From assembly GCA_943736015.1 (NCBI GenBank), contig OX031071.1, positions 27,357,619-27,421,618 of the forward strand: a stretch of 64,000 bases of DNA. The letters are read 5' to 3'. Of this stretch, positions 1-64,000 are shown one piece after another. This DNA is from Tridacna crocea (taxonomy: Eukaryota; Mollusca; Bivalvia; Cardiida; Cardiidae). A program made the position numbers and the translations under genes. Under the pieces are notes generated by a model. It saw only the letters and a list, made by a program, of their open reading frames with translations, searched no databases and was not told the DNA's origin. Each line of letters opens with the position of its first letter. Position 1 is the stretch's first letter.

Positions 1-339
1 TCCAAAGAAGACATTATGGAAAATAATTACATGTTTGTTATGTTGTGGAATTTCAGGTCATTAGTCACATGCCAATCACTTATCATTCCCACAATGCTCT
101 TTTCTATTTTTGGCGGAAAATCTAAAAATAGCTTAAGAGGCTACATAGCCTTTTAAGGGAATACCGCCAAAAAAATTTTTTTTTGTATTCTTATGATTCT
201 TAATTATTGATGATTTGTATTGTTTTTTTCACATAAACTTTAGTGATATAAATATTTTTTAACATGGTGGGATGTGAAAATTCTAGATACCTACCTTTAA
301 GGAAAAGACTTTGTTATGTGACATCATACAAGCACTTTG

Positions 340-510
340 TTCTACCAACTCTTTATAAAAAGACAAAATTTTAGACCCAAATTGAAAGCATTAGCAGACA
401 GCAAAATATAAGTGTTGAAGTTTGTTTGAAAAGGGTAGAAAACATTGCTGGTTACCAGCATTTTCTCTCTTTCCCACAGTCCTTTTATGCTTTCCAAAGA
501 TTCCGGGGGA
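340..510 (+). mobile_element. Hairpin MITE remnant
   Basis: aaaattttagacccaaattg through to ctggttaccagcattttctc; right end lost. Confidence 0.75.
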
Positions 511-555
511 GTATAATTACAGTCGCCACGCTGTGCCTCCATCTGTCAGTTCATC

Positions 556-1300
556 CGAAGCCATTTCTCCTCAACCCCTGGACCAAATTTTTAACTTCAT
601 ATCTAAACTCCTTGGAGCAATGCGTGAATACCTCTTTTCAGGTTTCTCAATTTGAGGCTGTATCAAGGAAAAAAAGGGGTTTCATCTAAAAATTTGATTT
701 TCACTAATATCGTCCATTCCTTCATCCATCCGTTTGAAGCCATTTCTCCACAACCCTTGGACCAAATTTTATGAAACTTCAACTTAATGGAACAATGCGC
801 GAGTACCTCTTTCCGGGTTTTTCAATTTCAGGCTGTGTCACAGAAAAAGGGGGCTTTATGTAAAAAATTGTTTTTCTCTAACATCTCCAACATTAGTGCT
901 CAATGTTTGTGAAATTTCAAATCTGAAGTCGTTGGAACATTGCCCTGATACTACTTCTCTGGTTTCTCAATTTCAGGCTGCGTCATGGAAAAAGGGGGCT
1001 TTGTGTAAAAATTGTTTTATGATACCTCTTTCCCAGTTTCCCAATTACAGGCTGCCTTGTGGAAAAAGGAGGCTTGATTTAAAACATTGTTTTTCTCTAA
1101 TATCTCCTACATTAGTGCTCAAAAGTTAATGAAATTTCAAAACTGAACTTGTTGGAATATTGCCATGATGCCACTTCCACAGTTTCCCAATTTCAGTCTG
1201 CATCACGGAAAAAGGGGGCTTCATATAAAAAATTGTTTTATAAAGTATCTCCTACATTACTACTAAAAATTTCATGAAATTTCGAATTCGAATTATTATT
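556..1300 (+). repeat. Imperfect repeat array, units of variable spacing
   Basis: About five diverged units contain tttctcaatttcaggctg followed by a g-rich tail (aaaaagggggctt). Units start near 641, 817, 963, 1037 and 1183. Similar text recurs at 18130-18380, so this is a dispersed repeat with internal iteration. Confidence 0.7.
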
Positions 1301-1984
1301 CAAAAATTCCAAAAACCACACACCCTTTGTATTTATTTCAATTATGCAATATTGTCTTAAGGGAAAAGGGGTCTTAAAGGAGGCTTAGTGGGCTTAGTGT
1401 CCTCTACAAATTTGTGATGGCTATTACTCCAAAAGTATTACAGCTATTAATGTCAAAATTCATAAACAGATAGATCTTACTGATAAATAGCAAATGTAAT
1501 TTTTCCTTGTTTCAAGATGTTTTAGGGGAACAGGGGGCTTCACGGTAGAGTTAGGATCAGTTTTTCTCCATTATCTTGCTGGTCAAAATTTCACATTTCA
1601 GTTACTATTCTCCCTAAAAGAATTTTGCTGTCAGTCTGTCCATTCATTTGTCGAGCTCTATTTCAGTTTATGTTTGCGCATTTTTCTTCTGGTAGATATA
1701 TCGTCAAGTATTATCATCATAACATTTGCCTTTGGATTATTTTTTTCCAATTTCATACATTTTATGACAAGCACTTGTTTGAGGAACATAACCTGTCTCT
1801 GACGGCTCTTGTTTTCAAAGGTTTCTTCTCAGGGTCTTTAAAAGTTGGGATTGTTCAGCAAAGGGTTAATGCTCAATGACTCATATTTCTCAATAAAAGT
1901 GTTGTTTTCATGTCGTGATGTCCCTACATTTTCTAGCAAAGCTAAGACTTACTTTATTCTAGACTTAAAGTTATTTTGAGTTTT

Positions 1985-3035
1985 ACATAGACCCTTTACT
2001 ACATAATCCTGACTTTCAATGACCCTTCTGAAAATGGCTCCAGAAATCATTGTGGGAAATGGAGAAAATACTTTATATCAGAACTTTCTTCTGTTTCAAT
2101 AATACACATACAGTCGAACGTCCTTAGCTCGAACGTCCCTTAGTCGAACTTATCCCTACGTCGAAGTTTTTTTCAGGTCCCGATCTCATTGCTCTTTATT
2201 TCAATATAATTCAACCTCAATACGTCGTTATCCGTACCTCGAAATTTATCCATACGTCGAATGAATTTCAAGGTCCAATCACCATTGTTTGAACGTATTC
2301 ACACATCTTTACCTCGAAGTTAATTTGTAAAGGACGATGTTTGCTGTCAGTCAGGTTTTTCACACCTTTCGACTTGTCAACTCCGGTAACTAACAAGTGT
2401 ATATTTCAGTACTGATTATCGATTGTTTGTTTGATTTTGGATTGACTGTTTGACTGTGAGATTAAAACTTAAAAGTTTGAGTGATTTGAGTGAAAGGGTC
2501 GGAAAAGTTTTTTTAGTGTTACATTTGTAATTTACATTGACGAGTGAAGAACCCAACGCTAATTCCATACAGAACTTGTTTGGTCAGGGACCCGGTCAAT
2601 ATGCATTTTTTATGTTTATTGTTCATAGTAGTTGTAGAATTTGTATAAAAACAATGTTTCTTAATGAATAAATAAATGATAATAATAAAACTTCTTTTAT
2701 CTTATTTTTGTATTCGATTTTATCTTATTTTATATTCGATTAGTCGAATGAAGACAAATCAAATGATGCCTCTATTTACTTCCGGTATTTCGCCATCTAT
2801 CTAATTCGTACCCAGTTTCGAGAACTCCGATGATCTACACGTCGAACTTTCTATAACTCGAAGTTTTTACGAGTGTCCCCCGAACTTCGAGGTATAGAGA
2901 TTCGACTGTATTTTCAACCATTTGAAACAGACAGTTACATGACTTGAGTCACATCTAACTTATTGTCTACTAATGCTTTCAACTTTGACAGATTTAAGAT
3001 TTTGTTGTTTGGTAAAGACTTTTTTGTTTGAGACT
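1985..3035 (-). mobile_element. Hairpin MITE split by the Tigger-like element
   Basis: The left part (1985-2110) and right part (2909-3035) together make one decayed MITE in minus orientation. The right part contains ctttcaactttgacagattt and ends ttgtttggtaaag. This shows the MITE is older than the Tigger-like insertion. Confidence 0.72.
2111..2908. mobile_element. Tigger/pogo-like DNA transposon, non-autonomous
   Basis: Ends CAGTCGAACGTC... and ...GATTCGACTG are inverted and flanked by TA on both sides, as in the Tc1/mariner-pogo group. Internal tcgaac/ttcgaa motifs recur near both ends. No transposase frame is present in its 798 bp. Confidence 0.8.
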
Positions 3036-3124
3036 ATTTCTTGTCATAGACAAACACTGCAGTCAAAGTATTATGCAATACTCATCTTTTCCTAACATAA
3101 ACAGTTACATTATCTGACTTTCAG

Positions 3125-3219
3125 CATACAGAAGTGAGTACTACAGAAACGATATAGATGCCTTGTACGACAGAAATGGTTTCTATGACATCAGTTCCAG
3201 AATGCACTATGGCAGATGG
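3125..3219 (+). CDS. Exon: astacin metalloprotease, Met-turn segment
   Basis: Acceptor tttcag and donor gtaagt bound a 95-nt exon (phase 1 in, 0 out) encoding about 31 residues. It contains ISSRMHYGRW, which matches the astacin Met-turn: the M lies under the active-site zinc and the following HY contains the zinc-proximal tyrosine. Upstream residues (YDRNGFYDI) fit the stretch between the zinc helix and the Met-turn. The HExxHxxGxxH exon is not in the window, so catalytic competence cannot be judged; the visible part is not obviously degenerate. Confidence 0.85.
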
Positions 3220-3739
3220 GTAAGTATAGCAGCTTTCTAGAATAGTGAAAAACACATAATCTGCCACTTTTAGACTTGTTTCTTCTTTCAATATGGCCAA
3301 CTCTTAAAATTGACTGCCTTACTTACGTTTAATGATTTAATCCTTTGAAAGTGTGTGTGCAATAGTAAAACCCAAATATTGCAATTTCAAAGTTGATTTC
3401 AACAGGAACAAACTATTATATCAGACAGTGCAAACCATAATGTATAATGGAGCCACCTGTGTTTAGGAACCATGAATTTAGTGCCCATCATGTTTTTCTG
3501 TACACTTGTGTAAGACAGTCACCTCTTTGTGGATGCTATATAGATTTGTTTGGGTGACTGCATAAGACAAGATTGACAGTAATTTTGACTTATCTTTCAC
3601 TGGAATTGAACTTGATCACTTTTGATGACAATTAATATATGGAAACATCAAAATAAAGCAATTGAAGCTCTCATACCTTGGCACACTTGTCTGCTTTTGG
3701 CATTTTTGAAGCTCAGTGACCAGACACTTCACCAAAGTT

Positions 3740-3872
3740 TTATTGTCACTAAATTTTGCATTGAATTGCAATAAAAAAATTGAATCATGTTTTACTGTGT
3801 CATCTGCAAATACTTTCAATTTGGACAAGTCTGAAATTTTGTAGTTTGGTAAAGAGTGAACGATTAACATCA
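3740..3872 (-). mobile_element. Hairpin MITE remnant, right half
   Basis: gtcatctgcaaatactttca through gtttggtaaagagtg; hairpin lost. Confidence 0.72.
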
Positions 3873-3975
3873 AATTGATATTAATTTGTATAAGGTTACT
3901 GGTGAAAGTGTTTTATACATGTTCCCAGTTATTGGTTTCATTGTTTGCTCTACAGTGTTTATACTTTCCATACAG

Positions 3976-4096
3976 GGGTTTAACATAAATTATGGACGTA
4001 CAATGACTGCCAATGATCCAGATTACGGCTATCTGATTGGCTCATCCAATGATTTCTACATGTTCAAAGAACTACAGGAATATCATAACTGCTATG
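3976..4096 (+). CDS. Exon: astacin C-terminal segment
   Basis: Acceptor tacag and donor gtaagt; 121 nt, phase 0 in and 1 out. The product includes GYLIGSSNDFYMFKELQEY followed by HNCY. This corresponds to the astacin C-terminal helix pattern IGQ..LS..D...IN.LY.C, with the final domain cysteine present. The start is fixed by the acceptor, which continues the frame from MHYGRW without a break. Confidence 0.83.
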
Positions 4097-4200
4097 GTAA
4101 GTCATGAATGTACCATGAATGAACTCTACACTAGACAACAACTGTACCATGTGGTCGCAGGTTCATTTCCCTTAGACTGATGATAAACTTTGCAACAGGG

Positions 4201-4433
4201 TTACCCCATTACCACACAATCCCTACTTTTGATGACCCTGAGAAAGAAGCCTTTAGAAAACATCGTGGGATAAGGAGAAATTGCCGGTGACCAGCATTTT
4301 CTCCTTTTCGCACAATGTTTCCTACCCTGGCTTCACAAAACAAATTTCAAATTTTCAGTCACTTTTATGTTGTCGTCTGCAAATGCATTCAATTTGCACA
4401 AGTCTAAAATAATGTTGTTTGGTAATGAGTTGA
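4201..4433 (-). mobile_element. Hairpin MITE
   Basis: Minus-oriented copy from ccccattaccacacaatccc to ttgtttggtaatgag with both hairpin arms. The flanking target sites have decayed to TTAC and TTGA. Confidence 0.85.
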
Positions 4434-4679
4434 TGCTTCTCACCACTGATTATTATTTCATTATTGGCTATTTGTCAAAACAGTTATTGCATTAGGAAGA
4501 ATAATAACTGTGTGAAGAAATAGTCAAAGAAATTCCAGGAAAGCCTTGATAACCGCACCTGTTGCCAGGATAAACATGAAAGAAAGTTACAAATACATCT
4601 GACGACAGAATTTTAGACTTTTTTAAACATAAAGAACCTAAGAAATAACTTTTTAATGTAGTTTCAGAGATGGAGTTTA

Positions 4680-4770
4680 CAAGTGAAATGATAGAAACAT
4701 GAGAAAAAGAGAGAATATTGGTTAACAACATTTTTCTCTTTTCCCATAATGTTTTCAAAAGCCTTTTCAT
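4680..4770 (-). mobile_element. Hairpin MITE remnant, hairpin only
   Basis: gagaatattggttaacaaca with ttctcttttcccataatgtt. Confidence 0.6.
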
Positions 4771-5170
4771 TCACATGAAGGGTCATGTTTTGTTATGGCC
4801 ATGGTCGTATGTCTGTATGTCAATTTTTTTGGTGTGTGAGACTCCTCGTACAGTTTCCATTTAAATATGATCAAACTTACAACAACGATTCTCTATGATG
4901 TGTAGTTGTGCATGTGACTCTTACAATTTGGATCTCTGTAAGTGTTGTAGATTTTAACCCATATCACTGACAAGCCCCTTTGGGCATATATGTCCTATAC
5001 TGCACATATCCAGCTCTACGATTGTGATGATGAATGACGTCATGAACGTGACGTTTACCCGCGGAAAAAAGTTGTGTCGAATGGAGATAAGACTTTTTTA
5101 TTTTTAGTTTTTAAACATGCTAGGAAATAAAAAAAAAGAAATAGAGCAATTAATCCATGAATGTAATAAA

Positions 5171-5256
5171 GAGGTTATTACACGGCTGATGAGGGCAGAT
5201 ATCAAAGTGGCGGGCCGATATCACTTTCCGGCCCTCATCAGCAGTGTAATAACCTC
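5171..5256. repeat. 86-bp interrupted palindrome
   Basis: Arms gaggttattacac-g-gctgatgagggc (5171-5196) and gccctcatcagc-a-gtgtaataacctc (5231-5256) pair perfectly apart from one mismatch, around a 34-nt core that itself has gatatc-aaagtg symmetry. Confidence 0.88.
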
Positions 5257-5698
5257 TAATTATGTGTCACTCTGCAAAGCTCTTGTTTCTGAGGGTTGTA
5301 TAAACCTAGGTTTCTTTTGGGAAGGGTTAACCCTTAGAATGCTGAAATACAGTTTCTAAAGCTACAAAGTACATCTAAACAATACTAACATGGGTTGTCC
5401 CAAAATGCAGTAGAATCACATTTTATCACATGAAATAAAGCAAACTTTCATTTGAATTGGTGGCCGCCCTGTAGGGAATTTATTTTCAGATATATCGCTG
5501 AAATTTCATCACATTTCGTCAAGTAATAGATAAAATGTCTACAATTTACTAACATCAAGTATAGCCATGTGGCCCACTGAACATTAACATCATCACTAAC
5601 TTGCGACGTTGCCTAATCACAATTTTCAAAGTACCTCTGTGCATGTTGCACACACTTTTCATGTTTTCGTGCCTCCTATCCCAGTGCTTGAACATGTT

Positions 5699-5926
5699 TT
5701 AACTCATTACCAAATAACAAAATGTTAGGTTTGTCCAAATCAAAAGCATTTGGGATGACATAATAAAAATGACTGAACATTTTAAATTTGTTTTGTGGAG
5801 GGTAGAAAACATTGTGGGAAAAGGAGAAAATGCTGGTAACCAGCATTTTCTCCTTTTCCCACAATGTTTTCTAAAGGCTTCTTTCTTAGGGTCGTCAAAA
5901 ATAGGGATTGTGTGGTAATGGGTTAA
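5699..5926 (+). mobile_element. Hairpin MITE, intact
   Basis: TTAA on both sides, perfect 30-bp-class hairpin arms around ctggtaaccag, inserted in the mariner relic. Confidence 0.92.
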
Positions 5927-6221
5927 AACCACTGACAACTAAGAGACCTGTTAAAGGCTTTCACAGACTGCAATATATCATCAGTATTATTAAATCTTTG
6001 GCCTCGTAGACAGCCTCTTAACATATGAAAGTAGGCAAAATCCAGTGGTGCCAAATCTAGCCAAAAGGGTGGATGCGATAGCCTCTGAAATCCTAGAAGC
6101 CCAATTTCTAACGTCGGACAAACGATTTACTTATTCCAATAATACCAGAAATTTCCCTCATTGTGAATCATTGATCACCTCTGATTACGGCAGATACAGT
6201 TTGAAGAATCTTGTTGTTCAA

Positions 6222-6428
6222 CTATGACCTGCCATTTTTCACATAACTCTCCTGCCAATCCCTGGAATAAGGTCGGTGCAATTTATAAATGAGCTTCCCA
6301 GTTACGGCATTGTACTGTTTAGTTGAATTCATTTCTTCAGTGGTTTGACCAGGTGTAGCACAGTGCTTGATGTCAGATTGCTGTAACGTAACGTTGCCAT
6401 TTTGAAAGTCTAATCGCAGTAGCTTCAT
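6222..6428 (-). pseudogene. Mariner transposase N-terminal remnant
   Basis: A 68-codon open stretch contains IKHCATPGQTTEEM and ends DWQESYVKNGRS, resembling the mariner HTH region (IKFC..LGK...E.. and W...F..GR). The rest of the transposase is deleted and frameshifted. Assignment rests on pattern memory only. Confidence 0.45.
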
Positions 6429-6818
6429 TATAAAACATCATAAAACATTTCATTTGACATCATTTCTATGAATCTTCATATGACATCGTGCCAGAATTTG
6501 ACTTTTTTGTCTATATAATTTTGATTGTATTTGATCGAAGTTATTTATTCAACAAAACTATCTCAATCCAATTAATTATTATTTTTCTGGTGGGCTGCTG
6601 ACCCTTACCATGGTTTACAAATTATTCTACTATACTATGCAGTGAAAGTTGACATTCATATAAATGTGTATTTGTTTGTACAACAGTTGCATGTATTTGC
6701 TTGTGGATTTTGAAGGCTGTACTGTTCTGTTTGGCTTACTTTCTAAACGATTCTACGACATTTTGGGACATCCCTTGTACACCTTGATGTGGGCCTACTC
6801 ACCTAGAACTATGTACCT

Positions 6819-7047
6819 TTAACTATTTACCAAATGAGGAAATTTTAGACCAGTCCAAATTGAAAGTATTTGCAGAGGACAAAATGATATGACTCTGATA
6901 TTAGAAATTGTGCTAAAAAAGATAGAAAACATTGTGGGAAAAGGAGAAAATGCTATTTACCAGCAGTTTCTCCTTTTCCTCCAATGTTTTCAACATACTT
7001 TTTTTTTCAGGGTTGTTAAAAGTTGTGACTGTGTGGTTAGGGGTTAA
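6819..7047 (+). mobile_element. Hairpin MITE, intact
   Basis: TTAA at both ends, 229 bp; hairpin arms partly diverged. Ends 91 nt before the EGF exon. Confidence 0.9.
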
Positions 7048-7138
7048 TATTAGAGGATGATACTCTGTCTGTACACTACTGTGTGTCAGTATAGTTGTGG
7101 ATGTAAATCTGTGATTAGTAGAAAATAATTTTTTACAG

Positions 7139-7273
7139 ACCAATTTGAATCCTGTGATGTAAAACCAGTTTGTTATAATGGCGGTTATGTGTCTGTGCTT
7201 GATGGCAAATGTCAGTGTTACTGTCCCCCTGAACTGGATTCATCCACAAATTGTACAACAAAGTTTGGAACAG
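7139..7273 (+). CDS. Exon: EGF-like domain
   Basis: Acceptor tttacag and donor gtaatg; 135 nt, a 1-1 symmetric exon of about 45 residues. Six cysteines follow the EGF order, with the YNGG signature after the second and a CxCxC cluster later (KCQCYCPP). EGF directly after the catalytic domain is the usual layout in many astacins. One NCT sequon is present near its end. Confidence 0.83.
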
Positions 7274-7330
7274 GTAATGCCTACCTTTATATCTGACTTC
7301 TGTTTCATATTGTACCTAACTCCCTAATGT

Positions 7331-8281
7331 CATGGCCTGGTGACTGTTTGTATGTCTGTTGGTGCATCTTTTTGTGTGTGCGTCTACTTATATTTTAAAC
7401 ATCTTCCCTGAAGTAACTCATCCAATTTTGATGAAACTTCTCAGAAGTGATTCTGCCATGGTCATTTTTAGAATATCTGGAAAGAATGAGACTCTTTCAA
7501 AAATTCTGGTTACCATAGCAACAAATCTGAAAAATAATCAGCAACCATGCATAATATAAGGCTGGGGGCTACCAAATTCAGCATGTAGCTTTATCTAATA
7601 GACATCTACCAAGTTTCATAAAATTATAGCCCTGTGGTCAAAACTGGCCCCACCCTGGGGTCACAGGTTTTATATGGGCTTATATAGTGAAAACATTAGA
7701 AATCTTCCTACACCAAATTTTGTATGTAGCTTTATCTAGTGGGCTTCTACAAAGATGGCCCAAATCATAGTGCTGGGGTCAAATTTGGCCCTGCCCAAGG
7801 GGGTCAAAGCTTTTACATGGGCTAAAATTTGGAATACTGTAAAAATCTTCTGATTCCAAATTGTTCATGTAGCTTATCCAGTGGTCCTTTATAAAGGGGC
7901 CAAAATCAATATGGCATCTGCCAAGGGGGTCACAAGTTTTACAAGGGCTTTCATAGGGAAAACTTTAAAAAATCTTCTTGTACCTAGCCATTTGGCCTAT
8001 TTCTATCAATTTTTTCATGAAGTTTTATCTGGTGGCCTCTACTATGGGTGCTTGAATTATAGCCCTGGGGTCAAAATTGGCCCTGCCAAAGGGATCACTA
8101 AGTTTTACATGGGCTTTAGTGGTAAAAAATTCAGAAATCTTCCTGTTACTTACCATGAGGCCTAGGGCTTCCAAATTTAGTCCTGTGTATGTCCAATTGG
8201 CTAAGTATTGTATTGTTGGCATGTCGGGTCTTTACTTATTAGGGAGTGGAGTGAAACAGGGCCATCAAGGCCCTTCTGTTT
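7331..8281 (+). mobile_element. Large dispersed repeat, 'gccctggggtcaa' family
   Basis: Starts near catggcctggtgactgtttg and ends gccatcaaggcccttctg after ttacttattaggga. It consists internally of diverged ~110-160-bp units with agccctggggtcaaa and cacaagttttacatgggct. No coding capacity was recognised. Same family at 9956, 14452 and 38470. Confidence 0.75.
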
Positions 8282-8284
8282 TTT

Positions 8285-8560
8285 TTTTTCCCAATAACCA
8301 AACTTAAGACAATTTGAGAGTGTTTGCAGACAATGTATAAAATATATTTTGAGTAATAGGTTTTGGCTACAAAAGGATGGAAAATATTGTTGGCAATAAA
8401 ACAACAATTTGGACTAAACATACATGTAATTATTGATAGACAAATTTTAAATAAGTGTGACTTATAATTCGAAATTTCAGGTTGGAAGGGTTAAAAACAT
8501 GAAAAAGCATTAAGGGAAATGGAGAAAATACTGGTTTTTAAAAACGTTTTCTCTGAGGTT
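8285..8560 (+). mobile_element. Hairpin MITE remnants
   Basis: aaacttaagacaatttgaga...tttgcagacaatg, then aagggaaatggagaaaatac with acgttttctctgaggttgtt; strongly decayed. Confidence 0.55.
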
Positions 8561-8839
8561 GTTAGAACTCTATATTATTTGCTTAATTTTTTTACACAAC
8601 ACTAATGACTACATAGAGGTGTCTGCTAGGGCAGGTTTTCACTGTGATATTTTTTTATTACATATTGTTTTGCATTCAATATACCCAGCTTAACAAATAT
8701 TCTTATATTACACATCTTTTGCATTGTTTGAAGTGACATGTGACATTGTTTAATGCATCCTTCAGTGAACTGAACAGGGCTTTACTCATGGAAATCACTA
8801 TGGTTTTGAATATCATTACTAATAATTTGTGAAATATTT

Positions 8840-9600
8840 TTTAACCCCCGAAAAACAAATGTTTTCAAGGGTATACTGGAATCAGTTTGTCTGTCCAAGT
8901 GTCTGTCCAAGTGTCCATCTGTGTGTCTGTCTGTGTAGAAAATACTAGTAATTTTGTGTGACGAACTGCGACGACAGATTTCATCCAATTGTACTGAAAG
9001 TTTGCACACACAAATTATATCATAATTATATTGAAGATTTGCAAGACACAAGTTTCAAATTTCAACTCCTCCTGGTTGAGGATCTTTCTCACCTTGACTT
9101 TGACACTTTTTTTCTGAACATCTATCTGTTTATGAAATATTAGTAATTTTGTGTAACCAATTCCTCCTACAGTTTTCCTTCAATTGTCCTGAAACTTTGC
9201 ACATGTATTGATCATATGTTGAAGATTTGCAAGACATAGTTTTCAAATGTCAACAACTCCTGGTTATCTAACCTTGAACTTGACAGTTTTTCGTACCCAG
9301 CAAAACAAACGTTTTTTGGGGGGTATACTGGAATTAGCCTGTCTGTCTGTGTGTCCATGTGTCTGTCTGTGTGTTTGTTTGTGTACAAAATACTAGTAAT
9401 TTATTGTGAACTCCTACAGTTTTGCTGCCTTTGTAGGCAAAATTTGTTGATAAATTTATTGTATAATGAAGTTATGCACGACACAGTTTTCACTTATCTA
9501 CTCTCTGTGATTCCAGGGTAATCTCCCCTTGAACTTATTTATTTTTTTTTTTGGTTAAATTGCCTGTTTCTGTCAAAGCACTTGCGGTGATATCAAGTCA
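8840..9600 (+). repeat. Dispersed repeat 'gggtatactggaat' family
   Basis: Opens ttaacccccgaaaaac and gggtatactggaatcag followed by tctgtctgtcc runs, then repeated blocks with gaagatttgcaagaca and tcctcctggttgagg. A second start lies near 9296. No coding capacity was seen. Confidence 0.65.
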
Positions 9601-9839
9601 CATTCAGTGACAGCTCTACTTTTATCTGAGTTTTATTAATTTTGTTTGCTTTTGAGACAGACTTTTCTTCAACTCATCAAGAAAAATATTATGAAGCTCA
9701 CCAGAGACTTGTTTACTAAAATTTTACTTCAAATGCAAACTTATTTGTGAAAACATCCATGAAATTAGAGTTTTGATGTTTTGTGGATGTTATTCTACTC
9801 TTTACTGAGCAAAAAAAACCTGCAGGATTGACAGCATTA

Positions 9840-9958
9840 TTTTGTGGACTACAAATTTGAAATATCCTCAAATAATGGAATTTTTCTTTATAGGATAGAA
9901 AACGTTCTGAGAAAAGGAAAAATGCCAGGTATTAGCATTTTTTTCTCACAATGGTTAT
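9840..9958 (+). mobile_element. Hairpin MITE remnant
   Basis: ataggatagaaaacgttctg and atgccaggtattagcat mark an old hairpin, cut by the large repeat at 9956. Confidence 0.6.
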
Positions 9959-11716
9959 TAGCTCCACTGGCTGAAGGACAGCAGGCTTATGTCATGGCCC
10001 GGTGTCTGTCATGCTTGCGTGTGTGCGTCTGTCTGTCTGTGCGTGCATTAACTTTTATTTTAAACATCTTCTTCTTTGAAACTACCCATCCAATTTAATG
10101 AAACTTCACAGAAATGATCCTGACATAGTCCTCTTCAGAATGCCTTGGAAGAATTTGATTCCTTCAAAAACTGTGGTTGCCATGGCAACAAAATTGAAAG
10201 ATACTGAAAGTTTTTAAAACTCTTTTTCTCTGAAACCATAAGGCCTAGGGCTACCAAATTTAGCATGTAGCTTTATCTAGTGGACCTCTACCAAGTTCCT
10301 TCAAATAATAGCCCTGGGGTCAAACTTGGCCCCACCCCAGGGCTCACAAGTTTTATATGGGCTTATATAGGAAAAACTTTAAAATCCTTCTGATACTTAG
10401 CCTTAGGGCCTAGGGCTAACGAATTTGGCATGTATCTTTATCAAGTGACTGTCTACCCAGAGTGTCCAAATGATAGCCCAGGGGTCAAATTTGGCCCGGC
10501 CCAGGGGTCACAAGTTTTATATGGGCTTATATAGGGAAAACTTTAACAATCTTCACGTACCAAGCCATAAGGCCTAGGGCTACTCAATTTTGCATCTAGC
10601 TTTATCAAGTGGTTGTCTACCAAAGGTGCCTAAATTATAGCCCTGGGATTAAATTTTTCCTGACCTGGAGGTAACAAGTTTTACATGGGCTCATATTGGG
10701 AAAATTTTAGAAATTACTTGTACCTAGCCATAAGGCCCAGGGCTACCAAATTTTTCATCTAGCTGTATCTGGTGGGCCTCTACCAGGAGGGCCCAAATTA
10801 TAGCCTTGGGGTCAAGTTTGTCCCCACACCAGGGATCACAAGTTTTACATTGGCTTTTGTGGTGAAAACTAAGTCACAATGTTACTAACCATAATATGGA
10901 GTAGGGCTACTAAATTTAGCCCTGTCTGATGGGTTTCATGTTTTACAGGGCCTTTAATTGAGACAATGTTTAAAATATTCTTGTTTATAATCATACATGC
11001 TGATACTGGTCTGTGTAAAAATTTGTTACGTAGTAAAGGATTAAGTACCTTTGTTGCCTTGGGTGCCATAGTAGATTAAGATTAGACTGCACAAAATGGG
11101 CATTTAAGCATTATTTCTCTTCCAAACCCTATGTTGTGGGAACTCAATGAGATGATCCTTATGAGTACCCACAATATTGGGTTTAGTTAAGAATGATTCA
11201 TATTTGCAACTTTGAAATCAAAATCACTATCTAGCTGTATATAGAGCTCTGGTCTATGAAATTAGCAATTTATAGTCTCAGTGGTAAAGAGTTAACTTGA
11301 TGTGGTTTGATCATAACCTGAAACCTCAACTGAACCTTTGGAGCACTAAACAAACCAAACAGACATTCTCAGTCCAGACTATAGACCCTGAAATGAAGGT
11401 AGCCCTGGTTCAGAGTCTCAAAGTAGATTACAGATCAAACTGCCCATTTTGTGAAGTCTAATCTTGTATTATTTGTCACGGGGCTTTATCTTGTGGACTT
11501 CCACCTGGATTCAAGTAATTATAGCTTTGTGGTCAAAATTGGCCTAGCCTGGGGGGGGGGGGGGTCACAACTTTCTCGTAGGATTTTATAGAAGAAAGTT
11601 AGTATGTCCTCAAGTTTGAAACCAATTGGCCAACTATTGTAATGTTTGGCTTGTAATGTTTTTACTTATTAGCTAGTGGAACCATACACAGCCATCATGG
11701 CCCTCTTGTGCTTTCT
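9956..11716 (+). mobile_element. Large dispersed repeat, 'gccctggggtcaa' family, longest copy
   Basis: Begins ttagctccactggctgaagg and ends gccatcatggccctcttgtg. It contains at least six internal units with gccctggggtcaaa and a G12 run near 11551. The inverted-like ends ttagct..ctggc / ttattagctagtgg suggest a DNA transposon, class unknown. Confidence 0.78.
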
Positions 11717-11874
11717 CTAACAGATAGATTAATACATTGGATTGTGTTGTAAAAAGTTGAACAGTTTGACATTAATCTTTTATAATTATTATCTCAGTTC
11801 TGCATTGATATATTCCAATGTTTGTCTCATAAATTTTGTGCTCTTGTGAAGTGCCTCCTGTATTACATTTATAG

Positions 11875-12028
11875 ACCAGTCTTTGAGAAGTTTAACGTGG
11901 CCCGAGGCAACCTTTACAATACTGAAAACTTCGGAGGCGGATTGTCCAGAGGGTTTTGAGAATGGAACCATGGTCCATTGGCCAGTCAGCAATATTTGGT
12001 CTTCTAATCCTTACCGGCATTCTCCAAA
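11875..12028 (+). CDS. Exon: linker and start of ApeC domain
   Basis: Acceptor tttatag and donor gtaagt; 154 nt, phase 1 in and 2 out. About 25 linker residues precede CPEGFENGTMVHWP, the opening Cys-Pro-x-Gly-Phe motif of the apextrin C-terminal (ApeC) domain family. The alternative frame through the same DNA stops early, and only this frame joins both neighbours. ENGT is a potential N-glycosylation site. Confidence 0.8.
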
Positions 12029-12078
12029 GTAAGTTGACATCCAGAATGCTACATTTGCTTACATATTCAAGATATCTG

Positions 12079-12221
12079 TTAACCAGCATTTTCTCCTTTT
12101 CCCACAATGTTTTCTACCTTACTGGAAGCAAATTTCAATTTTTTAGTTACATTTATTTTGTCGTCTGCAAGTGCTTTCATTTTGGACCGGTCTAAAAGTT
12201 TGTTGTTTGGGAAAGGGTTAA
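12079..12221 (-). mobile_element. Half hairpin MITE
   Basis: Begins at the hairpin centre (TTAACCAGCATTTTC) and runs to the normal TTAA end; the other half is absent. Confidence 0.85.
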
Positions 12222-12748
12222 TGCAGGTGCATCTGTAAGTTGTTTTCCATCTTCTGATCTGTAATTTGTGAAAAATCATTACATGATAAAAAAGAACATT
12301 CGTGGAATAAAATGCTATTAAACTTGTCAAGTAAAAAGGTTCACTCAATAACATTTTCCCTTGACTCATTTAAAAGAATTTTATCTCAAACACAAACTCA
12401 TGTCAGATCCTATTGATCAGAGACAATCAGTCAAACAGAGGATCAGTTTTATACAGTAATTAGATAAAATTTACCTATTTTCCATGGGTTGTGAATGTTA
12501 ACATAGTTTAGGCCAATCTTTTCACACTATTAAAGACTGATCCCCTCATCTGGGATTTAAGTCTATAAAGCAGGAGATTGACTCTGTCATTTGTTAAAGA
12601 GGTCCAGTTTAAAAACATTGAGTAAAAGTATGAGAGGTTGGAATCAACTCAATATCTTTTAAATCAAGTTCTTCTTCAATCTATGTAGACTGTTTTGATT
12701 AATTTTGTTTAGCTTTTTATTTATCTGTCTATCTATACTGCATGCTTT

Positions 12749-12941
12749 TTAATTCTTTACCACCCATTTGCAAATAACATTTTTAGTGTGACTCAAATGA
12801 GGACTTCGATTCTGAAAGGTTAGGAAACATTATGGGAAAAGGAGAAAATGCTGGTTACCATTATTTTCTTTTTTTCCCAGAATGTTTTCAAATGTCCAAT
12901 TTCCAAATGTTAAAAGTCATGATTGTGTGTTAAAGGATTAA
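12749..12941 (+). mobile_element. Hairpin MITE, internally deleted
   Basis: TTAA ends; hairpin present; left subterminal part shortened. Confidence 0.82.
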
Positions 12942-12944
12942 AAC

Positions 12945-13140
12945 TTTACTGTTTTCTCTTTATCAAATATCCAAATTGAAATTGTTTGCAGATGACAAAT
13001 TTGATATGGATTGAATGGAAGTTGTCTCCAGGTCAGAAGACTGCTAACAATATTTTCTCCCTTCCTGACAACCTTTTCATTACTTTGTGCTCTCCGTCCT
13101 TGAAACTCAGGATTGTCTTGTAAAAGTGAAAATGATATGA
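12945..13140 (+). mobile_element. Hairpin MITE remnant
   Basis: ccaaattgaaattgtttgca and gatgacaaa mark the left half; the right side is poorly preserved. Confidence 0.6.
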
Positions 13141-13192
13141 CCCAAAGCTTCCATTTGCTTTCTGTATCAACACATGACACTCAGTATACTCC

Positions 13193-13416
13193 TGAACCCT
13201 CTACCACACAATGACGAGTTTTGATGAACCTTGGAAAGAAGCCTTTTGAAATCACAGTGGGAAAAGGAGAAAATTACCAGCATTTTCTCCTTTTCCCACA
13301 ATGTTTTCTACCCTATCAATAAACAACTGCACCATTTGAACCACACTGAAATTGTCGTCTTCAAAATTAATGCTTTCAACTTGGACGGGGCTAAAATTTT
13401 GTCATCTGATAATTAT
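13193..13416 (-). mobile_element. Hairpin MITE
   Basis: Both hairpin arms present with a shortened centre; target sites decayed. Confidence 0.82.
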
Positions 13417-13625
13417 AAGGTTCATAATTTCAGGACCAGTAGAGTTTTTAAGGTTAACATTTGGGTCAGTAGGCTCAAACCATCCCTAAGAACATTCTTT
13501 GTCCTATTTTCAAGAATTTAGCCAATTTGAAGTTCCCAGTTGTTTTTCTTTCCAAATCTAGAAATAGGCTAATACTTTTCCTAAAAATGATTGGCAAATA
13601 CGGACCCTAGCTCTTTGTGTTTCAG

Positions 13626-13744
13626 GCTACAAACGTATGAGCTAGGCCATGATGTTTGTACAAAGGCTGAACCATCTCCTGGTACGTCTGTTTGGAGCCC
13701 TGGAGAATATTGCATTTTACGATATGGTGGGGTGTGTCCAGAGG
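13626..13744 (+). CDS. Exon: ApeC domain, part 2
   Basis: Acceptor gtttcag and donor gtaggt; 119 nt, phase 2 in and 1 out. It encodes a cysteine-containing stretch ending in EYCILRYGGVCPE, where the second CP-x-GF motif of ApeC is split across the intron and completed by the next exon. Phases on both sides agree only in this reading. Confidence 0.8.
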
Positions 13745-13844
13745 GTAGGTAACAGAATCTTAACATGACAAATATCGTTTTTCTAATGATTATAATTTTC
13801 TGTTTTGTCCTTTTTATAAACTTATCTAATGAGAAATTTGATAG

Positions 13845-13995
13845 CTCAATTGGTGAGGTAAGGACAAGCAATGAGGGGAAGGAGGGAGTCTTGAGTTTGA
13901 ATCCCATATCAGCCAAACTCTTTCTGTTGATGATAGTCATAGCCAATGAATATTGTGCAGACTGTGGATGTTGTATTGGAATGCCGCCAGTGGCT
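13845..13995 (+). mobile_element. 5' half of the same SINE
   Basis: gatagctcaattggtgaggt, then gagtttgaatccc, then ttctgttgatgatagtcata match the head and first body part of the SINE at 29386. The copy stops after about 150 bp. Confidence 0.6.
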
Positions 13996-14017
13996 CAGAA
14001 AGAGTGTTAAGTACTGT

Positions 14018-14246
14018 TTAACTCCTTACCAAATGACAAAATTGTAGAATGGTCCCAATTGGAAGCATTTACTAACAACAAAATGAGTGTGACTCTAAAA
14101 ATGAAATTTGGTTTGGGAAGGGTAGAAAACATCGTGGGAAAAGGAGAAAATGCTGGTTACCAGCATTTTCTCCTTTTCCCACAATGTTTTCAAAAGGCCT
14201 TTTTCTCGGGGTCATTAAAAGTCGGGATTGTGTGGTAAAGAGTTAA
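14018..14246 (+). mobile_element. Hairpin MITE, intact type copy
   Basis: TTAA both ends, 229 bp. The 65-bp hairpin at 14126-14190 is symmetric about GCTGGT-T-ACCAGC with a single arm mismatch. Confidence 0.94.
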
Positions 14247-14451
14247 GATATTCCAGTAAATTTAAATGATGAAACTTGTCCTTGACCCTTCACCACACAA
14301 CCGTTAGGAAGGTAGCATTGAAAAACAAAATGAAAACCAACATTTTCTTCTGTTCCCAACATGATTTTGTACTTTCCATTCCTAACACAAGTTCCACTTT
14401 TTGTTATTTATTTTTTTCTCTTGTGAAAACTTCCTTTTTTGGATGAGTGTA

Positions 14452-15252
14452 GTTTCTTAGCACTACTGGCCGAAGGCAAGCGGGCTTATGTCATGGCCTG
14501 ATGTCCGTCTGTGCGTGTGTTAACTTATATTTCAAATATCTTCTTCTCTGAAACTACCCATCCAAATTTGATGAAACTTCACAGAAATGACCCTGCCATG
14601 GTTCTTTTCAAAGTTTTTTTTTAAAGAATTTGATTCCATCAAAAACTCTGGTTGCCATGGTAACAAAACTGAAAAAAATGAACATTTCTAAAAATCTTCT
14701 TCTCTGAAACCACAAGGCCAATGGCTACTGAATTTGGCATGTAGCTTTATCCAATGGAACTTTAACAAGTTATTTTCATATGAAAGGTCTGGGGTCAAAA
14801 TAGGCTCCATTCCAGGGATCACAAGTTAACATGGGTTTCAAAATGAAGTCACTGCAATTTAAACATTAATCAAGGGAAATAACTCTTTTTATAAAAGATA
14901 AAGCTTGTTACTATTTACCTCCCTTGATTATCAAACTGCAGTGATACATGATTGGTGCTAGATATTAAGCTTTTTGACAGGAAATATTCTGTTTTCAGGG
15001 AGAGTGATTCATTTCGATGCCAATAGTTATGGTCACATGAGTTAAATAATAAATTCAGAGTAAGGTTTCTATCATTCAGGTTATTTTTCCAAGGGTTTTA
15101 CCTTTCATACTAATGAATTAATCTGCTTGTATTGCCTGACAATGTTCATTGGTTTTGATGGCCCTCTTTTTTATGGTCATGAACACTTCAGTTTGTGCAG
15201 TAAAGGGTTAAAAAGTTAGTGGAGCGATACAAGGCCATCATGGCCCTCTTGT
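14452..15252 (+). mobile_element. Large dispersed repeat, same family, shortened
   Basis: Begins ttcttagcactactggccga and ends gccatcatggccctcttgt. Fewer internal units are present than in the 9956 copy. Confidence 0.72.
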
Positions 15253-15584
15253 AGCTAAAAGGGAAGAGCACATGAGAAGAGTGCAGGAAATTCCCATTAT
15301 CAGCATAATCCTTCAAACAAAATGTTTCCAAATATGTTCCTCATCTTAACTAAGGAAGAAGGCTATTGAAAAACCTCCTTTGAAGGAAAAGGAAATGCCA
15401 TATTATGCATTTATGATACACTGTACATTAAAGAGACTTTGCCACATTAATATCAATTTCGAAATTCTTGTCTCATAATGATATCAATATACTATGTTTT
15501 AAAAATCTGTGGACCTGTGTAGATTTTAAGTTGGTGACTAAAAAGGGACCAAACAAGAAACTATCTTTCTACATTTTATGTCAG

Positions 15585-15794
15585 GATTTGAGATGGGCTA
15601 TCAAGATACATATGGACCAATCAAAAGAGAAGATGCCAACATTGGAACCTTACCTGATGGTAACCATGGTTACCCATTTGAATATATCTACTGTTGTCGA
15701 AAAGATGGCTCCAAGGATGCACCAATCAAACTCCCAACAGCAGTTCCATTTATATTGTATCAGACAAACTATTGGGGCTGTCAGCAAGTAGAAG
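15585..15794 (+). CDS. Exon: ApeC domain core (CCR motif)
   Basis: Acceptor tgtcag and donor gtagcc; 210 nt, 1-1 symmetric, about 70 residues. It shows the family hallmarks GTLPDGNHG, then YIYCCRKDG, then PIKLPTAVPFILY, and a later single cysteine in WGCQQVEG. These are the most diagnostic ApeC motifs. ApeC proteins bind microbial surface components in some invertebrates (established for some family members; ligand here unknown). Confidence 0.87.
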
Positions 15795-16031
15795 GTAGCC
15801 TACTGCTTTTCCGATATAACACTCTATTCCTCATTTTATTCCTCATTTTTAACAGATTCAAAAAATATTGCATAGACATTTACATAAACATATGTATTTT
15901 GTGATAAGACCACCGGCCTATCATACAATTATACAGACTACATGTACAGTATATATTATGTATAATTTTTGAGTGACATAATAATTAACGCGAAAACATT
16001 TTACAAAGAAAATGAGGATAAAAACATGCAG

Positions 16032-16258
16032 TTAACTCTTTACCACACAGCAGAATTTCAAACTGGTCTTCATTGATGGAACTCAAGAGAACAGTTCACA
16101 TGTTTTTAAATGATTATATTTTTCCTGAAAATGAAAAAAAACATTGTGGGAATAGTAGAAAATGCTGGTTACCAGCAATTTCTCCTTTTCTTACAATTTT
16201 TTCAAAAAGCCATTTTCTCAGGGTTGTTAAAAGTAGGGATTGTATGGTAAATGGTTAA
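16032..16258 (+). mobile_element. Hairpin MITE, intact ends
   Basis: TTAA at both ends; left arm and left half diverged. Confidence 0.87.
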
Positions 16259-16778
16259 AATTAAGTTACTTTTTCTGATAGAAGTTTTAGCTGTTTTAAT
16301 GGTTTCTAACAAAAAAACTTGACAAATATTGTATGTGTTTCTCTTAAATTTGCTACTACATTGTAGAACAACCTTTTTGTTGGGTATGCAGTTTACCAAG
16401 TTTCTTTGAAATAAAGAACCATCAGATCGTCAGAGTTAGGACAGCTTTAAAGGCAATGTTTGTCCTCATTTGTATGGATGCATTTGGTTGGAGACATAAA
16501 TAAGTGATAATTTCAATCAATGTTTTGATTGTCTACATTCCTGTACATTTTGACAATGACCTGAACATCTGAAATTTGTTAAAACTTTGCAATATATAAC
16601 TGACAAATTAATTCTCTCCCATGAAGACAGATTTAAAGGTATTGGTATTTTTATTTTAATGAATTATGAATTTTCAATTTTAAGTTGGGTAAAGAATAAT
16701 CATGCAAACCTTTATATATTTTAGAAAACTTAGGCCAACAGATACACTTTCTTGTAATAAAAGAAGAAAAATTATATC

Positions 16779-16996
16779 TGTACCACACAATCCAAAGTTT
16801 CAAAGGCCCTGTCAGAGATAGTTTTTGAATATATTTTGGTCAAAGAACAAAATGCTGGTAATCAGCACATTTTCTTTTTTTTTTCAATATTTTCCAACCA
16901 TTCAAAGATAAATTGCATCATCTGAGGCATTTTTAAGTTGTCTACAAATGCTACATGTAACTAGGGGACACGTCTAAACATTTACCATCTAGTTAA
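16779..16996 (-). mobile_element. Hairpin MITE, strongly decayed
   Basis: taccacacaatccaaagttt to accatctagttaa; centre ctggtaatcagca. Confidence 0.7.
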
Positions 16997-17222
16997 CTCT
17001 TTACCAAACAACAGAATTTTAGACCTGTCCAAATTGAAAGCATTTGCAGACCATGAAATAAAAGTGACTGAAAATTTGAAATTTGTTTTGTGAAGGGTAG
17101 AAACCATTCTTGGAAAAGCAGAAAATGCTGGTTACCAGCATTTTCTCCTTTTCCCACAATGTTTTCTAAAAGCTTTCTTTCTCAGGGTTGTTAAAAGTTG
17201 GGATTGTGTGGTAAAGAGTTGA
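16993..17222 (+). mobile_element. Hairpin MITE, intact
   Basis: Starts TTAACTCTTTACCAAAC; the right target site is TTGA. It shares its left TTAA with a decayed copy at 16779. Confidence 0.9.
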
Positions 17223-17734
17223 GAGTAAAACAAACATGAAAGAAATACCCAATATCAGCTTGCTTCCGGAAAGTACGTCTTTCATACAGGTACATTGCAA
17301 CTAATTATTAGCCTTCTTCGGAATGTTGATGTATATTCACCTATTGCAGTTACTTGCTTAAATCTTGCATTCTAAAATAGTACATGAATTCGGCTCTCTT
17401 AAAGATGCCCACCTATGTACAGCCAGTGAGCAAAAGCGCTGTTAAATTTCAAACGATTTAGAATGGTACAGAAATCAATCCTTTGTGTAAACATGGATAA
17501 ATTACTGACATAATTATGTGGTGTAATTGAAAAAAAGAAACAGAGATTTGTATAAGAAACCAAACATTAGTCAGAAGAAAACTGACTGACAAGCGAACTG
17601 TAAACAATGGTGGTGCGTAACGGAAATTTATTGTTGGTTTCTGCCGAGAGTCGGATAAGGTGTAATTTGTACATATATATAGGCCAAGACCTGCATCTGA
17701 AAATCAAGGCAGCAACAAAGAAGCATCCATTTTC

Positions 17735-18060
17735 CTTTATTATCCCCCGCCAAAGGCAGAGGGATATAGTTTTAGCATTGGCCGCCCGTCCGTCCATGTG
17801 TCCGTCATGGCAAATATCTCCTATACCATTGAACGGAATTTCGTGAAACTTTTTACACGTGTACATTAACCCATTCTCCCCCAGATATTTTTCTGTTTTT
17901 CTGATTCGATGCAAAATGGCTGTCTGAGAGCAATTTTAAGTTTCACTTAAGTTACACTTAAGAACACTTTTGATGTTTGGGGTCTTGTCTTCAAAACTAT
18001 ACAAAGTTTTTACATTGAATTTGTCACATCTGTCAACATCCATTAGGAAATGCAGGTAAA
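17735..18060 (+). repeat. Dispersed repeat, 'cccccgccaaaggcagaggg' type
   Basis: tatcccccgccaaaggcaga with gggatatagttttagc forms a short inverted start (ccgccaaaggc/gagggatata), followed by gtccgtccatgtgtccgtc and tcgtgaaactttttacac. Non-coding. Confidence 0.5.
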
Positions 18061-18119
18061 AAAGTTTCACCTAGATTGACCGTGCAACATCACAGTTATA
18101 ATATAATATTATGCCCTTG

Positions 18120-18420
18120 TTTTTGTAATAAGGTGTCATGGAAAAAGGAGGCTTCATGTTATATTTCATTCCATTTCTTGTGAAGGCAACTCCTCCCACA
18201 TTTCTTGATGGAATTGAATGGAATTTTGACAGAATATTCTTGTCATGTGACCTATTGCATATTGTCAACATTTTGCAATTTTGCTGCATCATGAAAAAAG
18301 GGGGCTTCATGTTTTATTTCATTTTATCTCTTGTGAATGCAACTAGTCCCATATTTCTTAACAGAATTGAATAGAATTTTCACAGAATGTTTCTCATCAT
18401 CTGACCTATCGCATATTGTC
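18120..18420. repeat. Repeat related to the 556-1300 array
   Basis: Two diverged units of ggtgtcatggaaaaaggagg / catcatgaaaaaagggggc followed by ttcatgtt and tttcatt, about 150 bp apart. Confidence 0.5.
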
Positions 18421-18431
18421 AAGGTTTTGTG

Positions 18432-18650
18432 ATTTGTAGATACTCATTTCGATGCATTGCTTGTAGGAGCCTTTGGAAAACATTGTGACAAAAGGTAAAA
18501 TTGCTCGTGACAAGCAATTTCACCTTTTTTCCCCAATATTTTCTATGCTATCAGAAGGTGTCATATACACATAAGAATCAGTTTCATCCTTTCTCTTATT
18601 TAGGGTCATTTAGAGATACCATAGAAATGCCTAATGGGTTAAAGGGTTAA
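18432..18650 (-). mobile_element. Hairpin MITE, sister subfamily
   Basis: Shares ggaaaacattgtgrcaaaag and the hairpin design, but its flanks (tagatactcatttc, cataagaatcagtttcatcc, gagataccatagaaatgcc) differ from the main family. Centre attgctcgtgacaagcaat. Confidence 0.8.
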
Positions 18651-19399
18651 GTGATGTCATTCTGTCTAAAGGGAATTGTGGCTTTTTTATGTCTCTGACT
18701 TTAGATATTTTATAACTAAAATGCGTTCAACGTATTAATTATTTTTTTTGCTATTTGACCAAAGAGGAATGAAAACCTCAACAATTTACTGATATGTACT
18801 GTTTTCAATGAAAAATGGAAATTGACAATGTCTGAAATATTTTAAATCAGTGATATGATTTAATGAAAGTGTCTTTTCATGTTGAAGATGAACATCAAAT
18901 TTGGCTGGTGTTGCAATTGAAAATGGGATTTGGAGGGGGTGGGGTAATATTCAAACCATTAATTTTGAAGTGACTGCAACTGCAATGCTGGGTGATGCAT
19001 TTAGTCATTTGAGAGGGAAAATGTGAAATATAAAAGCTTTTTATTTTGTTGTGTCTGATGCCAAAGGGTTACAGCAATGTTGTTATGTTTAAATTGATTA
19101 ACCAGGCAGTTTTGGTCACTGAAACAGCCATGGTTTATAAGAGGGAAGCAGTCGCAACTGCATGATATAATACCAAGAATGAAATTGTTTTCATTTGACC
19201 AAAAATTTGTACTGTTAAAATTGAAATAATCTTCTTTCTGTTGTGGTTTATTTATTAATAAACCACAGTTGTGACTTATGCGGCACAATGAATATCCAAC
19301 CTGGCTGTCAACCTTGTGGCTTATTTATTGTTTTTCATAACTCACAACTATGTCTTTGAAAGATAAACTACACCAGAAAGAAGATTATTTCTTAACTAC

Positions 19400-19613
19400 A
19401 AAATCTTAGACTTTGGCAAACAAAAAACTTAACATTTGCCAAGATATTGAAATTGGGCTGATGAATCTTGTGGTGACAAGCATTTCCTACAATGTTTCCA
19501 AAGGCCTTCTTTGAGAGGGTAGTCGAGACAGAGGACTGTTTCCAGTAGGGCTTTCAAAGGGCTTCTATATCAGGGCTGTAAAAGCCAGGTATTGTTTGGG
19601 AAAGGGTTTAGAG
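19400..19613 (+). mobile_element. Hairpin MITE, strongly decayed, next to an exon
   Basis: tacaatgtttccaaaggcct and ttgtttgggaaagggttta define the right half; ends about 18 nt before the last ApeC exon. Confidence 0.7.
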
Positions 19614-19629
19614 CTAGTTTTATTTCCAG

Positions 19630-19773
19630 GAATGCAGTCTGCTGGTGAATATTTTGACTTTGTCAGTAACAGATCAGAGACAGTGAATGAAACAGGAGTG
19701 TTACCTTATATGTATCGGTTTGACAAACACAGGAGAAATATACATTATTGTTTCTATACACCTGTTGATAAAG
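19630..19773 (+). CDS. Exon: ApeC domain C-terminus
   Basis: Acceptor tttccag and donor gtatct; 144 nt, 1-1 symmetric. It ends with NIHYCFYTPVDK, equivalent to the terminal CYY-type motif of ApeC. SNRS and VNET are potential N-glycosylation sites. A decayed hairpin-MITE ends about 18 nt before the acceptor, leaving only a short tract for splicing signals. Confidence 0.8.
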
Positions 19774-19821
19774 GTATCTACATCACCCTTTTAGATGTCA
19801 TCAATTTTGTTAAATGTTTTC

Positions 19822-20053
19822 ATTTACTGCTCAATCCCTACTTATGACAATTCTGAGAAATTCTGAGAAAGAAGTCTATGGAAAACATTGTGGGAAAAGG
19901 AGAAAATGCTGGTAACCAGGATTTTCTCCTTTTCCCATAGTGTTTCCTACCTTTCACAAAACAAATTTCAAATTTTCAGTCACTTTTATTTTGTCGTCTG
20001 CAAATGCTTTCAATTAAACAAACCAAAAATTTTGATGTTTGGTAACGAGTTAA
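19822..20053 (-). mobile_element. Hairpin MITE
   Basis: Near-perfect hairpin around ctggtaaccag; right TTAA kept; left end diverged with a duplicated attctgagaaa. Confidence 0.88.
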
Positions 20054-20187
20054 ACAAACTTTGTTACAGCATTTATATGATGTAAAAAAAAGTCCTTATA
20101 GTGCCAAGTGACAAACCCAGCCACTTTCTGCAAACGTGGCCAGTAAGTGAATCAAATCCATAATAGACAGCGCATCCTTGCCGTTGA

Positions 20188-20408
20188 TTAACCCTCTACC
20201 AAACAACAAAATTTTAGACTGGTCCAAAGCTAAAGGCATTTGCAGACAACAAAATAAACGTAACTCAAAAAATTGAAATTTGTTTCCAGCTGGTAAGAAA
20301 ACATTGTTGGCCACGGAGAAAATGCTGGTTACCAGCGTTTTCTCCTTTTCACACAAAAGGCTTGTATCTCAGGGTAAAAAAAACCCAGATTATTTGGGAA
20401 AGGATTAA
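20188..20408 (+). mobile_element. Hairpin MITE
   Basis: TTAA both ends; right hairpin arm shortened. Its right TTAA (20405-20408) is also the left TTAA of the next copy. Confidence 0.88.
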
Positions 20409-20595
20409 CTCTTTATCACACAATCCCGACTTTTAACGATCCCAAGAAAGAAAGCCTTTGGTATTTTCTCCTTTTCCCACAATGTTTTCTACCCTTTCAA
20501 AATCAATTTCATTTGATGATTCACATTTATTTTGTCGTCTGAAAGTGGTTTCAGTTTGGACTGGTCCAATTTTTTTTTGTTTGGTAAAGAGTTAA
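20405..20595 (-). mobile_element. Hairpin MITE, one arm deleted, abutting
   Basis: Minus-oriented, TTAA ends, with the left hairpin arm deleted. Head-to-head contact with 20188-20408 through one shared TTAA. Confidence 0.87.
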
Positions 20596-20903
20596 TAAAG
20601 AATATCAAGTAATGTTGTATGGCCAAGTAAGAAGTCCTGGGTCTGCACCATTGGCATGAGACTTGGACATTGGACTATAACTGCAAATCCAAAATTATTT
20701 GATTATATTGTGTTTTATTCCTCACTAGTAGATTGCTAAGTGGCATTTTGCAGCTGGTGTCAATTAACATCGGAATCGACATAATGTGCTGTCTAATACT
20801 GGATATACATTTACATTGCTTGACAATTTGAAACCTTTCTGGCAAAAAAGAAAAAAAGTGAAATATGAAAACTAGGGATTGTGTGGTAATGGCTTGAGTA
20901 TAG

Positions 20904-21125
20904 AGTAACTCTTTTCCGAACAATCCAGGGTTCTCATACTCTGAAAAATACCTTTTGAAAACATTGTTTGAAAAGAAGAAAATGCTGCTAACCAGCATTT
21001 TCTCCTTTTCAAATGATGTTTTCTACTGTTCCAAAAAATTTTAGTTTTTGAGTCACATTGATTTTGCCGTCTGCAAATCCTTTTATTTGGGAACAGTGTG
21101 AAATTTTGTAATTCTGTAAAGGGCC
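20904..21125 (-). mobile_element. Hairpin MITE, diverged
   Basis: Hairpin around ctgctaaccagcatttt; ends decayed. Confidence 0.78.
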
Positions 21126-21175
21126 AACTATTTATTCAGAGCTTCAGATGCTGGTTGTTCATTACAAGTGACTGC

Positions 21176-21400
21176 TTAACCTTTACCAAACAAAATCCCC
21201 ATTCTTAACGACCCTTAGAAAGAAGCCTTTTGAAAACATTGTGGGAAAAGTAGAAAATGCTGGTAATTAGCATTTCCTCTTCCTACAAGGTTTTCTTCTC
21301 CCCATAAACAAATTTCATTTTTTTATCACATTTGTGTTGTGATGTGCAATTGCTCTCAATTTGAAAAAGTCTAAAATTTTAACGTTTTGTAAAAGGTTAA
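21176..21400 (-). mobile_element. Hairpin MITE
   Basis: TTAA both ends; hairpin diverged on the right arm. Confidence 0.85.
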
Positions 21401-21449
21401 GTGGTTGCTACTATAAGACCTTTGTAACAGTCAGAGTCTAATTCTTATG

Positions 21450-22100
21450 AATCTTCTAAATTCAAAAGTTACACAACACCTGATTGACTAGACAAAATGG
21501 CCAATCAGAGCTTGTGTTAATTTCTAAATCTAAGATTTGACTAATGTAATTTAGAATGGTTGGGAAATACAGTACCAGATCTGAAAATAATATCTAATAG
21601 TATATTTGACACTGTTCTTTTGAGCTTTTTACACCCACCTTTCAGCATTGCATTTGAAATCTTAACCCTTTCCCAAACAATCCCTGGTTTTCATGAACCT
21701 GAAAAAGAAGCCTTTAGAAAACAATTTGTGGGAAAAAGAGATAATGCTGGTAACCATAATGTTTTCTACGCTTCTAAAATCAAGTTTCAATTTTTTACTT
21801 CACATTTATTTTGTCGTCTGCAAAATGTTTTAATGCTTTCAGTTTGGACATGTCTAAAATTTTGTTGTTTGGTAAAGAGAAATGTCCTAAATTACAATTT
21901 TCTATGTAACATTTGTTGGACCAAATGTTCAGCAAATCTTAAATCATGCCTCTTAGAAAATTAAAAAATCGTTGAAGAATGCCTGATTTTGTTTTTAAAT
22001 TTCCAATGAATAGGACCAATATTTCTGATTTGCTGAACAATCTAATCTAGCCAATCAGAAATAATCTTATTTTCTAATTTAGAATTAGACCAAGTCAGCT
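21450..22100. repeat. Diverged ctgattgg palindromic repeats around a MITE
   Basis: acacctgattgactag / ccaatcagagcttgtgtt (21470-21515) and ctaatctagccaatcagaaa (22040-22070) resemble the arms at 24767. A hairpin MITE (21662-21882) lies between them. Confidence 0.45.
21662..21882 (-). mobile_element. Hairpin MITE, arm shortened
   Basis: Left TTAA present; the right part of the hairpin lost its tctccttttc piece. Confidence 0.82.
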
Positions 22101-22111
22101 ATATTTTACAG

Positions 22112-22221
22112 ATTGTGGGATGCTGAAGGTATTTGAAGAGAATGAGGCTGCATTTATATTTACCTCCCCTGGCTATCCTGTTACCTATAACAACAGTATG
22201 GAATGTTTCTGGCATTTTATG
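22112..22221 (+). CDS. Exon: CUB domain, part 1
   Basis: Acceptor tttacag and donor gtacag; 110 nt, phase 1 in and 0 out. It opens with DCG and contains FTSPGYPVTYNNSMECFW, the classic CUB start: first cysteine, SPGYP, second cysteine followed by an aromatic residue. An intact MITE starts 26 nt after the exon end. NNS is a sequon. Confidence 0.87.
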
Positions 22222-22246
22222 GTACAGTATAACTGGACATGAATAT

Positions 22247-22428
22247 TTAACTGTTTACCTAACAACAAATATTTGGTCTGGACCAAATTCAAAGCTTCTG
22301 CAGATAATAAATGAAATTCTTTTAATATGATGATTTCTGACTTTGATAGGGTAGAAAATATTTTGGGAAAAGGAGAAAATGTTCTTTCACAGGGTCGTTA
22401 AATAGGTCTTTATATGGTAAAGAGTTAA
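22247..22428 (+). mobile_element. Hairpin MITE lacking right arm
   Basis: TTAA ends; the hairpin stops after gagaaaatg. Starts 26 nt after the first CUB exon. Confidence 0.85.
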
Positions 22429-22529
22429 ACCATTCATCAGTATAAGGTGGAACTAAGCTTTATTGTAAAATTCATAATCAGTCTCAAGTAATATCTGTAA
22501 AAAAAGAAAAAAAAAATTGACATTTGCCA

Positions 22530-22634
22530 GTTGAAAGCATTGCAAGAAAAAGTTTTGGGACAAGGAGAAAGGGTTGGTTACTAGCCTTTTCCTACAATGT
22601 TTTTGAAATTTTTTCAATGTCTCAGGCTCCTTAA
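22530..22634 (+). mobile_element. Hairpin MITE remnant
   Basis: gggttggttactagcctttt and cctacaatgtttttgaa; ends at the TTAA shared with 22631. Confidence 0.62.
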
Positions 22635-22835
22635 CCCTTTCCCAAACGATAAATTTTGGACCCTTCCAAACCGAAAGAGTTTGCAGACGACAATTTTAGA
22701 TGAGGAGAAAATGGGAGAAAGTTATCAAAAAGGGTAGAAAACACGGTGGGAAAAGGAGAAATTGCTCCCACAGTGTTTTCAAAAGACTTTTACTGCAGAC
22801 ACGTAAAGACCAGGGCTTGTTTGGGAAAGGGTTAA
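22631..22835 (+). mobile_element. Hairpin MITE, 'ctgcagacacgt' variant
   Basis: TTAA ends, shortened hairpin; the right side reads actgcagacacgtaaa as in the 60384 copy, marking a subtype. Confidence 0.86.
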
Positions 22836-23026
22836 CTCGCCTGAAAAACTTAGCCCATTTCAGACACTTACCTATTATTCTCCATGTCGTAGTCTTGTCA
22901 TCTCTATTTTTGTCGTTTGGATCGTCATGCATTTTAAGCTTTTGCATTTTCACAAGCTTACGTTTTTAATCAAGGTATTCACTTCAAACTTTGGCTGAAA
23001 TAAGCTATATTTAATTACTTGTATGT

Positions 23027-23241
23027 TTACTATTTACCAAACAATTCTTGGTTTCTACAACCCTGAGATAGAAGGCTTTTGAAAACATTGTGGGAAAAGG
23101 AGGAAATGCTGGTAACCAGCATTAAATTTTGCACATTGTTTTCTACCATGCTGAAATAGATTTCAATGTTTGACTTATGTTTATTTTGTTCTCTGCACAA
23201 TTTGGACCAGTCTAAAATTTTGTCTTTTGGTAAAGGATTAA
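23027..23241 (-). mobile_element. Hairpin MITE
   Basis: Right TTAA kept; right hairpin arm partly replaced (attaaattttgcac). Confidence 0.83.
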
Positions 23242-23388
23242 AGAGTTAATTATCAAAGTGGGAGCCTGTATCAGAAGGGTTAAGCCTGGAATTATTGTTG
23301 ACCAAGTTATGACAAGGAAATTTCAGTTAAAAAGCAACTGCCTCAGCGCACATAATCATGACCATGACAAAATTATATTTTAATCTAG

Positions 23389-23510
23389 AGCCCTGAAGGC
23401 ACAAGAATGCAGCTGGATTTTACTGACTTTGAAGTGTCTGCTCCTGGCTCCTCAACCTGCACTGATCATGTTGAAATAAGCTTTACAAAACCATCCATCA
23501 AAGGATTCAA
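23389..23510 (+). CDS. Exon: CUB domain, part 2
   Basis: Acceptor aatctag and donor gtatga; 122 nt, phase 0 in and 2 out. It begins SPEGTRMQLDFTDFEV and later has CTDHVEI, the third CUB cysteine followed by the aspartate-valine-glutamate strand. The acidic residues DF.DFE and D before HVEI are in positions used for calcium by cbCUB domains. Confidence 0.87.
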
Positions 23511-23633
23511 GTATGACGTTAAGATATAGTTTTCTTAGATTTTGTTTGAAAGATAAAGTTTTGTGAACAGATTTGATGACATTTTGTGTTTTTCACTCTT
23601 TGCCAAATAGCAAAATTGTAGCCATGTTCAAAT

Positions 23634-23816
23634 TTAACTCTTTACCAAATGACAAAATTTTGGACTTGTCCAAATTGAAAGCATTTGCAGACGACAAAAT
23701 AAAAGTGACTGAAAATGGAAAATTTGTTTTGTGAAGGGTAGAAAACATTGTGGGAAAAGGAGTAAAACTCCCATCTCAGGGTCGTTAAAAGTCGGGATTG
23801 TTTGGTAAAGAGTTAA
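23634..23816 (+). mobile_element. Hairpin MITE lacking right arm
   Basis: TTAA both ends; hairpin truncated after aaaaggagtaaaa. Confidence 0.87.
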
Positions 23817-24083
23817 TTGATTGCAGATGACACAAGACTGTATTTCTAATGATGATCTGAGTCATGCTCTGTGAAAAAGTATCTTAATTAGCCATGAGTA
23901 TCAACTCCGGTCAGCCTGCACAGTCCACACAGGCTGACCCGATCCAAAACACTCAGCTTTTTGTAAATTTTCTGCATATACCAGGACCAGTCTACCTTGG
24001 AATTCAGTAACTTACTAGACAAAATGGATTTTATGGATCCATAATCATGATGTCTTACTTGGTGTAGTACATCACAGACATTC

Positions 24084-24304
24084 ATTGACCCTTTCCCAAA
24101 TGACAAACATTTTATACTAGACCAAATTGAAAACATTTGCAGTCAACAATTCAACTCTTGCTGAAAATATGATTTCTGTCTATGATAATGTAGAAAACAT
24201 TGTAGGAAAAGGAGAAAATGCTGGTTACCAGCATTTTCTCCTTTTCCCACAATGTTTTCAAAAGGCTACAATTCCAGACCAGGGATTGTTTGGGAAAGGG
24301 TTAA
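24084..24304 (+). mobile_element. Hairpin MITE, near intact
   Basis: Perfect centre ctggttaccag; right TTAA, left TTGA. Confidence 0.88.
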
Positions 24305-24417
24305 GCCCCCTCTTACCGGAGGATGGCTTATTAAATTTTGTTTGTTAACTCTTTCAGCTCAAACCATATAGACTCAAGCTTTATTGATGGCTGGATGAAT
24401 ATGCGAAATTCAGAAAA

Positions 24418-24565
24418 AAACCACTTTACCAGATGAAAAAATTTTAGACTCTTCTGCATTGAATGTACTCACAAATAACGCGGCTCAAATTTCCAGAAAT
24501 CTGTGAAAAGGTTGGAAAAAATTGTAAGAAAAGGTGGAAATGCTTGTACCTTTCTGGCACTGAAA
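24418..24565 (+). mobile_element. Hairpin MITE remnant, left half
   Basis: ctttaccagatgaaaaaatt to gaaaaggtggaaatgcttg. Confidence 0.65.
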
Positions 24566-24766
24566 CGAGTTAGGGTACAAAACATGGTTTTCAATTTTTT
24601 TACAGACATGTATGTAACAGGAGAGTCTTATCTAACTTGTTCAATACTGAATAAGTAAATTGCATTTTCTCAGAGGCTAAATACATTTCCTTTGCAAGAT
24701 CAACAGACATTTCTGTCCTAATCAATAATATAGTACTAGACAGTGTAGATCAGGGCCAATGATGAT

Positions 24767-24955
24767 GTTGACCAACCATTCTTAAAAACATTCTCAGCCT
24801 TACTCTCTCTAAGATATTCAAAGTTTGAAAGTAACACAGCTTCTGATTGGCTAAACCAAACGATTAAACCAATCAGAAATTGTGTTTCTTTCAAATATAG
24901 AAAATTCTTGCGAATAAGGCATAGAACTTTCTTAAGAGTGGTCCGTGAATATGGG
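24767..24955. mobile_element. Palindromic MITE (ctgattgg family)
   Basis: gtaacacagcttctgattgg and ccaatcagaaattgtgtttc form the central inverted arms, flanked by diverged accaaccattctta-type text. The same design occurs at 24965-25140. Confidence 0.6.
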
Positions 24956-24964
24956 AGCAGGGCC

Positions 24965-25140
24965 CGTATTTACCAACCATTCTTTAAAATGTTCTTAGTT
25001 GCACTCTCCAGAATGTTCTAAAGTTGAAAATAACACAACTTCTGATTGACTTAATCAAATGATTTAGTCAGTCAGAAGTTGTGTTATTTTCAAATTTAGA
25101 AAATCTTTAGAGAGTAAGACTATGAATATCCTTATCACTT
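24965..25140. mobile_element. Palindromic MITE (ctgattgg family), second copy
   Basis: ataacacaacttctgattga and tcagtcagaagttgtgttat pair around a short spacer. It is adjacent to the copy at 24767. Confidence 0.62.
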
Positions 25141-25611
25141 AAAGCTCTGAATGAAGGAGTAATATCTTTTCAAGTAGGAAAAGCAGCTCCAATATTGCTA
25201 TTTCAAGATAGTTTCTGCCTTAGCATGTAATATAGTAGTCGATAGTGTAGATCTAAGATCACACTGCATGTTCTGTGCAGTCTGATCTTGATCTTCACTG
25301 TTTGCAAAACCAAGTAAACTTGGTACCAGCACTTTGAGGGTTAAGAATGGTTGGTGAATATTGGCACAGAAAGCATGTTATCTGCAGTTTTATGTTGATC
25401 TGCACTGTCCACAAAAGCCTCTGGTGCTGTCTATGGTAGGGAAAATATGGAAAGAGTGAAAAGACCAAAGCTTTACAAGAAGAGATCACATATTTTTTGT
25501 AAGGGTATATGGCCATAAAAAAGTAGAAAACACTATCAACTTGGGAAATTGGATTTCTTGAAAAATGGTAGAAGGGGTGAGCAGATTGAAAACTTAAGCA
25601 GCTTTTGGTGG

Positions 25612-25690
25612 GAAACAGTGTGTAGAGGTAGAGCATCAGCCTCATACTTTGAAGGTTCCAGGTTTGAATCCTTTGAGGTGCAGGATCAAC
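25612..25690 (+). repeat. tRNA-like (SINE head) fragment
   Basis: gtagaggtagagcatcagcc with an A-box shape, and ggtttgaatcc as B-box. The spacing resembles a tRNA, but paired acceptor arms are not evident, so a SINE fragment is more likely than a gene. Confidence 0.45.
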
Positions 25691-25816
25691 CTTTTGAACT
25701 ACCTATCATATGGCATCAGTTCTAGTATTATAAAGCCGCTAGGGGTTCTACAAAAGTGGTTTCCAGGAAGCTGTCATCCACAGTAGTTAATGTTACTTGC
25801 AAGAAATGTTTAAATC

Positions 25817-26252
25817 TTGACCACAAAACAAAATTTTAGACTTGTCCAGATTGAAACCATTTCCAGATGACAAATCAAAACTATTGTAGCTCATATGGTG
25901 ATATCTGTCTTTGATAGAGCAGAGAACATTGTGAACATCGCTGTCTTTGATAGAGCAGAGAACATTGTGAACATCGCTGTCTTTGATAGAGCAGAGAACA
26001 TTGTGAACATATCTGGCTTTGATAGAGCAGAGAACATTGTGAACATATCTGGCATCGACAGAGCAGAGAACATTGTAAACATATCTGGCATTGACAGAGC
26101 AGAGAACATTGTGAACATATCTAGCTTTGACAGAGTAGGGAACATTGTGGGACGAGGAGAAAATGGTTACCAGCAATTTCTCCTTTTCCCACAATTTTTC
26201 CAAAGGGCTTCTTTTCCAGAGTTGTTAAAAGTCGGCTTGTGCGGTAAAATTT
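25817..26252 (+). mobile_element. Hairpin MITE expanded by a 36-bp repeat
   Basis: Both termini are recognisable; the left hairpin arm region is amplified (25909-26124). Confidence 0.85.
25909..26124 (+). repeat. 6 x 36-bp tandem repeat inside a MITE
   Basis: Six full units of ctttgatagagcagagaaca... plus a partial seventh lie where the left arm of the MITE hairpin should be (the piece agaacattgtg is the hairpin arm). Units differ mainly in the last seven bases. Confidence 0.9.
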
Positions 26253-26307
26253 TGGATTTATTGTTACTCTTGTTGTTTACCATTATTTAATTATTAATTT
26301 TTTGTAG

Positions 26308-26429
26308 GATTTGTGGCCATGGTTACAGGAAAACAACATGGACGTGGGACAACTTCCTGTCTTTGAAAATGGTGACAAAGTTAGGCAAAACATACAAGGG
26401 GTTCAATGCAACTATAACAGTGTACAAAG
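26308..26429 (+). CDS. Exon: CUB domain, part 3
   Basis: Acceptor ttgtag and donor gtagta; 122 nt, phase 2 in and 1 out. It carries the fourth CUB cysteine (KICGHG) and the final strand YKGFNATITVYK, the usual F.A.Y-type ending, with one NAT sequon. A complete MITE begins 25 nt downstream of the exon. Confidence 0.85.
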
Positions 26430-26453
26430 GTAGTATGAGACTAACTTTAACTG

Positions 26454-26681
26454 TTAATCTTTTACCAAACAGTCCGGGTTTTTACAAGCCTGAGATAGAA
26501 GCCTTTTAAAAACATTGTGGGCAAAGGAGAAAATGCTGGTAACCAAGATTTTGTCCTTTTCCTACTATGATTTCTACCCTTCTGGAAAGAAATTTCGATT
26601 TTTGAGTTACGTTTAATTTGTCAACTGCAAGTGCTTTTAATTTGGACCTGTCTAAAATATTGTTATTTGATAAAGAGTTAA
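26454..26681 (-). mobile_element. Hairpin MITE, intact
   Basis: TTAA both ends, 228 bp; begins 25 nt after the last CUB exon. Confidence 0.9.
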
Positions 26682-26787
26682 CTTTTACCTGCCTACCTAC
26701 CATATTTATTGTAATAACTCTTTCCTTAGTTTTGCGATTATTGTATTTTTAGTATCTTCCAGAATTCTGCATGTTTATGCAGTTAGC

Positions 26788-26996
26788 CCTTTTATTCAAA
26801 CACCACAGAGTTTTATCTATCATGAGAAAGTAGCCTTTAGAAAAAATCATGGGAATGGGAGGAAATGCTTTTGATCAGTATTTCTCCTTTTCCCACAACT
26901 TTTTCTATCCTTTGACTGTTATAGAACTTTTGTTTCTTTCAATTTTGACTTTGATGTCTGGAAAATTGAAATCCATTTTGGGAAAAAATTAAAAGA
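26788..26996 (-). mobile_element. Hairpin MITE, decayed
   Basis: gagaaagtagcctttagaaa and gtatttctccttttcccaca. Confidence 0.7.
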
Positions 26997-27041
26997 AGCC
27001 TTATATTGGTTTGAATGACTAAAAATATTGAACTGTTACAG

Positions 27042-27174
27042 ATAAAGAATTATGTTACAACGGAGACGGTGGTGATGGTAGCTATGCAGGTAAAATGAAT
27101 TATGCGAAAAGTTTTGACCCCTGTGTGCCATGGTATAAAGCCACTAAATGTTTGTTCAACAAATTTGATTCCAA
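27042..27174 (+). CDS. Exon: kringle-like domain, part 1
   Basis: Acceptor gttacag and donor gtaagt; 133 nt, phase 1 in and 2 out. It encodes the first kringle cysteine (ELCYNGDG), then SYAGKMNYA and CVPWYK, equivalent to YxGxxxxTxxGxxCxxW. An additional cysteine (TKCLF) is present. An in-exon GCAG-GTAAAA at 27088/27089 could be a cryptic donor but would break the domain. Confidence 0.78.
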
Positions 27175-27182
27175 GTAAGTTC

Positions 27183-27400
27183 TGATCCCTTAACCAAATG
27201 ACAAAGTTATACCCTTGTCAAAATAGAGAGCATTCACAGATAAACTATTATTGTTCAGAAACTTAAATTGCTATTTCACAGGGTAGAAATATGTGGGTAA
27301 AGGAAAAAATGTTGGTTACCAGCAATTTTCCTTTTCCCACGATGTTTTTAAAGCCTGCTTACAGGTTGTCAAAATTTGGGAATGTATAGTACATGGTTAA
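27183..27400 (+). mobile_element. Hairpin MITE, diverged
   Basis: Hairpin around ttggttaccagcaa; right TTAA. Begins only 9 nt after the first kringle exon. Confidence 0.8.
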
Positions 27401-27889
27401 CTTTGAAAGTGTAGAATAAACCAAATAGAAATTTTCATTCTGGAGTAAAACACAGGAGATTGCACTTTCATCACTGCTTTTTGACTGTAGTGTTTTAACA
27501 AAGCATAGTTACAGTGTAGAATAAACAGACTTTTTTTCATGCTTTCCGGGAGGTTATCGAGAAATATCAGTGAAATATTTTTCAATATTTAATAGTTACA
27601 ACCAATTTTTATATTCCAACTCTTCAATTGAAGGCGGAAATAGTTGTCCTAGTGCACTAGCTACCTAGGTAAAATGCGCGTGCCATAAAAGCAGATGGAA
27701 ATATGACATAATTTAGCATACATTTTTAGTGATTGGTGTAGTATTGTAATGTGTTATTAGTTTAAACATATTTATTTTACATCTATTGAGAAACAAGTTC
27801 TTACAACTTATACTAATCTCTCTCGATTCTGCTTCCTGGGAACTACACCAGTACTCGCGCCGAATGTGTGGACCAATGAAAAATCCCAA

Positions 27890-27970
27890 AGTTGACACCC
27901 GCTCCCGGGTATCGAACTCAAGACCTTTAGGTTATGAGGCCGACGCTCTACCTCACGACCACGGACACCA
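27890..27970 (-). repeat. tRNA-like (SINE head) fragment
   Basis: On the minus strand: gtgaggtagagcgtcggcct, a cat in the anticodon position, and gagttcgatacccggg as B-box. The acceptor stem is not convincing. It probably belongs to a tRNA-derived SINE. Confidence 0.48.
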
Positions 27971-28007
27971 CATGTGTTATTATGTGAAGGGGGTATGCCA
28001 CTGGGAA

Positions 28008-28151
28008 TAACCAGCATTTTCTCCTTTTCCCACAATGTTTTCTACCCTATCATATAGAAACATCATCTTTTTAGCAACTGTTAATTTGTCATTTGCAAAA
28101 AATGCTTTCAGTTTGGTCTGGTCTGAAATTTGCCGTTTGGAAAAGGGTTAA
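28008..28151 (-). mobile_element. Half hairpin MITE
   Basis: Starts at the hairpin centre (ataaccagcattttctcc) and runs to the right TTAA, like 12079-12221. Internal text matches the 56071 subtype (catatagaaa.atcat). Confidence 0.84.
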
Positions 28152-28187
28152 AGAGCTGTAGTTGAATTTGGTTAAGTTTTTCCCAGA

Positions 28188-28400
28188 AAGGGTCAAAAGC
28201 ATGAAATAAATAGAATATTTGTTTTCAATGTTGAAAACTCAAAATTTATTTCATCTCATGAAAATCATCAATAATATTTATGTGAGTGACACAGCCAATG
28301 ATTGAAAATATTACCAATAATGCTCACTCAATGAAATAATTTTTTTTATCTTTCACCATCAAAAACAAATATTCCTTATTTACTTTTTGTGCAGCCTGAT
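28188..28400. repeat. Repeat of the 'aaagcatgaaat' family
   Basis: agcatgaaataaatagaata, ctcatgaaaatcatc and tgaaaatattaccaataatg recur in 58430-58870; the parts are arranged as imperfect inverted arms. Confidence 0.5.
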
Positions 28401-28466
28401 CATGAACTGTACTGGTCACAGAACCAATTCAAGTAGTTACAAGCACTAGAATCTTACAAGGTTTTA

Positions 28467-28601
28467 CAAACCCTTTCCATATACATATAATTTTGAATTC
28501 TAAAGACCCAGACAGAGAGGGCTGGTAACCAGTATCTTCTCCTCTCCTACAATGTTTTCTACCCTATCACAGACAAAGCCAAAAATTTGAGACCTATTTA
28601 A
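28467..28601 (-). mobile_element. Hairpin MITE, decayed
   Basis: ctggtaaccagtatcttctc and tacaatgttttctaccctat; right end joins the TTAA of 28598. Confidence 0.68.
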
Positions 28602-28829
28602 CTCATTACCACACAACGAAATTCCGGAAAAGAGCAAACTCAAGGCATCTATAGAAAACAATTTAAATGTAGCTCAAATGATGATTTATGACTTTCTTAA
28701 TAGGGTAGAAAACAATGTGGGAAAAGGAGAAAATGCTGGGAACCAGCATTTTCTCCTTTTCCCACAATGTTTTCAAAAGCCTTCCTTCCCAGAGTCGTGA
28801 AAACCAGGGATTGTTTGGTAATGGATTAA
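28598..28829 (+). mobile_element. Hairpin MITE, intact
   Basis: TTAA both ends; near-perfect hairpin with centre ctgggaaccag. Confidence 0.91.
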
Positions 28830-28879
28830 ATTGTGATGCGAAAGGTTTCATTGAGTCTAAATATTGTCTGGTAAAGAGC

Positions 28880-29081
28880 TTTTTCAGTAAACAATCTCAG
28901 GAAAAAAGACTTTTGAAAACAATCCTGGAAATTGGAGAAAATGTTAGGCCCTGGATATCAGTATTTTCTCCCTTTCTGATATTGTTTTCTGTTCTATCAA
29001 ACATGAATCATGTCCATCCAGTAGCATTTAAGTTGTCCATTGCAAAACTTTCAGTATGTAGACAAGTCAGTGATTCTTTAA
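28880..29081 (-). mobile_element. Hairpin MITE, decayed
   Basis: cttttgaaaacaatcctgga and gtattttctccctttctga; ends at the TTAA of 29078. Confidence 0.65.
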
Positions 29082-29306
29082 CCCATTACCAAACAACAAT
29101 ATTTTAGACTGGTCCAAATTGAAAGCATTTGCAGACGACAAAATAAATGTAACTGAAAATTTGAAATTTGTTTTGTGAAAGGCAGAAAACATTTTGGGAA
29201 AAGGAGAAAATGCTGGTTACCAGCATTTTCACCTTTTCCCACAATGTTTTCTGAAGGCTTCTTTCTCAGGGGTGTCAAAAGTAGGGATTGTTTGGTAATG
29301 GGTTAA
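29078..29306 (+). mobile_element. Hairpin MITE, intact
   Basis: TTAA both ends, 229 bp, near consensus. Confidence 0.93.
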
Positions 29307-29385
29307 CTACATGTCAATCTATTAATTTGGTACACATAATTTATCAGTACTTAATTAATGCTTTCAATATGGATGGTTCTAAAAT

Positions 29386-29700
29386 GAGCTTCTAGGCAAA
29401 GAAGCACAGTTGGTAGTGTGGGGGACTTGAGAACAGTGGGGTAGTAGGTTCGAGCCCCAGCTATGCCATTTCTTTCTGGGGATTGATGACAGTCATTGCG
29501 ACAGGATTCATTCCTCTCCCGCATCATCTCAATGATGATTTTGTGGGAAAGCAGCCAGTGGCTGGGAAAGAAAATTGTGTGGAGTACTGGTAAAAGACAC
29601 TCTAGGAATGCATGGATAGGTGCACTGGCTGCTGTGATATAAGTGAAAGAGTGTTGAAACAGCATTGAACACCATATAGTCAATCAATCTAGATTGAGCA
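29386..29700 (+). mobile_element. tRNA-derived SINE
   Basis: A tRNA-like head (cagttggtagtgtggggga, then a B-box ggttcgagcccc) is followed by a body with gacagtcattgcgacaggat and gtgggaaagcagccagtggc, and a tail with agtcaatcaatcta. The same body occurs in reverse at 61335. Confidence 0.75.
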
Positions 29701-29786
29701 CAAGCCACAAAGGAGGCCAGAGTCATGAAAGGTGTTTTAGGAGTTGACAAAAAACACTTTCTTAAACTTCTATTATCTGTATTCAG

Positions 29787-29905
29787 AGTGGTGGACTGGC
29801 AGTTAACAGGCAACTCTTGTCGTAATGTAGGTGTGGGAACCCAACCTTGGTGTTACACAAACATTGACACATGTGAACGGCAAAATTGTGATGCTTGCAT
29901 GTTAG
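29787..29905 (+). CDS. Exon: kringle-like domain, part 2
   Basis: Acceptor attcag and donor gtaagg; 119 nt, phase 2 in and 1 out. It has GNSCRNVG and then PWCYTNID, the kringle NxCRNPD and PWCYT signatures, and a closing C....C.AC cluster. The exon sits just after a tRNA-derived SINE (29386-29700). Confidence 0.82.
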
Positions 29906-30142
29906 GTAAGGTGTCTTTTATTTAATTTAATGCTTTCTGCATTTACTTTTTAACTCAGGTCAACTATTTTCCAAGAAAGCCCAGGGTATTTTCATAGCCT
30001 TGTCCATGTAAGTTGTCTAGATGTAGCCTGTGTTGTTCATCTGTTATTCTGTGAAAACTTTGACACTCTGTTGTGCTTCGATTATTGCTTAAGATATTTA
30101 ATTATTTGTGGTTGGTTATTAATTATCAAAAAAATACAGAAA

Positions 30143-30368
30143 CTTTATACCAAGTGGTAGAATTTTAGACCTGTCCAAATCGAAAGCCTTTGGAGATGAC
30201 AATTTCATCATGGCTCAAATGACGCAATTTTTCTGTGAAAGGATTAAAAAACTTTGTGTGAAAAGGAGGAAATGCTGGTTACTAGCGTTTTCTCCTTTTC
30301 TCACAATGTTTTCAAAAGGCTTTTTTCTCGGGGTCTTGAAAAGTTATCATTGTATGGTAAAAGGTTAA
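30143..30368 (+). mobile_element. Hairpin MITE
   Basis: Right TTAA; hairpin around ctggttactag. Confidence 0.85.
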
Positions 30369-30429
30369 CTCAAACAGCTGGAACAGACAGCCATAAATAT
30401 TTTTACACAGTTATGCCCCATTTTTGACT

Positions 30430-30612
30430 TACACTGAAAAAGCGACTACAGCTGGGTGTATTAGCAGATGCCTATTCATATGTGGCTCAAATTCTGGGAT
30501 TATGTCTACAGCAGAGAAGAAAACATTGTGGGGAAGGACTAAATTTAAACAGTGTTTTCAAAAGCCTTTTTGCTTAGGACCACAAAAAATGGGGGATTGT
30601 GTGGTAAAGTCT
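30430..30612 (+). mobile_element. Hairpin MITE, decayed, before an exon
   Basis: agaaaacattgtggggaagg and cagtgttttcaaaagccttt; ends about 50 nt before the first ShKT exon. Confidence 0.68.
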
Positions 30613-30661
30613 GAAGACTACAAAAATCTTATAATTATTTCTGCTCCACTTCACTGGACAG

Positions 30662-30805
30662 GAAGCTGCTACGATATTTTCCTAGACTGTGACGACTTCA
30701 TTACCAAGGATCCTGACTACTGTACCAAGAATGAACTTGGTGAGGCCCATCATGGCTGTATGAAATCCTGTGGTTTGTGTGAACAACATGTCAAAAAACT
30801 TAGAG
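30662..30805 (+). CDS. Exon: ShKT domain 1
   Basis: Acceptor ggacag and donor gtaaga; 144 nt, 1-1 symmetric. Six cysteines occur in ShK order, ending CMKSCGLC. This domain is complete within one exon, unlike the four later copies. ShKT folds occur widely in secreted metalloproteases of invertebrates as accessory modules; nothing here indicates a venom toxin. Confidence 0.87.
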
Positions 30806-31348
30806 GTAAGACACCCATTTGTAACACCAGCATGGTTCCATTGTGCTTATGTTTTGAGACACCCAAAATATTGGAAACCATCAGAAAACATGAAAATTAT
30901 TATTTTCCCTGACTCAAAGACTATGCTATAAATTGCAAGGTAAATCAGAAATTATTTGTTCCAAAGAAGTGGGACAGTGCAGTGAATATCTACCCTTTAA
31001 TAACAGGAATTTTCTCTGAGCACTTCATTTCAGCACATAAGCATGCTTCACAACCTTCTCAATTTCATTGGGAGTCTCCCAGTTCAAAAATCTTGATTAT
31101 CCCAACAGATGGTTAGAAACCCTGATATGAAGATATAAAGGTAAAAAGGTGTAATAAACTTGCACCCAGTGTACATGTATATAGATGTACATTCCAAGTT
31201 GACAAGTAGTTGGAGTGTGTGTACGTATCATGATCAATCTGGGTCATCGTTTATGAACAGTATTAGTTGTACTGTCAGGCTGTGGTTAATCATATCACCC
31301 CGAGCCGAAGGTTTCCAAGTCCCCTGCCACCTGACTGTACAACAAATT

Positions 31349-31703
31349 TTATCATACTGTAAAGTTTTACGCCTTCAAAACGCCTTCTGCGAAATTTTCC
31401 TGTTTTGTAATTTCATGAATCGAGTATGCTGAAGAAACAGAAATTCCCTTCTGTGTATCCCAATTCAATGAAAACTGACATCACTTGAAACTGACGTCAC
31501 TAAAACATGCAGTTTGGTGCATAAATGTGCAGTCTGATGATCGACCGACACAGCCATTTTGGATGTTGTGTTGCATGTGAAGTGATGTTTACGGGGCACT
31601 CAAGAAGGAAACTGGTTTTATGTGGTTTTTGCCAGGGAACATGATATATGTTCCCGGCATGTTAACCAATCAGATCATGAGAAATTTCTTTGCAGTATAA
31701 TAA
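31349..31703 (-). mobile_element. MITE with TTATTATACTGCAAAG ends
   Basis: Ends ttatcatactgtaaag and ctttgcagtataataa are inverted. The internal text (tgcccc gtaaacatca, acatgccgggaac) is shared with 36010-36355 in the opposite orientation. Confidence 0.7.
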
Positions 31704-32022
31704 AAGTCAATGTACCATACTATATTCTAAATGAAGCTTATCGATTGAAGATCACGTACCAATTAAATTTGAAAACAGCCCAAGTAGCAAATTTTGGTAC
31801 ATTTCAGAGCAGACTGAAGTCAAGTCGTAATTTACTTCCGGTGACATGTATATGTTATTCAAGTGTGTATTATTGCAACATACCAGTGCTCACTGCATCA
31901 CCATGACACAGAAAATTTGTCTTTAGGAGGTTATTTTACCAGTTGTAATAATCTCTTATTATATTCTGTCTGAAAAAAAAGTTCTTGAAAAGCTGTCTGG
32001 CCATTCTTATGGAAAACTCCCT

Positions 32023-32251
32023 TTAACTCTTTACCAGACGTCAAAATTTTAGCCCAGTACAAATTGAAAGCAGCTGCAGACAACAATTTCAGTATGGCTC
32101 AAATGGTAGAATTGTTTATTTATAGGGAAGAAAACATTGTTGGAAATGAAGAAAATGCTGGTTACCAGCATTTTCTCCTTTTCCAACAATGTTTTCAAAA
32201 GGCTTCTTTCTCAGGGTCGTTAAAAGTCGGGATTGTGTAGTAAAGGGTTAA
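32023..32251 (+). mobile_element. Hairpin MITE, intact
   Basis: TTAA both ends, 229 bp; hairpin arms carry matching changes (gttggaaa / tttccaac). Confidence 0.92.
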
Positions 32252-32310
32252 ATGATCAGATATAATTTGTCATCTACATGTATATTATATAACCAAGCAT
32301 CTTTTTACAG

Positions 32311-32478
32311 TAAAGTGTGGAACACCCCCTGTTATAACTGGTATTACACCTGAGCCGGTACTATCAAGTTATGATATCGGAACTGTAGTGACATACAGAC
32401 ACGCTGCAAGTGGAGAATATAGAACAAGTACATGCACATCAGAGGGTTCATGGACAGAAATTAACTTTGTGCAAGAAT
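32311..32478 (+). CDS. Exon: sushi (CCP) domain, atypical
   Basis: Acceptor tttttacag and donor gtaagt; 168 nt, 1-1 symmetric. It starts VKCGTPPVITG, the usual sushi opening, has CTSEGSWTE with the conserved Trp, and ends VQE plus a cysteine completed by the next exon (t + gc). The second canonical cysteine, expected after VVTYR, is replaced by His/Ala, so only three of four are present. Confidence 0.78.
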
Positions 32479-32524
32479 GTAAGTCTCTCTTTGATGGTTG
32501 TTGATTGTTTTTTCCAAAACAGGT

Positions 32525-32753
32525 TTGACCCATTACCACACAATCCCTACTTTTAACGGCCCTGAGAAAGAAACCGCCAGAAAACATTGTTGGAAACAGA
32601 GAAAGTGCTTGTAACCAGCATTTTCTCCTTTTCCCACAAAGTTTTCTGTCCTTTACAAAACAAATTTAAAATTTTCAGTCAGTTTTATTTTGTCGTCTGC
32701 AGATGCTTTCGATTTGGACAAACCTAAAATTTTGTCGTTTTGTAATGAGTTGA
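32525..32753 (-). mobile_element. Hairpin MITE
   Basis: 229 bp with TTGA at both ends; hairpin slightly diverged. Confidence 0.89.
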
Positions 32754-32865
32754 TAGTTTTACTGTCTAAGCTTATCTCATGATTCCAACATGGCAGAGGA
32801 TCTCACAAAACTAGACTTTAGTGTCCTTTATGATACTATTATCCCCGCTAAACCCAAAAGCAAGA

Positions 32866-33045
32866 TTATCAATCCTTTACCAAACAGTCCTGTATTTTGC
32901 CATCCTTAGAAAAAAAGGTTTTCAAAACAGTTGCGAAATAAAAGAAAATGTAGGTGACCAGTGACCAATGTTTTCTATCCTATCAAAAAGCAAAAATACT
33001 AAGCATTTGTGCTCTAAGAGGTTTGTTGTTTAGAAATGTTTCCTG
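32866..33045 (-). mobile_element. Hairpin MITE, decayed
   Basis: tttaccaaacagtcctgtat and gtaggtgaccagtgacc; the end gtttgttgtttagaaatg corresponds to the usual tttgttgtttggtaaag. Confidence 0.68.
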
Positions 33046-33124
33046 TATGGTGAAGTGTGAAATGTTGCCATCTCCTGAAACACCTGAAGGTATCCTAATG
33101 GATGTATGTCCTCCGGAGATATCC

Positions 33125-33311
33125 CTCTCATTACACAACCCATTAGTTCTAACGACCCAGAGGAAGATAATTACCAGTATTTTCTCCTTTTTTGCACAAT
33201 GTTTACTGCCCTATCAAATACAGAGGTCATCGTATTAAGCTGCCTTTAAATTGTTGTGACTAGTCTGCAAAATTGCTCTCAGTTTAATCAAGTCATCTGG
33301 TATAGAGTTAC
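33125..33311 (-). mobile_element. Hairpin MITE, left arm lost
   Basis: attacacaacccattagttc and accagtattttctccttttt; meets 33308 at a shared TTAC. Confidence 0.7.
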
Positions 33312-33535
33312 CCATTACTAAACAAAAACATTTTAGTTTTGTTAAAATCGAAAGCATTTGCATACGACAAAAGAAAATTTATAGAAAATTTGAAATTTGT
33401 TTTGTGAAGTGTAGAAAACATTGTGGGAAAAGGAAAAAATGCTGATTACCAGCATCTTCTCTTTTTCCCACAATGTTTTCTGAAGGCTTCTGTCTCGGGG
33501 TTGTCAAAAGTAGGGATTATGTGGTAATGGGTTAA
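33308..33535 (+). mobile_element. Hairpin MITE
   Basis: Left TTAC, right TTAA shared with the next copy. Confidence 0.89.
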
Positions 33536-33759
33536 GTCCTTTGCCACGCAATCCCATGTTTAAGGACCCTGAGAAAGGAGCCTTTTGAAAACATTGTGGG
33601 TAAAGAAGAAAATGCTGGTAACCAGCATTTTTTCCTTTTCCCGCAATGTTTTCTACCTTATCAAGGACAGATTCTGTCATTTTGGTCACATCTAAATTTT
33701 GGTCTGCTTAAGCTTTCAATTTAGACAAGTTTACGATTTTATAAAGTGGTAAAGAGTTC
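33532..33759 (-). mobile_element. Hairpin MITE, abutting
   Basis: Minus-oriented copy meeting 33308-33535 at one TTAA (33532-33535). Confidence 0.88.
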
Positions 33760-33786
33760 AGCCTTTGGAGCACAAATATAAGATGA

Positions 33787-34017
33787 TTAACAGTTTACTA
33801 GAGGAGAAGATCATAAACTCGTCCAAATTCAAAGCATTTGCAGACAACTGACTATTAAAATGATATAAAGATGATAGAATTGTTTCAAAAGGGGGAGAAA
33901 ACTTTGTTGCAAAAGGAGAAAAATTATGGTTACCAAAATTTCTTCTTTTCCCACAATGTTTTTAAAAGCCTTGTTCATCAGGATTGTTAAAACCTGGAAT
34001 TGTGTGATAAAGGTTTC
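33787..34017 (+). mobile_element. Hairpin MITE, diverged
   Basis: Left TTAA; ends about 45 nt before the first lectin exon. Confidence 0.82.
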
Positions 34018-34060
34018 ATTACTAACTTTCATCTATTTCACCATTCTTATTGCCTAATAG

Positions 34061-34259
34061 GCGTTCTTTGCTCCATTTTAAAAGCATGTCCAACAGGATT
34101 TGCAGTATATGAACAGAGGTGTTTCAAGTGGTTGGGATATAATGTAAAAGTAGACTATGACACCGCAGTATCAATGTGTGCAGAGTTGGGGTCAAATCTT
34201 GCAAAAATCGACAGCCCATCAATAAGCTCTTTTGTACAACGTCTTGTGGAATACGAGGA
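34061..34259 (+). CDS. Exon: C-type lectin domain, part 1
   Basis: The chosen acceptor (cctaatag, 34059-34060) follows a good pyrimidine tract and restores the last sushi cysteine; donor gtaagt; 199 nt, phase 1 in and 2 out. A second in-frame acceptor (ttaaaag) would start the exon at 34085 and remove eight codons. The product has ACPTGFAVYEQRCF and then CAELGSNLAKIDS, the long-form lectin beginning and its CxxxGxxLAxI motif. Confidence 0.82.
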
Positions 34260-34390
34260 GTAAGTAGATATTTGGTTTTAGTTTCCTGTATGTTCCAGCC
34301 AACCATAACTAAAATGATGTTTCATATCAAAAAGTAAAAGTCATTTTAATCAGTGGGTGAATTTAGGTGTGTCAGTGATGTAATAGCTAT

Positions 34391-34619
34391 TTAACCCATT
34401 ACCAGACAACAATATTTTAGACTGGTCCAAATTGAAAGCATTTGCAGACTACAAAATAAAAGTGACTGAAAATTTGAAATTTGTTTTGTGAAGGGTAGAA
34501 AACATTGTAGGAAAAGGAGAAAAGGCTGGTTACCTGCATTTTCTCCTTTTCCCAAAATGTTTTCTGAAGGCTTCTTTCTCCGGGGCGTCAAAAGTAGGGA
34601 TTGTGTGGTAATGGGTAAC
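34391..34619 (+). mobile_element. Hairpin MITE, near intact
   Basis: Left TTAA, right TAAC; hairpin with few mismatches. Confidence 0.9.
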
Positions 34620-34631
34620 CATGCTCTGAAG

Positions 34632-34698
34632 AAAGATATTGCTACATTGTAAAGACTTTAACTTGTAAAAGTCTTTTACAGTGTAGCAATATCTTTTT
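34632..34698. repeat. 67-bp hairpin
   Basis: aaagatattgctacattgta and the mirrored tacagtgtagcaatatcttt enclose a short loop. It lies just after a MITE in the lectin intron. Confidence 0.8.
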
Positions 34699-34917
34699 CA
34701 TATAAACATTCTTGACAGACAAAAGGGTACATGTATTTCAAATATTGAGATTTTTCTTTGATAGAAAATATTTTTATGAGTATTTTGTCTGTTTTCCACA
34801 ATATTTTCAAAGTGTTTTTCCCTGAAGTTTATGAAGAATTAAATAGATTGGTAAAGTTTAGCACCAATGAAATTGCCTGTATGCCTGTTTTACTTCATTA
34901 TGTTTTTCATAAAACAG

Positions 34918-35024
34918 GAGAGAAACCACAGATGTTTGGCTTGGTGCCAAGGCAGATGATAAGCGTGTGTGGCGCTGGGGAGATGGTACCAACTTGGGGG
35001 ATGGTTGGACAAACTGGAAGTCAG
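34918..35024 (+). CDS. Exon: C-type lectin domain, part 2
   Basis: Acceptor aaacag and donor gtataa; 107 nt, phase 2 in and 1 out. It encodes VWLGAKADD and WRWGDGTNLGDGWTNWKS, the conserved WIG and the W.W.DG...Y..W loop of C-type lectins. Confidence 0.87.
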
Positions 35025-35160
35025 GTATAAAACTTACATGTAGCAGTTTTTGAAATGGAACCGTATTGCTGATCATGCAAGGATTTCAGTCAACAAAAGC
35101 AAAAACAGGTCTCCAATATTAATTTTGTCGAACAGTTACTGTTGTTGTGCTGAATTTGTG

Positions 35161-35370
35161 TTAACCCTTTCCAAAACAACAAATTTTAGACTTTTTCATA
35201 ATTATACAGAACCCTTTCAGATGATAAATTCAGAATTGGTAAAAATGAACTCAGGTTCACTGGTAGGGTTGAAAACACCTTGGAAAATGGAGAAAATGCT
35301 TGTTACCACTTTGTTTTCAAAGGCTTTTTTTTCTGGGGTAGAGAAAACCCAAAATTGTTGGATAAAGATA
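35161..35370 (+). mobile_element. Hairpin MITE, right arm shortened
   Basis: Left TTAA; right arm reduced to ctttgttttc. Confidence 0.78.
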
Positions 35371-35404
35371 TAGAGGATATTTGTTTATAGTTGTAAGTTT
35401 AAAA

Positions 35405-35575
35405 TTGTAAAAGGAATATTATGTAGTAGTAACTTACCTGGTGCTTGTATTTAATTCTAGCTGTGTGAGAAATTTTGACATGGAGTTCAACCTTCAGTCT
35501 CATGGCGTGATGTAAATATAAGCACTAGAAAAGTTGCTACAACATAATATTCCTTTTATTATGTAGTTACGAGTT
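35405..35575. repeat. Small inverted-repeat element
   Basis: aaaaggaatattatgtagta at 35408 is mirrored by tgctacaacataatattcct at about 35534. The spacer is about 100 bp. Confidence 0.55.
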
Positions 35576-36009
35576 TCAGCGACAACATTTTGAATTTATT
35601 GGCATTTTATTGGAAAAAAATAGCAAGCAAAATGAGACAATTAATAATGCGGATGGTTGTAACTCTGTTTGTATTAATGACAGGTTGATATTACAGGTAA
35701 CATTTTGACCAATCAAATGGCAACTCAATGCATGCTTAGTCTGTACATGCGATACGCCATCATACCATATTTGGGACCGTATTTCACTGTGTATAGATAT
35801 AGTTTTGTTTTCTGTCGGGTGTGTTATTTCATCTAACTCATCACATGTATTTCATCCAGGAAAATTTACCTGTTCAATGTAAAAAACTCAAATTCTATTA
35901 TTTCATGCTTTTTACCCTTTCTTGGGGGAACTTAATCAAAATCAAGTACACTTCTTTTTAGTTATTCCCTGTGGCGTACCCTCTCCTCATAGCAAGGCAT
36001 TAAAATATT

Positions 36010-36355
36010 TTATTATACTGCAAAGAAATTTCTCGCGATCTGATTGGTTAACATGCCGGGAACATAATATCATGTTCCCTGGCAAAAACCAGTTTCCCTT
36101 TTGAGTGCCCCGTAAACATCACTACACGTGCAATACATCATCCAAAATGGCGCCGCCGATCGATCATCAAACTGCACATTTATTCACCAAACTGCACGTT
36201 TTAGTGACGTCAGATTCCAGTGACGTCAGTTTTCATTGAATTGGGGCACACAGAAGGGAATTTCTATTTTGTTAGCATACTCGATTTGTGAAATTATAAA
36301 ACAGGAAAATTTCGCTTAACGCGCTCTGAAAGGGTAAAACTTTGCAGTATAATAA
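36010..36355 (+). mobile_element. MITE with TTATTATACTGCAAAG ends, second copy
   Basis: Perfect 16-bp inverted ends, ttattatactgcaaag and ctttgcagtataataa, with a 346-bp total. It is inverted relative to 31349-31703, so the two could pair as transcribed RNA. Confidence 0.78.
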
Positions 36356-36359
36356 ATTC

Positions 36360-36503
36360 GTTGTACGGTCAGGTGGCAGGGGACTTGGAAACTTGTTCAC
36401 GGCTGAGGTGAATCATGTCGCCACCTCGCCTTCGGCTTGGGGCGACATGATTCACCACAGCCGTGAACAAGTTTCCAAGTCCCCTGCCACCTGACTGTAC
36501 AAC
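36360..36503. repeat. 144-bp near-perfect palindrome
   Basis: Left arm gttgtacggtcaggtggcag and right arm ctgccacctgactgtacaac, running inwards to aatcatgtcgcc / ggcgacatgatt around an 18-nt loop. The outer arm also flanks the MITE at 31349 (gactgtacaac), so it belongs to the same repeat complex. Confidence 0.85.
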
Positions 36504-36807
36504 TAATAATGTCAAGTCCAAGAAATGTAAAGTAAATTAAGTCATATTTCCATCTAGTTGTGAGGTACAACCATTTTACCGAGGTCACTAGAATGCGTAA
36601 GAGCTGTTTTGTGTTCAGTTGAAGAGTTAGATTATAAAGATGGGTATTTTCACTGGTCATATGAAATGTTGAAAAATTTTTTACCGATATTTTTCGATAA
36701 CTTACCGGAAAGCATGAAATGATAAAAACTTATTTATTTTAAATCTGATGTGAAACAAGTTTTCACAAATCATACTAGTCATTCTCAATGATTCATTTCT
36801 GAAAACC

Positions 36808-37036
36808 TTAACCCTTTACCAAACCACAAAATTTTAGACTGGTCCAAATTTAAAGCACTTGCAAACAGGGGAATAAACGTAACTGAAAAATTGAAATTTG
36901 TTTCCAGCAGGGTAGAAAACATTGTGGGAAAAGGAGAAAATGCTGGTAACCAGCATTTTCTCCTTTTCCCACAATGTTTTCAAAAGGCTTCTATCTCAGG
37001 GTCCTAAAAACCAGGGATTGTTTGGGAAAACCTTAA
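36808..37036 (+). mobile_element. Hairpin MITE, intact
   Basis: TTAA both ends, 229 bp, perfect hairpin around ctggtaaccag. Confidence 0.93.
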
Positions 37037-37184
37037 GCATTGTGTAGGAGGTTCCCAAAGTTGACCACGGCTCATTACTGGATTTAAACTCCGCGCCATT
37101 TCCTGGTTGTTGGATATTACAACCAAAATACTGTGTTACTAAGGTGGTTTTGCCACACTCCAATTTGCAGAAAAGTCAATTGGT

Positions 37185-37408
37185 TTTTGCCTTTACAACA
37201 CAATCCTGACGTTTAACAACTCTTGGAAAGAAAGCTTAGAAAACATTGTGGGAAAAGAAGAAAATGCTGATATTCAACATTTTTTCCTTTTCCCACAATA
37301 TTTTCTACCCTTCCCAAAACAAATTTGAAATTTGGCATCACATTTAATTTGACATCTGCAGCTGGTTTCAGTTTGCTTTGAATTTTTTTTTTGTTTGGCA
37401 AAAAGTTG
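37185..37408 (-). mobile_element. Hairpin MITE, diverged ends
   Basis: Both arms present; centre altered to ctgatattcaac. Confidence 0.83.
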
Positions 37409-37525
37409 GATTTTTTCCTTTTCAAAGCAACACTGTTGTGACTGAACAGTTATAGTTTGCAAAGGTCATATGCATGGCCAATCTGTTCAAGCTTTGCTGA
37501 ACAAAAACTTTCTGTTACATTTCAG

Positions 37526-37642
37526 GACAACCCAACAACTGGGGTAGAAATCAGTACTGTGCAGAGCAGCAAGCCAAAAACACATGGGACGACATCACCT
37601 GTACCCATAAAAGTAATGTTGTGTGCGAGTACCAGTTTAATA
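37526..37642 (+). CDS. Exon: C-type lectin domain, part 3
   Basis: Acceptor tttcag and donor gtaagt; 117 nt, 1-1 symmetric. It begins GQPNNWGRNQYC and ends WDDITCTHKSNVVCEY. The calcium/sugar site reads QPN, a mix of the mannose-type EPN and galactose-type QPD, and the WND motif is WDD. Carbohydrate specificity is therefore unclear. Confidence 0.85.
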
Positions 37643-37714
37643 GTAAGTTTTTTTCATGTCAGATGATCTGTTCTTCTTCTTTGAGAAAATATCTTATGGT
37701 GTTGGAACATAGTC

Positions 37715-37848
37715 ATTTGGCTCAAATTGGCAAAATCAGTCCAGGATATATACTGAAGGATGCCAGAAACACAGAAGCATTTTCTCCTTGTCCCACAATG
37801 TTTTAACAAGCCTGTTGAAAATATTTAATGTGTGGTAGAGGATTAACC
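37715..37848 (+). mobile_element. Hairpin MITE, decayed
   Basis: ttggctcaaattggcaaaat, then gcattttctccttgtcccac; ends TTAA 37845-37848. Confidence 0.65.
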
Positions 37849-37974
37849 CTTGTAGTACAAAATTACTGAAGAAGAAATTTTCAAGGAGTATTGACATGAA
37901 GATAGGACAATTGCTGTTTTTGACAATGTATGTAACAAGAAAGTAGAGTTTGGTTTAAGATCACACTGCACGTT

Positions 37975-38095
37975 CAGGGAAAAGGTAGAAAACAATGTGC
38001 AAAACAAGAGAACGCCAGTTGACCAGATTTACTCCTTTTCTCACAGTCTTTTCCTCTTGGTTGTTAACTTGGGTCATTGGTAAGGGAAAAGTAAA
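37975..38095 (+). mobile_element. Hairpin MITE remnant
   Basis: aaaaggtagaaaacaatgtg and actccttttctcacagtctt; lies about 30 nt before the module 1 ShKT exon. Confidence 0.6.
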
Positions 38096-38126
38096 GTGAT
38101 AAAAGTTTTCTTGTACTGTATTTCAG

Positions 38127-38249
38127 AGACAGGTTTGTGTAATGATCAGATAGGCAACTGTATGGACATTTTGATGGAGAATCCAGAGATGTGTACACAG
38201 TACCCGGTGTTTGCGACCCACGATTGCAAAACTACCTGTGGAGTTGGAG
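38127..38249 (+). CDS. Exon: module 1, ShKT domain
   Basis: Acceptor atttcag and donor gtctct (non-consensus but GT); 123 nt, 1-1 symmetric. Five ShK cysteines are seen, ending CKTTCGVG; the sixth is the first cysteine of the next exon (VCK). This is the first of four exons of identical 123-nt length. Confidence 0.82.
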
Positions 38250-38264
38250 GTCTCTATTTTTGTA

Positions 38265-38460
38265 ATTTCTCTTTTTATACCCCTCATAATTATGTGAAGT
38301 GCGGTATACTGGAATTGCCATGGCTTTCTGTCTGTCCGTCTATCTGTTGACACAAATTTTTCTAGTGAAATGCTCTGACAGTTTTTCAGGTACTGAATTA
38401 AAATGTAGACACAATTTTCCTACATATATGAAGTTGTGCATGTGAAATTTTTGCGACCCT
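38265..38460 (+). repeat. Fragment of the 'gtatactggaat' repeat
   Basis: Contains atacccctcataattatg, cggtatactggaattgcc and tctgtctgtccgtc, as at 8840 and 45290. It follows the module 1 ShKT exon directly. Confidence 0.55.
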
Positions 38461-38469
38461 GCTGTGATT

Positions 38470-39726
38470 TGTTAGCTACACTGGCCGAAGGCCAGCAGGC
38501 TTATGTCACGGCCCGGTGTCAGTCGTGCATCCGTCCGTGCGTGCGTGCACGGTGCGTTAACTTTTATTTCAAACATCTTCTTCTCGGAAACTACCCATCC
38601 AATTTGATGAAACTTCACTGAAATGATCCTGACCTGGTCCTCTTCAAAATTCCTTGAAAGAATTAAAATCTTTCATAAACTGAGGTTGCCATGGCAACAA
38701 AACTGAAAAAAATTTAAAAATCTTCTCCTCTGAAACCATAAGGCCTAGGGCAACCAAATTTGGCATGTATCTTTATCTAGTAGACCTCTACCAAGTTTCT
38801 TCAAATAATAGCCCTGGGGTCAAAATTGGCCAAGCCCTGGGGGGTCACAAGTTTTATATGGGCTTATATAGCGAAAACTTAAAAATCCTTCTGGTACCTA
38901 GCCATAGGGCCTAGGGCTACCAAATTTGGCATGTATCTTTATCAAGTGATTGTCTACCAAGAGTGTCCAAATGAAAGCCCAGGAGTCAAATTTGGCAGTG
39001 CCCAGGGGTCACAAGTTTTATATGGGCTTATGTAGGGAAAACTTTAAAAATCTTCTCATACCAAGCCATAAGGCCTAGAGCTACTCAGATTTGTATCTAC
39101 CTTTATCAAGTGGTTGTCTACCAAAGGTGCCCAAATTATAGCCCTGGGATTAAATTTGGCCCTGTCCTGGGGGTCACATGGGTTACATGTGCTCATATTG
39201 GGAAATTTTTAAAAATCTACTTGTACCTACATGTAGCCATAAGGCCTAGGGCTACCAAATTTTGCATATAGTGGGCCTCCACCAGGAGGGCCCAAATTAT
39301 AGCCTTGGGGTCAAGTTTGTACTCACACCAGGGGTCAGAAGTTTTACATTGGCTTTTATGGTGAAAACTTTCTAAGTCATCTTGTTACTAACCGTAATAA
39401 AGACTAGGGCTACTAAGTTTAGCCTTGTCTCATGGTTTTCATGTTTTACAGGGCCTTTTATTGAGAAAACCACACATTATAGACCTGTATTATTTGGTAT
39501 CTGGCTTTATCTGGTGGACTTCCACCAGGATTCAAGTAATTATAGCTTTGCAGTCAAAATTTGCTTTGCCTGGGGGTGACAACTTTCTTGTAGGATTTTA
39601 TAGAAAAAAAAAATTGTACGCCCTCAAGTTTGAAACCAATTGGCCAAATACAGTAATGTTTGGCTAGTAGTGTTTTTACTTATTAGCCAGTGGAGGGATA
39701 CAGGTTTATCATGGCCTTCGTGTTGT
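38470..39726 (+). mobile_element. Large dispersed repeat, same family
   Basis: Begins gttagctacactggccgaag and ends near tttatcatggccttcgtg. Internal units align with those of 9956-11716 in the same order. Confidence 0.76.
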
Positions 39727-40009
39727 GGAATTATCTCCCCTTGAACTTTTCTCAATTTTTACTTTTGTACTAAACCATTCGGCATTCTGTGACAAAGACC
39801 TGTTTTGTGACAAGGACCTGGTAGGGGGTATAATCACATTTAGTGAAAGCTCTTGTTTGTATTTTATCAAAAACTTACATATTTAAAGGTTATGATTATT
39901 GAAAGGTTGCAAGAGAAATGTTTATTTTGGAAAGTTAAAAAATATTGAAGCAATATTAGTCATTGTGCAGAATAAACTTTCATGATGAGAAGATATGCAT
40001 ACATGTACA

Positions 40010-40432
40010 TAACTCTTTACCACTCTATCCCAAGTTTTAACAACCTAAAAAAAAAGCCTGCTGAAAACATTGTGGGAGAAGGAGAATAATTATGCTCTTT
40101 TTCCCACAAAGTTTTATAACCTATTAACACAGTCCTGACTTTTAACACCCCTGTAAAAGGAGCCTATTGAAAACATTAAAGGGAAAGGAGAAAATGCTGG
40201 TAACCAGCATTTTCTCCTTTTCCTACAATGTTTTCTTCCCATCCTAAAACAAAATTCAATTCTTTAGTCACTTTGTCATCTGCAAATGCCTTCAATTTGT
40301 GCCAGTCTATAATATTGTTGTTTGGTAAAGAGTTAAAGACCAGTTCTATTATTTGAGTAACATTTAATTTGTCATCTGCAAACTCTTTCAATTTGGATGA
40401 TTCTACAAAATTGTTGTCTCATGAAAAGTTAA
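40010..40432 (-). mobile_element. Hairpin MITE interrupted by another copy
   Basis: Left part to 40127 and right part from 40333 form one minus-oriented copy; the insertion at 40124-40336 sits in a TTAA within it. Confidence 0.82.
40124..40336 (-). mobile_element. Hairpin MITE nested in another copy
   Basis: TTAA at both borders; hairpin perfect at the centre; same orientation as its host. Confidence 0.87.
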
Positions 40433-40483
40433 CTGCAAAGAGTGCTAAATTTGAGCATTTGTTATGACTTTAGTAAATATACT

Positions 40484-40717
40484 TTATTCCTTTACCACAC
40501 AACCTTCACCTTTAACACCTCTGTGAAAGAAGCCTTTTGAAAACATTGTTGGAAAATGAGAAAATGCTGACCAGTAACAGGCATTTTCTCCTTTCCCCAC
40601 ATTGTTTTCTTCCCTATTGAAGACAACTTCAACAATTTTGGTCACATTTGATTTTTTCCTGTACATGTGCTTTTGGTTTGGACAAGTCTAAAGTTTTGTT
40701 GTGTGGTAAAGGGTTAA
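40484..40717 (-). mobile_element. Hairpin MITE
   Basis: Right TTAA; centre altered (ctgaccagtaacagg). Confidence 0.84.
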
Positions 40718-40806
40718 AAAAACAACAACAAAAAAAAAAAAACCCAATAGATGATGTGCACTTTCTGTGAAACTCTACATACAATTATGTAATAATTATC
40801 TTTCAG

Positions 40807-40898
40807 TCTGTAAGACTGACATACAATGTGTAGATGATTCTCTTCCTCAATATCAAACAACAAGAGTTTCTGGGTTGGATAATTCTAGTCCAGGAGAG
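40807..40898 (+). CDS. Exon: module 1, sushi part a
   Basis: Acceptor tttcag and donor gtaaga; 92 nt, phase 1 in and 0 out. It encodes VCKTDIQCVDD, then TRVSGLDNSSPGE: the closing ShKT cysteine, then the first sushi cysteine in CxDD, then a glycine-rich loop. Confidence 0.82.
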
Positions 40899-41237
40899 GT
40901 AAGACCTATATCTATATCACTTTTTCTTGCATTATGTCTCTACTGCTTCTCATGGACTCAGACTATAAAACCTGGATGTGTTTTATCTTTTGTGTTTTAC
41001 ATGAATTTTTATTTGTATGATTTTCAATGGGACGCTTACATCATGGGCAAACTCAAAAGCATGAAATAACACATGTGTAAGATTTGCACATGTAATCCTG
41101 TAGATAAATTGTACTATTTGTGCTTCTTGTGCGACATCATCTAAGTTTCTTTAATCATACCAGCATTACCAGAAATGCATTAACCACCCAAAATACAACT
41201 ACATGTATGCACACAAACCTGACTCCTTATTGGATTA

Positions 41238-41457
41238 TGTAACCTTTAATGTGGACTGTTAAAATAGAAAACATTTACAGAAACCAAGTGAATGTGGTTC
41301 AGATGGTGGAAGTTTTCTCTGTAAGGGTAGGAAATGCCATTTGAAAAAGAAAAAAATGCTGGCAACTAGATCTAGCATTTTCTAACTTTTCAAACAATAT
41401 TTTCAGCTTTTTTGTTCAAGCTCACTAAAATCTTTAATTGTTTAGTAGTGGGTTAAG
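41238..41457 (+). mobile_element. Hairpin MITE, decayed
   Basis: aaatgctggcaactagatctagcattttct keeps a shifted hairpin centre (gatct); right TTAA. Confidence 0.7.
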
Positions 41458-41627
41458 TAGAAGAAAGTTTGTTAATCTAGTACCTATGCTGATATGTAAT
41501 TTCTAATATATGTTTAGTGTTAATGTAAAAACACAAAGTCATTTGAATTGTTTCTTTTAATTCCCAAAGACAAGAACTGTCTTACGAACATGAAAGTTTT
41601 CAACAAATTCATAGCTTAAATACAAAC

Positions 41628-41725
41628 CGCACCTGGCAGGATTCGAACCTGTGAGGAAGAGATCCTCTTTTAATGAGGTTCAAAAGACCAACACCTTAAC
41701 CACTGAGCAAAAGAGCATTCTCCCT
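41628..41725 (-). repeat. tRNA-like (SINE head) fragment
   Basis: Minus strand: tgctcagtggttaaggtgtt as A-box region and ggttcgaatcctgcc as B-box, with a long variable part like a Leu/Ser-type tRNA. Considered SINE-derived because stems are imperfect. Confidence 0.48.
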
Positions 41726-41729
41726 AACA

Positions 41730-42137
41730 CAGTTGTTAGATATTGATTTTATGCTGGAAGAAGCAATGCAGAAAGGAAGGAGTGACCTGCCATAACAACC
41801 GTCCATAAAAAGGCAAGCTAGACATCTTATGTGAAAAATATTGCAATCAATTTTATTCCTACTTTTATTCTAGATTTGGAAACTTACAAAATTATTGTCT
41901 GAACACTTTCAAATACAGAAAACACTAGTATATGCATATTAAAAATGTTTTGTGACTACTGGCCATTTGATGAACGGTGTCATGTAATTCAAATAGATTA
42001 TAATTTAAATTCTTGTATTATGACCAAATTTGGGACGTAATATTTAAATCGTTTTTTAATTTTTTCCTTGTTTCCTTATTATATTATACTCTTTTTTAAT
42101 TATTTAGTACTATAAAAGTAAATATCTCCTTTTACAG
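41730..42137. other. Intron sequence, nothing recognised
   Basis: AT-rich text running into the acceptor of the module 1 part-b exon; no element identified. Confidence 0.45.
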
Positions 42138-42243
42138 TATGTTAAATATGAATGCAATAATGGGTATATCCAGAAATCTGGAGATGCTGTCCGGATATGC
42201 TCTACATCAGGGAACCTTACTGGAACCAGTCTCATCTGTGAAG
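42138..42243 (+). CDS. Exon: module 1, sushi part b
   Basis: Acceptor tttacag and donor gtgaga; 106 nt, phase 0 in and 1 out. YVKYECNNGY and then VRICSTSGNLTGTSLIC give sushi cysteines 2 to 4. The canonical Trp between cysteines 3 and 4 is absent in all four modules. An intact MITE begins 18 nt downstream. Confidence 0.83.
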
Positions 42244-42260
42244 GTGAGATTTTTTTATTG

Positions 42261-42470
42261 TTAACCTATTACCACACAATCCATACTTTTGACACCCCTG
42301 AGAGAGATGGCTTTAGAAATCATTGTGGGTAAAGGAGAAAATGCTGGTTACCACGATGTTTTCTACCCTTCACAAAACAATTTTCAATTTTTGTGTCACT
42401 TTTATTTTGTCATCTGCAAATGCTTTCGATGTAGACAAACCTAAAATTTTGTTGTTTGGTAATGAGTTAA
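42261..42470 (-). mobile_element. Hairpin MITE lacking part of one arm
   Basis: TTAA both ends; right arm reduced to accacgatgttttc. Starts 18 nt after the module 1 part-b exon. Confidence 0.87.
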
Positions 42471-42600
42471 ATCAATAGATCTACCCTTACAAGGCTATCA
42501 TTGGTAATCTGGCTGATACATCAATAACTGGATAGCTTTTTCAGCCTAAAGGTATTGGCAGTAGCACTTATTTCATTTACCCTTTTTTTGCTTTTTTGGG

Positions 42601-42822
42601 TTAACCCATTACCATACAAAGCTGACTTTAAACGACCCTTGGAAAGGAACCTTTTGAAAACATTGTACAAAAGGGATGGTTACCAGCATTTTCTTCTTTT
42701 GCCCACAATGTTTTCTGCCCTATCAAAGAAAAATTGTACCATTTTAGCCACACTGAAATGATCATCTGCAAATGAATTCAATTTGGACAAGGCTAATATT
42801 TTGTCATCTGGTAATGAATAAA
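42601..42822 (-). mobile_element. Hairpin MITE
   Basis: Left TTAA; left arm shortened to tgtacaaaagg. Confidence 0.83.
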
Positions 42823-42894
42823 AGTCAGTTAATTGGTACTAAAGACAGTGTCATTGAAACACAAACTTATCTGGTAAAGGATAATATCATATTG

Positions 42895-43021
42895 AACTTG
42901 ATTAAGAAAAAGCCTGTAAGGAAAAAAGAAACTGTTGGTAGTGTTTTCTCTTTTCCGACAGTGTTTTCAAAAGTTTTTCTTCTTTGGGTTGTTTAAGGTA
43001 GAGATTGTTTGGTAAGGATTA
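42895..43021 (+). mobile_element. Hairpin MITE remnant abutting a splice site
   Basis: ttccgacagtgttttcaaaa and gagattgtttggtaaggatt; its TTAA ends 18 nt before the module 2 ShKT exon. Confidence 0.72.
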
Positions 43022-43039
43022 AATTTTTCTTTTTTACAG

Positions 43040-43162
43040 CCACTGATGTATGTAGTGACTTCCTAACTGATTGTAATGAAATTCTGCAACAAAACCCCAA
43101 AATGTGTAAAGAAAACTCTGACTTTGCAGCCAGATATTGTAGAAGTACATGTGGTGTGGGAG
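43040..43162 (+). CDS. Exon: module 2, ShKT domain
   Basis: Acceptor ttttttacag and donor gtagga; 123 nt, 1-1 symmetric. VCSDFLTDC and CRSTCGVG give five cysteines, the sixth lying in the next exon. A MITE remnant ends at the TTAA at 43018-43021, so its edge lies 18 nt before the exon. Confidence 0.84.
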
Positions 43163-43387
43163 GTAGGACTATACAAGTAGATTCTTTGTTATTCATTGGT
43201 CAGGCCAAAAGAGGTGCAATCAGAATGAATCATTGTATAAATAGTTCATAGAAAATTATGGATTCTATATTTAAGGAATCACACAAATTCTCATTAGCAA
43301 ACCCATTTGATTTTACCATTCAGAAATCATTGCCCCTTGAAATTTGATGATCATTTCTGACTTTGATAGAGTAGAAAATATTGTAGG

Positions 43388-43617
43388 TTTTACTCTTTAC
43401 CAAATGACGGAAATTTAGACTTGTACAAAGTAAAAGCTTTACAGAGGACAATATATATATGATTTAAAAAATTGAATTTTTTTTCTCGTAGGTTATAAAA
43501 CTTTGTGGGAAAAGAAGAAAATGCTTGTTACCAGCATTTTCTCCTTTTCCCACAATGTTTCCGTAGGCTTCTCTCTTAGGGTCATTAAAAGTATGGATTG
43601 TGTGGTAAAGAGTTTTA
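43388..43617 (+). mobile_element. Hairpin MITE
   Basis: Hairpin around cttgttaccagc; TTTA-type borders. Confidence 0.85.
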
Positions 43618-43688
43618 AACCAGATGACAAATTTAGACTTTAGCCACAAAAAAATTAGGGTTTGGCTCAGATAACAAAAATAGTTTCC

Positions 43689-43917
43689 TTAACCCTTTAC
43701 CAGACGACAAAATTTTAGCCCTGTCCAAATTGAAAGCATTTGCAGAGGACAATTTCAGTGTGGCTCAAATGGTGCAATCGTTTATTGATGGGATAGAAAA
43801 CATTGTAGGAAAAGGAGAAAATGCTGGTTACTAGCATTTTCTGCTTTTCCTACGATGTTTTCTAAAGACTTCTTGCTCAGGGTCATCAAAAGTAGAGATT
43901 GTGTGGTAATGGGTTAA
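43689..43917 (+). mobile_element. Hairpin MITE, intact
   Basis: TTAA both ends, 229 bp. Confidence 0.91.
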
Positions 43918-44036
43918 AACTAGAAAACATTTTCTGACAAGAAAAATGTGCTGCTTACCAGCACCCTTTTTTCACAATGTTTTCAAATTTTGTTCTCAGC
44001 TTTGTTTGACTACATGATTGTTTGGTAAAGGGTTAA
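43918..44036 (+). mobile_element. Hairpin MITE remnant before the 60-bp repeat
   Basis: gctgcttaccagcacccttt and tgtttggtaaagggttaa; the repeat array starts 5 nt later. Confidence 0.72.
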
Positions 44037-44040
44037 GGAT

Positions 44041-44460
44041 AGTACTGTTCAAGTCAATTCAATACTTTTAGATTGTGGCACCGATGTTACCTGTCCAGAT
44101 AGTACTGTTCAAGTGAATTCAATACTTTTAGATTGTGGCGCCGATGTTGCCTGTCCAGATAGTACTGTTCAGGTCAATTCAGTACTTTTAGATTGTGGCG
44201 CCAATGTTACCTGTCCAGATAGAACTGTTCAGGTGAATTCAGTACTTTTAGATTGTGGCGCCAATGTTACCTGTCCAGATAGAACTGTTCAGGTGAATTC
44301 AGTACTTTTAGATTGTGGCGCCAATGTTACCTGTCCAGATAGTACTGTTCAAGTGAATTCAATACTTTTAGATTGTGGCGCCAATGTTACCTGTCCAGAT
44401 AGTACTGTTCAAGTCAATTCAATACTTTTAGATTGTGGCACCAATGTTACCTGTCCAGAT
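44041..44460 (+). repeat. 7 x 60-bp tandem repeat spanning an intron/exon junction
   Basis: Seven head-to-tail units of exactly 60 bp differ by only a few bases. Each holds about 31 nt of intron end (finishing aatacttttag or agtacttttag) and the first 29 nt of the following exon (attgtggc...tccagat). All units stay open in the gene's frame because 60 is 20 codons without a stop. Each unit read as protein contributes two cysteines and, in most, an NVT sequon. Confidence 0.93.
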
Positions 44461-44523
44461 GACGGAACCAATACCAGTTTGACAATCAGGGAACATGGAG
44501 CTGATAACCTGAATATTGGACAG
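44432..44523 (+). CDS. Exon: module 2, sushi part a, preceded by repeated acceptors
   Basis: Using the last of seven identical-type acceptors (aatacttttag), the exon is 92 nt with donor gtatta, matching its counterparts in other modules exactly. It encodes DCGTNVTCPDD, then REHGADNLNIGQ. Six further acceptors 60, 120, ... 360 nt upstream are phase-compatible and stop-free, so longer forms adding 20 residues per unit are possible (see the 60-bp repeat). Confidence 0.83.
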
Positions 44524-44559
44524 GTATTAACAGCTCGAACACATTGTAGACTTTAACCA

Positions 44560-45600
44560 TCTACCATGAGTTTTTCTTCAATTGTATTGGAACTTTGCAC
44601 ATATACTGATCATATATTGAAGATTTGAAACACACAATTTTCAAGTGTCAAATCCCCCCGTTGAGGAATTATCTCCCCTTGAACTTTACATTTTTTTCCC
44701 CGCATGCATCTGTATATGAAATACTTGTAATTTTGTAATGCAAACTCCTCCTACAGTTTTCCTTCAACTGTATTGAAACTTTGCCTATATAGTGATTATA
44801 TATTGAAAATTTGCAACATGCTATTTTCAAGTGTCAACTCCTCCTGGTTGAGGAATTATACCCCCCTTAAACTTTACACTTTTTTTCTCCACATCCATCT
44901 GTATATGAAATACTTGTAACTTTGTAATGCAAACTCCTCCCACAGTTCCTTCTATTGTATTGAAACTTTGCACATATACTGATAATATATTGAAGATTTG
45001 CAACACGCAATTTTCAAGTATGATTGACTATCAATTCCTCCTAGTTGAAGAATTATCTCCCCTTAATCATGAGACTTTCTTTTCTTCATATCCATCTGTC
45101 TATGAAATACTAGTAATTTTATGTTGCAAACTCGTCCTACAGTTTTCCTACAATTGTATTGAAGCTTTGCACGTATATTGATCATATATTGAAAGTTTGC
45201 AAGATGCATTTTCCGAGTGTTAACTCGTCGTGGTTGAGGAATTGTTGCCCCTTGAAATTGATACTTTTTATACCCCCAGCTAAACGATTGTTTTAGGGGG
45301 TATACTGGAATAAACCTGTCTGTCCATCTGTCCATATGTGTGTCTTTCTGTGAACAAAGACAAGTAATTTTGTGTCTTGAACTTCTCCTACAGCTTTGCT
45401 GCTAATGTATTGAAAGTTTGTTGATACATTGATTACATACTGAAGTTGTGCAAGGCACAGTTTTCAATCACCTTCTCTCTTTGATTCCAGGGTAATCTAC
45501 CCTTGACCTTAAAACATTTTTTTGTTAAATTGCCTGTTTCTGTCAAAGCCCTGGTGAGGGTGTTAAGTCACATTCAGTGATGGCTCTATTTTTTTTTTCA
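44560..45600 (-). repeat. Dispersed repeat, tandem ~170-180-bp units
   Basis: Four to five units carry aaactcctcctacagttttc, actttgcacatatac and gaggaattatctcccc. Near 45270 an outward-facing gggggtatactggaata start follows, as in the 8840 copy. Orientation is uncertain. Confidence 0.6.
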
Positions 45601-45684
45601 TATCTGGGCAAGATTGTTTTGTCCAAAACATTGGATGGCCAGTTTCTTCCACACGTTTGTTTCAAGGTAATATCATCCCAACCC

Positions 45685-45840
45685 TCACCCCTTTTCCAAA
45701 TGGTGTAATTTTAGACTCGTCCAAATCGAAAGCATTAGCACATACTAATCAAATTTAGACCAAATGTAGACCAACTGATGATCTGAATTGTCTAAAAAAA
45801 AAAACAAAGAAAGGAGAAAACGATGGTTATCTGCATCTTT
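45685..45840 (+). mobile_element. Hairpin MITE, decayed left part
   Basis: ttttagactcgtccaaatcg and aaggagaaaacgatggttat. Confidence 0.62.
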
Positions 45841-45844
45841 TTTT

Positions 45845-46480
45845 TTCTCTTTGATGATATTAACAGCCGTCTTCATTTTGGTCATCAAAAAAGAGCTAGT
45901 TTTGTTCGGAGCACTCAGTTTTACAGTCAGAAAAAAAATATCCAACATTGCAATTTCATGTTTTTTTTTTTTGCTTTCTTTATATATCCTACATAAACAG
46001 ACAATTAGGATCTTAGTTATATAAGTATGTTTATTGATCTGCATTGCATTCAAAGGGCAGTCTGATCTTGATCTTTCATTATCTTCAAAAGTGACTTTTC
46101 TAATCCCTAAACAACACAGGTCATTTTATTTGAGTCATTCGAATGAGCAAGAGCATTGCTACAGTGAATCTTGGGCTTTTAATCTTAAATATGGACGATG
46201 AGAATCAATTAATATGGAGTAGCTAATCAGACAAACATTTGAGTTTTTACACTTAAAGCACTGAACTAATGAACTAGATATGTGAAACATTAAAAAGCAG
46301 TTTTACTACTACAGGGCCACTGCTGATTTGATTAGAATATCTTAGAAAACTGGCCTAACAAATCGAAGATCTGATTGCATGTTCTATGCTCTCTGGTTTG
46401 AATCTGCGCTCTCTGAAAAAGCTTTTTTACCTAGTGAGTTGTTCAGACACGGAGAATATGAAGTAAGGCAAGCTTATTTG
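45845..46480. other. Intron sequence, nothing recognised
   Basis: T-rich and A-rich tracts only, plus a short piece (ggcagtctgatcttgatct near 46055) of the hairpin found at 54635. No exon or complete element was seen. Confidence 0.5.
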
Positions 46481-46824
46481 TTTGCACTTTCACTTTTTTT
46501 CCTCTATGAAAATGGTCTTTTCAACATTACCCATGAAATTACTAGATCTAAATGTTGAAATTCTTTTAAATGATGAAAAAACACTGTGAGGAAAAAGAGA
46601 AAATCCTGAATACATGCAGTTTTTTTCACTACATTTTAGGGCCACACAGGATTGTTTAGTCAACATTAAATAGCCTGATTTCAGTCTTAAGAATATCATC
46701 AAGAAGAAAAGTGGGTGGAAGGAGAGGAAGAGGGGCTATGAAAATGATTTATGCCATTACCACGCAATCCCTACTGTTGACGACCCTGAAAAAGAAGCCT
46801 TTAGAAAACATTGTGGGGAATGAT

Positions 46825-47043
46825 TTAACCCATTACAACACAATCCCTACTTTTGATGACCCTGAGAAAGAAGCCTTTAGAAACATTGTTGGAAAAGGAG
46901 AAAATGCTGGTTATTAGCATTTTCCCACAATGTTTTCTACCCGTCACAGAACAAATTTTAAATGTTCAGTCCCTTTTACCTTGTCGTCTGCAAATGTTTT
47001 TGATCGGACAGACCTAAATTTTTTTCGTTTGGTAATGTGTTAA
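46825..47043 (-). mobile_element. Hairpin MITE
   Basis: TTAA both ends; preceded directly by a 70-bp left-end fragment of another minus copy (46755-46824). Confidence 0.88.
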
Positions 47044-47740
47044 TTTTTCACCTGCTACAATCTTTGTCCCTCACAGTCTCACCTCGCTAATAATAATCGA
47101 CTAACAGCCGAACACTAGTTTAAACTTACAGCTGTTTCCAGTTGCATATACATGTACAGTAGTTTGCTCCAAGGCAAAACAATCTAAATGTCAAATTATC
47201 TTACAGCAATGTTTCTGGAAAAAAACTCTGTTCCATTGCAATGTTTATCCCTGCTCAAGACCAGGTGACCTATAATATTTTCAACACCCACTACATGTAT
47301 GAGCAGCACTTGAGTCGTTAAGACTCAACCAATCCTTGTAACAGGGTGATTATACAACCTGATCAAAGGATCGCTTGAAGTTTGCCAAATAATTTTGGAC
47401 AGCAGATGACTAGAAGATTTGCTTACATAATCTGATATTTATTGATTATCTCAAGATTGTTTCATTCATAGGTTATTGAAAGGGTTAAAAATTCAATGGA
47501 ATAAAGTCACAACAGCTAGTATTAGTGTTATAAGACTGTAAGTAAAAGCTGTCACATGTTGCAGTTATATCAGATTGCCCACAGCAGACAGGTTTTAAAA
47601 ATCTGTGGTCTCTCTAATCATCTGGCTCCACCGACCAATTAGAAATAAAATGTTATGGTAGAAATCTACAACATACTATTAATTGGTTTTGGTATTGTCA
47701 GTAATATGCACATTGGTCCCTCCTTTCATCAGCTTGTTTT
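47044..47740. other. Intron sequence, nothing recognised
   Basis: No repeat family, exon or structural signal was identified on either strand. Confidence 0.45.
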
Positions 47741-48914
47741 TAGCTCACCTGAGCACAACGTGCTCAAGGGGAGCTTTTAGGGTCACAGGGTGTCCGTCGT
47801 CCGTCAAGCGTCGTCAACAATTCTTTAAACATCAACTCCTCCTAAACCCCTGGGCGGATTTGGACCAAACTTGGCAGGAATGTTCCTTGGGAGGTCCTCT
47901 TTAAAAAAGTGTTCACAGAATTTGATTCTGTCAAAAACTCTGGTTGCCATGGCAACCAAAAGGAATTTTTTAGCAAATTCTTTAAAAATCTTCTCCTCTG
48001 AAACTGCTGGTCGGATTTTGAAATAATTTCACAGATATGTTCCTTGGGTGACCCTTTTCAAAAATTGTTCGTGAAATTTTGATACGTCAACAAACATGGC
48101 TCTGGTGAATGGGGGCTTCTTGCACTATACAAAAATGAAGGAATTCTTAAAAAATTCTTCTTCTCTGAAACCGCTGGTCAGATTTTAATATAATTTCAAA
48201 GAGATGTTCCTTGGGTGACCCTTTTCAAAAATTGTTCGCGAAATTTTGATTTGTCAAAAAATGTGGCTCTGGTGAATGGGGGCTACTTGCAATATAGGGA
48301 AATGAAGAAGTTCTTAAAAACTCTTCTTCTCTGAAACCGCTGGTCAGAATTTGAAATAATTTCACAGAGATGTTCCTTGGATGACCCTTTTCAAAAATTG
48401 TTCGCGAAATTTTGATTCTTCAAAAAACGTGGCTCTGGTGAATGGGGGCTACTTGCAATATAGGGAAATGAAGAAATTCTTGAAAACTCTTCTTCTCTGA
48501 AACCGCTGATCAGATTTTGAAATTATTTCACAGAGATGTTCCTTGGGTGACCCTTTTCAAAAGGTGTTCATGAAAGTTTGATTAGTCAATAAACATGGCT
48601 TTGGTGAATGGGGGCTACTTGCACTTTATGGCCATGAAGGAATTTTTTAAAATTCTTCTCTGAAACGGCTGATCAGGTTCTGAAATAATTTCACAGAAAT
48701 GTATCTTAGTTGACCCTTTTCAAAAATTGCTCAAAATATTTTGATCCATCAAGAAACATGGCTCTGATGGCTGTGGGCTATTTGCACTATACAGACATGA
48801 AGAAATTCTTAAAAATTCTTCTTCTCTGAAATGGTTGTTTAGATTGTGAAAAAATTGGCTGTGTTCGTCTCAAAAATTCAGGTGAACGAACCAGGGCCAT
48901 CTTGGCCCTCTTGT
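47741..48914 (+). mobile_element. Dispersed repeat 'ttagctcacctgagc' family
   Basis: Begins tttttagctcacctgagcac and ends caggtgaacgaaccagggcc then atcttggccctcttg. The start ctcacctga and the end tcaggtgaac form an inverted pair. Four to five internal ~165-bp units share gttccttgggtgaccctttt and ggctctggtgaatgggggct. Familiar to me as a bivalve repeat; class unresolved. Confidence 0.75.
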
Positions 48915-48979
48915 TGTGTATGTTTGGTACAGATATCAGTTCAAGCCAGCAACTTGATACTTATTTTTGTCATCCACAG

Positions 48980-49085
48980 TATGTTGTGTATGGCTGTGAG
49001 GCAGGATCACTGAAGACCTCTGGGAACTATGTGAGGGTGTGTCAGTCTACTGGTTCCTTATCTGGATCTCCATTGAAATGCTCCT
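48980..49085 (+). CDS. Exon: module 2, sushi part b
   Basis: Acceptor tccacag and donor gtatgt; 106 nt, phase 0 in and 1 out. YVVYGCEAGSLKTSGNYVRV and the final PLKCS parallel the other part-b exons. It follows a large dispersed repeat that ends about 65 nt upstream. Confidence 0.83.
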
Positions 49086-49120
49086 GTATGTTATTTTGTT
49101 TGTTCTACTCTAGCTGATTG

Positions 49121-49562
49121 AACTCTTTACTGGATGACAAATTTTAGGCTTGTCCAAATTGACAGTATTTTAAGAGACAAATTTCACAAATTAAGTTTCA
49201 CTAAGTGATTGAATGGAGAAAACATGGGTAAAAGAGAAAGTGCTGTATACCAGCATTTTGTACTTTTCCCAGAATATCTTTAACCCATTACCACACAATC
49301 CCTACTTTTGATACCTCTGAGAAAGAGGCCTTTTGAAAACACTGTAGGAAAAGGAGAAAATGCTGGTAACCAGCATTTTCTCCTTTTCCTACAGTGTTTT
49401 CTACCCTTCCCAGAACAATGTTCAATTTTTCAGTCACCTTTGTTTTGTTGTCTGCAAATGCTTTCAATTTGAACCAGTCTAAAATTTTGTCGTGTGGTAA
49501 AGAGTTTACAGGCTTCTTTCTTGGGGTTGTTAAAACTTGGGATTGTTTGATAAAATATTAAG
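49121..49562 (+). mobile_element. Hairpin MITE interrupted by an opposite copy
   Basis: Left part 49121-49278 and right part 49505-49562 (caggcttctttcttggggtt...) belong to one plus-oriented copy. Confidence 0.8.
49279..49507 (-). mobile_element. Hairpin MITE nested in opposite orientation
   Basis: 229 bp, left TTAA, right TTTA; perfect hairpin; inserted inside 49121-49562. Confidence 0.88.
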
Positions 49563-49565
49563 TTT

Positions 49566-49680
49566 TTAACCCTTCTGCAAAATTATAGACTTGTCCATAT
49601 AGAAAGCATGTACAGACAATGTTCAAGTCTTTTCCATCAGGATCATTAAAACTCAGAATTGATTCTGGAAGAGCTTACTG
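49566..49680 (+). mobile_element. Hairpin MITE without hairpin
   Basis: ttagacttgtcc-like left part joined directly to the right part caggatcattaaaactcag. Confidence 0.6.
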
Positions 49681-49685
49681 TATAT

Positions 49686-50700
49686 GAGGGTTGTCCCAAA
49701 ATTATGTGACAATTTCAATAGCAAAAGAAAATGAAATGCTACAAATGCAATTTTTCGAAATGTTTTTATACATTTATACCAAAGATATGTTAATAGAAAA
49801 TCACACAACAATCTGGACAAAAAAGAAAATTAAAGCATAAACACCACAACAAGTACCCACACTGCGGTGCACCTCAAGCGATAATTAACAATGTCAATGT
49901 TAAGTTTAAGAGCTTTTGTAGAGGTATTCTTCGTGAAATTCAACATATTTGCCATTTCTTTTAATCCATGGCTGCTGAAAAGCTGTTCTAAATGAAATTG
50001 CTGTCAGATATCTGTAAAAAGCAAATGCAGCAGACACCAGCTCATTGCTGGAATCAAACTTGCGACTTTGTAAATCGCTGTGGAAAGCTGTCCAAGTTAT
50101 AAATCTAAGGAGAAATTTTTGCCTTCTTTGACGGAGGGGTACGAGGTGTCTACCAAAGATATGAATATTGCTCCCCCCCGGGTTTGAAGTGGTTTAACCA
50201 CCTCTCATCTGCTATAAAAAGAGGGTCCAACAGAATGTTGCCTGCTTTAACTTCAGCAAGAAACTTTAGGGGCGTGTGAACTTTCTTCTCTTTGTTATTA
50301 TCAGATATTAAACATGCAGCCCAGCTCTCGTAGACTTGTGTCATGTTCAGTTTATCCTTAAATATTCAGTGGAAAGAAGACATTGAAGCTATCTCTCTGA
50401 GTGTTAGTTTCCGATCTCAAAAACAACATCTTTCACCATATCGAACGACTCTTCATTGAAGGAAATTGGCCCACCGTTTCGTGCTTTCTCCTCTTTCTAG
50501 CGTTCACATGTCCTTAAGTCTGTTTTACTGCCATGGCACATGTAAACAGGTGCCCGAGTAATGTTTTTAACTTTTCAGAACACCAAATTTGTTCTATAGT
50601 CTAGTGTAATTCTGAGATCGGCACAAAGTTTTATAACTGTCGGCTGTGCTATGCAATCTTCTGACGTCGTCTTTTCACATTTCCTATTTTCTGCCGGTCT
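49686..50700 (-). mobile_element. Second mariner-like relic
   Basis: The left end reads gggttgtcccaaaattatg, close to the ends of the element at 5388. On the minus strand 50150-50344 encodes IADERWLNHFKPGGEQYSYL, matching the mariner first-Asp region (GDETWVHHF.PE..QQS..W). Frames are broken on both sides, so the copy is dead. No clear right end was found. Confidence 0.65.
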
Positions 50701-50942
50701 TTTTTATTTGTTTGTATACTGTCTGTTATTTACTCGATCACATTCAAATTTTCTGTGATGACACCAAAGTTTCAGAAAAAAATGTCCATGTAATATGAAG
50801 CAGAAATGATATCAACTAATGAAAATATTCTTACATGATTGGAGTTCATACAAAAATGCACATGACTTGCGCCAGCAAACAACACCTACTTGTCAATTTT
50901 GTGAATTTAAAGTAAAAATAAAGCTTATATTTCATAAGAGAC

Positions 50943-51151
50943 TTAACCCTATACTCCATAGATACTCATTTCCACGCATTGCTTGTAGGAGCCTTTGGAA
51001 AACATTGTGGCAAAAGGTGAAATTGCTCGTGTCACAATGTTTTCTATGCTATCAAAAAGTCTCATATACACATTAGAAATGGCTTCATCCTTGCTGTTAT
51101 TCAGGGTTAATTAGAGATACCATAAAAATGCCTTATGGGGTAAAGGGTTAA
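50943..51151 (-). mobile_element. Hairpin MITE, sister subfamily
   Basis: TTAA both ends; same flanks as 18432 and 57576 (tagatactcatttc, gagataccataaaaatgcc); hairpin centre shortened. Confidence 0.85.
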
Positions 51152-51342
51152 TTTAAAGTGAAATAACATCTTCATGGAGGAAATGTGTGAAAATGAATAT
51201 CGTGACGATAAAAATGGCTCATTTATGAAATTTGTCACGGAGTTTTTTGGAAAACCCTCGTACATGTATCATGCAATGAATTTGCAGTGACTGGGAAAGG
51301 CTTCCACCGTATGCCAGTCACATTAAAATCTAAAATGTCCCT

Positions 51343-51570
51343 TTGTTTCCGCTACCGAACAACAAAATATTAGGTTTGTCCAAATCAAAAGCATTTGCAG
51401 ATGACAAAGTAAAAGTGACTGAAAATTTGAAATTTGTTTTTTGAAGGCTAGAAAACATTGTGGGAAAAGGAGAAAATGCTGGTTACCAGCATTTTCTCCT
51501 TTTCACACGATGTTTTCTTAGTTTTTTTTCAGGGTTTCTCAAAAGAAGGGAGTGTGTGGTAATAGGTTAA
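51343..51570 (+). mobile_element. Hairpin MITE
   Basis: Right TTAA; near-perfect hairpin. Confidence 0.88.
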
Positions 51571-51589
51571 ATGATGAAGGTAGTCCACT

Positions 51590-51717
51590 ATAGGGTAAAA
51601 AACATCATGAGAAAAGGAGAAAATGCTGGTTATCAGCATTTTTTTCTTTTCCAACAATGTATTCAAAAGCTGTCTTCCTCATGGTTAATAAGTCTTGATT
51701 GTTTGGTAAGGGATTAA
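51590..51717 (+). mobile_element. Hairpin MITE lacking its left third
   Basis: Starts just before the hairpin (tagggtaaaaaacatcatg); right TTAA shared with the next copy. Confidence 0.83.
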
Positions 51718-51942
51718 CCCATTACCACACAATCCCTACTTTTGAAGCCCCTGAGAAAGAAGCTTTTAGAAAACATTGTGGGAAAAGGAGAAAATGCTTG
51801 TAACCAGCATTTTCTCCTTTTCCAACAATGTTTTCTATCCTTCACAAAACAAATTTCAATTTTTCAGTCACTTTTATTTTGTCGTCTGCAAATGCGTTCA
51901 ATTTGGACCAGTCTAAAATATTGTCGTTTGGTAATGGGTTAA
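51714..51942 (-). mobile_element. Hairpin MITE, intact, next to an exon
   Basis: TTAA both ends, 229 bp; its right end lies 26 nt before the module 3 ShKT exon. Confidence 0.92.
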
Positions 51943-51968
51943 CTATATTAAACTGTTTTACAATCTAG

Positions 51969-52091
51969 CCATGGTACAATGCGAGGATATGATAACTACA
52001 TGTGAGCAACTTCTGGAGGAAAATCCAGAGATTTGTGAACTGTATTCAAGATATGCCTGGAAAAATTGCATGAAAACTTGTGCTTTTTCTG
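51969..52091 (+). CDS. Exon: module 3, ShKT domain
   Basis: Acceptor aatctag and donor gtaggt; 123 nt, 1-1 symmetric. QCEDMITTC and NCMKTCAFS give five cysteines with the sixth in the next exon (ECK). A complete 229-bp MITE ends 26 nt before the exon. Confidence 0.84.
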
Positions 52092-52198
52092 GTAGGTGAT
52101 TACTTTTTCTAATAGATCAATTATTATATTTCTTTGAATTAAAGAAAGGTCAAATGCTAAAGAAATAAAAGAAATGATAATAAGAAATAGAGGATAAT

Positions 52199-52323
52199 CA
52201 ACAGGGCGTGTGTGATGTTAAAAATCTGTCACTAGAATGAGGATTGATGCGGTTAAAAAACAAGTCAGAAGGTCAAACCCCATTCTAGTGACAGATTTTT
52301 AATATGACACACCACCAGTTGAT
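52199..52323. repeat. 125-bp inverted repeat
   Basis: Left arm with gtgtgatgttaaaaatctgt and cactagaatg; right arm cattctagtg and acagatttttaatatgacac. About 40-bp arms around a 41-bp spacer. Confidence 0.85.
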
Positions 52324-52572
52324 TGTTTTATTTATTATATTCCTAATTCTCCCTTTGTTTGCAAATAATTATCAAGAACAGTATGTATGCATGTATCAGA
52401 CTTTGATGTACATGAACTAACACATGATCTATTTTTGACTGAAGCAGCTGATGCAACAGATAACGTAATGCTCTAGGGTATCGTTGCGTCATGCATTTCT
52501 CTGTAAGAGGTTGTGAACTGTTTTGCACCTTTACAATATAAAACCAGCCATATGAATTTAAAAGATGAAACA

Positions 52573-52755
52573 GTTAACCCTCTCCAAGATGACAATTTTA
52601 AGACATTTCGATATTGGAAAGGTGCCCAAATGACAAATACTAAATTGGGACAATTTAAGATCTAGAGTTTTCTGATAGGATATAAAAGATATTATAGAAA
52701 AGGGAGAAAATGCTGGTTGGTAGTTTTTTCTTGTTGTTTTCAAAAGCTCTCTCCC
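52573..52755 (+). mobile_element. Hairpin MITE, decayed
   Basis: gttaaccctctccaagatga to gagaaaatgctggttggtag. Confidence 0.68.
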
Positions 52756-53172
52756 ACACAAGCTATTTTCTTTTCTCAAAATGTGTAAAAGATTTCTTCC
52801 ACAAGGTAGTTAACTCAGGGTTGTTGGAAACACTGTAGCAAAAATGTTTTCTCTGTGCTTTTGTTTACCAAAGATGTTTAAAGTATATATAGAGACAGAA
52901 ATATTAGACTGTGAGCAATATAGCAAAAAAGTAGTTCCAGTAAACATTCTAAAACCATATCACCACCAGTTGAATTTTTAGGTAGAATAATGTTTTTACA
53001 TATGTGAGATTTATCTAAAGCAAGAAGTGTTAACCAATGTTCAGTCTGCATAGACTGGACAGGCTGATCTGGGTCAACAACTTTTTGCAGGTTTATTTTG
53101 CCGGTCCCTTTTCATAGAGCACCGCTCACTTATGATTACACCTTAGTTATCTGAGGGGCTGCCTCTTTACAA

Positions 53173-53398
53173 TTAATTCTTTACCAAATGACAAAAATTT
53201 TTCCTGAAACCAAATTGAAAGCACTTGCAAACGAGAATTTTATTGTGGCTCAAATGGTGCAATATTTCTTTGTCAGGGTATAAAACATTGTGGGAAAAGG
53301 AAAAAATGCTGGTTACAGCATTTTTTCCTTTTCTCACAATGTTTCAAAAGGCTACTTTACTAGGATCATCAAAAGTCTGCACTGTGGTAAAGAGTTAA
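53173..53398 (+). mobile_element. Hairpin MITE, intact ends
   Basis: TTAA both ends; small deletion at the hairpin centre. Confidence 0.89.
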
Positions 53399-53414
53399 GT
53401 AAAACATATACTGG

Positions 53415-53560
53415 TATTTTGGATTTGTCCAAATTTGAAAGCAAATTAAAACAAATTTGCATACAGTAAATTGCATGGTGCTAAAATTGTGGAAAATAAG
53501 AAAAGACTAGTTACCAATATTTTCATTTTTTTTTTCACAGTGAATAGGGCTCATTGACTC
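53415..53560 (+). mobile_element. Hairpin MITE, decayed
   Basis: ggatttgtccaaatttgaaa and agactagttaccaatatttt. Confidence 0.58.
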
Positions 53561-53604
53561 TCAAGAGTTTTTATCCAAAGTTTAGAATATTAGTTGGGTA
53601 TTTC

Positions 53605-53895
53605 CATTTATTTATTGTTGCTACCAGTTGCCCATCTTAGCAATGCCCCCAGAAGACGGTTAGTTGTTACAGGGGATAGTGCAAGGATACAGGTCAAAAC
53701 TACTGAGAGCATTGCCTGGTTCTTTAACCTGCTTGGCGTATAGCACCGTCACATGGGATCTCTGTTTAATGTCTCATCTGAAAGACTATTAGTAATTTTA
53801 GTTGCCCAGCTTGGGATTCGAGCCCACAACCTGTAGTGACCTGAAACATTGTGTTCCTACACTCTACCTACTGAGCTGTATCGGCTGGTGTTTAG
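53605..53895 (-). mobile_element. tRNA-derived SINE of another family
   Basis: Minus strand head: cagctcagtaggtagagtgt, then ggttgtgggctcgaatccca, then a body with gacattaaacagagatccca and a second half reaching gggcaactggtagcaac. The body differs from the 29386 family. Confidence 0.58.
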
Positions 53896-54057
53896 ACTAT
53901 AAGTCATATTGCTGCATTTAAAATCTTGTGATGCTACTCTTTTTTTTTTCATCTGTAATCTTAATACCCACAAAACTACATTTGGGGTAATAGGGAAAAC
54001 ATGACTGTGTAATTCTTGTCTGTTACTCGAACTTATATAATTATAGAATTTATATTA

Positions 54058-54757
54058 GCAGACTTCTAATACCTCTAGTGCTGCATGGCATAAAGTTTTT
54101 TTGATAGTTGATAAATGTGCATTTATACAGGTATAATACTTTTGCACATTTTTAACAGACCAAAAATTTCTATATGACTATCTTGAAATAATTTGTAGAT
54201 AATTTTGTTAGTTTCAAGAAAAGGGAGGTAATTACTACATGTATCTCTGTAATGAAAATATAGTGGTTTTCGATTTATAAATGATCATTCTAGAAAAGAC
54301 AAAAATGGAGAAGTGGCTTGGTTAAAGCAGTACAAAAACACTCTTTTTTTTATCACAGCAAATTTTGGGGAATAATATTATTGTGGAAATAGCTGTGTTC
54401 TGTTAGGGGTCTACTACGTTAGGGAATGTGCAGGCATACTTTTTGCAAATGCATTTAACCTCCTTTTCACAGAGCATGGCTGATATGATTTAAATCTAGG
54501 TGGTTGTTAATACCAGTAGATGCTCACACAGGTAAACCCATACTTGATCCTTATTCTGCTAAACAACTAAAATCAAAATTACAATGCAATATAAATAACC
54601 CAGTTATTGTTTCAATGTTACGTTTTGGTCTTTGTCGGACAGTGTAGATCAAAGATCAGACTGCACATTCTGTGCAGCCTGATCTTGATCAACACTGTCC
54701 GAAAAAGGTCAGTAAGTCGCACTTAGCAGCAGAAGGGTAAACTGTATTTTTTAGCTG
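54058..54757 (+). mobile_element. ~700-bp dispersed element, copy 1
   Basis: Shares about 700 bp in the same order with 63177-63890: ctaatacctctagtgctgca, the stretch ggtataatacttttgcacat, aggggtctacta, acccatacttgatccttatt, then a hairpin. It ends cagcagaagggtaaactgta. It lies about 100 bp before the module 3 part-a exon. Confidence 0.8.
54635..54702. repeat. 68-bp hairpin within the 54058 element
   Basis: tcggacagtgtagatcaaag with agatcagactgcaca pairs with tgtgcagcctgatcttgatc and acactgtccga. The same hairpin is at 63774-63840 and, degenerate, near 25205-25305. Confidence 0.85.
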
Positions 54758-54853
54758 TTTAGGGGTCTACTACATTAAGTTAGTGACATGTTCATGGAAT
54801 GTTAAGTTTGTTGATAACTATTTCTAAAAGGTACAGTTTGGTACTATTTATAG

Positions 54854-54945
54854 AGTGTAAAGTTCCCACCACATGTACAGATGATACAGATCAAGGTATA
54901 GCTGCCTTTAGATTGAGAGGTTCAACACAAATAAAAGTGGGAGAT
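54854..54945 (+). CDS. Exon: module 3, sushi part a
   Basis: Acceptor tttatag and donor gtaagt; 92 nt, phase 1 in and 0 out. ECKVPTTCTDDTDQG and RLRGSTQIKVGD match the part-a pattern. The donor and following 12 nt are duplicated about 430 bp downstream (near 55375). Confidence 0.82.
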
Positions 54946-55880
54946 GTAAGTGGTTAGAATGAAAGATGTTTTGGGAATGGACGTTTTGGCCAGGATATTT
55001 TGTGCAAAGTTGGATGTTTTGGCCACGGATGATTTGGCCATGACATCTTGGCCGCGGACGTTTTGGCCATGGACGTTTTGGCTTTGACGTTTCAGCCAGG
55101 ACATTTTGGCCACGACATTTCGACAAGACGTTTTGGCCAAGGACATTTTGGCTACGTTTCAGCCAGGACGTTTTGGCCACAGATGTTTTTGCCAGGACGT
55201 TTCAGCCAGAACATTTTGGCCACAGATGTTTTGGCCAGGACATTTTGGCCATGATGTGTCAGCCACGGATGTTTTTACCGCGACGTTTCGGCCACGACGT
55301 GTTGTACAAAGTAGGACGTTTTGCCATTTTTTCGAGACCTTTTGTGATTTTTAACAGTATCTATCATGTAAAATGTAAGTGGTTAGAATGTAGGATGTTT
55401 TGGGCACAGACGTTTTGGCCAGGATGTTTTGTACAAAGTAGGATGTGTTGGCCACGGATGTTTGGGCCACAACATTCTGGCCACAGACATTTTGGCCATG
55501 GACGTTTTGGCTGCGGACATTTTGGACATGACCTTTCAGCAAGTACATTTTGGCCACAACGTTTTGGCTAGGACATTTTGGCCACGTTTTGGCCAGGAAG
55601 TTTTGGCCACTGATGTTTTGGCCACGATGTTTAAGCTGGAATGTTTTGGCCACTGATGTTTTGGCCACGACATTTTAACCACAAATGTTTTGGCCACGAC
55701 ATTTTAGCCACAGATGTTTTAGCCACGACATTTTAGCCACAGACATTTTGGCCACAGACATTTCGGCCACGACGTTTTGGCCAAGGATGTTTTGGCCATG
55801 ACATTTGGGCCAGGACGTTTTATACTAAGTAGGACGTTTTAGCCTTTTTTTGAGAGCTTTTGTGATTTTGAGCCATATCT
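54944..55880. repeat. Degenerate GTTTTGGCCA minisatellite in two ~430-500-bp blocks
   Basis: Dozens of 12-15 bp units around gacgttttggccayg. The two blocks each begin with tgtaagtggttagaatg and end near gattttnagcc/acagtatctatcatg, so a larger tandem duplication is superimposed. The first block's start is the splice donor of the exon ending at 54945. Confidence 0.85.
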
Positions 55881-56070
55881 ATCATGAAAACATTGCAAGA
55901 AAAGAGAAAACTGCTATATAGAATTTGACTTAGATTTAATTAGAGTAATGTGTGATTTAAGATTTTTCTACTTTTTTTGTAGTTATGTGGAGATGATAAA
56001 CTTATTCATTATTTAATTGATTGGTGTTATGAATATCTCCTTTTAAGCCGTATTTTGTTTTTACACTCTA

Positions 56071-56299
56071 TTAACCCTTTCCCAAACAATCCCTGGTTTT
56101 TACGGGTCAGGAATAGAAGCCTTTTGAAAATATTGTGGGAAAAGGAGAAAATGCTGGTAACCAGCATTTTCTCCTTTTCCCACAATGTTTTGTACCCTAT
56201 CATATAGAAAAATCATCTTTTTAGCAACTGTTAATTTGCCATCTGCAAAATGCTTTAAATTTGGTCTGGTCCAAACTTTGGCGTTTGGGAAAGGGTTAA
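56071..56299 (-). mobile_element. Hairpin MITE, intact
   Basis: TTAA both ends, 229 bp; perfect hairpin; subtype with cccaaacaatccctgg ends. Confidence 0.92.
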
Positions 56300-56442
56300 G
56301 AAAAGTCAAAGAATGTTTTTGTCAATGTTGATTAAAAGTATAAACTGTATTAAATGAACTTAACTTTGTTTTTCTTTATCTAAGATGATAAACCAAAAAA
56401 ACAGAGAAATTTTGTTTATCCCATTTTTCTGTGTTCAAAAAA

Positions 56443-56540
56443 CCTTTGGCCAAAACATCCTACTTTGCACTTTCAGCTGGCCAAAACATCCGTCGCCAAA
56501 ATGTCCTGGCCAAAATGTCCGTGGCCAAAACGTCAGCTTA
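56443..56540. repeat. Short inverted block of the GGCCAAAAC minisatellite
   Basis: ctggccaaaacatcc-type units run in the opposite orientation to the array at 54966-55850, including the tactttgcac piece that mirrors tgcaaagt there. The two blocks could be the inverted ends of one larger element. Confidence 0.6.
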
Positions 56541-56544
56541 TACA

Positions 56545-57575
56545 GCTTATACAAATGATAATCAGTGACATTTCTCATTTTATGACCAGGCTCAGTTGCT
56601 TTATTGTATTAAATTGTGTGTTTTGTCAAATTGATTTGTGCCTGAGAAGTGGGCCAGAATCATATATTATTTTATCAGGCAGATTGTAACATTGAATTAT
56701 GTTTGAATTTCATTCTGAGTAGTAAATCATATCCAGCTGGCAGATTATAACATTGAATTATGTTTGAATTTCATTCTGAGTAGTAGATCATATCTAGTTG
56801 GAAGATTGTTACATTGATTTATGTTTGAATTTCATTCTGAGAAGTAAAATGAATAAAAAGAGATCAAACTCCAAATATCATTTTGAAAACACATTCTGAG
56901 TAGTAGGAAGATATTTGTGTAGGCATAGAACGTTTACTTCTTACAGAGGTTCTGGGATGGAATATAGGATGAGTGGGTCCTGTTTTTGGGACTACCAACA
57001 TTGCTGTGTTAACACTCTTTACCAAATGACAAAATTTTACACTTACCCAAAGTTATTTTTATAAAAAAGCAATCATAATTGACAATCCAATTAAACATGT
57101 ACCATGATCCAGTCATTAATTGGATAGACAATTGCATATGTGCAATATTGTCATCTGTACATGGTAATCTAGATCACCAAAATGCTTTAACATGATTATA
57201 GAGACTCTTTGTAAAGCAGCTTGCTTACGTTGAATGGACGATGTCAGTTTTTTCCACATGCATCAAACCCTTTGGGCATTTTTAAGCTTATTCAGGAAGC
57301 ATGACACATCTGACACATGGCAGCCATTTGTCATGCAGGTACACTGTATATTTGCCCAAAGTCAGAAGAAACCTGTATTTAAAAAATAGACTGTCCTTTA
57401 ATGTCCATCTCTTAACATGGTCATGTGATATCCATGATATCCATGAGTAACAAAGCATTATCAAAGTATGATAATTTTCAAAGGTAGTTAAGTCTTGAAA
57501 TAATTTGTATTCTTTTGGGAAGGGGTCTTTCCCCCAATCAAATTAACCTTTCTTTCAAGTGGCTGAATTGCCTCC
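56545..57575. other. Intron sequence with short local duplications
   Basis: Three diverged ~62-bp units with gaattatgtttgaatttcat and tctgagtagta lie at about 56690-56850. A short MITE-end fragment (ctttaccaaatgacaaaatt) is at 57015. Otherwise nothing recognised. Confidence 0.5.
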
Positions 57576-57804
57576 TTAACCGTTTACTCAATAGATACTC
57601 ATTTCTAAACACTGTTTGTAGAAGCCTTTGGAAAACATTGTGGCAAGAGGTGAAATTGCTTGTGATGAACTATTTAACCTTTTGCCACAGTGTTTTCTAT
57701 GCTATCAAAAAGTGTCATATACACATAAGAAACAGCTTCATCCTTGCTGTTATGTAGGGTCAATTAGAGATAGCATAGAAATGCCTTATGCAGTAAAAGG
57801 TTAA
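57576..57804 (-). mobile_element. Hairpin MITE, sister subfamily, intact
   Basis: TTAA both ends and exactly 229 bp, the same length as the main family although the flanks differ. Confidence 0.87.
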
Positions 57805-58137
57805 TTCTCATTTTTCTGTGATTTTTTGCAGATGATAACGAAATTAATGAACGGTATGACTTCATTAGCTTCAATTTTGATAAGTATTCTGTGACTATAA
57901 AAAAAAACCAAAATGGTAAAAAATTTTGATATGTACATTTCACATGATTTGATGATATTACATTTGACAGCACTATTACTTCAGTATAAAGGTCACATGA
58001 AGCCTGACAAAGACATGAAACAAGCATGTTTACCAAAAAGCTTTCTGGAAATCAATACTTTGTGCAGAAATCCCTTTAAATATATAAAATATTTGATTTT
58101 TTTTTTCATGTGATAATATACAATGATTTTTCCACAG

Positions 58138-58243
58138 TATTTGGAATACACATGTAGTGAGGGATACATGAAGACTGGAGGCGACAAAAAGAGAGCATGC
58201 TTACCAAATGGCAAACTTACTGGCACACCAATAGTTTGTTCAT
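58138..58243 (+). CDS. Exon: module 3, sushi part b
   Basis: Acceptor tccacag and donor gtaagt; 106 nt, phase 0 in and 1 out. YLEYTCSEGYMKTGGD and CLPNGKLTGTPIVCS follow the module pattern with cysteines 2 to 4 and no Trp. Confidence 0.84.
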
Positions 58244-58429
58244 GTAAGTAACAAACCTTTTCCGAAAGAAACTTTGATTTTTGTCTTTTTTTATTTTGAT
58301 TATGTTTCTGAAATTAAGCGGAGATAGAAGGAGAGCATGACTAAGGTATCAAGCTTACTGGCACACTGATGTGACCACGCATGACTTGTTGGTTCATGAC
58401 AGGTAAGATATATAGAGGATATTAATTTT

Positions 58430-58870
58430 TGGTTTTTTTTTGGTGGAAGATCAACATTTATTTCATCGAGTGGATACCATTGGTAATATTTTCACATGTG
58501 GTTGCGTTACTCATGAAAATATTACCAACCTTGTTCACGAGATGAAATAAATTTCGATCTTTCATCGAAAAAAGCAAATATTCCATTTATTTCATGCTTT
58601 TAACCCTTTCTGGGAGGAGCTTTATCAAAATCCAGTACAGTTCTTTTCCGTTATTCCCCATGGCATACCCCTCCTGCATAGCAGTGTCAAGCTCAAGAAA
58701 TGTAAGGTAAATGATGCCATATTTCCATCTGGTTGTAAGGAACTCACAATTAACCTTGGCAAAAGAACATGAAAATCGGTATTTTCATTGGTTGTACCAG
58801 TGTAAGATGGAAAAATATTTTCACTGCTATTTCTCGAAATCCAACCGCAAAGCATGAAATAATTCACTAA
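58430..58870. repeat. Repeat of the 'aaagcatgaaat' family, longer copy
   Basis: Contains ttggtaatattttcacatgt / ctcatgaaaatattaccaac as inverted arms, then tttcatgcttttaaccctt, and ends aaagcatgaaat. Related pieces occur at 27540-27700, 35900 and 36680-36730. Confidence 0.55.
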
Positions 58871-59139
58871 TATTTACATTGTTACAGTGTACTCATATGA
58901 GAAATGCCTATATCAATGTTAGTGTTGAACACTTATAATATTTTGTAATGTTTGTTTCATGAATTATAACCAAAGTTATTTGGTTTCCTAGAAATGCCAA
59001 CCCAATTTCTTTCATACAACACAGATGTGAACATTGTCGTTACTTAATTAATGACTTTGGAAAACATTTTTTATGAACAGGTAAAGGTCAAGGTCACAGT
59101 TATAATCCATTCAATACCATTCAACTCTATGTCAGATAT

Positions 59140-59335
59140 AGAAAGAGTTAGACATTTCCACATTGAATGTATCAATAGAAGAAATAATGTTAGATTTGGC
59201 ACAAATGATGTGTTTGTCTTATAAAGATAGAAAACAATTTGGGAAAAAAGGAGAACATACTGAGTACTAGCATTTTCTCCTTTCTCACTGTGCTTTCCAC
59301 TTCCTCTTTCTCAGCTTTGTGAAAACCTGTGTCTG
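59140..59335 (+). mobile_element. Hairpin MITE, decayed
   Basis: agatagaaaacaatttggga and gagtactagcattttctcct. Confidence 0.68.
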
Positions 59336-59460
59336 AAACTGTGTTTTGTCTCAGTGTATTTTTTGAAAGGGCACTGAAAAGATGGCGGGGACATATGTAG
59401 TATGTACATGATAGTATAGATACCTTGCTTTCATGAGATTTGAAAATGTTTCTCTTAAAG

Positions 59461-59583
59461 CTGTTGAAGACTGTGAAAATGACAGTCCAGACTGTGAAAG
59501 CATGTTGACAGAAAACCACAAACTGTGTGAGGAACACCGACAGTTTGCCTGGCACACTTGTAGGAAAACTTGTGGATATGATG
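59461..59583 (+). CDS. Exon: module 4, ShKT domain
   Basis: Acceptor cttaaag and donor gtaagg; 123 nt, 1-1 symmetric. DCENDSPDC and TCRKTCGYD give five cysteines. Here the next exon has Ser where the sixth cysteine stands in modules 1-3, so one disulfide is probably missing. Confidence 0.82.
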
Positions 59584-59638
59584 GTAAGGCTTCTCAGTTT
59601 TGTTTTTTCTTTGACAATGAAGAAAAAACTTTACTGCT

Positions 59639-59853
59639 TTAACATTTGGAGTTTTAATGACCCTTTTTAAAATTGACTTTAGAAAACATTGTGAGAAAAG
59701 GAAACATGGTAGTAACAAGCATTTTCTCTTTTTCGCACAAAGTGTTCTACCGTTTCAAATAACAATTGCATAATTTGAGCCATGTATGATTTATCATCTT
59801 CAAATACCTTCAATTTGATAGATCTAAAATTTTGTTGCTAGGTAAAGAGTTAA
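59639..59853 (-). mobile_element. Hairpin MITE, diverged
   Basis: TTAA both ends; hairpin centre tagtaacaagc. Confidence 0.83.
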
Positions 59854-60028
59854 ACAATTGTACATACATGTACCATTATTTATTACGGTATATGCTACTT
59901 CTAGATTAACCAAGTATTGCAGAACCTATAAATGATGGAGAAATGGAAAACATTTTTCTAATGGAAGATTATTATAAAAGGAAAAAAAAAGGCAATTAAT
60001 TCTTGGGTGTAATAAATAATTGCTCATT

Positions 60029-60226
60029 TTAACCCTTTAACACACAAAGATGACAAAACAGTGTGGGAAAAGGAGAAAATGCTAGTAATCAGCATTTTCT
60101 TCTTTCTGCACAATATGTTCTACCAGATTGATGGCAAATTCAATCATTTAATTTCATGTAAATTAATGTCTGAAAATGTTTTCAGTCTGGTCAAGTCTAC
60201 ATCTCTGTTGTGTGGTAAAATGTTAA
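60029..60226 (-). mobile_element. Hairpin MITE, shortened
   Basis: TTAA both ends; hairpin around ctagtaatcag; left part deleted. Confidence 0.83.
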
Positions 60227-60383
60227 AATGATGAATCCCAAATCTGTCAATTGCTGAGGACTTCATTTCAAATAACACTATGCACAATGAATGGAATGAA
60301 AGCATATTTTATTTTTATCTGATTCTTGTTTTAAAAGGAGGTGATGCGTGTAACATGAAAATGCTCCTTTTCTTATAGTATTT

Positions 60384-60611
60384 TTAGCCCTTTCCCAAAT
60401 GACAAATTTTAGACTCTTCCAAACTCAAAGAGTTTGCAGACGACAATTTCAAATTTGATGAAAATGGCAGAAAGTTCTCCAAATGGGTAGAAAACACTGT
60501 GGGAAAAGGAGAAATTGCTTGTTATGAGCAATTTTTCCTTTTCCCACAGTGTTTTCAAAAGACTTATACTGCAGACACGTAAAAACAAGGGCTTGTCTGG
60601 GAAAGGGTTAA
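60384..60611 (+). mobile_element. Hairpin MITE, 'ctgcagacacgt' variant
   Basis: Right TTAA; the full version of the subtype seen at 22631; hairpin aaattgcttgttatgagcaa. Confidence 0.88.
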
Positions 60612-60670
60612 AGCTGTCTAGAGCAGAGACAAATTTCATTTTTTCACATTTTATATCTGTGTATTGTCAG

Positions 60671-60756
60671 ATTCTACAGCGACATGCACAGATGATACTT
60701 CAGGAAGTACCATGGTAACCAGGCTCTCTGGAGCTGACACTTTGAAACCTGGACAG
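60671..60756 (+). CDS. Exon: module 4, sushi part a (short form)
   Basis: Acceptor attgtcag and donor gtgaac; 86 nt, phase 1 in and 0 out, six shorter than its counterparts. DSTATCTDDTSGS and RLSGADTLKPGQ are encoded. A second in-phase acceptor (ctacag) would start it at 60680 and drop three codons. Either start lacks the closing ShKT cysteine. Confidence 0.78.
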
Positions 60757-60801
60757 GTGAACTGCATTTCAAGACATGGCCTTTATTTGTTTGTGTATGC
60801 T

Positions 60802-61191
60802 TTAATTCTTTACCAAACAACAAAATTGTAGACTGGTCCAAGCTGAAGGCATTTGCAGACGACAAAATTGTAGACTGGTCCAAGCTGAAGGCATTTGCAG
60901 ACGACAAAATTGTAGACTGGTCCAAGCTGAAGGCATTTGCAGACGACAAAATTGTAGACTGGTCCAAGCTGAAGGCATTTGCAGACAACAAAATTGTAGA
61001 CTGGTCCAAGCTGAAGGCATTTGCAGACGACAAAATAAGCATAACTCAGAAATTGAATTTTGTTTCCAGCAGGGTAGAAACATGGGAAAAGGAGATGCTG
61101 GTTACCTGCATTTTCTCCTTTTCCCACAATGTTTTCAAAAAGTTCCTATCTCTGGGTCGTAAAAACCAAGGATTGTTTGGTAAAGGGTTAA
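60802..61191 (+). mobile_element. Hairpin MITE expanded by a 42-bp repeat
   Basis: TTAA both ends; five tandem subterminal units (60821-61030); left hairpin arm shortened. Confidence 0.9.
60821..61030 (+). repeat. 5 x 42-bp tandem repeat inside a MITE
   Basis: The unit caaaattgtagactggtcca...gcagacga is the left subterminal part of the hairpin MITE copy at 60802-61191. It is repeated five times with almost no divergence, lengthening this copy to 390 bp. Confidence 0.92.
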
Positions 61192-61334
61192 GTTTGTACC
61201 AAATTACAGAATTTTCACACTATTCCCATTTTGAGATTTAAAAAAAAGAGAATAAAAAAATGCTCTTTGACAGAAAAACATTAAAGGAAAAGGAGAAATG
61301 CTAGTCACACTGTTTTGAAAGGCCTTCATCCATT

Positions 61335-61652
61335 GGTAATTGATTGATTGATTGCATGGTTTTAACACCGTTTTCAACATTATTTCAATTATATCGCAGC
61401 AACCAGTGCAACTATCCATGCTTTCCTGGAGTCTCTTTTATCAGTACCATGCAGGATTTTCTTTCCAAGCCACTGGCGGCTTTCCCACATAACCATCATC
61501 GAAACAATGGTCAGCAGTGAGAGAGGAATGAATCCTGTTGCAATGACTATCATCAATCCTCAGAAAGAAATTGGCTGAGCCGGGGATCAAACTTATGACC
61601 CCCTGTTCTCAAATCCTTTATACTACTGATTGAGCTATCGAGGCTCATGATC
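61335..61652 (-). mobile_element. tRNA-derived SINE, second copy
   Basis: Read on the minus strand it has gatagctcaatcagtagtat, a B-box-like gtttgatccccggc, then gatagtcattgcaacaggat and gtgggaaagccgccagtggc. The tail is repeated atca. It aligns with 29386-29700 along its length. Confidence 0.77.
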
Positions 61653-61682
61653 CATAGGTAAACAAAGTCAAGAGATACTTTG

Positions 61683-61911
61683 TTAACCCATTACCACACA
61701 ACCCCTACTTTTGATGCCCCTGAGAAAGAAGCCTATTGAAAACATTGTGGCAAAAGGAGAAAATGCTGGTAACCAGCTTTTTCTACTTTTCCCACAATGT
61801 TTTCTACCCTTCACAAAACAAATTTCAAATGTTTAATCACTTTTATTTTGTCGTCTGTAAATGCTTTCAATTCTGACAAGTCCAAAATTTTGTCGTTTGG
61901 TAATGGGTTAA
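61683..61911 (-). mobile_element. Hairpin MITE, intact
   Basis: TTAA both ends, 229 bp, near consensus. Confidence 0.92.
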
Positions 61912-62049
61912 AGGCTGTGCATAGTATTCAACATTTTTTTGTAGGAGAGTCAGTTCAACTATCCATGTGTCCTGTGACTTTCTTTTTTCAGTACATGTAC
62001 TTTACAAAGACACATTGTACAAACCACTGGCTACTTCTCCATATAGAAA

Positions 62050-62136
62050 TGAAATGCTGCTTATCATTTTCCCATAATATTCTCAAATTAGTTTTTAGGT
62101 CAGAGAAACTTGGGATAGTTTGGTCTAAGGATTAAG
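62050..62136 (+). mobile_element. Hairpin MITE remnant
   Basis: aaatgctgcttatcattttc and gggatagtttggtctaagg; ends TTAA. Confidence 0.55.
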
Positions 62137-62239
62137 TATTCAAAACTTGTTTTTAGATCATTAATGTGAGCCACCCTCTAGTAAAATGGGGTATAATGTC
62201 TGTCAGCAATGCATGATACAGGCAATTAATCACTCAATT

Positions 62240-63103
62240 AGGAATCCAAATAACCTTTTTTTTGTCTAATGACCGGCACCAGCTACATAAGTTAGGAATC
62301 CAAATAACCTTTTTTTTGTCTAATGACCAGCACCAGCTACATAAGTTAGGAATCCAAATAACCTTTTTTTTGTCTAATGACCGGCACCAGCTACATAAGT
62401 TAGGAATCCAAATAACCTTTTTTTTGTCTAATGACCGGCACCAGCTACATAAGTTAGGAATCCAAATAACCTTTTTTTTGTCTAATGACCGGCACCAGCT
62501 ACATAAGTTAGGAATCCAAATAACCTTTTTTTTGTCTAATGACCGGCACCAGCTACATAAGTTAGGAATCCAAATAACCTTTTTTTTGTCTAATGACCAG
62601 CACCAGCTACATAAGTTAGGAATCCAAATAACCTTTTTTTTGTCTAATGACCGGCTCCAGCTACATAAGTTAGGAATCCAAATAACCTTTTTTTTGTCTA
62701 ATGACCAGCACCAGCTACATAAGTTAGGAATCCAAATAACCTTTTTTTTGTCTAATGACCAGCACCAGCTACATAAGTTAGGAATCCAAATAACCTTTTT
62801 TTTGTCTAATGACCAGCTCCAGCTACATAAGTTAGGAATCCAAATAACCTTTTTTTTGTCTAATGACCAGCACCAGCTACATAAGTTAGGAATCCAAATA
62901 ACCTTTTTTTTGTCTAATGACCAGCACCAGCTACATAAGTTAGGAATCCAAATAACCTTTTTTTTGTCTAATGACCAGCACCAGCTACATAAGTTAGGAA
63001 TCCAAATAACCTTTTTTTTGTCTAATGACCGGCTCCAGCTACATAAGTTAGGAATCCAAATAACCTTTTTTTTGTCTAATGACCGGCACCAGCTGCATAA
63101 TAA
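62240..63103. repeat. 16 x 54-bp minisatellite
   Basis: Sixteen units begin aggaatccaaataacc, continue with a T8 run, and end agctacataagtt. They are near identical; variation is confined mainly to two sites in the cRgcWcc part. Because 54 is divisible by three, long open frames of about 300 codons appear on both strands, but they are by-products. It lies in the intron before the last exon. Confidence 0.95.
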
Positions 63104-63176
63104 GGAAGAATGGTTTTTAGTCATGCATAAAAATAACAAATAGCAGAAAGCGTCTACCCATATCAGCCTTAAGGTA

Positions 63177-63890
63177 GTAGACCCCTAATACCTCTAGTGC
63201 TGCACTGCATAAAGTTTTCTTGATAGTTGATAAATATGGATTTATACAGGTATAATACTTTTGCACATTTTTAACGAACCAGAAATTTCCTTATACCTAT
63301 CTTGAAATTATTTGTAGATAAATTTTTTAGTCTCCAGAAAAGGGAGGTAATTACTATCTGTCTTTGTAATGAAAATATAGATGTTTAAGATTTATAAATG
63401 ATAATTCTAGAAAGGACAAAAATGGAAAAGTGGTTTGGTTAAGGCAGTACAATAACACTCTTTTTTTTAATCATAGCAAATTTTGGAAAATAAAATTATT
63501 GTGGAAATAGCTGTTTTCTATTAGGGGTCTACTATGTTAAGGGAATGTGCAGGCTGTCATGTGGCATACTTTTTGCAGATGCATTAAACCTCCTTTTCAC
63601 AGAGCAAGGCTGATATTATTTAAATCTAGGTGGTTGTTAATACCATTAGATGCTCACACAGGTAAACCCATACTTGATCCTTATTCTGCTAAACAACTAA
63701 AATCAAAATTACAATTCGATATAAATAACCCAAATATTGTTTCAATGTTATGTTTTGGGGAATAACTCCTTGTCGGACAGTGTAGATCAAAGATCAGACT
63801 GCACATTCTGTGCAGTCTGATCTTGATCTACACTGTCTGGAAAAGGTCAGCGAGTCGCACTTAGCAGCAGAAGGGTTAACTGTATTTTTT
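63177..63890 (+). mobile_element. ~700-bp dispersed element, copy 2, abutting an exon
   Basis: Near-identical order to 54058-54757. Its end, gaagggttaactgtattttt, runs directly into the acceptor ttcag of the exon at 63895, so it supplies the pyrimidine tract. The stretch gggtaaacccat... contains a 30-codon open piece ending LKSKL; origin unknown. Confidence 0.8.
63774..63840. repeat. 67-bp hairpin within the 63177 element
   Basis: cggacagtgtagatcaaaga and gactgcaca / tgtgcagtc pair through to atctacactgtctgg; the arms are almost perfect. Confidence 0.86.
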
Positions 63891-63894
63891 TCAG

Positions 63895-64000
63895 TATGTA
63901 GAATACATGTGTAATGATGGATACCTCAAGGAATCAGGGGACAATGTGAGGGTCTGTATGCCATCTGGTCACCTGACAGGAACACCTTTAACATGCTCAA
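63895..64000 (+). CDS. Exon: module 4, sushi part b, at window edge
   Basis: Acceptor ttttttcag; YVEYMCNDGYLKESGD and CMPSGHLTGTPLTCS are encoded. If the exon has the standard 106 nt, it ends exactly at base 64000, so the donor should be the first two bases beyond the window. The array probably continues. Confidence 0.82.

Follow-up and report, generated by a model that had tools for sequence, protein, structure and literature searches.

A gene for a C-type lectin domain protein of the clam Tridacna crocea carries a mirage-type minisatellite, an array of seven 60-bp units that has grown across an intron-exon boundary and whose frame is open throughout. The array lies head to tail at positions 44041-44460 of the window, the 64,000-nucleotide stretch of genomic DNA analysed here and numbered from its first letter. 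Each unit contains a TTTTAG acceptor, and the last of them (44431/44432) is probably the one used for most of the mRNA.

By comparison within the window, and in our own reading of the sequence, we found 17 exons of one plus-strand gene (Table 1), three of which form the C-type lectin domain. Two further ShK-sushi modules (5 and 6) lie downstream of the window, within 30 kb. When the exons are joined with the last acceptor used for module 2, the protein has 662 residues, and Pfam profiles recover both Lectin_C (PF00059, 60.8 bits against a curated cut-off of 22.6) and Sushi (69.3 bits) in it. Scored singly, modules 1, 3 and 4 reach the sushi cut-off (PF00084, 20.7 bits) with 24.4, 26.1 and 23.3 bits, while module 2 stays below it with 18.7. 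The sushi module profile has 30 PDB matches, all of them complement-system proteins going by their names. We use the label ShK-like because no stretch reaches the curated cut-off of the ShK profile (PF01549, 20.9 bits), the best being module 2 with 20.5. A protein search with residues 230-782 of a 782-residue version gave one match (E 1.2e-4, 7992 candidates scored), with 29% identity over 23%, to a protein of 956 residues whose Pfam list is ankyrin-type; it was rejected as a relative. Scanning the window for Rfam families and for tRNAs gave 0 matches.

Table 1. Positions, in window coordinates, of the array, its candidate splice sites and the surrounding features.
Feature	Position	Strand	Remarks
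Gene, span of the 17 exons	30662..63999	+	in order, a ShK-like exon, a sushi exon, three exons for the C-type lectin domain and four ShK-sushi modules
ShK-like exon, module 2	43040..43162	+	123 nt; next exon upstream of the array
Interspersed repeat (TAACCC...GGGTTA) and a degraded further copy	43690..44036	.	degraded copy ends directly before the array
Array of 60-bp units	44041..44460	+	per unit 31 nt of intron end and 29 nt of exon start, most likely by origin
First of seven TTTTAG candidate acceptors	44070..44071	+	others end at 44131, 44191, 44251, 44311, 44371, 44431
Donor-like sites	44170..44298	+	CAG|GTCAAT (unit 3), CAG|GTGAAT (units 4, 5); after 44172, 44232, 44292; spacing 60 nt
First of three extra in-frame TTCAG candidate acceptors	44181..44182	+	9 nt upstream of TTTTAG; ends at 44182, 44242, 44302
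Last of seven in-frame CCAG candidate acceptors	44457..44458	+	unit position 58
Sushi-a exon, module 2, most likely ancestral form (last acceptor)	44432..44523	+	92 nt; entered in phase 1, left in phase 0
Sushi-b exon, module 2	48980..49085	+	106 nt; downstream neighbour of the array

The start of the exon was set by comparison with the sister modules. With the last acceptor used for module 2, the sushi-a exons of modules 1 to 6 measure 92, 92, 92, 86, 92 and 92 nt; all six are entered in phase 1, and five carry a cysteine in their second codon. The ShK-like exons have 123 nt in modules 1-4 and 132 and 144 nt in modules 5 and 6, and the sushi-b exons have 106 nt in the three complete ones of modules 1-4 (the window stops inside the fourth) and also in modules 5 and 6. 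Given the lengths of the sister exons and their phase 1 entry, the acceptor at 44431/44432 most likely represents the ancestral state, and each unit is by origin most likely made of 31 nt of intron and 29 nt of exon. The initial annotation had described the units as an intron end plus an exon start repeated in frame, and the sister exons of the same gene now anchor that anatomy. Two features of a mirage are present: tandem units of a size between roughly 10 and 160 bp, and a unit that spans the intron-exon boundary, set here by the 92-nt sister exons and the kept phase, and includes the splice signal.

Tandem Repeats Finder (TRF) run on the window called the array at 44038-44460, with a period of 60, 7.1 copies, 95% match, no indels and a score of 734, in agreement with the seven units first proposed; the call reaches 3 nt further upstream, over a GAT at 44038-44040. 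The units differ pairwise at 0-6 of their 60 positions. Units 4 and 5 are identical and units 1 and 7 are one site apart, so that like edges enclose a like centre, a pattern that supports the mirage assignment. Seven of the 60 positions vary, four in the intron half and three in the exon half of the unit; two of these sites are synonymous and five non-synonymous, where a selection-free expectation is 26:71:3 (synonymous to non-synonymous to stop). The differences thus fit neutrality, with coding constraint not visible in them at the little power that seven sites give. The frame is stop-free on translation across all seven units, as had been claimed, while two of the finer claims needed correction: the intron end aatacttttag is found in four of the seven units and reads agtacttttag in units 3-5, and the NVT sequon, described as usual, occurs in five of the seven units and in four of the six upstream ones. 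A genome-wide DNA search with the array (1,048,827,098 bases in 31 contigs of one assembly) matched a single place, the array itself.

Seven units in frame amount to one coincidence and not to seven, because copies inherit both the multiple-of-three length and the openness of the first. We took the chance of a multiple-of-three length as one third. The frame is open over the 31 nt upstream of 12 of the 16 other acceptors of the gene (13 of 17 with that of the array), and 57% of random 30-mers of the window are open in a given frame. At these rates, roughly one such repeat in four or five should be both multiple-of-three and open. Among six hand-picked arrays of the window, five are both multiple-of-three and open (the 60-bp array, those of 36, 42 and 54 bp, and a stretch of 28 bp built from 12-bp units) and one of 61 bp is not. 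Fifteen arrays, the longer ones among 31 TRF rows, were checked against the 17 exons, and the 60-bp array alone overlaps an exon edge. The 36-bp minisatellite (6.9 copies, 25901-26149) lies before the first exon found in the gene, and those of 42 bp (5.2 copies, 60820-61036) and 54 bp (16.1 copies, 62238-63107) lie in an intron of the same gene. Arrays with a period of 20-200, at least 4 copies and at least 85% match number five in the window, the 60-bp array included, and three in a 200-kb sample of the genome.

An interspersed repeat of about 228 bp (TAACCC...GGGTTA; for example 43690-43917), with an inner palindrome, occurs along the whole window. Its 73 intervals add up to 20% of the window; in 20 arbitrary 10-kb genome stretches its share is 10.6%, and three of these stretches lack it. 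Across 30662-63999 it stands near exons more often than near random intron positions: 7 of 17 acceptors have a copy at most 100 nt upstream and 5 of 16 donors one at most 100 nt downstream, against an expected 10.8% each; no clear excess is found at 20 and 50 nt, the thresholds having been tried together.

From the first to the last TTTTAG acceptor, the predicted exon lengths are 452, 392, 332, 272, 212, 152 and 92 nt. All seven are in frame, as the initial annotation had it, but they are not alone: the array has 31 AGs, of which 21 keep the frame, and every one of the 21 is stop-free (7 TTTTAG, 7 CCAG, 4 CAAG, and the 3 TTCAG created by a G in units 3-5). Use of the CCAG at 44457..44458 would remove both exon-start cysteines. 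The donor-like AGGT sites of units 3-5 could possibly, judging by their sequence, delimit in-frame mini-introns.

We built an acceptor profile from the 16 other acceptors of this one gene. Scores range from -0.3 to -3.9 for the seven TTTTAG sites and, leaving one out at a time, from -5.1 to 12.6 for the 16 others. Units 1 and 7 have equal scores, unit 3 a slightly higher one and units 2 and 4-6 lower ones. Within the array the CCAG sites (2.1 to 3.3) and the TTCAG of unit 3 (3.0) outscore the TTTTAG sites, as do various AGs elsewhere in the same intron. Pyrimidines fill 8-9 of the 16 positions before the acceptors of the array and 9-13 before the other 16. Since the profile is built from only 16 sites and 46% of the 3513 AGs of the window equal or exceed the score of the last acceptor, it supports a single statement, that the acceptors of the array appear to be rather weak, though inside the range of the real ones of the gene. 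From 43977 onwards, the sole consensus branch site (yTnAy) is TTGAC at 44009, ahead of the whole array and 63 nt upstream of the exon start that the first TTTTAG would give, with none inside the array; at 5 of the 17 acceptors, that of the array included, the 65 nt examined hold no consensus branch site. An RNA fold of 43990-44530 had a z-score of -1.83, with 3 of 100 shuffles equally stable, and was given no weight as evidence.

We propose that the array began as a single ancestral copy with GAT on either side, grew by tandem duplication through slippage or unequal exchange, and was then homogenised in its middle. The acceptor at 44431/44432 would rebuild the 92-nt exon of the sister modules, and the upstream ones would be used little or never. 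Several points count against this preference for the last acceptor. The seven acceptors are nearly identical, and local sequence therefore gives the last one no advantage; other in-frame AGs of the array outscore TTTTAG; copied signals are said in PMC3087553 to be possible cryptic splice sites; and, with the branch site at 44009 preceding the array, scanning could meet an upstream acceptor first. In the scanning model as presented in PMC1431707, the AG first met past the branch site is the one used, with exceptions close to the branch site. Each use of an upstream acceptor would insert whole 20-residue units, with two cysteines apiece, between the sixth ShK-like cysteine and the first sushi cysteine.

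The roles of cysteines in the ShK-like and sushi folds are general background, and we take the cysteine in the second codon of sushi-a to sit where the sixth of the ShK-like module would, and the next one to be the first of sushi. With this placement, extra units would lengthen the linker between the ShK-like and sushi domains, and the cysteine sets of both modules would stay complete. Because mis-splicing stays in frame, the array is probably tolerated by selection.

The initial annotation went further and saw in the seven acceptors a possible mechanism for length diversity; its reading as a whole is partly supported, the anatomy being right and the length diversity a possibility. If several acceptors were really used, an isoform ladder would result, with 0-6 extra 20-residue units, partly N-glycosylated and cysteine-paired; we consider this possible but unlikely. 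Speaking for it are the near-identity of the acceptors, the 21 of 31 AGs that are in frame and open, and a cysteine count that stays even at two per unit. It also finds parallels elsewhere: in human genes, 9 of 10 boundary repeat changes in coding sequence preserve the frame, and for 66% of such intron changes there is also a transcript in which the repeat is retained, as reported in PMC2812944, and in a prawn C-type lectin family function is affected by repeat number, according to PMC7536079. Against it stand the amphioxus mirages, whose splicing seems to be regular according to PMC3087553 and PMC3902484, the weak-side acceptors and the lack of visible coding constraint between units; moreover, an in-frame unit is what about one such repeat in four or five would have anyway. 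A bolder version would make the array a length dial, in which unit number varies between individuals and each transcript picks an acceptor, or drops units through the 60-nt AGGT mini-introns of units 3-5, to place 0-6 partly glycosylated, cysteine-paired spacers between the ShK-like and sushi modules. As a whole we think this improbable; its polymorphism in copy number is, taken separately and by analogy with the amphioxus cases, plausible.

We also considered a coding repeat inside a single exon, entered at the first acceptor and adding a fixed insertion of 120 residues to the module. No stop interrupts the frame between 44029 and the end of the exon, and the consensus branch site stands 63 nt ahead of that exon start, but the exon would then have 452 nt, about five times its sisters, three of the four AGs between branch site and first TTTTAG are out of frame, and the unit differences look neutral. 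We set this reading aside on the sister exon lengths, keeping it as a very improbable rival. Equally slight is the chance that the array is an assembly artefact and the true chromosome carries another number of units: misassembly is possible for tandem repeats and is reported for one mirage in PMC3087553, whereas here seven variable sites tell all units apart save the identical 4 and 5, 99.96% of the genome lies in 18 contigs, and the array is only 420 bp long.

In favour of the last-acceptor reading, the array has at least one partial counterpart in this genome. The genome contains at least 149 matches to the C-type lectin and at least 150 to the sushi domain, and we sampled 20 loci of each, mostly from the upper parts of the lists and leaving out many near-copies. 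The 40 loci yielded TRF rows of period 10 or more, 8 in the lectin and 5 in the sushi loci. One of these 13 rows, and thus one of the 40 sampled exons, crosses an acceptor; crossing was judged from the sequence itself for three loci (L065, L035 and L038) and by position for the rest. The crossing row, at L065 (G000:C5:53228110-53228810), is a duplication of about 124 bp (1.8 copies, 86% match) at the acceptor of a sushi exon. Both copies end in ttacag|ATTGC, and a stop is met in the upstream one. Boundary duplications are therefore not unique to the array in this genome, and that of L065 is not open. Among the listed sushi matches we also observed a row of equal scores, about every 4 kb, on C5 at 53.16-53.22 Mb.

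The closest relatives of the array are described in amphioxus, where the word mirage is used in this sense for Adh3, the globins BflGb6 and BflGb9, TnC and PGBD5 (PMC3087553, PMC3902484). In BflGb6 the unit consists of the intron end and the start of exon 2, two haplotypes carry 6 and 3 units, and the repeat is reported to be unstable, with a homogenised centre and excluded edges; RT-PCR suggests that regular splicing is undisturbed, and the copied signals could serve as cryptic splice sites (PMC3087553). The Adh and TnC mirages of lancelets copy splice sites without aberrant mRNAs as far as PMC3902484 describes them, and repeats of 60 and 108 bp at splice sites are reported in the same paper, on PGBD5. 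The clam array shares with these the minisatellite-like tandem units over an exon-intron boundary and the edges that escape homogenisation. It differs in having an open unit with a length divisible by three, so that extra units would be in frame; the units of BflGb6 (150-160 bp) and Adh3 (10-72 bp) are compared here by length only.

Other systems share single features with the array. Repeats that lie on exon-intron boundaries of duplicated human genes give alternative transcripts, with splicing altered by repeat number and coding cases mostly in frame; those cases are RNA-backed and are described as formation of novel introns (PMC2812944), whereas the clam repeat carries an existing acceptor. 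The Rlec C-type lectins of prawns likewise combine a lectin-type gene with short tandem repeats, variable in number in the prawn; there the repeats sit in the second exon and the description in PMC7536079 mentions no copying of a splice site, while the clam array copies an acceptor. The likeness to intron gain by tandem duplication of AGGT, as outlined in PMC3443670, lies in the AGGT sites at 60-nt spacing in units 3-5, which bound candidate introns in the clam. Taken together, the amphioxus and human cases show that this kind of structure is already known and supply precedents for silent and used outcomes alike. What the clam contributes is a frame-preserving mirage-type structure in a genome unlike that of amphioxus, and therefore a clean natural test of the choice that the spliceosome makes when tandem acceptors are almost identical. 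The array would equally test whether boundary minisatellites turn intron into protein, for if its upstream acceptors were used, repeat number would become protein length.
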